This document shows positions 1 through 39,020 of a stretch of 39,020 nucleotides of DNA, piece after piece. The notes under the pieces were generated by a model. It saw only the letters and a list, made by a program, of their open reading frames with translations. It had not been told where the DNA came from and ran no database searches. Source of the DNA: a bacterium (GTDB taxonomy: Bacteria > Planctomycetota > Planctomycetia > Pirellulales > Pirellulaceae); contig JANSWS010000022.1 in assembly GCA_024743355.1 (NCBI GenBank), positions 1 to 39,020 on the forward strand. Direction: 5' to 3'. Each line of letters opens with the position of its first letter. Position 1 is the first letter of the stretch. A program made the translations under genes and the position numbers.

Positions 1-105
1 GAGGAAGCTGAAGCCGCCGCTGTCTTTGCTGGCTTCATCAACAGCTGCCTGCCAGGCTTCCCTGATGCAAATAGCCTAGAGTGTCAACGTCACTGCGTTT
101 CATAA
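1..105 (+). CDS. 3' end of an unidentified protein (truncated by window edge)
   Basis: Frame 1 is open from the first base to a TAA at 103-105 and encodes 34 residues. It starts with an alanine- and glutamate-rich helix-like stretch, followed by a GFINSCLPGFPDA-like segment. The composition looks more like protein than chance, but the piece is too short to assign to a family. It may be the C-terminus of a gene that starts to the left of the window. No function is proposed, and chance openness cannot be excluded. Confidence 0.3.
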   Translation, partial: EEAEAAAVFAGFINSCLPGFPDANSLECQRHCVS

Positions 106-799
106 GAGAAACATTACAACTGCGGCAATAGATTCTTGTACGACACCTGTCATAGAAGTTGGGCTAGCGAGAACACAAGGCGAATTAAAAACTGGCTCTC
201 TATCAATATGCCATCCAACCGTATCTGCTATTCAGCCACCCTCACGATTCCAACTGAACCTACTAACTGGCGGTATAAGACAGGTGAACTCATACGCGTC
301 TGGCGTGCTATATGCGATGAGCGGAGGCGCATCCGTCGCCACAGGGCACCATTGCTTTCCGGTCTTGGCGGTATCCAGCGTCGCGTTTTGGGCTCAAACA
401 ACCGGCGGCTATGCTGACATTGAGCGAACGCGCGACTTCAGCGCTTCGGTACGCTACTCCATAGATGGCGACCTTTCTGAGAATCCAGAGGATCGCCGTA
501 CCCTTCAATAAATCTCACGAAACCGAAAACTCGTTAGGAAGATCGGAAAAGAATACTTGACAGTTTTATGACTGGCGGCTGTCCAAGGGCCGCGACTAAT
601 GTGGACCAAGGCCGCACAGCATTCGTCCCGTTGACCTTCGAACTCAAAGCCCGCTGCTTGTCCAGGTTTGACACTGCCAAATTCAAACATGCAACTGACA
701 AATCCGATGAGGGGGGAAAAGAAGGTCCCCTTTGTCCATGGCTCTCCCAGAACTGGGCTTAAAGACCTTCGTGAACCCGTCCATCCTGAAAAATAAACA
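106..799. other. No supported gene; intergenic or decayed DNA
   Basis: Several short overlapping open frames occur on both strands, the longest under 95 codons. None has a convincing ribosome binding site, domain motif or coherent composition. I see no RNA gene, array or insertion-sequence end. It separates the plus-strand gene end from the minus-strand gene that stops at 800. Confidence 0.5.
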
Positions 800-1939
800 T
801 CAGGTACAGTTCACCCGTTTCGCATTCTGGGGAGCTATTTCCGCGAAATTTTCGACGGAAATAGCATCGCTAAACAAGTTCGCAACTCGGTGCAGAAAGT
901 CATTTATTAGGCTTTGCTCCAACTCAAGATCATCAAATCCGTAGCCTTCTACGCGAGCTACTGCGCTTTCTCTCATGTTGCGTCCCCACTCATCCACATT
1001 GTGCAGAACAAGGTCGACTAGTGCCTCCAACAACTCAATCCCGCCTTGCTCTGCGTCAAAGCACATAACAGCACTAAGTGCGCATAGCAGCAATTCCACA
1101 ACCCGGTTTTTCTCTTTATCACTAACATTTAGCACATAGGCGAACACTACGTCATAAACGGAATCAATATCTTCATCGCCGCAACAGAGCAGAGCGTACA
1201 TCGCCGTAACGTTGGAAAAGCCTGAGAACTCGTTCGCCAAATCTGCGAAAGACCTTCCTAAATTGGCTTGAGCCGACCGAATTTTTTGGGTCGAGAGATC
1301 CAATCGATCCGAATCTGACATCGAGCTATCGTTCCCAACTGACGATGCACTGTCTTCGCTATTGTTCTCTTCGCCAGACGTAGCGTAGCTACTTTCTGGC
1401 GTACATCGTTGCTCAGTATGTCTAGCTTCCTTTGAATCCGAAGCTGGTCCCTCCTCGCTTTTAACCGATCCGGCAACATGAGTCGGTCGATTTTCTAGAT
1501 CATCGTTTATGAACCTCTCTCTACTCTGACCCTCTTTGGCTGGTGACACTTTCACCGCCGACTGGCGTATTTCCGTCACTCTCACGCGGAGTTGACGCAC
1601 TGAAAACTGCTCACTCACGGCTAGATCTAGCAACTCATCCTGGCGCTCGTCGCTCAGTGAAGCGACTTCATCGTGGTGGGCAATTGTCAATTCGTGTCGG
1701 CGCCGACACGGTTTGAATCGCCGAGAAAGCTTAGCAAGCTTCCGGGCGGTCTCAGGACTAATAGCAAGTACTTCCCTGGCTGCCTCAGCTTTCGCACCGA
1801 ACCTATTACATCCATATGCCAGCCAATCAGCCTTGTACCATTTAAGCTGTTCATCGGCACCTTTGAGCATGTGCCCCAAAGCCATCCAATCCTCAAAAGT
1901 CATCTCGCCCGGAATGCTGAAATCACAAAGCAGTTTCAT
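800..1939 (-). CDS. Phage/plasmid-type DNA-associated regulator, ParB/methylase-neighbour family
   Basis: This is a 379-residue cytoplasmic protein. The N-terminal 120 residues carry the pattern of a family common in phages and plasmids: a TFEDWMALGHML start, then KWYKADWLAYG, a long helix, SRRFKPCRRRHELTIAHHDEV and a QFSVRQLRVRV helix, reminiscent of ParB-like helix-turn-helix segments. The middle is a low-complexity Ser/Glu/Asp-rich linker, and the C-terminal part is acidic and helical. The start at 1939 is preferred over the in-frame ATG at 1963 because GGAGAAGG lies about six bases before it. Members of this family sit near DNA methylases or replication genes of mobile elements; here the nearest genes are unrelated. 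The exact role (partition, replication control or regulation) is not evident. The C-terminal 250 residues are unrecognised. Confidence 0.65.
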   Translation of the reverse strand: MKLLCDFSIPGEMTFEDWMALGHMLKGADEQLKWYKADWLAYGCNRFGAKAEAAREVLAISPETARKLAKLSRRFKPCRRRHELTIAHHDEVASLSDERQDELLDLAVSEQFSVRQLRVRVTEIRQSAVKVSPAKEGQSRERFINDDLENRPTHVAGSVKSEEGPASDSKEARHTEQRCTPESSYATSGEENNSEDSASSVGNDSSMSDSDRLDLSTQKIRSAQANLGRSFADLANEFSGFSNVTAMYALLCCGDEDIDSVYDVVFAYVLNVSDKEKNRVVELLLCALSAVMCFDAEQGGIELLEALVDLVLHNVDEWGRNMRESAVARVEGYGFDDLELEQSLINDFLHRVANLFSDAISVENFAEIAPQNAKRVNCT

Positions 1940-2431
1940 CTTTCGCCTTCTCCTTGTCACCATTTCAATCGCGTCACACCATTAAAGGCACCAAACGCGC
2001 ATGACTTTGACAAAAGAGTTAGCAATTTTTCCGAATTTCGGGTGAGCGTTTAAAACGCCGTGGCAGGTGAATTGCGGTGTACTATCTGTTAACGAATAAC
2101 TTCCATCACGAGATGCCTAGGAAAGGAGACCAGTCGCCCGTAAGAATTCTGGGAACTCTGGTTCTCGAAATCTGTAAAATCTCGCGATACTCGTCCCGTG
2201 TCGAGATACCCCTCAGTCTCGCTTCAACCACTGCGAGACCGAATGGTCGAAATCCTACTATTCGGCACCTCATTAGAATAATGAGAGCTGATATTCAAGG
2301 AAGATGCGCAAGTTAGTGCCGCCATATCGATCGATCGCATCAAGCGATTTCGGCATTGGCAATCTCTAGGCACACCTATCCGCAATACCGAGACGGCCTC
2401 GCAGGAGTTGTTCGCGGCTTAGCGCTCGTTC
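1940..2431. other. Intergenic, no supported gene
   Basis: There is no convincing coding region. On the plus strand, a short frame ending in TAG about 2415 reads HWQSLGTPIRNTETASQ in its middle. It looks protein-like and could be a scrap of a lost gene, but it is too short to assign. No terminator hairpin is obvious. Confidence 0.4.
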
Positions 2432-3004
2432 TTAGCTGTTTGCCAATTTCTCAATCTCTGTCACCACCCGATCCAATTCCTCAATTAGCCGAGGATGAGC
2501 CTGGCGTTCTTGGAAGGCTTGGACAAGTGAGCGGTAGTACCACAAGGTTCCGTCCTTGCCACCTCGAAAACGGTCCCACAGCTTGTCGCCCATTTGACGA
2601 AGATCACTCAAGATGGAGCGGGCATTGTGCAGCTTGTCAGACGCAGAAACCAGCAGGGTAGAAGGAGAGACTCCGGCTACGTGGGCAATGTACTGCTCCT
2701 TGCGCTCACGCCATGGCGGTTTTGGCATGACGTCAGTATCAGTGCAGCCGTCTACGATTTCCGCCACGGCATCGCCAAATCGAATTCGAATGTCTTCCAG
2801 TCGAGCCTTTCCACCCGCATCCTCAGCTGCATCATGCAATAGAGCGGCAATTGCCTCGTCTTGGTTAGCACCGTGCTCCAACGCAATGGAGGTCACAGCT
2901 AAAAGATGCGAAACATACGGGATCTCCGTCCCCTTACGAACCTGCCCCGCGTGCACGACACAAGCGTAATCCAAACCGTCCTGAAATCTTTGCGAAAGAA
3001 CCAA
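2432..3004 (-). CDS. HD-domain phosphohydrolase, RelA/SpoT-hydrolase (MESH1)-like
   Basis: This 190-residue protein carries the metal-binding HD pattern of small (p)ppGpp-hydrolase-like enzymes: HAGQVRKGTEIPYVSHLLAV near residue 16, then HDAAEDAGG, and SASDKLHNARSI about 90 residues later. A basic aromatic helix (LWYYRSLVQAF) follows. Family members hydrolyse phosphate esters with a divalent metal, and the nearest known relatives act on (p)ppGpp or related nucleotides; the actual substrate cannot be read from sequence. The frame is open up to a GTG at 3163. I choose the TTG at 3004 because GAGGAGG lies eight bases before it and the family normally begins just ahead of the first HAGQ motif. 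The residues upstream of it look non-coding. It stands alone, with no operon partner nearby. Confidence 0.8.
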   Translation of the reverse strand: MVLSQRFQDGLDYACVVHAGQVRKGTEIPYVSHLLAVTSIALEHGANQDEAIAALLHDAAEDAGGKARLEDIRIRFGDAVAEIVDGCTDTDVMPKPPWRERKEQYIAHVAGVSPSTLLVSASDKLHNARSILSDLRQMGDKLWDRFRGGKDGTLWYYRSLVQAFQERQAHPRLIEELDRVVTEIEKLANS

Positions 3005-3340
3005 TGCTGCTGCCTCCTCAAATCTACAATGTTGAAATACCCTCCGCTGTAAAAGGCACCAAAAGTCGAGGATTTGGTCACAAGAATAGGATGGCTTGCT
3101 GATTTTTTCCTTTGACGCAGATATTACCCAATCTCGCTCAAGCTCCGTCAGCCGCACGCCCACAAGTCGAATTGAGACTGGGTCGCGTGAAAGCTGGCAT
3201 TCCGAATCGATTTGAAACGTCGGTTAATAACCTGCGCGCGTCTTATCTAGATGCGAAACCTAGCTCCCATCGACCTGCTTTCGTCTCGACCTTTCAGTTT
3301 CGGCTGGCTGTTCAGAAACAAGCGTCCGATTTCCCGGATC
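3005..3340. other. Intergenic between HD gene and EEP gene
   Basis: The frame of the HD gene continues open to 3163, but its composition upstream of 3004 is atypical and lacks a ribosome binding site. The long plus-strand frame through here is the antisense shadow of the EEP-family gene. I see no further gene. Confidence 0.4.
3013..3019 (-). promoter_or_regulatory. Shine-Dalgarno GAGGAGG selecting a TTG start
   Basis: GAGGAGG on the minus strand is followed after eight bases by TTG (3004-3002). No comparable site precedes the longer GTG start at 3163, so this site decides the start of the HD-domain gene. Confidence 0.6.
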
Positions 3341-4069
3341 CTATGCATCGCCAACATCCAAGACGATGGCGGCGTGATCTGACAGCTTGGCTTCGCGGCC
3401 TCCGTGCCCCCAATCGTATCGAACGTCCTTCACGCTGGATAAGGCAACTGGGGAAGCGAACGCTTGATCCAGCCGAAAGCCGTTCCCCTTCGTGCTGTAC
3501 CAGGTGTACTCTCGACCCGCCGGATTGCGATCTCGCCAAACGTCACGCCAACCTGCATTGGCCACCGCCCGAAACCAATGATCTTCCACGCAGCCTGGGG
3601 CGAAAAACCCGCTTTCGTCATCCATTCCGGGGACCCCGCTGTTCGTGTCCCCAAACGCAACCGCCCTTGACGACCGGTTGGCCGCAAACACCTCGGCGAT
3701 GGAATCCAGGAACTGCCCCTTATTGCCCATGTCACGATTGGGCACGTGCATCAGCATGGCTTCAATGTCAGGGAATACAGCATGAAGCCAACGGCCAGTC
3801 CGCGCCAAAATGCCGTTGTACTCCCGAGTTTCAAAGGCGATCCGCGAAGCGAGGAAAAGGAAGTTCCTGCCACGATCAACGGCGTCCACAGTCGTGACCT
3901 GGTGCCCAAGTCCAAGATCTCTCAGCCCGTTAGCAATATGATCGCCGGCTGAGGAATCCTGGAACTCTGATAGCCCAATTATGTCCGGGTTCCATTTGGC
4001 AATCTGCTCGACGATACGCGTCGCCCGCGATCCGCCACCTTGTTGAATGTTCCAAGATACAAATCGCAT
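3341..4069 (-). CDS. Endonuclease/exonuclease/phosphatase (EEP) superfamily protein
   Basis: This 242-residue protein follows the EEP fold order. It begins MRFVSWNIQQGG, then has WNPDIIGLSEFQ (the metal-binding Glu motif), AVAFGDTNSGVPG in the middle (the GD.N motif), STKGNGFRLDQAFAS (the RIDY-like motif, here RLDQ), and ends LSDHAAIVLDV (the SDH catalytic His motif). These are the signature residues of metal-dependent phosphodiesterases such as exonuclease III and DNase I. There is no signal peptide, so it is probably cytoplasmic. The start at 4069 (MRF) is preferred over the ATG two codons upstream, since GGA then lies at a better distance. The substrate (DNA, RNA or phospholipid) cannot be told. 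It is not in an obvious operon. Confidence 0.8.
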   Translation of the reverse strand: MRFVSWNIQQGGGSRATRIVEQIAKWNPDIIGLSEFQDSSAGDHIANGLRDLGLGHQVTTVDAVDRGRNFLFLASRIAFETREYNGILARTGRWLHAVFPDIEAMLMHVPNRDMGNKGQFLDSIAEVFAANRSSRAVAFGDTNSGVPGMDDESGFFAPGCVEDHWFRAVANAGWRDVWRDRNPAGREYTWYSTKGNGFRLDQAFASPVALSSVKDVRYDWGHGGREAKLSDHAAIVLDVGDA

Positions 4070-4386
4070 GTGCATTCCAATGGTTGCGACAGCGAGAGCA
4101 CTGCCAAGTAATCACTTCTTCTTGCTAACCTTCGTTCCATCGCGCTGCTGATTGTCGACCTTCTTCATGTTACTGCCTTCAGTTTCCCAAGTGACTCACA
4201 CTCGTCTACCCAGCAGCACCACTACGGCACCGGATTGGACTTGGGAATTTTAGTGGACGATCGGAGGATAGCAGACAGGCTTAAAGTTACACCTGGAATT
4301 GTTAGGGTATCGCAGCTCGCGACGTCGATTACGAGCCAATATGAAGCCAGAATTCAATCAGCTGTCACTCTAGGAGTTGTAAGCCA
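4070..4386. other. Intergenic, nothing recognised
   Basis: About 317 bases between the kinase stop and the start of the EEP gene. Only very short open frames occur, and I saw no clear hairpin-plus-T-run terminator. Confidence 0.4.
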
Positions 4387-7300
4387 CTAATTGAATTCGA
4401 TGGTGCAATCTGGAAGGCTTTTACGAAGCTGCTCTACACCGTCGCTCGAAATCCCCGTCGAATAGATCTTGAGCCATTCAAGATCTTGCAAGTGCTTGAG
4501 ATGTTGTATGCAATCATCTGTTATCTCTTGGTTATTGCTGAGCTCCAATCGCTTTAACTCTGGCAAGTCCTTCAAGAACGCCGTGCCTCCATTACTGACA
4601 CTGGCATTTACTAGTTTCAGTTCAGCAAGAGTTTTCTGGCGAGAAAGAATTTCAAGTTCCCTATCAGAAACCCAGGAACTGACAAGCAGCCTTTGGAGCT
4701 GCGGAAGGTCCAATAAAGCAGCCGCGATTTTCTCTCTCGTTTGCTCGGACGCTTCGAACGTGGTTGGGATTAAGTAGAGCTCCTCCAAGCCTTTCAAATC
4801 ACTCAGCGCCCCAGCCATTTCCGGCGACATATCGACACCAGACGGCAATCCTAACACGCGAAGCTGCGGAAGCTTCGTAAAAGAACGGACGGTGTCAACG
4901 GAAATCGTGAAATCGGACCACAATAAAGATAAGAATTCCAGATCTTGGCAGCTATCGGCAATTTGCTGAAGGACGTTATTCGAAACCGGCGACTGTGTTA
5001 AATTTAAGGTTCTGAGTCGTGGAAGCTGTGAGAAACGAGCAATATCTGACTCCGTTAAGCCTTTTATTAGATGCAAGCCTAGGACCTCTAAATTGGCCAT
5101 CTCTGCTATTCGTTCGGCCCCCGTCCTACTGCATTCTGAAAACGCCTTTAACGTGAGCTCAACGATGGCTGGCCCTCCGGGCAACTCACAGCGTAACCGA
5201 TCATTCGAGACAATTTGGAAGCGATAACCTCCGACCGTCTCGACAACCAATCTTTCCACGTCAAGGTCATCAAGCAGATCTTGCACAACTATACCCTCAG
5301 CCGTCTCCATACCCCTTGATTCTGTGGGGCGAGGTACAAGTCTTGAGACATACAAGTCGAAATGCGTGTTCCCCCAAAAAAACCTGTTGTTGAGCACTAG
5401 CTCTCCCGCATCTGGAGAGAAGCATCTCACTTCAAATTCATCAATCCCGCTGCATAGATACAAGATGAGCGTTTCGCCAACACGTTTTGCGAAGTAAGTT
5501 CTGCGGCGATCATCACCGGGTACTTTCGCATCGATCAGAAATTCGGTTGCACCTTCGTTCATCCAGGAAATGATCGCGAATCCTAAGCCCTCACACCAAT
5601 GCTGTCGATTCCCCCACTTCGACGCACTCAAACGGTCGATACTGCTAATACCTTCAGCAAAAGTATAGAAAATTCGCTTTCCACCTTGGACCAGGTGTGG
5701 ATTCTGCCCATACACAGGCCCTTCTGCTGTGTTGATGTCCTGCAAGTAACCAGAATGCAGGTTTGCACCCAGCCGCGCTTGCCTCAACGTCTTGTAGACA
5801 ACTGAGTGATAAGTCAGCAAGCTCCCGTCCGAAGATACACTGGGCGACCAGCAATGCGGAATGGTCTCAACTAATCGTGGTGAATCCCATGTGTCTTCTA
5901 TTGAAGCACGCGTCGTTTGCCAAAGTTCACTTCTGCCGCTCCTATCCGAGGAAAAATACAAACTCAAGCCGTCAGGCGAAAAAGTCGCAGTTTGATCATT
6001 TGCATCACTGTTGAACGGCAGGCGTTGTGGCAAACTCCATTGCCGTTCGAAATCGGTCGTTAGAAGTGCGCAGATTGCCGGATTATCTGTTGGCAGATCT
6101 CCATCAATCCTCTCAACTTTGAATTCCTTGCACGCGATCGGCAATGGTTCCTGTGACGCGGCCCGGAGGTCTGCTTTCTTCTCTAGCTCTCCAACCAATG
6201 TGTTAACGACCCCATCTGTCGCACTCTCTATTGCCGGCACATCCGTTCCAAGGTCGCTGTCTGCCACACTCTCTAAGGGCAGATTTCCTGCGTCGCTATA
6301 GCTTTGTAGTATCAAGGGGACGGCGATGAGTCCAGCAATAACAAGGGCAGATATCGAAAGCCTCACCCCAACGGGTTTCATCTCACCGCGTTTGACGACA
6401 ATTTGCTCCAGTTCTCTTGAACTCGTCTGCGGACCCTGCAATTCTGCGAGGCGCTGATTGAGTTCACGGTGAAGTTGTCGAGCATCCTGATAGCGACGCG
6501 ATGGAGACTTCTCCATCAGCTTGTCAACTATTTGGACCAACCACTTTGGAATATCCGGATTGAGATCGTTTATGGCAGTTGGTTGGTGATCGACAATTGA
6601 ACGGGCAATTGAAACGAGACTCTCGCCGCGAAATGGAGGTCGGCCAGTACACATCATGTACATCACGCTGCCGAGACTAAAGAGGTCAGATCGTTGGCTC
6701 AGTGGCTTCCCATCAACTTGCTCGGGGGACATAAACTTGGGTGTCCCAATAGCGTTGCCGGCTTCAGTAACGCTCTCGTCACTGACCGCTCGGGCCAATC
6801 CGAAATCGGTGACTTTGACGCTTTCGATGCCGTTCTCCAGAAGAAGATTTCCCGGTTTGATGTCTCGATGGATGATCCCTTGTGCGTGAGCGGCTGCTAA
6901 ACCGGCAGCGGCCTGGGAACTAATGCGAAGGATTTCGACGACCTCTAGCTGTCCTTGTTTCTTGAGTTTACTCTGAAGCGTTTGCCCTTCGATGTACTCC
7001 ATTGCAATGAATGGAACCTGATCATTGACTGCGTAAATCGTGACTACGTGAGGACTCTTGACTGAGGCCGCAGCCCTAGCCTCTCGGAGGAAGCGTTTCC
7101 TCGCAGTGGGATTAGCCGCTAAGTGATCCCGAAGGAATTTGAGCGCAACTATCCGCTGCAATCTTCTGTCAAACGCGCGAAAAACCACGCCCATCCCGCC
7201 GCTTCCAAGCAATGACTCAATCTCATATTCCTCAACTCGTCCGAGTGAGGTTGGTCTCTCGGGAGGTGCAAAGTACTTCCGGCACCAAGCAAGCTCGTCG

Positions 7301-7437
7301 GGCAACATGGATCCCGGAGGTCCGGGATTAACATCACCTCTCCATCGCTTCGCCGCTTCGACTGTACTGTCGATCTTAGAACCCGGGCTTTCTTCGCTGT
7401 GCTTTTCTCTCATAAACCAACGCCCTCGAATGGCCAT
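4387..7437 (-). CDS. Membrane Ser/Thr protein kinase with PD40-type propeller and leucine-rich repeats
   Basis: 1016 residues. The kinase domain spans about residues 71-335: glycine loop LGSGGMGVVF (77-86), VALK with catalytic Lys100, HRDIKPGN (190-197) with catalytic Asp192, DFGLA at 211-215 and a GTPKFMSPEQ activation segment. One transmembrane helix lies near 359-378. Outside it are WD40-like/PD40 units such as ATFSPDGLSLYFSSDRSG (about 480-510), then leucine-rich repeats from about 750 to the end (LPRLRTLNLTQSPVSN, LPELKRLELSNNQEIT). This is the PknB-like receptor-kinase architecture abundant in planctomycetes. It probably phosphorylates cytoplasmic targets in response to something bound outside the membrane; ligand and targets are unknown. 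The catalytic residues are intact. The start could also be the ATG at 7413. It lies downstream of hsdR in the same orientation, about 170 bases apart, and may be unrelated to it functionally. Confidence 0.93.
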   Translation of the reverse strand: MAIRGRWFMREKHSEESPGSKIDSTVEAAKRWRGDVNPGPPGSMLPDELAWCRKYFAPPERPTSLGRVEEYEIESLLGSGGMGVVFRAFDRRLQRIVALKFLRDHLAANPTARKRFLREARAAASVKSPHVVTIYAVNDQVPFIAMEYIEGQTLQSKLKKQGQLEVVEILRISSQAAAGLAAAHAQGIIHRDIKPGNLLLENGIESVKVTDFGLARAVSDESVTEAGNAIGTPKFMSPEQVDGKPLSQRSDLFSLGSVMYMMCTGRPPFRGESLVSIARSIVDHQPTAINDLNPDIPKWLVQIVDKLMEKSPSRRYQDARQLHRELNQRLAELQGPQTSSRELEQIVVKRGEMKPVGVRLSISALVIAGLIAVPLILQSYSDAGNLPLESVADSDLGTDVPAIESATDGVVNTLVGELEKKADLRAASQEPLPIACKEFKVERIDGDLPTDNPAICALLTTDFERQWSLPQRLPFNSDANDQTATFSPDGLSLYFSSDRSGRSELWQTTRASIEDTWDSPRLVETIPHCWSPSVSSDGSLLTYHSVVYKTLRQARLGANLHSGYLQDINTAEGPVYGQNPHLVQGGKRIFYTFAEGISSIDRLSASKWGNRQHWCEGLGFAIISWMNEGATEFLIDAKVPGDDRRRTYFAKRVGETLILYLCSGIDEFEVRCFSPDAGELVLNNRFFWGNTHFDLYVSRLVPRPTESRGMETAEGIVVQDLLDDLDVERLVVETVGGYRFQIVSNDRLRCELPGGPAIVELTLKAFSECSRTGAERIAEMANLEVLGLHLIKGLTESDIARFSQLPRLRTLNLTQSPVSNNVLQQIADSCQDLEFLSLLWSDFTISVDTVRSFTKLPQLRVLGLPSGVDMSPEMAGALSDLKGLEELYLIPTTFEASEQTREKIAAALLDLPQLQRLLVSSWVSDRELEILSRQKTLAELKLVNASVSNGGTAFLKDLPELKRLELSNNQEITDDCIQHLKHLQDLEWLKIYSTGISSDGVEQLRKSLPDCTIEFN

Positions 7438-7608
7438 TAGCAGTGCGGTAACATCACAGGCGTTACCATTGCCGCAAATTGTTTTGAAGGGAAGCCATCA
7501 ACCAGTCTATCTGGAGCGACTAAAACTAACTTTTCCCTCAACTATGATACATCCCTTTAGATCTTCAAGGGCTGGATGCTTAATGCTCTAACGTAAAGAC
7601 CGACTCCA

Positions 7609-10600
7609 TCAAACCGCCCATTCCGCGCACAACGCCTCTGCCTGCTCCAATACCAGCTTGGTAGCCTCTTCGCGTAGATCGGGCGGATAGCCGTGGCGGC
7701 GGAGGATGCGACGGACCATGGTGCGGATCTTGGCGCGGGCGGATTCGCGGCTGGCCCAGTCGATGGAGACGCTCTGGCGGACCTTCTTGACCAGCTCGGC
7801 GGCGATGACCTTCAACTCGTCAATGCCCATAGCTTCGATGGCGGATTCGTTTTGGGCTAGGGCATCGTAGAAACAGATTTCATCATCGTTCAGCCCCAGA
7901 TTCTCGCCGCGTTCGTTGGCAGCCCGAATCTCCTTGGCCAACTTGATTAGCTCCTCGATGATCTCCTGCGTGGCGATGGCGCGATTGTGGTAGCGGTTCA
8001 GGGTCTGTTGAAGCAGATCACTGAACTTGCGGGATTGAACCACGTTCCGCCGGGATCGCTGCTTGATTTCATCGTTCAACAACTTCCGCAGCAACTCGGC
8101 AGCCACATTCTTGTGCTTCAGTCCCCGGACTTCGGCCAGGAAGTCGTCCGACAGGATGGAAATATCGGGCTTCTTCAGTCCCGCAGCGGTGAATACGTCA
8201 ATGACTTCACCGTCCGTCGTAATGGCCGTAGAAACCAGCTGGCGGACCGCATGGGCCAATTGGTCTGGTGTCCGCTCGCCTTCTCCGACCTTCTTGCCTA
8301 GTGCCGATCGAATCGCCTGGAAATAGGCTACATCGTCGCGGCGAGATTGGGCATCCGGCGATCCGGCGCATAAGGCGAACGCCTGCGACAATTCATGGAC
8401 CAGTTTTTGAAAACGAGATTTTCCATCTTCCTGCTGGAGCACATGCTCTTGGCCCTCCGTCACCAGTCCAATCCGCTGGGCGGCAGTGCCGGTGTGCCAT
8501 AGCCGCCAGTCCAGCCCGTGTAGCATGTCGTGGCAAGCCTCAAACTTTTCCAGGAAGGCAGCAATCGCGTCCGCAGTATCGTAACTCGGGCTCCCCTTTC
8601 CGCCGCTATCGGTGTAGGTCCGCATGGCTTCCTTGAGCTGGTCGGCCAGTCCCAAATAATCGACCACCAAGCCACCTGGTTTGTCCCGGAAGACGCGATT
8701 CACTCTGGCGATGGCCTGCATCAGCCCGTGGCCCTGCATGGGCTTGTCGGCGTACATCGTGTGCAAGCAAGGAGCATCGAAGCCGGTCAACCACATATCG
8801 CGGACGATCACGATGCGGAAGGGATCTTTGGGATCTTTGAAGCGGGAAGCCAGCTCCTTCCGCTTGGCCTTGTTGCGGATATGCTTCTGCCAGTCCAACG
8901 GGTCGCTGGCCGAGCCCGTCATGATGACCTTGACCACAGTCTGCTTGGATGCTTCGGCTTCGGCGGAGTCCTGTTCGGTACTGGCCCAGTCCGGGCGCAG
9001 CTTGATGATTTCTTCATACAGATCGACGCATATCCGGCGGCTCATGCATACGACCATCGCCTTGCCGTCCATCGCTTCGCAGCGCTTTTCAAAATGCTCA
9101 ACCAGGTCGGCGGCTACCAGCTCCAATCTCTTGGGATTGCCAACCAGTGCCTCAAGGGCGGCCCATTTGGACTTCAGCTTTTCCCGCTGGTCGATCTCTT
9201 GCGATTCAGTCAGCTCCTCGACCGCCTCATCCACATGCGGCAATTCCGAGGCATTCAAGGCCAGCTTCGCCACCCGACTTTCATAGTAGATCGGAACCGT
9301 TGCCTGGTCTTTGACCGCTTGCTGGATGTCGTAGATCGAAACGTATTCGCCGAACACCGCCCGCGTATTGGCATCGGCCTTTTCGATCGGCGTGCCCGTG
9401 AAGCCAATGAAAGATGCATGCGGCAAAGCATCTCGCAGATTGCGGGCCAGGCCGTCGATTAAGTCATATTGGCTGCGGTGGGCTTCGTCGGCCACTACCA
9501 CGATGTTCTTGCGATCGGACAGGAGCGGCATCCGCCCCAGCGGCTCATCCGTGGCGAACTTTTGGATAGTGGTGAATACAACACCGCCGCTGGCTACTTT
9601 CAGCAGTTCCAGCAGGTGCGCTACGGATTCCGCTTGGATCGGCGTCTGCCTTAGCAGTGAGCTGCACCGCTGAAATTGCCCGTACAGTTGATCATCCAAA
9701 TCATTGCGGTCGGTCAGGACCACCAGCGTGGGATTGTTCATCGCCGGATGCTGGATGATCTGGCCGGCGTAGAACAGCATCGACAGACTCTTGCCGGAAC
9801 CCTGAGTATGCCACACCACGCCACAGCGGCGGTCGCCCCCCGGGGAAGTAGCTTCCACCGTAGCTTTGACGGCGTTCTGGACTGCGTGAAACTGATGGTA
9901 GCCCGCGATGATCTTGAAAGTCTTCTCGCTATCCGAATCTTCCTCGAAGGCCACGAAGCCGCGGACAAAGTCCAGGAACCGCCGTTTTTCAAACACGCCC
10001 TGAATCAGCACTTGTAATTCCGGCATGCTGGGAGGGGCATCATCTTCGCCGTTGATGGTCCGCCAAATCTTGAACCATTCCCAGCTGGCGGTCAGCGATC
10101 CAATGCGGGCGTTCACTCCGTCGGAAATGATCAGTAGTTCGTTGAAACGGAACAACGAAGGGATCTGCTTCTTGTATGTCTGGAATTGGTTCCAGGCACT
10201 CTCGATGGTTGCACCTTCGCCCGCAGCGCTTTTCAGTTCAAACACGGCCAGCGGCAAGCCATTCACGAATACGACCACATCGGGCCGTCGATTATGCCCG
10301 CTCTCCACTACGGTGAACTGATTGACTACCAACCAGTCGTTGTTGTCGGCATCATCAAAGTCGATCAGCCGCACGTGATCACCGGCAATGGAGCCATCGG
10401 GCCGACGATACTCCACCTCCACACCGTCGATCAGCATCCGGTGGAACTTCCGATTATTGGCCACCAGGGACGGCGAATCCGTGCGGAGTAGGCTGCGGAT
10501 GGCATGCTCTCGGGCCTCGGCAGGGATGTTCGGATTTAAGCGGGCTATTGCCTCCTCTAAACGCCGCTGAAGAAAGACCTGCTCGAATGTCGCCCGCTCC

Positions 10601-10707
10601 TCGCCGGGCTCACCAGGGGCGATTTCCGGGCCGTGCGCCTTGGCATAGCCCAGGTCGGCAAACCAGGAAATGGCGGCCTGTTCCACTGTTGATTCGTTGA
10701 GAAACAT
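7609..10707 (-). CDS. hsdR: Type I restriction enzyme, R subunit (HsdR)
   Basis: 1032 residues, the usual HsdR length. The N-terminal nuclease domain has Asp143 ([10 protein letters not shown]) and Glu157-x-Lys159 (AVFELKS), the PD-(D/E)XK core. The superfamily 2 motor follows: Walker A TQGSGKS (301-307), ADEAH (406-410), GFTGTPI, and the late motifs [16 protein letters not shown] and [13 protein letters not shown]. The C-terminal helical domain, which binds the methylase, ends in [13 protein letters not shown]. HsdR translocates and cleaves DNA that is unmethylated at the site read by HsdS. It is separated from hsdMS by three accessory genes and from the nearest of them by 254 bases with no supported gene, so it may have its own promoter. 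No frameshift or missing motif was seen, so the enzyme looks active. Confidence 0.96.
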
Positions 10708-10961
10708 TGGAAAGTGCGTTCAAACTCGAACTTTTCGGGGAAAATACGGGCTAAACAGTATGGGATACCAAAGCTAAATATTGCGGGGCGTTTTTGACAG
10801 CAAATGACAAATTCTGCGCATTTCCTCAACAAATTCTGGACGAAACCAGGGACAATCACTTGACTATTTGGGTGCGAGCACCGATTATTCAGATGGAGAC
10901 TCGGCCTAGAAGCGGCTCCTGAGGGGGTGGCTTCGGTGGCATTGTCTCTTTTTTTTTGCCC

Positions 10962-11837
10962 TCATCGTGAGGTATATGGGTCAGGCACATAGACGATCCC
11001 AAATACGCTAAAGACTCTCCCTTCACGGTACGCTTGCCCTCTGAACTGAAGTTCTGAGAGCCAAATTGAAAAGCGATCCGAGATTTCTTTGCGAACTTCC
11101 GCGTTCATTCCATACGGCAAGCGGAAACCCCAGTTGACGCAATAGATACATAAGTCTGCTGCCTGTACGGCAGATGTCATATCTGAAGACACAAAAAATG
11201 GGCTGGGCACAATCCAGCTCGATCGAAAACGACCGGTTGTAGTCTGGCTAAAGTACCTGTGCAATTTCTTCACGAATCGCCGGTCTTCAGTTTTTTCGAC
11301 TTCGTCTAGGACCAGTATGCCGTGCTCTTTTTCTGCCTCAAGCATGTAAAAGAATCGCTCCAATAGGAACACTTGGTCCTTTCTTAGATACTCTTCTGCT
11401 TGGTAGGTTGCTGGCTTTCTCACCGACTTTGGAATTGCCGACGCAAAAAGCTTTGACTTATGAGACTTTAGTAGGTCAAAAATGCCTTCTGCCATGAGAA
11501 TGCAGGCTTGGCCGTATGCGGTAAATTCATCCCGAGTCGGAGTCTTCTTTTCTAAGCCCTTCGTGAAAAAACTCCGGCACAATCTGCGTCGCTGTACATC
11601 GGAAACACACTTGCCCTGGTTTGCAAACTTGAAACGCTTTTTGTCGAGTAGGCTACTTCCCTTGAGCTCATTTTTGTATTCCGCTGGTTCACAACCGAAG
11701 CAATCAAGTTCAAGCCGTCGAACGCCCTGCACGAATGCCCAAAGCTCGCTTGCGTGCAACGCGATTCCGCCTCTCACTTCGTAGGGCATTTGGCGGTGGT
11801 CGTGTCCGCTTTCATCCATGAACAGAAGCCAGCTCAT
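10962..11837 (-). CDS. DUF3800 domain protein
   Basis: This 291-residue protein opens with MSWLLFMDESGHD, the DUF3800 hallmark (hydrophobic strand plus DESG/D). It later has GILVLDEVEKTEDRRF (second acidic strand) and SAVQAADLCIYCVNW near residue 245 (the conserved Q.AD..... motif). The acidic residues resemble an RNase H-like nuclease core; this is a structural inference for the family, and activity is unproven. DUF3800 proteins are often found in mobile and defence islands. GAGGGGG lies a few bases before the ATG. It sits between the PD-(D/E)XK-like gene and hsdR in the same orientation. The gap to the upstream gene is 38 bases, so it is probably in the hsdMS transcript. Confidence 0.82.
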   Translation of the reverse strand: MSWLLFMDESGHDHRQMPYEVRGGIALHASELWAFVQGVRRLELDCFGCEPAEYKNELKGSSLLDKKRFKFANQGKCVSDVQRRRLCRSFFTKGLEKKTPTRDEFTAYGQACILMAEGIFDLLKSHKSKLFASAIPKSVRKPATYQAEEYLRKDQVFLLERFFYMLEAEKEHGILVLDEVEKTEDRRFVKKLHRYFSQTTTGRFRSSWIVPSPFFVSSDMTSAVQAADLCIYCVNWGFRLPYGMNAEVRKEISDRFSIWLSELQFRGQAYREGRVFSVFGIVYVPDPYTSR

Positions 11838-11875
11838 GATTCCCCCTCTATAGCGTCCAATAAAAAGATCTAAAG

Positions 11876-12481
11876 CTAACTCCTCAAACTGGCAAACACC
11901 GCCTCCAACGAGGCCCGCAGTTCAGAGAACTTGAGGGGCTCGCTGACGATCAATTGTAGTCGGGCCAGGGACACCGATTTTTGGTCTCCCAACTCCTCGT
12001 CTAGCCGGTCGGTGGGAACCACGTAGAAATCCCATTGATCGGTATTCAGCGGATCAATCGTCGCCTTATCGCGGTGGGCCAGCAAGGCGAATACGTAAAC
12101 ATCCGAGCGCCGCTTGCGATCCTGAGAAAGTTGCGTACCGGATTCGTCAAAGATCTTGGCAGGCGCTATGCCAAACACCGGCGCGGATAGCCGCTTCTGT
12201 GGCCAGGATTGGAGATAAGCCGACGACTTTACTTCGACCCGCATGCCGCACTTGCTGGTGACATCGAAGGCATCCCATTCCACTCGGATTCCCTCCGCCA
12301 CATCCAGCGCTACTGCAATCAGGTATTCGGCAAAGACGCCCCGCATCGTATTGCTAACCAGGTCCGATCCCGACCATTGCCAAAAATCGAGCAAGCGTTC
12401 GGGCAGATTCCCAGTCTGCGTGCGCAGGCGTTCCTGGCCGGTCTTGCGTCGAACCTCGATGGCAGGAAAGGTGTAAGACAT
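11876..12481 (-). CDS. PD-(D/E)XK-like nuclease-fold protein within the type I RM operon
   Basis: 201 residues. The middle shows a restriction-endonuclease-like core: RGVFAEYLIAVALD helix with Glu52, VEWDAFDVTS with Asp70/Asp73, and MRVEVKSSAYLQSW with Glu83-x-Lys85. A basic RKRRSDVYVFALLAH strand follows. Such proteins occur as uncharacterised companions of type I restriction genes. GGAGG eight bases before the ATG supports the start. The gene follows the ExQ nuclease-fold gene by 36 bases and precedes the DUF3800 gene, so the three form one block between hsdS and hsdR. It could be an additional nuclease, a specificity accessory or an inactive structural partner; the catalytic pattern seems present. 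No named family is claimed. Confidence 0.72.
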   Translation of the reverse strand: MSYTFPAIEVRRKTGQERLRTQTGNLPERLLDFWQWSGSDLVSNTMRGVFAEYLIAVALDVAEGIRVEWDAFDVTSKCGMRVEVKSSAYLQSWPQKRLSAPVFGIAPAKIFDESGTQLSQDRKRRSDVYVFALLAHRDKATIDPLNTDQWDFYVVPTDRLDEELGDQKSVSLARLQLIVSEPLKFSELRASLEAVFASLRS

Positions 12482-12517
12482 GCGGCGGGCCTCCGCTCGA
12501 TCGGTTGGATGTCGGCA

Positions 12518-13429
12518 TTACGACTCGAACTCTTTCACCGCTTCCGCCACGGCTTCTTGAATCAACTGCCGGTGCTCGGCGAACTCTTTGGGGGTAACCG
12601 AAATTCGCAGCCGTTGCTTGCGGTTGGATACCGCCGCGATTCCGGCGGACGTGAACTTGGGGAGCCATTCTTCCGCGTCGGGTATCCGAAACATCAGATG
12701 CGTGTAGCCCTTGGCCTTGCGCGGTGCCCAGTGGATGAAGTTATTGGCCACTCCGTTTTGCTGGATGCCGATGTAGCCGCGCAAGTACTTGAGTTCTGCT
12801 GGAGTGCGCGTCACCGCGTTAATCTGCTCTAGCGTTTGATCGCAAATCTCGACCAATTCTCGGCCAACCTTTTGTTCCCAGTAGGCGCGGTCTACGGGCT
12901 CGCCGCCGGAATCATCTTCGGAATCGTCCGACCGCAATGCCGATTGATCCAGCACCTGCGTAAAGTTCAGCAAGATCTGGTCATCGACTTTCAACGCGTC
13001 CAGCTGGATGGCGATCAGCGGGATGCTCCCGGAAAGCAGGGCCATGACATTCAGAAAACGGGCCGTTACGTCTTCGGCAATCAGCACGGCTAGATGCTCG
13101 TATGCCGGGTATCGCCTCCGTTCCAGGTCCCAATACTCGATGCAGCGAATGATGTGGTTCGGGTCGGTTGGCCCCAGCTGCAATTCGATTTCATACCGAC
13201 GCTCGTTGTCATCGTCGATCAACAATAGATCTAGCCTTCCGCCTCCGGCCAGCGTGCGTTCGCGGTCTAGCAATCGCAAGTCTTGCCCCAATCCCAAGAT
13301 GGCCGGATCTTCTTCGATCCGATCCTGCACCCAACGTTCGTTCAAAATCGGATGCTTACGGAGTTCGATTTTTTCGTGTTTTACAAAGCGGAGCGACACG
13401 TTCGGTTTCCTGTTTGCGAGTATTGGCAT
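12518..13429 (-). CDS. Nuclease-fold protein with E-x-Q variant active site (NucS/DUF-type)
   Basis: 303 residues from the ATG at 13429, 22 bases after the hsdS stop. The frame is open further upstream, but those residues fall inside hsdS. The N-terminal half carries a PD-(D/E)XK-like core: KHPILNERWVQDRIEEDP helix, GGGRLDLLLIDDD with Asp67, then RRYEIELQLGPTD, where Gln84 takes the place usually held by the catalytic lysine. HIIRCIEYWDLERRRYP follows. The C-terminal part (about 200-303) includes KGYTHLMFRIPDAEEWLPKF and looks like a separate domain. A conserved EIELQLG is known from a family of uncharacterised proteins linked to restriction systems. Either Gln substitutes functionally for Lys, or the protein binds rather than cuts DNA. 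Its position in the hsd operon suggests a role with the type I complex. Confidence 0.7.
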   Translation of the reverse strand: MPILANRKPNVSLRFVKHEKIELRKHPILNERWVQDRIEEDPAILGLGQDLRLLDRERTLAGGGRLDLLLIDDDNERRYEIELQLGPTDPNHIIRCIEYWDLERRRYPAYEHLAVLIAEDVTARFLNVMALLSGSIPLIAIQLDALKVDDQILLNFTQVLDQSALRSDDSEDDSGGEPVDRAYWEQKVGRELVEICDQTLEQINAVTRTPAELKYLRGYIGIQQNGVANNFIHWAPRKAKGYTHLMFRIPDAEEWLPKFTSAGIAAVSNRKQRLRISVTPKEFAEHRQLIQEAVAEAVKEFES

Positions 13430-13451
13430 GCCATACTTCCAAGGCGCTAGC

Positions 13452-14786
13452 TCAGGCCTCTTTCGTGCCCGATACGGCCTCTGCCTCAAGTTCACCATTC
13501 TTCAAGGACTTAGACGCGGGCAGCTGGCCGATTATCTCTTCGGCATCGCCAACTCGCAGTTCGCCGGAAAGCAGCTTGGGCAGTAGAGTGTCCCGGAGAG
13601 CGGAGAGCGTCTCAGATTGCTTAACATTTCGCGTGTGACGAATCCACATCGGCTTTATCGTTTCAGCGAATCGAGTCTGCAACTCGGAGGGCGGAGCCAC
13701 AGTAGTTTCGCGATGGACATCGTTTCTGTTGATTCCCGGCACCGCAGCCTTGTCCAAATAGGCGTGGAAATTGATGGATTGCACGACGTAATACATGAAA
13801 CGAGGCTCATTGCCTTTGAAGTCTCGCACATATAGTGTGGTGTTGAGCGGCCAGCACTTACCTTCAACGAAATCGACATTGCCTATAGTGCCGTACCGTC
13901 CCGTTACGACTGTTGGGCCTACCACCTTGTACTCGCTATGGAATCCGCTTTGACCACCCGATGAGTAAATCGGAAATGGCCCGGGGATACGATTATGCTT
14001 CGGCAGGTCGTACCCACGCTTCAGTTCGAGCAAATCTCCGAGCACAACCACACGCCAACCCTGAGGCACTGTAACAAGTTCGGATTCCTCGAAAGAATCC
14101 GGGAACAGAGCCGCAGTGGCATCATCCATGCCGGGTGGCTTGCGTCCGTCCATCTTGGCTCGCACGGGGTCGAAATCGACGAACCAACTCTTGAATATCG
14201 ACCTCGCAATCGACTCCAAAGTCTCATTCATCCGACGGTTCAACTCAATCTTGTCATCCAGCGAACCCAGGATCGCGGCAATCGCGCGCTGCTCGGGAAG
14301 GGGTGGTAGTACTATCGGTATCCGAGCGATGATCTTCTGGTTGAGGGACGGCATCGTGGTTCCCAATGCATGTTGCAGCATCCAGCTCCTGTGAGCAGGC
14401 GACAAGAATTGATAAGCGATGAATCGGGAGTTGCAATTCTGGGGTAAACGGAGACGTATACCGTCCGATCCCAAGAACCAACCGCTCTGGTTTTTGCGCA
14501 CAATCGCCGATCTTTCAACTGCGCCCTTCCTCCCGAATACAATATCGCCTTCTTGGAGTAGGTACTCAGGCATGCGGTCCGTCACTGTATTGTCAACGCG
14601 TGGTGTCCGACCGTGAAGAACTAGTTCGCCAAAGCCAACTTCACCTACCGAGATCACAGGCACGCCAGTTTCTGTGTATTCAGATGCCTTCAGTTTGGTT
14701 CCAAATGGCCCCGTCTTTATTTCACCACCAAATTGCTCGATGAACTGACCAACCGTCGTTTTCTGCCAGCCAATGTCAGCCTCCAT
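13452..14786 (-). CDS. hsdS: Type I restriction-modification specificity subunit (HsdS)
   Basis: 444 residues, a normal full-length HsdS with two target-recognition domains and two conserved spacer regions. The central spacer reads [20 protein letters not shown], followed by a helix ending in [18 protein letters not shown]. The second half ends with [13 protein letters not shown], a conserved HsdS C-terminal motif. HsdS sets the bipartite DNA sequence recognised by the methylase and restriction complexes; the sequence itself cannot be read off by eye. GGAGGGG lies seven bases before the ATG, and the start overlaps the end of hsdM by 11 bases, showing translational coupling. Both recognition domains appear intact. 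Confidence 0.95.
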
Positions 14787-16458
14787 AACCTAGCCCCTCC
14801 AAGTTGGCCCGAATGGCAGCCTCCAGCTTGGCCGACTCCTCGAACTGCGAGTACAGCTCCTGCGTCAGTTGCTGTATTTTTTCCTCAAAGGGCTCGTCAT
14901 CATCCTCGACCGCTTCAGCCCCCACATACCGCCCCGGAGTCAGCACATAGCCTTGTTCGGCGATCTCCTCCTTCTTCGCGCTGCGGCAGAAGCCGGGAAT
15001 ATCCGAGTAAGCAGCGAGAGGCGAGTTGCGAGCGGCAAGAAAATCCGCGCCCTGCCAGGCGTGATAGGTATCTGCAATGCGTTGGACATCCTGGTCGGTC
15101 AACTCCCTATGCACGCGGTCGATCATGGTTCCCAGCTTGCGAGCGTCCATGAACAGCGTTTCCCCACGACGATCCCTTCGCTGGCCATCATTCTTATTGC
15201 GGGCTAGGAACCAAAGGCAGACCGGAATCTGCGTGCTGTAAAACAACTGGCCCGGCAGAGCGACCATGCAGTCCACCAAGTCGGCTTCGATAATCGCCTG
15301 GCGGATCTCGCCCTCGCCGGATTGATTACTGCTCATACTGCCGTTGGCCAGCACGAAGCCCGCAAAGCCGTTCGGTGCCAGGTGATGGATAAAGTGCTGC
15401 ACCCAAGCGAAGTTCGCATTGCCCTTCGGCGGTAGTCCATACTTCCACCGCACGTCTTCATCGCAACGGTACCAGTCCGAATCATTGAACGGCGGATTGG
15501 CGATCACGTAGTCCGCCTTCAAGTCCTTATGCAAGTCGCGGCGAAACGTGTCCGCATGCTCGGGGCCAAGATTACCTTCGATGCCGCGAATCGCCAAATT
15601 CATCATCGCCAGCCTGCGAGTGGTCGGATTGGACTCTTGCCCATAGATAGCGATGTCCACCTTCGCCTTGCCTCCATTGCCGTTGCCGGAGGCATGTGCC
15701 TTGATGAACTTATCCGCCTGCACAAACATCCCGCCAGAGCCACAGCAGGGGTCGTAGACGCGGCCATTGTACGGGGCCAGCATTTCCACCAGCACCCGCA
15801 CCACGCAGCCAGGCGTATAAAACTGGCCGCCCTTCTTGCCCTCCGCGCTGGCGAACTGCGACAAAAAGTATTCATAGACTCGGCCCAGGATGTCCTTGCT
15901 GCGATGCAGCACATCGCCTGGCTCTTTCTGGCCTTCATTGCCGGAATCCACATCGGATTTGGCTACCAGCTCGATGGTGGCAATCAAGTCGATCAGCTCG
16001 CCCAACCGCTGCTTGTCCAAGGCCGGACGCGCGTAGTTCTTCGGCAGCATGCCTTTCAGCTGCGGGTTATCGCGTTCCACCGCCTCCATGGCATCGTCCA
16101 CCAGCTTACCGATCGTCGGCTGCTTGGCATTGTCCTGAAGATGCTTCCAGCGGGCCTCCGGGGGTACCCAGAACACGTTCTCGGCCAGGTACTCATCCCG
16201 ATCTTCCAGGACTTCATAGCGTTCCGATTCTTCCTCCACGTACAGATCGCTATCCGGGTTTCTCGATTCCGAATCCAACCGTTCCCGCTGCTCGTTAAAC
16301 GAGTCCGATATGTATTTCAAGAAGATCAGCCCGAGAACCACATGCTTGTACTCCGCCGCATCCATGTTGTTCCGCAGCTTATCCGCCGCCAGCCACATCT
16401 TGGCCTCAAAGCCCAGATTGGCGCTGCTGTCCTTCTTCGCCGATTTCTTCTTTGCCAT
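14776..16458 (-). CDS. hsdM: Type I DNA methyltransferase subunit (HsdM)
   Basis: 560 residues. The N-terminal helical domain ([20 protein letters not shown] at 31-50) is that of HsdM_N. The methylase domain has GQFYTP at 211-216, the S-adenosylmethionine motif [10 protein letters not shown] (236-245) and catalytic NPPF at 321-324, the adenine-N6 methyltransferase signature. With HsdS it methylates the bipartite target and protects the host. Its initiation codon follows GGAG at a short distance. It is the first gene of the hsdM-hsdS-accessory block. A 292-base gap separates it from the zinc-ribbon gene upstream, and a promoter is expected in that gap, although only a weak TACAAT-like -10 was noticed. 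All key residues are present. Confidence 0.96.
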
Positions 16459-16750
16459 AGGGCTCCATGCAAGCGGGCAGCATCGCCCAAAGATTGACGT
16501 TCCAGAAATGTCCTAATTACCAAACAGAAGGCCGGATGCCAGCAGAAGACGCTTAGGACCGCATCCCCAGCTGGCAACCGCACGGCGGTAGCGAACCGCC
16601 TACCCATGATGTACGGGCCGTCACCCGTGCGAAGATATTGTATTCTGATTCTTCGTGCGATGGGCTGCGGGCAACGCCATTACATCGCTGGCTGCAAAGC
16701 AAATACGGAGTGGCGAGTTGCCTCGCCACTCCATCGGATTTAGCCCCTTG

Positions 16751-17080
16751 TCATTGGATTATGTCTGGACGATCCCAAGGCAAAGCCAATCCTTCATAGT
16801 CGAAGTGCACGTTCCAATGCGGGAGCAATTCCCACAATCGAAAATGAAGATCGCATGAGGGACATCGGTAGAAGTAATTTTTGTCCGCGCCTGCGAATTT
16901 CAGAAGTTGTCGGTTGCAGATCCGACAGGAAAGGTCAGGCAATTGGTGCAAGCCCACCGTGCGCGGTTCGCCGCAGTACTCACAGTTTTGGCTCACAAAC
17001 CCACCCCGTCGACTTTGGACAAGACGCCAGCGTCCATTGCAACAGCTAGACGGTTTTCGTTTTGAATAGATGGCGAGCAT
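16751..17080 (-). CDS. Small zinc-ribbon protein, possible antitoxin partner
   Basis: This 109-residue protein has three CxxC pairs: Cys33/36 (CEYC), Cys52/55 (CRIC) and Cys73/76 (CPSC). The first two could form one zinc ribbon, and the third may pair with nearby His residues. The C-terminal stretch is aromatic and acidic. GGAG six bases before the ATG supports the start. It begins 29 bases after the stop of the DUF4258-like gene, in the same orientation, so the two are probably co-transcribed. Zinc-binding domains occur in antitoxins such as MqsA, but I see no helix-turn-helix here, so an antitoxin role is only an inference from the pairing. It might equally be a small regulator of the hsd operon that follows. 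Confidence 0.6.
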   Translation of the reverse strand: MLAIYSKRKPSSCCNGRWRLVQSRRGGFVSQNCEYCGEPRTVGLHQLPDLSCRICNRQLLKFAGADKNYFYRCPSCDLHFRLWELLPHWNVHFDYEGLALPWDRPDIIQ

Positions 17081-17109
17081 AGTGTTCTCCGACAGTTGTT
17101 CCGATACGA

Positions 17110-17340
17110 CTAGAGTGCGATCACGGTGATCAGCGTGAATTGATCAGGTTGGTCTTCCGCGAACACAAATCGAAAGCGCCGAGACTGAACGCAGCATTCA
17201 GCGCTAAAGCGAAGATTCTTTTCCCGGGTGAAGTCGCCAGATTCGAGCTTGGACTCGATCGCCGACGTGATTTGGGGCCATTGTTTTGGAATCCGGTGAC
17301 GGATTCGCTCAATGGCATGAGTCGAAAATTTCATTTCCAT
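17110..17340 (-). CDS. DUF4258-like small protein, possible RelE/ParE-fold toxin
   Basis: 76 residues starting MEMKFSTHAIERIRHRI, the His...Arg...Arg pattern of DUF4258, followed by a helix, a strand with FSAECCVQSRRFRFVF, and a terminal TLITVIAL strand. The layout (helix, helix, three strands, ending TVI) is that of RelE/ParE-like mRNA interferase folds, to which DUF4258 has been related. The ATG at 17340 follows GGGAGGG at a few bases; the open frame upstream to 17502 is not needed. The gene precedes a zinc-ribbon gene at 29 bases, the usual toxin-first or toxin-antitoxin arrangement. Toxicity is inference, and DUF4258 members may also be neutral RNA-binding proteins. Confidence 0.6.
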   Translation of the reverse strand: MEMKFSTHAIERIRHRIPKQWPQITSAIESKLESGDFTREKNLRFSAECCVQSRRFRFVFAEDQPDQFTLITVIAL

Positions 17341-17962
17341 AGAACCCTCCCGCAAGAATGGACAGAACCATGTCCTGGCCACGACTTTCGAGCCAGAACA
17401 CAAATGCACGGAGGCTCGCGTCCAAGTTGACATTTCCCAAACTGGCCAATTGCAGTACGGGAAGATTCGGCGCCGTTGATGATTTGCACGGCGTACAGCC
17501 ATCCTGGGCTCCGCTGGCTCTCCACTAGCAAGGCGCTGGCTGGTTGACGTCTAAGTACAGGGAACTATTGGCAGGGTCCTGGAGAGGGGTTGCGGCAGCA
17601 CCACAAAAGCGATTTTCTTGCCCGAGGATTGCCTCGTCGTTTAAATCGCGTTTTAAGGGGCTGGCGCGGTAACTTGACCCAGAGATCGACTTCGGCTGCT
17701 AACTCGATACAGGCGTAATTCTGGGGCATCTGAGATCGCACTCAGGCACGGTCCAGCGTATCGAGCGGAACGTAAACTTTCACCGCCGCGCCCCAGCAGC
17801 TTATTGCTGGGAGAAACGCTGGATTTCACCGCTCATTTCATAAACACCAAACTGCTGAGCATTTATATTGTCTATAGCTGCGGTCGTGAGCCGCTTGTTT
17901 ATGGTGAATGATTGCCCCTTAGCATTTCCGGTTTGCACGAATTTCTGAAAGCGAAGCCAACC
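17341..17962. other. Divergent intergenic region
   Basis: This lies between the minus-strand DUF4258-like gene and the plus-strand secreted protein gene, so promoters for both should be here. I see no gene, no clear -35/-10 pair and no repeat; only short shadow frames are open. Confidence 0.4.
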
Positions 17963-18631
17963 ATGCGCGCACTCCTGACGACTGTTTGCATCACCATTGG
18001 ACTTGGGGGCGTTGGAGCCCAAGATCAGGTGCTTGGACAGATAGAATCCTCCCGAGTGCAGCCCCTTGCGGAGTATCAAGCCGAGGTTGCTCGATTACGG
18101 ATTCAGGCAATGGAGCATCGCAAACGAATCGAGGCGACATTCGACGCGGAAGTGGTGAAGCTCAAGCAGAAATATTCCGAGAGGATTGAGGCCCTAAGGC
18201 TGGCTGCAATGGGCGCAGACGATCTAAATGCCGCGATCAAGTATCGGGACCTCAAGAGTGAGTTAGAACAGCTTGCATCTCCCTTAAACTTTCAGGAAGA
18301 CCAATTAGGAAATCCAGAGGAGAATCTCGGCGGTAACGAACCTATTAAAAAGCAATCAATAGGCCCCACCTTCTACGCATGGAAGCATGGGCAACCGCCC
18401 GTCAAGATGATCCACTCAAGCGAAGGATTTTGCTTCCTAACTCACATCAATGGCATCAATAACCCTGATGCAGAATTAGCAGAGCTTACGATTGCAGATG
18501 ATGGATATTGGTACTTGCAGGGGCGAACACGCGGTAATCAGGGATTCCTTTTTCTCCGAGCATGCGCGGTTTCCTTCGACCAATTTAGCGGCGTAACTGC
18601 TAAGGCCTCAGGAGCGAACCTTCCGATGTAA
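17963..18631 (+). CDS. Secreted coiled-coil protein of planctomycete type, 3' end probably rearranged
   Basis: 222 residues from the ATG at 17963, which gives an export signal (MRALLTTVCITIGLGGVGAQ). A long coiled coil with EALRLAAMGADDLNAAIKYR follows, a heptad-rich design common in planctomycete secreted proteins. A C-terminal domain carries ELTIADDGYWYLQGRTRG. The function is unknown, though it is probably periplasmic. Its end overlaps a minus-strand kinase fragment whose family resemblance stops near 18597. The last dozen residues (GVTAKASGANLPM) therefore lie in foreign sequence, and the natural C-terminus may have been lost. The longer open frame starting at 17912 would put the signal sequence internally, so I reject it. 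Confidence 0.6.
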   Translation: MRALLTTVCITIGLGGVGAQDQVLGQIESSRVQPLAEYQAEVARLRIQAMEHRKRIEATFDAEVVKLKQKYSERIEALRLAAMGADDLNAAIKYRDLKSELEQLASPLNFQEDQLGNPEENLGGNEPIKKQSIGPTFYAWKHGQPPVKMIHSSEGFCFLTHINGINNPDAELAELTIADDGYWYLQGRTRGNQGFLFLRACAVSFDQFSGVTAKASGANLPM

Positions 18632-18846
18632 TCATCAAGCTTAGGCAACTCACCGGATTTGCGCCGCAGCTCGACTTCGATCAGCAGCAATTCTCTGAGC
18701 AGAGGCCGCCGCAGTTGAGGCAAACGCATTAAATAGCCCTCAAGGCGCGGCAACTGGTCTGACTGGCAAGCCTTTTCAAATTCGTCCGCTACGGAGTCAA
18801 TTTTCGCTTGATCCTCGACCGGCAAGTCCCGGCTAAGTGATTCCAT
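18597..18846 (-). pseudogene. N-terminal fragment of a planctomycete Ser/Thr kinase
   Basis: From the ATG at 18846, about 84 residues match the pre-kinase region typical of planctomycete Ser/Thr kinases: VADEFEKACQ, LPRLEGYLMRLPQLRRPLLR, LLLIEVELRRKSGELPKLDDY and IGRFAPEA. After this the frame runs into sequence antisense to the secreted-protein gene and stops at 18538, before any kinase motif. It is the 5' stub of a kinase gene cut off by a rearrangement near 18597. It is unlikely to be functional, though its own start remains. Confidence 0.65.
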
Positions 18847-18953
18847 GTTGAAGGTTCCTGATCATGCTTCACGGCTTATTGCTCGATTTAATATAGACAG
18901 AACAAGAGTCCGATTGAACCAAATCCGCTGGCCCTTAGCACGACGCACTAAGC

Positions 18954-19253
18954 TCAAGCTGCTAACAATTCGCGCCATGCCGGCCCCAGGGGCAAGAATA
19001 CAGAGGCGTTCAGCCAAACCTGCCCTTGGGCCTTTTCGACCTGCTCGTAGGCCCATTCGGTGATCCTGACCGACGCCGACAAGTCCCAGGGTAGCCCAGC
19101 ATCCCGAAGCCGCTCGGCCAATTCCTCGGAGCGACTTCGGTTTCGTTCGGCCCACGATTGCAGGTGCTGTTCCGCAGCCAAATGATCAGACTTTGCATTG
19201 TTGCAGCGTGGATGAGCGAGAACGAAGTTGTGTCCCAGGTCAGTAGGGTAACC
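18954..19253 (-). pseudogene. C-terminal fragment of an HNH endonuclease
   Basis: In the frame ending at 18954, about 98 residues read YPTDLGHNFVLAHPRCNNAK, then SDHLAAEQHLQSWAERN and a long helical tail ending AWRELLAA. This matches the second half of the HNH finger (N..LAH..CN..K.D.L) of a common HNH endonuclease family; the first half, with the DHFIPWSR-type His, is missing. The fragment lies in a different frame from the Hsp70-like gene that runs through the same bases. The match begins abruptly near 19250, so the break is there. It is inactive as seen, because the catalytic His strand is absent. It could have belonged to a former neighbour or to a lost nuclease of the Hsp70/DUF2357 locus. 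Confidence 0.72.
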
Positions 19254-21580
19254 TTTGCAACCGAACGATCTTGACGTTCGAGCTTGACAATTGCGTCTTC
19301 GAAAGAAGACTTTGCCTGCTGAGCAAGTTCTGTACTCGGATCTAGAAAGTCGTTCTCAAAGATTCGATACCGCAACGCATAGACTATGACTAATCCGCTA
19401 TGCTCGAACAGCCATGCCAGTTTATTGATCTTGACTTCGTGGGAGAATACGCGAAGACATTCTTGTACTAGTTTATGGAGTAGTACTGATGAACAATCTT
19501 CCAAAATGAAACGGCGCTGACTGAGCAAGCGACCGAGCGCCTGCATCTGATAATTAACTAAGCGCCCAAAATTCCTCTTCGGTATCTCATCTATCAGTTT
19601 CTGAATGAACCGTACCGCGGTGCGGCTAGATCTAGTACAGCCTCCGACCACCGTACACAGAGGTTCGTCCAGTCTGAGCTCGTGTCGGATTCTATGGTCC
19701 ATCCAATCTCGCAGCGCAGGAGAATCTACTGCAAGAAACCCTAGTGTTTTCATCGCATCACCGACACGTTTGGAGCCTGAGGGCGTCTTAATAACGTAAT
19801 CCGTGAGAATCTTTGCCGCTCGATTGACCTTAGACCGGTCTCCCCCAGGGGGAACCTGGCCGTCCGATCCGACTGGCCCCCGACCGCGAGTCAATCGGCT
19901 AGCACGATGTAATGAAATAAACCTTTGGTGATGACGATTTATTTGTGTATAGTCTTCAACTACTTCAAGGAAGCGGTCGAGTGTAGATTCGAAGTGAAAC
20001 CAAAGAATGCGATCTGGAAACCTGGGTCTTGGACTCGGATATGACCGTTCGCGGGTGCTTTCGAACGTGGCTTTGTCCATGGGATCTCCATGGTGAAGCA
20101 ACTCAGTCATTTTGCGAAAGTTAGCGCGTATAACCTGCGTGGATTGATCCTCGGTGCCGCTGATATAAGCATCCACAATTGCATTTCCCTGTGCAGGGAT
20201 AACGGAAACACGCAACTCGGCTTCCCGTGGATTCGCTGCCTGCTCAGACAATCTCATATCTAAGTGTCTGACACCGACCTCTTCCTCATGAGCTACTATT
20301 AACTCTAGGTTGTTGGCATGCTTTCGGACGCTAAGACCTTTTATTGGAAGGCCCGTCCAAACCTGGCCACCCGGAACAAATTGATCTTCTTCTTGGAGTA
20401 GCGGCAACCATTGGTATTCGTCTTTCCTCTCGACGAATAGCTCAACTCTGGGTAATGAATCGAGATAGGCAATTTGTCCATCCAATTGAATCTGGCGCAA
20501 TCTTGCGGCGCCTTGGGCGGCATAGATTTCTCCTTCGAGTCCAGGCTTTACAACGACAGCTTTTTCAAACGGCACAAAGTCATCTAGCCATGCCACATCG
20601 ATTGCGTTCGCCCAATCTCCTAGAACGATAATTCCCAACAGGCTTGAGCTGAGTTTTGAAACTCGATCACGGAAACCAAGATCGATCGTCTCTAGAGTTG
20701 CCTGTGGGACTGGCCACCCTTGCAGCTTTGCCAATAGATTCTCCAATGGCGCTTCTACTGGCGGCGTAATCGATTTAGATTTGACAATTGGGCTGGTGAA
20801 CAATGCCGCAAATAGATCTGAAATGCCTCCCGCACACGCTTCTTGAGCAGATGATCTAAACCATCCGCAGGATGGTTGCAGATCGTCCGAGGACGGTCGA
20901 CCTCTGGCCGGCATCCAGCGAATAGGTTCGTCCTTTGGCCACGCTACAAGTCTTAAGGTTGTGAAGTTTATGGTGCCCCAATCGCAGTGGCAAACCAGTA
21001 AATGTGGTCCCGGACCCGCATAATCTTTTGGTGTTGGAAGAAGGTCTTGGTTGTCAGCTAGCCATCGCAAGGTCGCAGCGACGGGCCGCCAAGTAAGAAC
21101 AACGTCCAAACCAATCGCACGGCATTCGTCAATGACTGCTTGCTGTTCTGCTTGCCGAAAGTCGTTTGGAACTACGATGGCAAAAGCATCATTTCGGTTG
21201 CCAATTTTAGCCAACGATGAAATGCCCTTCGCGATAGCGTCAATGGACTTGCATGCGATATGCCGATCCATAAAGTTCCAATGCCAACACGGCGTATCAT
21301 GCAATTGCCGCGAAGTCCATGCAGCAGCCAATGGAAATCGACCGCTACCGAATTCCGTTGACACTTTACTTTCTGCGGGCCATTCTGCTCCCGAGCCTCT
21401 CGGGTGTGGCGGGTACCAAGTATCGAATCGTAGCGGTTCGCCAGCGCGATTCGGCAACAACACCGAAGGCGCACAGTGAGATTTGTTCGATTTCGTGGCG
21501 CCATCTACAGGATCGGTAGCGTAGGCCCAAAAAGATGAGCCTAGACTAAGGCCCGCAACCTGGCGTTGAGACGTTGTCAT
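19010..21580 (-). CDS. Hsp70-like ATPase, probably with a foreign C-terminal tail
   Basis: 856 residues as read. The N-terminal 390 residues follow the Hsp70 actin-like ATPase order in divergent form: GLSLGSSFW (phosphate 1, residues 10-18), AFAIVVPNDFRQAEQQAVID (132-151), GLDVVLTWRPVAATLRWL (157-174), HLLVCHCDWGTINFTTLRL (phosphate 2, 193-211), LGIIVLGDWANAI (adenosine-type, 315-327) and IYAAQGAARL (352-361). About 390 residues of unassigned, mostly helical sequence follow. From about residue 777 the gene overlaps an HNH fragment in another frame, and its last 80 residues are poor in structure, so the natural end is probably lost. The ATG overlaps the DUF2357 stop as TAATG, showing coupling. 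It probably works with the DUF2357 protein and an AAA+ ATPase in a defence-type complex; this is inferred from context. Confidence 0.75.
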   Translation of the reverse strand: MTTSQRQVAGLSLGSSFWAYATDPVDGATKSNKSHCAPSVLLPNRAGEPLRFDTWYPPHPRGSGAEWPAESKVSTEFGSGRFPLAAAWTSRQLHDTPCWHWNFMDRHIACKSIDAIAKGISSLAKIGNRNDAFAIVVPNDFRQAEQQAVIDECRAIGLDVVLTWRPVAATLRWLADNQDLLPTPKDYAGPGPHLLVCHCDWGTINFTTLRLVAWPKDEPIRWMPARGRPSSDDLQPSCGWFRSSAQEACAGGISDLFAALFTSPIVKSKSITPPVEAPLENLLAKLQGWPVPQATLETIDLGFRDRVSKLSSSLLGIIVLGDWANAIDVAWLDDFVPFEKAVVVKPGLEGEIYAAQGAARLRQIQLDGQIAYLDSLPRVELFVERKDEYQWLPLLQEEDQFVPGGQVWTGLPIKGLSVRKHANNLELIVAHEEEVGVRHLDMRLSEQAANPREAELRVSVIPAQGNAIVDAYISGTEDQSTQVIRANFRKMTELLHHGDPMDKATFESTRERSYPSPRPRFPDRILWFHFESTLDRFLEVVEDYTQINRHHQRFISLHRASRLTRGRGPVGSDGQVPPGGDRSKVNRAAKILTDYVIKTPSGSKRVGDAMKTLGFLAVDSPALRDWMDHRIRHELRLDEPLCTVVGGCTRSSRTAVRFIQKLIDEIPKRNFGRLVNYQMQALGRLLSQRRFILEDCSSVLLHKLVQECLRVFSHEVKINKLAWLFEHSGLVIVYALRYRIFENDFLDPSTELAQQAKSSFEDAIVKLERQDRSVAKVTLLTWDTTSFSLIHAATMQSLIIWLRNSTCNRGPNETEVAPRNWPSGFGMLGYPGTCRRRSGSPNGPTSRSKRPKGRFG

Positions 21581-22878
21581 TAGCTCACCAAGCTTTCCAT
21601 GAAGTTATCGAGAAAGCCTGGCTTCCTGGTCAGATCAACCGGTGCTCGGAGCAGCTCTTGAGAAATGACCGTACATTCCGGATGCATTTGGTAGCAACTG
21701 AACTTTAGCTCCAACTCAGATTGGTCTTCGACTAGATTTGACTTCTCTGAATCGCATGCAAACTCTGGGGAGAATACGCCCAAGCGGTCCATCTGAACGG
21801 AGCTACGATTGCTCATGAGCACACAGACGGATTCCTTCGAAATTTCCATCGCGTGCCTATGCAAGGCTTCGCCAGCAAGGAGTTCTCGATATGGAGCTAC
21901 GATCAGTCGTTGATCGCTTCTCCAAGCCCAATTTGGTGACTGCGTGCCCCTATCAATCTTCTTGCCTTCCTGAGTGCGCTCAGACACCCATATATCGGAG
22001 CGCGAAGCACGCTTTAAGGCATCCAGTGAACGTCGCCGAATCAACTTGCGCATCGATCCTAGGATTGCACAGTACAGTACCTCGTTCCATGCATTATTGC
22101 GATAGGTCCAAAGGTGACGGCGGCGTAGATGCTGGCGAATGAGTTGTTGATAGGCCCACCAGATTAGATGGTAGCGCGGTTCGCTGAGCAACGCATAGTT
22201 GGGCTGTGGAATCGCAGGCAGGGACGATACATCCATGAATTCTGGTAGACGAAGTACATGTTCACAAAGCTTTAGAAATGCTTTGACTTCCCGTACTGAT
22301 GGATGCGATGGGAAAGATGTCGAATAAAGCGCGAGATAGTGTTTGCACTGCTGCCGAGCCCGAACCAAGACGTCCATGAATACCCGGTTTTCTAGCGTAT
22401 CCCGAGTTTCGAAACGCTGTACTACCATTAAGGCGCGCTTGGAACCAGCCTTCTCCACAACGGTGCGTCCAGGTTGCTTTACAAGCCACTGCGCGCAAGT
22501 GACGTCCATTTCACGGAGTCTGTTGATGGGCTCCATAGATCGACGGCGTTGCAAAATGGTCCGAGGAGAACGGGCAAGTTGTTCGACGACCTTTGTCAAC
22601 CTCTTCGAGATACGCACAATTAGATCTGAAGGGGGGCGATCGGTCCTAGAAATGTGCCTCCATTTCACGAGAATTCTTGACAATGGTCTACATGCGAGCC
22701 CACGTAAGTTGCCTTCCCATGCTAGATCGTTTCCTCTTGGGGAATCGTAGATACCATCTAACATTTGCGAGAATCGTTCCAAACCGTCCAATAGCGACGA
22801 ATTCGCCGGCGGTTGATCAAAATCTGCTGGCATTGCAGGGTCGATGGGGCTGTCGCTTATCTCAGACACTAGCTGCAA
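21580..22878 (-). CDS. DUF2357 domain protein (McrC-related companion)
   Basis: 432 residues. The hallmark is around residues 130-175: WLVKQPGRTVVEKAG and VVQRFETRDTLENRVFMDVL, the DUF2357 pattern (ET.DT.ENR), seen in proteins coupled to McrB-like GTPases or AAA+ ATPases. Basic helices follow. I could not find the PD-(D/E)XK nuclease that often ends such proteins, so it may be a nuclease-free version. The frame begins with TTG at 22878, with GAGAGA just upstream; a GTG three codons in is an alternative. It overlaps the AAA fragment gene by 17 bases upstream and the Hsp70-like gene by one base downstream, so the three form an operon. It is probably an adaptor or DNA-binding partner, which is inference. 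Confidence 0.68.
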   Translation of the reverse strand: MQLVSEISDSPIDPAMPADFDQPPANSSLLDGLERFSQMLDGIYDSPRGNDLAWEGNLRGLACRPLSRILVKWRHISRTDRPPSDLIVRISKRLTKVVEQLARSPRTILQRRRSMEPINRLREMDVTCAQWLVKQPGRTVVEKAGSKRALMVVQRFETRDTLENRVFMDVLVRARQQCKHYLALYSTSFPSHPSVREVKAFLKLCEHVLRLPEFMDVSSLPAIPQPNYALLSEPRYHLIWWAYQQLIRQHLRRRHLWTYRNNAWNEVLYCAILGSMRKLIRRRSLDALKRASRSDIWVSERTQEGKKIDRGTQSPNWAWRSDQRLIVAPYRELLAGEALHRHAMEISKESVCVLMSNRSSVQMDRLGVFSPEFACDSEKSNLVEDQSELELKFSCYQMHPECTVISQELLRAPVDLTRKPGFLDNFMESLVS

Positions 22879-23191
22879 TCTCTCTGGCTCGATCCAACCC
22901 CACCCATTGGAAATAGTTGTCTTTCGAGTAGCGGTCTAGAAACTCTGCCAGAAGTTCGTCGTTACATCGCGGGTCCCTAAGGATCTCCTGAATCGCCAGA
23001 ATTGCCGAACGTCCTGGACCATCTGTCGGGTCAATTCCGCGAAGCCGAGGCAAGATTTTCTGCTCTATCTGGTCGGATATGATCGCCCCCAAATTTTCTT
23101 CCGTGAACGGATAGTTGGCTGCGTATTCGAGCATACCCTTGGTAACGCGGTAGGCAAATGGGCGTTGAACTTGATCCATCGCATCTCGCAA
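22862..23191 (-). pseudogene. C-terminal piece of an McrB-like AAA+ ATPase
   Basis: 109 residues with the layout of the C-terminal lid of McrB-type AAA+ GTPases: PFAYRVTKGMLEYAANYP (sensor-2-like Arg), then ISDQIEQKILPRLRGID and a helical end FQWVGLDR. Walker A, Walker B and the GTPase motif, which would lie upstream, are absent; the frame is closed by a TGA about 30 bases upstream of the start. GGAGG nine bases before the TTG gives a plausible translation start, so a short protein might still be made. I read it as the 3' remnant of the ATPase gene of a three-gene system, but a naturally split small subunit is possible. It overlaps the DUF2357 gene by 17 bases. Confidence 0.55.
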
Positions 23192-23200
23192 CTTGTTAAT

Positions 23201-23205
23201 CCTCC
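23201..23205 (-). promoter_or_regulatory. Shine-Dalgarno GGAGG before the TTG of the AAA-lid fragment
   Basis: GGAGG on the minus strand, nine bases before TTG at 23191. It argues that the fragment may be translated even though the ATPase core is missing. It could also be a chance match inside former coding sequence. Confidence 0.4.
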
Positions 23206-23719
23206 GGCAACTAACTCACTCGAAGTTGGTTCAACGGAAACGCAGCTCCCCTACCCGCGCCAGCTAGAGTCCCGGCGCGTCAACCGAGCACACATCGCGG
23301 CGAAAAAAGCTGATCAGCTATCCACCACCGAGCTACGAGGTCAATCTTCAACTCGTTTTAACGTTCACAATGCGACCTGGGGCCTGGAGAACCTCTTTCG
23401 CCCCTGGAAACTACCGTTGCGACATTCAAACTTCAACAGCTGAGAAAAGCCCTGGAGTTTCACTCAACTACACCTGTCATCAAGATGCAGTGTCCAAGAG
23501 TTCTCACGCCTGACTTCCTTTGCAAAATCCTTGCAATGAAACCTTGCATTCGCACACACTCCCGCCTCCACAATTTCCCCATTCTGCTCAGGGATTTAGC
23601 AACGAACCAACAGGCTGTCATGCGGCCTAAGTTGACGGCAGGCGTCTTGCGCGCCTAACACCGGGCACCAGGATGTCAGCAGGGTGAAGCTCCATTATCA
23701 CCCCGTCGACCCTTCAGCT
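23206..23719. other. Intergenic between the AAA fragment and the phage-gene remnant
   Basis: No gene is supported on either strand; the one frame of 92 codons on the plus strand lacks any signal. The Walker-motif half of the AAA ATPase is not found here, which suggests it was deleted rather than frameshifted. Confidence 0.45.
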
Positions 23720-23817
23720 TCATTTTCCTGGGATGCCCTGGTAGAAATCCTCCGCTTGCTGATTGATCTTGCAAGCTGTGTAAATCGCGCTAGCCCTCAA
23801 CTGACAGCTGAAGTTGA
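23720..23817 (-). pseudogene. Fragment of a phage replication-like gene, paralogous to the gene at 32242-33333
   Basis: About 31 residues read FSCQLRASAIYTACKINQQAED and FYQGIPGK. They line up with the QLSVEGESGYTARKIKQRAED and FYQAYPRK segment of the intact protein encoded at 32242-33333. The DNA is also visibly similar (both share aaatcctccgc and ttgatcttgc blocks). The match ends at both sides, so this is a relic of a related element next to the type II restriction-modification genes. Confidence 0.6.
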
Positions 23818-23963
23818 CACACTCCCCCACGGGCGGTTTCGCGATATGCCTTCGGTCTAGGGACGTATCTATCCGCAAGCTCCCCCGATAAAATACCAGC
23901 TGTCGGCTAAATTTGGCTTGAGGCAATTTTCTGTTCTATGCTCGTGTCACGCACGGAGGCAGG

Positions 23964-25700
23964 ATGAGGCAGGACTATCTATTCCCAGAACTAAGCGAAC
24001 CAAGCAAACAGTTGCTCGCTGCAAAGGAAGAGTTTGCTGGAGGTGACCTCGCTGCCCGCGGTGCGATCTACACTCGTCGCGAGGTTGTTGACTTTATCCT
24101 AGACCTTGCAGGTTATAACCCTACTGCATCAATTCTGGACCAGTGTGTACTTGAACCCTCCTTCGGTGATGCAGACTTCTTAGAACCGATTACAGAACGT
24201 CTTCTTCAAGTAGTTGAGTCCAAACAGCTCGGACACGACGAAGCCGCTAAGAAGCTCTGCCAATGCGTTCGCGGTGTGGAGTTAAGCCGGGCTTCCCTAC
24301 AGACCACGCGAGAAAAACTTCATAGGAAACTGCTCGACTTTGGATTTACCGAACGTCAAGCCTCGGCAATTCTTGATGCTTGGCTTATTTGCGATGACTT
24401 CTTGCTGCACGACTTCACGCAGACCTTTGACTTTGTAATCGGTAACCCTCCCTACATTAGGCAAGAATCAGTACCGACTACGCTGCTTTTCGAGTACAAG
24501 AAGCGTTACAAGACAATTTATGACCGAGCCGACCTCTATGTCCCCTTCATTGAACGCGGTCTAACCCTACTAAAGCAGAGGGGCACATTGGGATTCATAT
24601 GTGCCGACCGCTGGACGAAGAACCGATACGGTGCTCCCCTTCGAAGATTTGTATCCCAAGGCTTCCATCTGAAGTTCTACGTGGACATGTACGGAACTGA
24701 CGCTTTCTCCTCTGAGGTTACTGCGTACCCAGCGATTACAATCATTGAACGCTCGAAGACGCGAGCAACACGCATAGCAAAATCCCCAAACACGATTTCA
24801 GCTGCATCGCTTCGCACGCTAGCTGACACCTTAAATTCTCCTAAGCTAGGCAAATCGAGCGGTATACATCTAACAAGAGTCGTTGCTGAAGACGCTCCTT
24901 GGCTTCTCGACTGCCCCAAAACGCTAAGCCTGGTGCGACGCCTTGAAGACGAGTATATGCCGCTGGAAACGTGCGGCTGCCGTGTTGGCATTGGCGTAGC
25001 AACAGGAGCTGACAAGGTCTTTATCGGTGACCAGGAATCCCTTGATGTGGAGGACGAGTGCAAACTTCCCCTGATAATGACTCGCGATATCGATTCTGGA
25101 ACTATCGAATGGCGAGGCAAATTAGTCCTCAACCCTTTTAACGAAGACGGCACGTTAAAGGCGCTGGAACAATATCCGAAGATGCACGCATACTTTTCAT
25201 TTCACGAAACGCATCTAAAAAAGCGGCATGTCGCAAAGAAGAATCCCACGCGGTGGTACAGGACCATAGATAGAATTACTCCATCGCTCACCAAAACGCC
25301 CAAACTTCTCATCCCAGACATTAAAGGCAATTCACATGTAGTGTACGACGACGGAAGATTCTACCCACACCACAACCTCTACTTCATCACTGCTACGGAT
25401 TGGAATCTTCTAGCTCTCAAACACGTGCTCCTATCCGGAATCGCAACCCTTTTCGTTTCTACCTATACAACGAAGATGCGAGGTGGCTACTATCGCTTTC
25501 AAGCTCAATACATCCGACGCATTTGCGTTCCACGATGGGATTCGCTTTCCCGAAGCCTGAAGACTCGATTGACAAATGCAGGCAAGGCCAACGCTGGCCA
25601 GCAGCAGCTTGACCTGGTTGGAGAACTCTACGGCCTGGATGACGCCGAACTCGCCATCTTGCAATCTATGAACTTGCGGGGGGCGACCAATGGGAATTGA
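23964..25700 (+). CDS. paeR7IM: PaeR7I/XhoI-type adenine-N6 DNA methyltransferase
   Basis: 578 residues. The S-adenosylmethionine motif I region is [10 protein letters not shown] (63-72), the acidic motif is GVELSRAS (104-111), and catalytic NPPY lies at 161-164 in [14 protein letters not shown], with a [14 protein letters not shown] helix after it. The C-terminal 300 residues form the target-recognition part. This layout, and the partner gene, identify it as an Eco57I-class gamma methylase of the PaeR7I family. It would methylate adenine in CTCGAG, if specificity matches the family, and so protect the host. GGAGG lies four bases before the ATG. It overlaps the restriction gene by 11 bases, making a coupled pair with the methylase first. 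Motif I reads PSFGDADF rather than the common PSCGDGDF, but the glycine and acidic residue stay. Confidence 0.88.
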
Positions 25701-26424
25701 CCTCGTTGACTACGAAGCCAAAGCACGCGAGTCAATTAAAGCGTTCTGGGGAAATCGTGATGCGGCCAAAAAAAAACAGCAAGAGTTGGGGGTCACTGAC
25801 CAGGGCGAACGCTCTGCTGTCACTGCGGGCAATAATATGGACGGATTCATCGCACTCATTGAAGACATCGTCCATGCCAATGGTCTTAAGTCTGCTGATA
25901 TTCATTTGCAGCGTAGGGTGCTAACACTGCCCGGATTTTTTCGTCCGACCAAACTGTGGGACATCCTTGTGATGAACCAGGGGCGTCTTGTGGCCGCGTT
26001 CGAATTCAAATCACAAGTAGGACCCTCGTTTGGCAACAACTTCAACAACAGAACAGAAGAGGCAATCGGAAGTGCGGTAGACTTCCAAACCGCGTTTCGG
26101 GAAGGGGCGTTCGGCGAGCAAACTGCACCATTTACAGGATGGCTCATGCTTGTGGAGGATTGCCCAAAATCTCGCAATCCAGTCAAGGCAGCATCACCTC
26201 ACTTCCCTGTTATGCCGGAGTTCAACAACACTTCCTACCTTGAACGCTACAACCTGCTTTGCCGCAAGCTTGTGCAAGAAGGTCTCTACACGGCAGCAAC
26301 TTTAATCGCTTCACCAAGAACGGCAGTTGCTGACGGCGAGTTTTCGTCGTTGAGCGAAGTAACAAATCTAAAGACCTTGCTTACTTCGTTTGCTGGCCAC
26401 GTCGCGGCTGAAGCGGCCCGCTAG
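25690..26424 (+). CDS. paeR7IR: PaeR7I-type type II restriction endonuclease
   Basis: 244 residues, essentially the length known for PaeR7I (246). The catalytic PD-(D/E)XK core is LWDILV with Asp91, then [20 protein letters not shown] with Glu105-x-Lys107. [12 protein letters not shown] near the N-terminus and the [19 protein letters not shown] segment are family marks. It is predicted to cut CTCGAG (XhoI isoschizomer). The start lies within the last codons of the methylase, with a GGGGGG-rich site ahead of it. The frame is complete. An IstB fragment follows within 50 bases, pointing to movement by recombination between insertion elements. Confidence 0.9.
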
Positions 26425-26464
26425 CATCCCAGGACTAACAGCACCAAAGAACCGCCGCATCTCG

Positions 26465-26620
26465 GCGTTGTTAGGGCATGCATTGATTCGCGAAGGATTC
26501 ACCGTCTACTACCGCAGCATCTTCGATTGTGTGCGTGACTTCTTGCACGACGAAGCCTTTGAAGGACACGACCGTATCCTCAAACGCTATCTCGGTCCGG
26601 ATCTGCTAATTCTCGACGAA
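26465..26620 (+). pseudogene. istB: Fragment of IS21-family helper ATPase IstB
   Basis: In one plus-strand frame, about 51 residues read ALLGHALIREGFTVYYRSIF, DCVRDFLHDEAFEGH and KRYLGPDLLILDE. This is the segment between Walker A and Walker B of IstB-like proteins (GHEACRRGY..., DLLILDD). The Walker A lysine loop is missing upstream and the rest of the gene is missing downstream; no transposase (IstA) is present. It is a dead relic of an IS21 element lying between the type II system and the YcjX/YcjF cluster. Confidence 0.7.
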
Positions 26621-26669
26621 CAATTACTTCAACAGACGAATGAAACGAACCAGAGCTTTCTTGAAGAAA

Positions 26670-27863
26670 CTATTGGCCTTCACCTTTGACCGACAGGCTA
26701 ATTGGTCTTAGCGCTACCACAGTGGCCGTGCCAAGACGGTAAAAGAGGGCCATGTTAACTGAGCCCTCTGCCGCACGCTTCAAAAGCCCGAGAGAAAGTC
26801 GAGCGAAAAGTTCTTTGGATATCTGGGGAATGCTGGAAAGAGCACCTTCGAAGAGGCTGTCAGCTAACTCGTCGATCCGCTCCTCTAATTTCGCAGAAAC
26901 AAAGGTGGAAAAAAAGATTCTCCATGTCAGCAAAACTGATTGCCAGCGACCTGTTCTGACGCCGTATAAGCGGCAAAGGTCTTCCACCATTAGAACGGCA
27001 TTTGTCGCAACAATCAGAGAATCTACGAAGCCGGTGGGGCTAATCGCAGTTTTTACCGCAACCCTTTTAGCGTAACTGGTTACTCGCCGTTTGGCCGTCC
27101 TATCAATCACTGAAACAAACAACCGCTCACAGTCTTCGATCCATCTGGACTGCCCTGCGTTCTCGGAGCCCAAAAGGCTCTCGATATTGGAATTGAAGGT
27201 GTTTATTTCGTCCCGATTCATTCCGCATCGGACAAGCAACGATTTATGCTTCTTGTCCGAGATTGGATACGTTTCGACTATTGCTCGCAGTGATTTATAT
27301 CCTGCTTCAACCTGCCGGTGGATTTGATCTCTTGTGGCCGCTCTTCGTTTGGTCTGCCGTATCGCACCGAGATCTACCTTTGGAGTGACAGACAATAGGC
27401 GATACACCAAGGCAAGGCGAATCAAGGCGATGCAAAAGACGATGGCGAGAAGTCCAATGCAGACATAAGCAATTACCTGCATAATGAAAGGGGATGCCTG
27501 TACGGCTTGAACGAACTGAAAGAATTCGCTCAGGATGACGATGAGAATTCCAGTAGCGGCAAATAAAATTGCAGCCGAAATTACTGGGCTTGAAAGGAGC
27601 TTGCCGAGACTGAACCCGTCGCTGTTTTCCTCTTCAAATTCACTCGCTGTATCCTCAAATTCTTCAAGCACCGGATCGACAAGAGCTTCTACTTTGCGTC
27701 CGTGAATTGGTCGCTGATTCGGTACGCCAGCGAGCTCTTCATCGCCAAGGTTTCGACCTGTAGTTTGCCCAGTCACCTCGTCCTGTGAACCAACCCCTGC
27801 GTTGGTGAAAGTTCGGGGTTTTTGGAGCGGAACACCCGCATGTAATTCCTTTTCATCAGTCAT
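26670..27863 (-). CDS. YcjF-like membrane protein with DUF697 domain
   Basis: 397 residues. An acidic, soluble N-terminus (about 1-85) is followed by two hydrophobic segments (VISAAILFAATGILIVIL at about 90-110, and a second near 125-155 that includes VCIGLLAIVFCIALIRLAL). Then comes the DUF697 region, SPTGFVDSLIVATNAVLMVE and LCRLYGVRTGRW, ending FYRLGTATVVALRPI. This is the organisation of E. coli YcjF and its relatives, which pair with YcjX. It begins right after the YcjX-like stop; AGGTGA five bases before the ATG at 27863 makes that start better than the GTG at 27872. It is probably an inner-membrane partner of the GTPase. The gene end overlaps the trailing frame of the IstB remnant, not the remnant itself. 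The role is not established even in model bacteria. Confidence 0.82.
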   Translation of the reverse strand: MTDEKELHAGVPLQKPRTFTNAGVGSQDEVTGQTTGRNLGDEELAGVPNQRPIHGRKVEALVDPVLEEFEDTASEFEEENSDGFSLGKLLSSPVISAAILFAATGILIVILSEFFQFVQAVQASPFIMQVIAYVCIGLLAIVFCIALIRLALVYRLLSVTPKVDLGAIRQTKRRAATRDQIHRQVEAGYKSLRAIVETYPISDKKHKSLLVRCGMNRDEINTFNSNIESLLGSENAGQSRWIEDCERLFVSVIDRTAKRRVTSYAKRVAVKTAISPTGFVDSLIVATNAVLMVEDLCRLYGVRTGRWQSVLLTWRIFFSTFVSAKLEERIDELADSLFEGALSSIPQISKELFARLSLGLLKRAAEGSVNMALFYRLGTATVVALRPISLSVKGEGQ

Positions 27864-27872
27864 TCTCGTCAC

Positions 27873-29222
27873 CTAAACTTGAGATTTAACCAAGAAGTCG
27901 ATGATGTGGTCCATCCCAAGGTGGTCAGGTGCCAAGGCGGCATTTTCGGGAAACAAAGGGGCTACGTCAGGGAACACGAACTCACCTTGCTCCCATTTTC
28001 CAGGCCAACGTGACGGTAAATCAGATACAGGATACTCGACCGGCCCATCATCACCGAGCAGATTTCCTCGAAGGGTTCCGTCAACTTGACTAAAGGTTGA
28101 TTTTACTGCTGCGCAGGCGAAGTAGCGGCATTCAAGATTGCTCGTTCGCTGCTTTTGCCGTTCAACAATTCCACCAGACATGTCCTTTGCAAGATCCACC
28201 AGTTTGTCTCGCTGACTGTCATGCACCTTATCAGCCTTTGTAGCCACCACTGCAATCTTCGATATTCCACGACGACCGATCCTTCCTCCAAGACTTTTTC
28301 GGAGCAAATCAAGACCGATGCCAAGAAGACCTCTCCCCGGCGAAAGAATTTCAAATAGAAGTTCGAGCAAAGCTCGATTGCCGTTGTACATCCCTGTGTT
28401 TGCCGCCAACAAGGTCGTTACATCGAGCAGGACAACCATCTCGTTGCAGCGTGATAGGGACTTCACCAAAGGTCCAGCCAAGTTCTTTCGATAATCGGCG
28501 TATCTGCTCGCAAACAACTTTGATAGCTCAGGTTTCGAATGGCGAATGGACTGTGGCAAAGGAGCGAACTGCGAGTCAGCAGAGAGGCCGCAATAAGCCG
28601 AAGCGTGGTCGCCTTTTATAATAGACGTGCCGTTAAATTTCCCATCCGCAGTAAGGAGGAACGTGGAAGGAGAAATTATTGGTCGAAATGACCGATAAAG
28701 TTCGGCTAGAAGTTCTCGATAAGAAGCTACCACAGACTGCTCAGTTGCCGATTGATCTGACGCAAGTTGTTGATAAGACTGAGCGGCGTCTCGGTAATGA
28801 CCATCTTGAAAGACTTTCTGGAGGAGCCTGTCAGACCACTGCCCATAAGACAGCTTGGCAATTGCTATGTCGGAAAGTCTTTCGCCGGGGATGTCCACAA
28901 GAGATAACTCCCCTTTACTCCACCCCCAATCACTCCGAAAAAAGGAACAGCGATACTGAAAGGTGGCCTTCGTTTTCTTAGGCCAATTTCCATTATTCTC
29001 GTACCGGAACTCTTCGTATGGAAAGCGAGAAAAACCATTCTGCGGGGGCAACTCCTCATCGAAGGTAATCTTGATGCTGCCATCTCCTAGCTTTAGCTCA
29101 TCGGGACGATGGTGCATCAAGTGATTGATGAGTGAGGTAATAAAGACTGTCTTTCCAGAACGATAAAGCCCAACGACAGCAATGTCGTGCTTGCTTGAAA
29201 AGAGCTTTGGGGGGCGCATCAT
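27873..29222 (-). CDS. YcjX-like P-loop GTPase (DUF463)
   Basis: 449 residues. Walker A is AVVGLYRSGKTVFITSLINH close to the N-terminus (GLYRSGKT). A switch-like LSLVDIPGERLSDIAIAKLS follows, and IAVVATKADKV near residue 330 is the guanine-specificity TKAD motif. These match the YcjX family of GTP-binding proteins, of which E. coli YcjX is linked to the phage-shock locus. The frame runs upstream to 29321, but the start is placed at ATG 29222 (or 29219), because a small lipoprotein gene ends at 29230 and the family starts near the P-loop. It abuts the YcjF-like gene. In this cluster it follows a secreted nuclease-like gene, so it may control an envelope process or the output of that nuclease; this is inference. 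Confidence 0.85.
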   Translation of the reverse strand: MMRPPKLFSSKHDIAVVGLYRSGKTVFITSLINHLMHHRPDELKLGDGSIKITFDEELPPQNGFSRFPYEEFRYENNGNWPKKTKATFQYRCSFFRSDWGWSKGELSLVDIPGERLSDIAIAKLSYGQWSDRLLQKVFQDGHYRDAAQSYQQLASDQSATEQSVVASYRELLAELYRSFRPIISPSTFLLTADGKFNGTSIIKGDHASAYCGLSADSQFAPLPQSIRHSKPELSKLFASRYADYRKNLAGPLVKSLSRCNEMVVLLDVTTLLAANTGMYNGNRALLELLFEILSPGRGLLGIGLDLLRKSLGGRIGRRGISKIAVVATKADKVHDSQRDKLVDLAKDMSGGIVERQKQRTSNLECRYFACAAVKSTFSQVDGTLRGNLLGDDGPVEYPVSDLPSRWPGKWEQGEFVFPDVAPLFPENAALAPDHLGMDHIIDFLVKSQV

Positions 29223-29229
29223 TTGCTCA

Positions 29230-29391
29230 CTAATTCGGATCAGGAAGTGGGGGTAGGTCCAGACCGCCCTCCTGATTACTTGCCGGTTTCGATGAATCAT
29301 CGGTTGAGGTTGATTCCTCATTGGATGACCTGCAACCCGCTACAGCGATGCAGCAGATTGCGAGAAGAACAGGGCAAACCCACTTCGTCAT
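29230..29391 (-). CDS. Small lipoprotein, 53 residues
   Basis: This gene is easily missed because of its size. It reads MTKWVCPVLLAICCIAVAGC, giving a lipobox VAGC with Cys20, then a Ser/Thr/Asp-rich linker and a proline-rich end PPLPDPN. The start overlaps the stop of the preceding gene as ATGA, and the stop lies seven bases before the GTPase start, so it is fully inside the operon. The mature form would be about 33 residues, acidic and disordered, tethered to the membrane. ATGA coupling directly behind a toxin-like nuclease suggests an immunity or anchoring role, but nothing in the sequence proves this. Confidence 0.72.
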   Translation of the reverse strand: MTKWVCPVLLAICCIAVAGCRSSNEESTSTDDSSKPASNQEGGLDLPPLPDPN

Positions 29392-30623
29392 TTGCCAATC
29401 TCACTTTCGTTTAGCCAACTGAGTTCAAACTTTTCCCTAACTGAACTATCTATGGACTCATACCAAGCCGTTGCGCCATAGCTTGCCAAATTTGAGCCTC
29501 CCCAATAACCTCCGATCCCACCAATAACTCCACCAACGAATCCTGCAACCGGTACAGTGGCCCAAGCAAACGGGCCGCCAAACGTGCCAACCCATGCACC
29601 AGCAACCGCTCCACCTGAAGCTCCAGCAAACGCCCCACCCATACCTCCGACAGTTGAAGCCAACTGAATGTTGCGCTGTCGTACTGAAATCGTCCCGTTG
29701 CGGTAGGAATATTCGACATCAAAAATTTCTTTTGCGTCCATTGCTACAGCAATGAAAACAGCTACTCGCCCTGCTGATCGCTTTATGATAGTGGAAGCAA
29801 CCTCGCTCCTTGTCTGCCTTAAGACGGCAGATCTTGCCGCCTTTGCTGAGCCGAGACTCCTGCTGGAGGTTGACACGATTGACATACGGCTTTGTTGAGC
29901 AGCCGTCTTCCCAAGATAATCAGTCATGCCTGAAGCTCGGATCTGATCATACTGAGCAAGCGTTCGAGTAGCCCAGTTTCGTGCTGCGGTTGAACCCGCT
30001 CTTGATTGGATATTCTTCAGAAGTCGCTCGATGGACTGCACATAAATCACAGTTCGTCCATCAGCAGCATACCCGGTCAATCGGCCAATTCTTGAGTTGA
30101 CGTGCATGACTTCGCCCATGGATTCAATTGGAACATTCTCAGCCCTGCGAAATCGACTTATATCTACTGCAAGCGATCTAAGTGCTGGGGCGCCAGAGTT
30201 TCGCATGATACGGAGATTGGCAGCCAACCAACTACGAGACATTTGCCTCCCGCCGTACTTTGTATTTCCGAGTTTGGGCTTCGACGAGCGAGTCGTTTTT
30301 ACTTCGACAAATATAACCTCCTCAATTTGTCCAATCGGACTTCTTTTCACGGCAATTCGATCGATTCCATTGTTACTGCCATGTTTGATCTCATGGATCT
30401 CGTTAAAGCCACGGAGTCTCAGGACTTGATCGCAAAAGTTCTCCCCCCATGCGCCAACGCTGGTTTTCCAATTGCCCGAAGATCGTGATGCTATCGGATG
30501 CGATACGGGATGGTCTACAAGTGGCCCTGAATCGAAAAAGCTTCCCTGTGCCATCAAAGTAGCGGGCGACGTAATCGCAAACGCAAATGCGGAAAACAAA
30601 AGTATCAGTAGCACTCGTTTCAC
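29388..30623 (-). CDS. Secreted protein: restriction-endonuclease-fold toxin-like domain plus glycine-zipper membrane domain
   Basis: 411 residues from a GTG at 30623, which gives a signal peptide (VKRVLLILLFSAFAFAITSP...MAQ) after AGG at six bases. The mature N-terminus has GAWGENFCDQVLRLRG, HGSNNGIDRIAV, EVIFVEVKTTRSSKP and GGRQMSRSWLAANL. This is the order Glu, Asp, Glu-x-Lys, then QMS..W found in restriction-endonuclease-fold toxin domains of polymorphic toxins. A helical middle follows. Then comes a glycine-zipper segment (GGMGGAFAGASGGAVAGAWV and GFVGGVIGGIGGYWGG), which could insert in a membrane. The pairing suggests a nuclease that is exported and associates with membranes. It sits between a lipoprotein and a small lipoprotein/GTPase set. 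Toxicity is inferred from domain resemblance only. Confidence 0.7.
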   Translation of the reverse strand: MKRVLLILLFSAFAFAITSPATLMAQGSFFDSGPLVDHPVSHPIASRSSGNWKTSVGAWGENFCDQVLRLRGFNEIHEIKHGSNNGIDRIAVKRSPIGQIEEVIFVEVKTTRSSKPKLGNTKYGGRQMSRSWLAANLRIMRNSGAPALRSLAVDISRFRRAENVPIESMGEVMHVNSRIGRLTGYAADGRTVIYVQSIERLLKNIQSRAGSTAARNWATRTLAQYDQIRASGMTDYLGKTAAQQSRMSIVSTSSRSLGSAKAARSAVLRQTRSEVASTIIKRSAGRVAVFIAVAMDAKEIFDVEYSYRNGTISVRQRNIQLASTVGGMGGAFAGASGGAVAGAWVGTFGGPFAWATVPVAGFVGGVIGGIGGYWGGSNLASYGATAWYESIDSSVREKFELSWLNESEIGK

Positions 30624-30732
30624 AATGAACCTACCATTCGTTGGTGCGAAGTATTCGTAGCCGCACGGCATTGACCTGTTCTTCCTCACTGGGAAGTTCC
30701 TCAAAGACCTTTTCCCAAAGTTCGTTGTGCCG

Positions 30733-31734
30733 TCAAAGGATATAAGGCGACAATTGTTCCTCATTAATCTCCGCAAGCCACCTTATTTTCTCTTGAGGAC
30801 TTTCTTTGCTTGCAGATTCGATCTTTCGGATTCGCTCCAGTGAGGATTTGTTGTACAGCCAGTTCTTCCGTTTCTGTAACTCCTCGACCAATTTTTCTAC
30901 GGCTTTAAGCTCGTCGGTGGCGGCTGCTATTGCAGATTTCGTATACGGTAAAAGCTCTTGGAGAAGATCGTAGCCACTATCGGCCATGGCTTTGAGCCTT
31001 TGCCCCAATTCTGGCGCTTGCTCAATCGTGGCTGTATCAGTCTCATTTACTAAAGTCATTGCTCTGGACTTCCATTCATTGATCCTTGGCTTCAAAACGC
31101 CAAATAGGCTTTCGATGCATTGCTGCTCAATCGAATCGATTTGCTCGTAAATGTTTTTCAATACCGCTTGGTTTAGCTCCTCTGTCTCCAGTTGCTCTCC
31201 AACCGCAATTTGCAACTGGATGTCATCAAGTAGCGACCTAGCTTGATCAGCCGCTCGTGTTCTAATCGCAGTTCCCTTCGTATCATCTGTCCCAACGGAA
31301 ATGAACTGCATCACGGAGTCGAGGGGGCGGGCAGGTTCAAAAGCAGTCTCGCTTTCAAGGAACTTATTTTGAAGCTCCGAAAGACGATTGCGAGTGGCAC
31401 CCACATTTTGGGGTCGCTGGAAATAGACCAGAGAGTCCCCTCGATCAAGCAAATCTTCTGCCAACGCTATAGCATCTTCGGACTCTGAAGCAGATGCTTG
31501 TTCAACGAATTCGGCTACCAAGTCCAACAGCCTTGGATCGGACGGCGCAAGTCTTGAGGCAACAAGCAGCATGTCGAATGAGCCAGCAAAGTCATCATTT
31601 CCCAGAAGGTCTTTTACACCAATAAGGGCATCTTCCACATCGTTCCCGACAACTGTGGACGATGCAGTATCGCCGCTCACCACCGCATCCGGTTTAGAAC
31701 ATGAGTTCACCGCAACAAGCGGCAGCACCACCAT
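30733..31734 (-). CDS. Lipoprotein, helical, unknown function
   Basis: 333 residues from ATG 31734. It opens with a hydrophobic stretch to a Cys (MVVLPLVAVNSC), a lipobox-like end. The basic residues of a normal signal would lie just upstream (RWFNRIDRAIL), where only unusual start codons exist, so the true start is uncertain. The rest is acidic and helical, rich in Leu, Glu and Lys, with a coiled-coil region near the C-terminus (ELKAVEKLVEELQKRKNW). No known domain was recognised. It overlaps the end of the upstream gene and precedes the nuclease-like gene by 109 bases. It is probably envelope-anchored and part of the same operon. Confidence 0.65.
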   Translation of the reverse strand: MVVLPLVAVNSCSKPDAVVSGDTASSTVVGNDVEDALIGVKDLLGNDDFAGSFDMLLVASRLAPSDPRLLDLVAEFVEQASASESEDAIALAEDLLDRGDSLVYFQRPQNVGATRNRLSELQNKFLESETAFEPARPLDSVMQFISVGTDDTKGTAIRTRAADQARSLLDDIQLQIAVGEQLETEELNQAVLKNIYEQIDSIEQQCIESLFGVLKPRINEWKSRAMTLVNETDTATIEQAPELGQRLKAMADSGYDLLQELLPYTKSAIAAATDELKAVEKLVEELQKRKNWLYNKSSLERIRKIESASKESPQEKIRWLAEINEEQLSPYIL

Positions 31735-32303
31735 CAAGATTGCTCTGTCGATTCGGTTGAACCATCTCTGCTCAATGAGCTTGTACTGTTGATGACATTT
31801 TCGATCAGCTTGTCGATCACGTTGCCCAAGCCAAATGTGATTGTAAGATCCGCTGCCTGACGAAGTTCTGGCGTGTTTTTGGGGAAGACAAGGGCTTTGT
31901 TGAGATCACTTGGCTTTCCGCTGTCGATTCGATTGATCTCGTCGTCGATCAGGTCGATGTAAAACTGCCGCACACGATCCAACACATGACGTTCATCAAT
32001 GGATTCAAGCAGATGTTTCTGCCATTTGTTGCTTCGATCATCGTGATCAGGTGGATAGTGATTTCCATCAAAATTTGGGTTGAATTGACCACTGCCCCAT
32101 GAGGGCATCGGCTGAATCATCTTCAAGAGCCTATGAAGACGATAATCACCTTTGTACTTGTATTGCAATTCTTCTTTGCAACCACTCCCCAGTGGAATAG
32201 CGGCTTCAGGTGCGATGCGATCTCCCCAAACATGGCAGGAACTACGACAACAAAACGGACTGGCCCGTTTGGTATTGTTTGCAAGACGGCAGGAAACTGC
32301 CAA
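31734..32303 (-). CDS. Unknown protein, possibly N-terminally truncated, first gene of the YcjX cluster
   Basis: The open frame gives 189 residues, but the first 20 or so overlap the end of the phage replication-like gene and look spurious. A plausible protein portion runs from about VWGDRIAPEAAIPLG on; features are GNHYPPDHDDRSNKWQKHLL, then a helical segment RQFYIDLIDDEINRID. No family was recognised. The next ATG is at 32120, with no clear ribosome binding site. Either the gene begins there or its 5' end was lost at the junction with the phage-like module near 32245. It ends at the start of the lipoprotein gene, showing overlap. Confidence 0.45.
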   Translation of the reverse strand: MAVSCRLANNTKRASPFCCRSSCHVWGDRIAPEAAIPLGSGCKEELQYKYKGDYRLHRLLKMIQPMPSWGSGQFNPNFDGNHYPPDHDDRSNKWQKHLLESIDERHVLDRVRQFYIDLIDDEINRIDSGKPSDLNKALVFPKNTPELRQAADLTITFGLGNVIDKLIENVINSTSSLSRDGSTESTEQS

Positions 32304-33333
32304 CGATAAAGTCGTCCCAAGCCTCTCCTGTCGGTGTCTTTGAGTTTTCCTTCCGCTTACGCGCGACCGCCTTCACGAAGGCATCCTTAGCCACCTTCGG
32401 CTTAATCTTCCTCGGGTAGGCTTGATAAAAATCCTCCGCCCTCTGCTTGATCTTGCGTGCCGTGTATCCGCTCTCGCCCTCGACCGACAGCTGGAATCCA
32501 TCGCCCTCATCCTTCGTGTCACATGCGACACAGGTAGACTTCGGCTCATCTGCCTTCGGAGCCAGCTCGGGAAATCGCTCCTGGACACGATCCATCAGCA
32601 GCTTTGCGCTCTCAGGGTCCAGCCGAGCGACAATGCTCTCGATCTCCCCAGCTGTTAGAGGCAGCGATTCGAGCGGCTTTGGTCGCGAAATTTCCTGATT
32701 TTTCTCGGGATCCTCGCCTCGCATCGACGCGATCCGCTTCTGCTGAGACCTGCTTGGCACATCATTCGGCTCCTGTTCAGGCTCAATAGTGGACGAAACA
32801 GGTGTACTAGCGTTCACTGAAGCGCGCTTCAGTGAACAATCGTTCACCTCTTCAGCTTCTGTCTCAGCGATAACCAGCCCGTCTTTATCGATCAGCTCTG
32901 CGGGGTGCTTCGGTTTTGGCTTGCGCGGCTTCGGCTCTGGTAGGTAGGGCTTCGCCACTTTCCTGACAATTTTTTCTGTGGGATGGATTTCAAGCTCTCC
33001 ATCCTTGCTCGCCTCAGCGACCGCTGCCTCCCAAACTTCCTGCTGTTTTTCCTCTGGCACTGCGGTCAAGACCTCCAGCACCTTTTGGGTTTTCGGTATT
33101 AGTGTCCCATGGGACACTCGCCTTTGAGTTTTTCGGCATCGCATCAACTTGTAAGCGTGCCCCTTCGAGTATCCAAACTCAATCTTGATGAACCTCTCAA
33201 AGTCGCCGTGCTCTAAATACAGCTCATCGCGATGAATCTCCAGCAGAGCCTCTCCTGTATCCGCGATGTTGTTCTTAACCCTGACAACCAATTCATCCCG
33301 ACGATTCCTCTGGTACTCAGTCAGTGCCGCCAT
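32242..33333 (-). CDS. Phage/plasmid replication-like protein
   Basis: 363 residues. The N-terminus, DTGEALLEIHRDELYLEHG, FERFIKIEFGYSKGHAYKLM, is the pattern of a common phage protein family (an AL.EI...LY, FE.Y....Y....AY.L helix set). Then come a long low-complexity Pro/Lys/Glu linker, a helix ELAPKADEPKSTC with a Cys pair, and a C-terminal AEDFYQAYPRKIKPKVAKDAF motif seen in replication-associated or primase-like phage proteins. GAGGT lies ten bases before the ATG. It is probably DNA-binding. It heads a run of minus-strand accessory genes of the mobile element. A decayed copy of its C-terminal region occurs at 23720-23817. Confidence 0.7.
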   Translation of the reverse strand: MAALTEYQRNRRDELVVRVKNNIADTGEALLEIHRDELYLEHGDFERFIKIEFGYSKGHAYKLMRCRKTQRRVSHGTLIPKTQKVLEVLTAVPEEKQQEVWEAAVAEASKDGELEIHPTEKIVRKVAKPYLPEPKPRKPKPKHPAELIDKDGLVIAETEAEEVNDCSLKRASVNASTPVSSTIEPEQEPNDVPSRSQQKRIASMRGEDPEKNQEISRPKPLESLPLTAGEIESIVARLDPESAKLLMDRVQERFPELAPKADEPKSTCVACDTKDEGDGFQLSVEGESGYTARKIKQRAEDFYQAYPRKIKPKVAKDAFVKAVARKRKENSKTPTGEAWDDFIVGSFLPSCKQYQTGQSVLLS

Positions 33334-33506
33334 ATGTCTTCTACCTCACAGTTTCTTTCTTTAGAGAACAGCCAGCCGAGATCGCTCCATCTGGATAGCG
33401 CGATCGATTGCATCCCTAGCCTCTTCCAGGTCCTGACCCGTCCACAAGGCAATTCATATCGCGGAGATACTTCGAGCCGCTTGCGTTGAACTCAGCCACA
33501 GTCACC

Positions 33507-34064
33507 TCACAGCAATCGCTTAAAGTCCAGAGCCCACACAAACGGATTGGCGTCCCAGGAACCCTTGCCGTTGATCGTTTCCCATAAATCGTGGAACCAA
33601 GCCAGCGGGTACATATCTGTTATATGTGGGTCGTTTATGTCGCACCCTTCGGCCACGGCATCCCCCTCCGTGATGTCCTGTAATCGCTCCAGGCGAACCC
33701 GCACGATCTCCAAGGTGATTCGGCTTTTCCACTTGGGCATGAAGATCGACGGCACCTTTCCATCGTTCGGATTCTTCGACGGTCCGCCCGCCACCGGTCC
33801 ACCGCCTCGCCACCATGTCTCACGGACCCATAGCCTGTCCCCCGGGACGCCCAGCGGGCAGGAGACCCTAGCCCAAAGCTCTTGCTGAAGTCCACCGCTG
33901 TGATGCGGCATATCCGCAGGCACTTCATTTTCAGCAACAATTGGAAAATCGCCACCGTCCGCCGCATCGACCAGCCAACTCCAGCCGTCACTCAACTCGG
34001 GAGGCTGAGGCTTCATGATCCGCCGCGTTTGCGTCTTGCGCCCTTCCAGGATCGCCCGGACCAT
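33507..34064 (-). CDS. ASCH-type phage protein
   Basis: 185 residues beginning MVRAILEGRKTQTRRIMKPQP, the familiar opening of phage ASCH-domain-like proteins, with GDRLWVRETWW in the middle and a RVRLERLQDITEGDAVAEG motif later. ASCH folds resemble PUA domains and probably bind RNA or modified nucleotides. The frame continues upstream without an ATG (KERPIIFSTP), so an alternative start is possible. It overlaps the gene upstream by about 50 bases. It belongs to the phage-like block; its role in the element is unknown. Confidence 0.72.
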   Translation of the reverse strand: MVRAILEGRKTQTRRIMKPQPPELSDGWSWLVDAADGGDFPIVAENEVPADMPHHSGGLQQELWARVSCPLGVPGDRLWVRETWWRGGGPVAGGPSKNPNDGKVPSIFMPKWKSRITLEIVRVRLERLQDITEGDAVAEGCDINDPHITDMYPLAWFHDLWETINGKGSWDANPFVWALDFKRLL

Positions 34065-34510
34065 TGGCGTCGAAAAGATGATGGGGCGCTCTTTAACTGA
34101 TCGCCTCCCAGGGTAGCTTCGACGTCAATGACCTGATCGCCCCAGCCAACCGGAGTCCCGTCGCGATTGTACTGCGACTCACGGAATCCGCCGATCTCCG
34201 ACACAAAGATCCGCTTCTTCGTCACGCGAGTGACAACCAGTTCCTTTTCGCAGTACCTAGGAGCCACCTTCCACACGACACGCGGAAACGTCTCGTGTTT
34301 CTCTCGCCTGCAAGCCGCCTCCATCTCAGCACGCTTGGACCCGATGAGACCACGATCCCGAGCGCCGCCCCACGGGTGCCCATTAAGATCTCGCAGCCGC
34401 TTATCGGTCAGCTCCAGCTCTTCGGTGAGCTTCTCCTTGTGCCGCTTCAGAACAGTAGCCTCACGCTCCAGCTCCTCAAGCTCCTCGCGGATTTCATCCG
34501 AACTCTTCAT
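34013..34510 (-). CDS. Coiled-coil phage hypothetical protein
   Basis: 165 residues with a strong start: AGGAGGAGG five bases before the ATG. Residues 1-45 form a charged coiled coil (REELEELEREATVLKRHKEK). The middle contains KKRIFVSEIGGFRESQYNRDG, like a small beta domain. It overlaps the ASCH-type gene downstream. No function is known; it is typical of short accessory proteins of phages and integrated elements. Confidence 0.6.
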   Translation of the reverse strand: MKSSDEIREELEELEREATVLKRHKEKLTEELELTDKRLRDLNGHPWGGARDRGLIGSKRAEMEAACRREKHETFPRVVWKVAPRYCEKELVVTRVTKKRIFVSEIGGFRESQYNRDGTPVGWGDQVIDVEATLGGDQLKSAPSSFRRQWSGRSWKGARRKRGGS

Positions 34511-34569
34511 AAGATCCTCCTCCTGGAATTACAGGCAGCAAAACGTGCGGCTATGGTCAAAGAATTCCG

Positions 34570-34899
34570 CTATTCCCAAGGAAGAGCCGCGTCCGACTCC
34601 AAAGCTGGCTCCAAACCGAAGTCTGTGCACTGACGCTCGCCAAGATACTTCACCTGGGGTCGACCAACAGAACGAACTGGTCGCGGATTATCAACAGGTC
34701 GACCACGACCATTGTCAAACCTGGACCCTGGAAACCACCTGGGCGGCTCCATCTCCCTGAACCGATCCTCCAGATGTCTGAAAAAGTCAGTCCTTCTGAG
34801 CGACGGCTTATCGTTCCAGGCCCAGTACATCCAGTGCACCTGGGCATAGTTCAGATCGTCCAGCGTCTTCCCCACGTGCTTGCCAAACGGTATCTGCAT
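34570..34899 (-). CDS. DUF3820-like small protein
   Basis: 109 residues beginning MQIPFGKHVGKTLDDL, the conserved opening (M.FGK..GK...DL) of DUF3820-type proteins often linked to exonucleases, followed by aromatic helix HWMYWAWNDKPSLRR. AGGAGG seven bases upstream supports this start. The C-terminal half is Pro/Arg-rich and probably disordered. It lies 60 bases before the coiled-coil gene, on the same strand. Confidence 0.65.
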   Translation of the reverse strand: MQIPFGKHVGKTLDDLNYAQVHWMYWAWNDKPSLRRTDFFRHLEDRFREMEPPRWFPGSRFDNGRGRPVDNPRPVRSVGRPQVKYLGERQCTDFGLEPALESDAALPWE

Positions 34900-35430
34900 C
34901 CATCGTCCTCCTAAACCCTGAATCACTGAGCCAACCAGAGAAGATTGAAACAGCTAGTGAATGAACCCCACTGAGCCGAATATTCAAAGGTCCCTCCGTG
35001 TGCGCGCAACAGTCCCAACGCCCTCCGTGTTGTTATCGAGGTATCCAGCCACCTATTAAAAGGCCCTTCCCCGCTTGGGATTCAACCGAAGCCCAAGAAG
35101 ATAAAACCCCATGCAGGCATGAGGTCTGTCGCGGATTCAATTTGCGACCTCGCTGGATTGCTTCACGCTTCAACAGCGTCTCTGTGGCTCAATCCAGACA
35201 CCACCATCATTCCGAACATCCGCCCCATTCGCCTGGGGTCCCGGCTCCCGCTTCCAGATTGTTTAAGGTCGCCATCCGCTTAACCCACGACCGGGAAAAA
35301 TTCCATAGTGCCATAATAGGGCTCTTATATTGGCACGTCAACATGCCACTAGTAATTGCTCACGAAACACTGCGAATATTGGCTTAGAAGGTCTCGCAGT
35401 TTGAGCATGAATTCTTTTGGGCTACTCGAT
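34900..35430. other. Long gene-poor stretch, first part
   Basis: A plus-strand frame at 34998-35387 is 129 codons long but has no ribosome binding site and a Pro/Arg/His composition typical of chance frames. Nothing else was recognised. Confidence 0.4.
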
Positions 35431-35466
35431 CGCGTTGTGGCAAGCAAGCGCGTTGTGGCAAGCAAG
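35431..35466. repeat. Perfect 18-bp tandem duplication
   Basis: The unit cgcgttgtggcaagcaag occurs at 35431-35448 and again at 35449-35466 without a spacer. There are only two copies. It may be a replication slippage event or a pair of binding sites in the control region of the phage-like module. Confidence 0.9.
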
Positions 35467-36126
35467 TAAGTGCCGAAAAGAGGAGAGAAGCGGGCTATTT
35501 GCTGGGCTCGCAAGCGACTGCGGATACGCCGATAAGGTCGAAATCACCAGCGCTCTCGATCAGCTTAGTTAAATAGGGGTGGGTAAATTCATTCCAATGC
35601 TCAATGTTGGTCTAGCCAGCTTTTCGCAAGCGTTTGACCAAAATCTGCGCATTTGACCGGGAGATGAAGCGTGCCTCATGGATCCAGTGCCGACTAACCA
35701 ATCCGTTGTTCGCTACGACGCAGGCGTGCCATGCATCATCGATCTCCACCGCTACGACCCGACTGCGGCGCACCACGACCTCTCTAGATATGAGTGAACG
35801 ATACCCCATCTTAGCGACCCGCCTTGCGATAAAGGGCACAGATATTGCCGGGCGGAGGCTTTGTTGTCGCACTCCCTTATTAAGCGGCACCTTATAACGC
35901 GACTGGCTTAGTCAAAGCAAGCGTTCGCAGCATGTCTGGCGGAAGCTAATCTTTGGGTTTCGCAGTCTGAATCGCGCGACCTGCTGAGCGACTCAGCTGG
36001 CGTTCGATTCGACTCCGCTGCCTTAAAGGGGTATCGCAACGGCCTAGTGGGTGCCTGCTGATGGTAGCAGCAGAACTGCCAAAGCGACAAATGCAAACTC
36101 CTTGGGCGTTGTCTTGCAGGCTGCTA
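35467..36126. other. Gene-poor stretch, second part
   Basis: Apart from one possible 65-codon minus-strand gene (listed separately at 35612-35809), nothing is supported here. The stretch between the accessory genes and the excisionase-like gene may hold promoters or an origin, but I could not identify one. Confidence 0.35.
35612..35809 (-). CDS. Possible small hypothetical protein
   Basis: 65 residues starting MGYRSLISREVVV, with strand-like EIDDAWHACVVANNGLV and a basic end RFISRSNAQILVKRLRKAG. The composition alternates hydrophobic and charged residues as in a real small beta protein, but the ribosome binding site is weak and no family is recognised. The frame is open to 35890. It could be a non-gene. 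Confidence 0.3.
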   Translation of the reverse strand: MGYRSLISREVVVRRSRVVAVEIDDAWHACVVANNGLVSRHWIHEARFISRSNAQILVKRLRKAG

Positions 36127-36564
36127 TTACTTGTCCCATTCGGGGCGGATCTTGTTTGGAGGATCTACGGTCTTTCGCCTGCGAAGTGTGATCGTAATCT
36201 CATCCGGCAGCGAGTCCACCTCTGGGGGATACTTATCGTAGACAAGCGCTGGATTTCCGAGTGGTATACCAGGAAAGTTCTTTATCTCTGCGAGATTCAC
36301 AAGGATAAGTGTCTGATTGATGTCGATTGCATGAATCATGTTCTGACCGCGCCACCTACTGATGGTGGAGCGATTTATTATACCAGTCTCAGGAGGGTCA
36401 ATCTTGTTCTTCAGCTCGGCTGCCTCATGTTCTGTGACCCAACCTACAACGTCGTAAATCGGAGCTGGCTTAACAATTCTGCGTCCATCGGTGTACTTCT
36501 TCTTGGCCCCCATCCTCTTTTCGTCAGTCCGTTTGTGCCAGCCATGCTTACGCTCTCTAGCCAT
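36127..36564 (-). CDS. Excisionase-like helix-turn-helix protein
   Basis: 145 residues. GAGGGAAG nine bases before the ATG supports the start; the open frame goes on to 36657. The basic N-terminus is followed by YDVVGWVTEHEAAELKNKID, TISRWRGQNMIHAIDINQTL and INQTLILVNLAEIKNFPGIPLGNP. This is the MerR/Xis-type pattern: helix-turn-helix, then wing with name-like IH.I.I..TL and E/DIK. Such proteins regulate or direct excision of phages and integrated elements. It lies about 690 bases from the tRNA-Cys remnant, the predicted end of the island. No integrase accompanies it in this window. Confidence 0.55.
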   Translation of the reverse strand: MARERKHGWHKRTDEKRMGAKKKYTDGRRIVKPAPIYDVVGWVTEHEAAELKNKIDPPETGIINRSTISRWRGQNMIHAIDINQTLILVNLAEIKNFPGIPLGNPALVYDKYPPEVDSLPDEITITLRRRKTVDPPNKIRPEWDK

Positions 36565-37253
36565 ATTTGTTCGCTTCCCTCTAAAGAATCCCTGGCTTCT
36601 TCCCGACATTAACTGCTCGTGAATTGAATTCCTTGCGTCCGCCTTTGGTAATAGCATCCGTTACTCACATTGAAGTCAGTGGCGCCCGGCTTAATTAAGG
36701 GCAATATTATCGGCCTCTTTAGACGGATGGAAATGCCAGACATTGGCGGCATGAAAAAAAGATCGCGATTTCCTGAGATTGTGCGTCAAAAGTCGCAGTA
36801 GGCGGTGCCTTTTATTGCAAAGGGATTCCAAGGGGTGGTAAGCGACTTTTTTCCGCTCAAGGGTCCGCATACGCATAGTGCGTTTCAATCGTACTTTTTA
36901 GGCGGCTGGTGAAGTCGAGCAGGATCAAGCTGGTAAATATTGGGGCCGGCTCAAGTACTGTTCTGCGCATCCCACTATCGCGCGTTTCGTGACAAGAAGA
37001 AGCCTGGATTGCTGGATCAGCTTTCGACTATTATCAACGTGTCGCCTGTACGCACTGAGGAGCCCTGTGACTGACGGAAAGATCTTCCGTTTGGGTTGCT
37101 GAGAAACGGTAATTACCGGATTCGCTTTCGGTAGACACCGCGAAACCCTGCAAAAACGTGCATTTCATTGCGAAGGGTACTTGGCACCCAAAAGCTGCTT
37201 TTTATGCTATTCCCCTAAGGAAAGAAGTGAATTTTGAGTGCGGCCAGCCTAGC
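36565..37253. other. Non-coding end of the island
   Basis: Only short frames occur. No integrase, recombinase or RNA gene was recognised. The stretch lies between the last supported gene of the element and its attachment-site remnant. Confidence 0.45.
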
Positions 37254-37295
37254 TTGCAAATCCATTATTCGCGGGTTCGACTCCCGCCGACGCCT
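37254..37295 (+). repeat. 3' half of tRNA-Cys(GCA): attachment-site remnant
   Basis: The bases decode as a tRNA from the anticodon loop on: loop TTGCAAA with anticodon GCA (37254-37260), 3' anticodon strand TCCAT (37261-37265), variable loop TATTC, T stem GCGGG, T loop TTCGACT, CCCGC, 3' acceptor strand CGACGCC (37288-37294) and discriminator T. CCA is not encoded. The sequence just upstream (ggccagcctagc) cannot form the 5' anticodon strand, which would need ATGGA, so there is no full tRNA. Breaks exactly at the anticodon loop are typical of tyrosine-integrase targets. The fragment is therefore the displaced end (attR-like) of an island whose intact tRNA lies to the left. Confidence 0.85.
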
Positions 37296-37999
37296 CTGCA
37301 ATTTGATCAAGCGATTCGTTGGTCCAACGTAACCTCGGGCTGTTCCGAGAGCTGTTTTTCAGTGACCATTCTGTGGGTGGGCGCCCAAAAACGCTATCTG
37401 GTCTCAAGCACTGTTGATTAGCAACCCAACTTCTCACGGCCATCAGGCGTCTGGCCAGCCTCTCGTTGCAATCAACGGGTAGAACTTCTTCCTGGGCAAA
37501 ATAGGGCTATACCGAGAGCGTAGGGGGTAACCCGCAAACGCTAGCACAGCACCTAACCCTCAGGTGTGCTCTCAATCGACTGGGCTGCGTAAGCATACGG
37601 CGCGCAGAAGTCGAGTCGATCTTTTCTCGCAAGCCAACTCTCTTTGGGCCAAGTGAGCCCAAATGCTCAACCATGGCGATGGTGCTCTCGGTAGACCAGG
37701 CTGGCGATCGAAATGCTAGGTTTCCCCAACCTTGGCGGGCCGCAGGAGTAGCTTCCGAGTAAGTTGATAGCTCTCCTGATTTCTTCGGCTACGATCCGGC
37801 CTTGGCTGTCGGGTTAGCTCTGCGTTCCGGTCGACGTTAACAGTCGACTCTGTACCCCGTCCGGCCAATGGTGTGCGGCTTGGTCGCTGAAAGCGTGGCA
37901 CTGGTGCCGTGCCAACTAGCTCCCCTCAGGCAGGAAAGACTCCCGTTGCCGAGGCCTAACCTTTGGCCCGTTTTCCGATCACAAACCAAGGAATTCAAC
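37296..37999. other. Intergenic outside the island
   Basis: No gene is supported. Some open frames on both strands are rich in Arg and Pro and look like chance. It separates the attachment remnant from the first host-like gene. Confidence 0.4.
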
Positions 38000-38527
38000 A
38001 TGCGTCTTGCAGCACTCGTTTTGGCCAATTCCCGCTTCCATGTATGCCTGGTGTTCGCTGCTTGCGTCACTCTTCTCTCCGCTTCCCAACTGATTGCCCA
38101 GGACGACACGAAAGAGCACCTTAAACCACTACAGCATCGAATTGGCACTTGGGATTTTAAGGGAACGATCGGGGACGAAAACGTCTCCGGAAAGCTGATT
38201 TGCAAATGGATCAACGATGGCAATTTCTTGCAGCAATCGCTTCAATACTCCACGGGAGAGATCACGCACGTCATTGGCTGGGATCCTAATGCCAAGGAAC
38301 TGCGATCCTGGGGCTTCGGCGGAAGTGGTGGTCATGGACTTCTGGAACTAGTCAAAGTCAGCGACACACATTGGAAGGAGCAATCACTCAACTGGGTCAC
38401 TGCTGCCGGTGATAAGGCCAAGTTTGTTTTAGACATCGATATCAATAAGAACCAGCTCCAAATCAAGGGTGATTTTGACGCTGGAGAGTTCAAAGCGACA
38501 ATCGAGCTGCGAGGGGAGAAGAACTAA
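38000..38527 (+). CDS. Secreted DUF1579-like protein
   Basis: 175 residues with an export signal (MRLAALVLANSRF...LIAQ, cleavage expected near SQLIAQ/DD) and a lipocalin-like domain: LKPLQHRIGTWDFKGTI, CKWINDGNFLQQSLQYS, THVIGWDPNAKELRSWGFGG and a C-terminal strand set. The order LIGTW..., GWDP..., RSW.F.S..G is that of planctomycete secreted DUF1579-like proteins. The start is chosen because AAGGA precedes ATG 38000 and it gives the signal peptide; the open frame upstream to 37868 does not. It probably lies in the periplasm. The ligand is unknown. It appears to be host chromosome, outside the island. Confidence 0.8.
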   Translation: MRLAALVLANSRFHVCLVFAACVTLLSASQLIAQDDTKEHLKPLQHRIGTWDFKGTIGDENVSGKLICKWINDGNFLQQSLQYSTGEITHVIGWDPNAKELRSWGFGGSGGHGLLELVKVSDTHWKEQSLNWVTAAGDKAKFVLDIDINKNQLQIKGDFDAGEFKATIELRGEKN

Positions 38528-38614
38528 CACCGAAGGTAAGCAACCAACTGCCAGGGCAACATACGGGTCTTGCAGCTTTCAGGTGGTCAAACCGGGAACC
38601 AGCTCACCTACACA

Positions 38615-38992
38615 ATGGCCAAATCACTGATTGATATTGTGCGCAAGATCCTTGGCGATGATAAATCGTGGGTCGTATTCAGGAACGGCACGTGTGTCAT
38701 CGTAAACGATCCGCAAGTAGACCTTGGCGAGCATGCGATCGCGCTCATAAAGGAGTGGGGACCGGTCTATCCAGGTACGCCCCACGGTGATTTCAACACA
38801 TTCAAATCCGGGCCAACAGATGGTTGGATTGTGACTAGCCACCACAACGACATTATCACCTATGTGGGCCGCAGCGAGGTCGACGACTCTACCGCATCGG
38901 CTTTATCGATCGGTCTGATCGGTCGCGCTAAGCGGGATCGGGATGCGCGGGACTGTGAAGTTGTCTACGTCCAGCAACGACGAGACGCATGA
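38615..38992 (+). CDS. Conserved hypothetical cytoplasmic protein
   Basis: 125 residues starting MAKSLIDIVRKILGDDKSW, then VVFRNGTCVIVNDP, WGPVYPGTPHGDFNTF and GWIVTSHHNDIITYVG. The alternating strands and the repeated aromatic/Gly motif suggest a small alpha/beta domain. There is no signal peptide. No function is recognised. Its ribosome binding site is weak, and an in-frame ATG at 38570 is an alternative. It lies 87 bases after the secreted protein gene in the same direction. Confidence 0.6.
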   Translation: MAKSLIDIVRKILGDDKSWVVFRNGTCVIVNDPQVDLGEHAIALIKEWGPVYPGTPHGDFNTFKSGPTDGWIVTSHHNDIITYVGRSEVDDSTASALSIGLIGRAKRDRDARDCEVVYVQQRRDA

Positions 38993-39020
38993 CCGGTTCA
39001 GTAGTAATGGTGATTCATAC

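Follow-up and report, generated by a model that had tools for sequence, protein, structure and literature searches.

A tRNA-Cys 3' half in a defence-rich planctomycete contig as the probable junction of two related integrative elements

Introduction

The integrase gene intB13 of ICEclc is served by a promoter, Pcirc, that reportedly lies at the far end of the element and acts in the circle. Pcirc is listed at position 102,729 for the integrase transcript (PMC2892462). In the KplE1 prophage (argW-intS), attL lies between the tRNA and the integrase gene and overlaps the integrase promoter (PMC2951348). Islands at the anticodon site and stacks of islands are already known; of the 3919 islands in the Islander table, 2083 use the anticodon site, and the table also includes 125 tandems with two or more members (PMC4383910).

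The DNA analysed here, called the window, is the complete contig C586 (39,020 bp) of a draft genome of the Pirellulaceae. Positions 37254-37314 are very probably an att core enclosed by two related integrative elements that are stacked in tandem at tRNA-Cys. A stack at one tRNA accounts for the absence of a plain host edge on this contig, which is rich in defence genes, and it marks tRNA-Cys as a repeated landing site. The folded leader found between tRNA and integrase makes two questions testable: how a single integrase family switches tRNA targets, and how excision and integrase expression are coupled.

Results

A displaced tRNA-Cys 3' half and its intact counterpart

The core is made up of two overlapping features:
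37254-37295, + strand: tRNA-Cys(GCA) 3' half, base 32 to discriminator; att core, very probably between two elements
37254-37314, + strand: 61-bp exact direct repeat of L003:10022-10082 (contig C756; tail of the intact tRNA-Cys and 18-19 bp)

Over positions 37254-37295 the window agrees with the intact tRNA-Cys found elsewhere in this genome, beginning at T32, base 1 of the anticodon loop, and ending at the discriminator. An earlier note had read this stretch as tRNA-Cys from anticodon loop to discriminator without a 5' half, and its coordinates were exact. The 5' half is absent at 37254, ARAGORN found no whole tRNA in the window, Rfam gave no match in 36000-39020 and direct repeats of 25 bp or more were not found inside the window. 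The repeat on C756 has 0 mismatches in 61 bp (46 consecutive shared 16-mers); identity thus begins at anticodon loop base 1 and ends 18-19 bp past the tRNA. The last 27 bases of the tRNA, searched with up to 3 mismatches in the entire assembly (8.31 Mb, 823 contigs), occurred at two sites, in the window and at C756:29037-29063, and the reversed pattern, used as control, had 0 matches in the whole assembly. A chance tRNA-like sequence or an assembly artefact might be suspected in a draft of 823 contigs, but this is extremely improbable given that the 61 bp are exact, are set exactly between two recognisable arms and recur in the same layout in other genomes.

On C756, ARAGORN identified a whole tRNA-Cys(GCA) at 28990-29063, and a 413-residue tyrosine recombinase (PF00589, E 3.5e-10; phrog_1, E 1.7e-29) begins 125 bp behind it on the same strand. 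A DUF1580 gene (E 6.9e-11) follows about 325 bp beyond the integrase and the contig ends soon after. Upstream of the tRNA are ORFs which we take, by eye, to be 6-phosphogluconate-dehydrogenase-like and glucose-6-phosphate-dehydrogenase-like. The spacer between integrase and DUF1580 gene (L003:11431-11754) folds strongly, with an MFE z of -2.87 for 11500-11745; no homologue of it was found in the loci searched.

The second copy of the tail belongs to an intact tRNA-Cys that is followed by an integrase. Hence 37254 marks an att core, and to its left is the right end of an element that entered through the anticodon loop. The earlier note had proposed just such an integrase-made junction, with which repeat, intact tRNA-Cys and integrase agree, and had placed the element to the left, the same side that follows from the intact tRNA-Cys and integrase on C756. 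The check that it suggested, a search for a tRNA-Cys with identical 3' half and adjoining integrase, found this arrangement on C756 and not on C586; as C586 ends with the window, the intact tRNA cannot be sought further left on that contig. Both the intact tRNA and the displaced fragment of the same gene are thus in the genome and their orientation fits, but they are on different contigs. C756 and C586 probably carry the two ends of one element, A. The end of C756 and the start of the window do not overlap, window positions 1-400 match only themselves in the genome, and that the two contigs share no sequence at their ends counts against a stack.

The DNA upstream of tRNA-Cys is conserved in all eight same-genus tRNA-Cys loci (blastn). 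Downstream, where seven of the eight loci, C756 and the window were compared, matches at E 1e-8 were confined to the pairs G002/G009 (strong), G009/G010, G002/G007 and C756/G005 (integrase start). With upstream DNA conserved and downstream DNA mostly different among relatives, tRNA-Cys looks like a variable landing site. The tRNA-Cys of G005 (L013), which shares the right flank, was considered as an empty site and rejected because an integrase fragment lies beside it. The search for a relative with both flanks joined and an empty site found none, a further point against the stack.

A probable second, decayed element right of the core

Four features lie to the right of the 3' half:
37298-37519, + strand: integrase-side arm (P') and integrase start of a second, decayed element (nhmmer)
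37308-37356, + strand: three-way-junction leader remnant, two hairpins kept, outer helix broken
37426-37506, + strand: integrase N-terminus remnant (residues 6-32 of the C756 integrase) with an in-frame stop
38000-38527, + strand: secreted-protein-like ORF of no Pfam family, host or second element

Profiles were built from the 260 bp strictly after the tRNA (tRNA bases excluded) of sister elements at other tRNAs. The profile of five elements (His, Phe, Lys, Arg, Arg) gave a single window match below E 1, at 37300-37519 with E 1e-17, and one further match at E 4.3. The same place was found with all 14 elements (E 1.9e-17, next 1.8) and with the 12 non-Cys elements, whose match had E 1.8e-12 and whose next best (0.042) fell at 37104-37144, within the left arm. 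When 37254-39020 was compared by blast with the fetched loci, C756 (95%/82 bp), the tRNA-Cys of G005 (84%/74 bp) and the tRNA-Phe of G008 (74%/100 bp) matched from the tRNA tail into integrase-side DNA, and matches wholly beyond the tRNA were found with tRNA-Lys of G004 (78%/60 bp), tRNA-Arg of G012 (78%/54 bp) and tRNA-Arg of G001 (86%/28 bp, E 0.023). One reading frame right of 37296 resembles an integrase start and has a stop inside; all eight family integrases used in tblastn matched within 37417-37506 (E 0.003-0.10), the place expected for the start of an integrase. The remnant is short (about 27 residues) and each tblastn match is weak, which was counted against the stack; the claim of a second element builds on the DNA profile and the position. 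From the likeness of the arm and the broken integrase start it follows that a second, decayed element begins at 37296. The view of the earlier note that 37254 is the island end with host to the right found no support: the DNA right of 37296 belongs to the integrase-bearing end of a different element. The junction very probably falls within a tandem array; the edge to the host is either beyond the window or escaped recognition.

A single island ending at 37254, with ordinary host DNA from 37296 and elements that copied the sequence downstream of the host tRNA-Cys, would fit the repeat, the orientation and the integrase, and the C756 arm does equal the right side of the window for 18-19 bp past the tRNA. 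The likeness, however, extends via the leader into the integrase start, common to His, Phe, Lys and Arg elements; moreover, of the eight tRNA-Cys loci in the genus, L013 is alone in sharing DNA past the tRNA (L007 is comparable over 19 bp), and L013 carries an integrase fragment in that shared DNA. We consider this explanation improbable. Still less probable is that the contig represents an excised circle or the attP of a single element: the order P arm, 3' half, P' arm, integrase would be the same in a circle, and seven other loci look alike, but the integrase beyond 37296 is broken, and after the 61-bp repeat the C756 arm and the right side of the window diverge and hence belong to two different elements.

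In the remaining genomes of the genus, matches to the gene in the right flank were all weak (best E 7.4e-10). Contig C643 (3.5 kb) carries, at 2758-3209, a shortened paralogue of window positions 37642-39014 (up to 89%/199 bp).

A sister stack and related junctions

In the sister genome G013, one contig carries a whole tRNA-Pro, an integrase, 37.7 kb, a 55-bp repeat (98%) that starts at tRNA position 31, a leader and a broken integrase start (nhmmer E 6.9e-15, tblastn E 3e-7). It is an independent single-contig stack. Six elements have both ends in reach, and their repeats begin at tRNA gene positions 29-33 (L103 29, L115 32, L117 30, L137 33, G008-Met 32, G013-Pro 31), compared with 32 in the window. 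Seven right sides were inspected (the window, G013, G008-Met, L103, L115 with only 113 bp, L117 and L137); a recognisable second element was present behind two of these known cores, the window and G013, both of this genus, and this low number was held against the stack. The right side of L103 has a hairpin and then a T run, not a second element. A further junction in the own genome (C478:17669-17926) has a leader, a broken integrase start and a T-loop motif, and no whole tRNA.

Right arm and cargo of the left element

The left element contains the following features:
1-37253, no strand: left element, cargo and right end, left limit beyond the window, no other clear family junction
4387-7437, - strand: serine/threonine-kinase-like protein (best PADLOC models PD-T4-6, residues 69-355 of 1016)
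7609-16458, - strand: type I restriction-modification (hsdR 7609-10707, hsdS 13452-14786, hsdM 14776-16458)
23964-26424, + strand: type II restriction-modification (Eco57I-type methylase 23964-25700, XhoI-type endonuclease 25690-26424)
26670-29321, - strand: pair of a DUF697 protein and a YcjX-like (DUF463) protein
37107-37118: palindrome CGGTAATTACCG in the right arm (P arm), half-site type as in sister integrase-side arms
37181-37208, + strand: promoter-like TTGGCA-16-TATGCT at -73 from the core and aimed at it, candidate circle-only integrase promoter

The left element is defence-rich. A DUF3800 gene and two further, unassigned ORFs lie between the type I genes, further cargo in 1-37253 comprises DUF2357, HD and endonuclease/phosphatase genes, and a phrog_874 protein is encoded near the right end. 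Three ORFs in a row at 19010-23191, a large one without Pfam or PADLOC match, the DUF2357 gene and a small one, adjoin the restriction systems and are a candidate defence system. A tRNA-Phe element of G008 (C1 near 7387000, L050) has relatives of the window hsdM and hsdR behind its integrase. Scans of 28 window proteins against one or more of Pfam, PADLOC and PHROGs (four in PADLOC only) revealed no conjugation gene (relaxase, T4SS), the left part of the element being outside the window; eight window proteins were compared with PHROGs and two matched, both to families of unknown function. Apart from the remnant there is no integrase gene in the window; the tyrosine integrase is beside the intact tRNA. 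The proposal of the earlier note that more than 37 kb form one island remains the simplest one, and 1-37253 contains no other clear family junction, but it depends on two contigs without overlap.

Promoter-like sites were evaluated in 14 P arms (seven known cores and seven loci with a 3' half only), and the significance belongs to this set. Sigma-70-like sites aimed at the core had a mean score of 7.07 compared to 4.87 (sd 0.48) in dinucleotide shuffles (0/400), whereas the reverse strand was ordinary (108/400). The sites start at -70 to -84 in 13 of the 14 arms (shuffles: mean 5.2, maximum 10). TGCAA-like words at -60 to -95 were present in 10 arms compared to a mean of 0.73 (maximum 3) in random windows. 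Palindromes were found in 7/14 arms compared to 2.95 in random windows, whose maximum was 8; enrichment is not significant and is therefore not claimed.

The integrase family and its DUF1580 neighbours

The integrase matched (E ≤0.001) in 10 of the 15 genomes of the genus, the own genome included, which has four family loci besides C478, at Cys, Met, Asp and Arg tRNAs (Arg in two pieces). A single short peptide pattern, run once against 84,980 species, gave at least 66 loci, by record titles 58 from Planctomycetota, three from Hydrogenedentota, one each from Proteobacteria and Eisenbacteria and three titled 'bacterium'. Among 62 loci with at least 120 bp upstream, a whole same-strand tRNA precedes the integrase in 47, with 109-192 bp (median 136) from tRNA end to integrase match; a tRNA 3' half only was seen by eye in seven (L083, L111, L126, L132, L134, L138, L141), and eight have neither or are ambiguous. 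Full-length integrase matches behind a tRNA are also present in cultured planctomycetes such as Adhaeretor mobilis HG15A2 (L088) and Aeoliella straminimaris (L119). Across the family, the distance from tRNA to integrase is about 110-190 bp, and the tRNAs belong to at least 14 isotypes. When 59 integrases (14 isotypes, seven labels by eye) were placed on a quick tree, the raw minimum was 36 isotype changes; L132 and L137 (many stops) are on long branches, and the C756 integrase pairs with that of the tRNA-His element L082 (SH-aLRT 99).

Of the 57 loci that offer 600 bp or more of downstream sequence, 32 have a DUF1580-like ORF within 2.5 kb, in 30 of these on the integrase strand. In whole flanks (443 kb upstream and 467 kb downstream searched), 38 of 40 such ORFs were downstream of the integrase. 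DUF1580 may be a directionality factor or a regulator; in open-licence literature, searched as full text, no paper mentions DUF1580 by name.

A three-way-junction leader between tRNA and integrase

The spacer that separates tRNA and integrase forms a three-way junction made of an outer helix (GCCG/CGGC, GCTG/CAGC or AGCG/CGCT), hairpin 1 and hairpin 2, and located 8-25 bases behind the tRNA. In 18 seed rows, picked by eye from 73 and aligned on sequence alone, double-sided changes were found in 11/15 pairs and 90.3% of the cells pair; the covariation was 0.343 compared to 0.146 in shuffles (0/500) and at most 0.078 in slid versions. RNAalifold found just one 4-bp helix in the sequence-only alignment of all 73 rows; the leader is argued from smaller hand-chosen sets and a blind genome search. 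Model R1 found 47 places at E ≤1 in 81 sources (1.0 Mb, both strands), the 18 seeds counted among them and E-values being rough; 46 are in integrase leaders and the odd one is inside L120 (E 0.14). It finds 42 of the 62 family loci and misses 20, six of them of the AGCG subclass. In 45 distinct rows of a model-fitted alignment, 94.3% of the cells pair, 13/15 pairs show double changes and the covariation was reached in 0/500 shuffles. The 12 hand-chosen rows of the AGCG subclass, the window included, had values of 89.2% and 8/14 pairs, and shuffles reached the covariation score in 0/500 and the number of further pair types in 24/500 cases. On the right side of the window, the best R1 match (10.1 bits, E 0.088) is on the minus strand and is not the leader; R1 was built from another leader subclass than the window copy, and its miss of that copy was counted against the stack.

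The blind R1 search of 199 Planctomycetota genomes gave 19 matches in 15 genomes (E ≤0.01), three of them from the own genome including one seed (L148), and 18 not among the family loci fetched earlier (L029-L048, L082-L147). A tRNA T-loop motif lies within 60 bp before all 19, a whole tRNA ends 9-15 bp before 15, and an integrase match follows 15, two of the other four being near a contig end. In L152 and L160, the leader is right behind a whole tRNA with no integrase match within 400 bp after it; the integrase is decayed or replaced. Rfam 15 recognised only tRNA above threshold in the C756 and L103 leaders. In a fixed register of hairpin 2 (38 of 72 rows), 23 G-T compared to 7 A-C cells (two-sided p 0.005) lean towards a leader that would act as RNA of the tRNA/integrase strand, rather than as folded DNA. 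Nothing on this family or leader was found in open-licence literature on Planctomycetes islands or on structured or conserved RNA or three-way junctions with integrases, and the Rhodopirellula island literature, among the matches listed, describes neither. The leader is a short signature for tRNA-integrase junctions in Planctomycetota that needs no integrase sequence, and it helps to place element ends in fragmented genomes.

Discussion

With the repeat, the intact tRNA and its integrase, the arm of B and the broken integrase start at hand, the stack of two elements probably arose as follows. An older element, B, would have inserted first at tRNA-Cys, and a younger element, A, would then have integrated into the tRNA restored by B; this order is the probable one. 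The integrase of A would recombine inside the anticodon loop, leaving the tRNA whole beside its own gene on C756, and the displaced 3' half would now stand between the right end of A (to 37253) and the decayed integrase-side end of B (from 37296). In the assembly, A is represented by the fragment at 37254 and the C756 integrase, and B by the integrase remnant within 37298-37519; a third core copy, at the far end of B, was not found at ≤3 mismatches, which speaks against the stack.

The predicted promoter at the right end of A is aimed at the core. The excised circle would therefore read promoter, tRNA 3' half, folded leader, integrase, and the P-arm site could, judged by sequence, drive the integrase via the 3' half and the leader. 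Transcription of the circle would give integrase when the element must reinsert, and the leader may act on this transcript. We tentatively put forward, at somewhat less than even confidence, that the three-way junction could be an undescribed cis-acting RNA of Planctomycetota integrative elements, transcribed from the tRNA promoter in the integrated state or from the P-arm promoter in the circle, which would tie the output of integrase to the state of integration, the family itself moving freely among tRNA isotypes.

Like the Islander islands, the locus has a whole tRNA and a displaced 3' fragment in the same orientation and an integrase in the island (PMC4383910). In contrast to them, it belongs to a single integrase family that occurs mostly in one phylum and at tRNAs of at least 14 isotypes; a folded leader is present, and the second member is decayed. 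KplE1 also has tRNA and integrase on one strand; it is not known to have a folded leader and uses the factor TorI, whereas DUF1580 genes often follow the integrase here (PMC2951348). ICEclc is conjugative, in contrast to the 28 scanned window proteins with no recognised conjugation gene, but its Pcirc is comparable to the P-arm site proposed here (PMC2892462).
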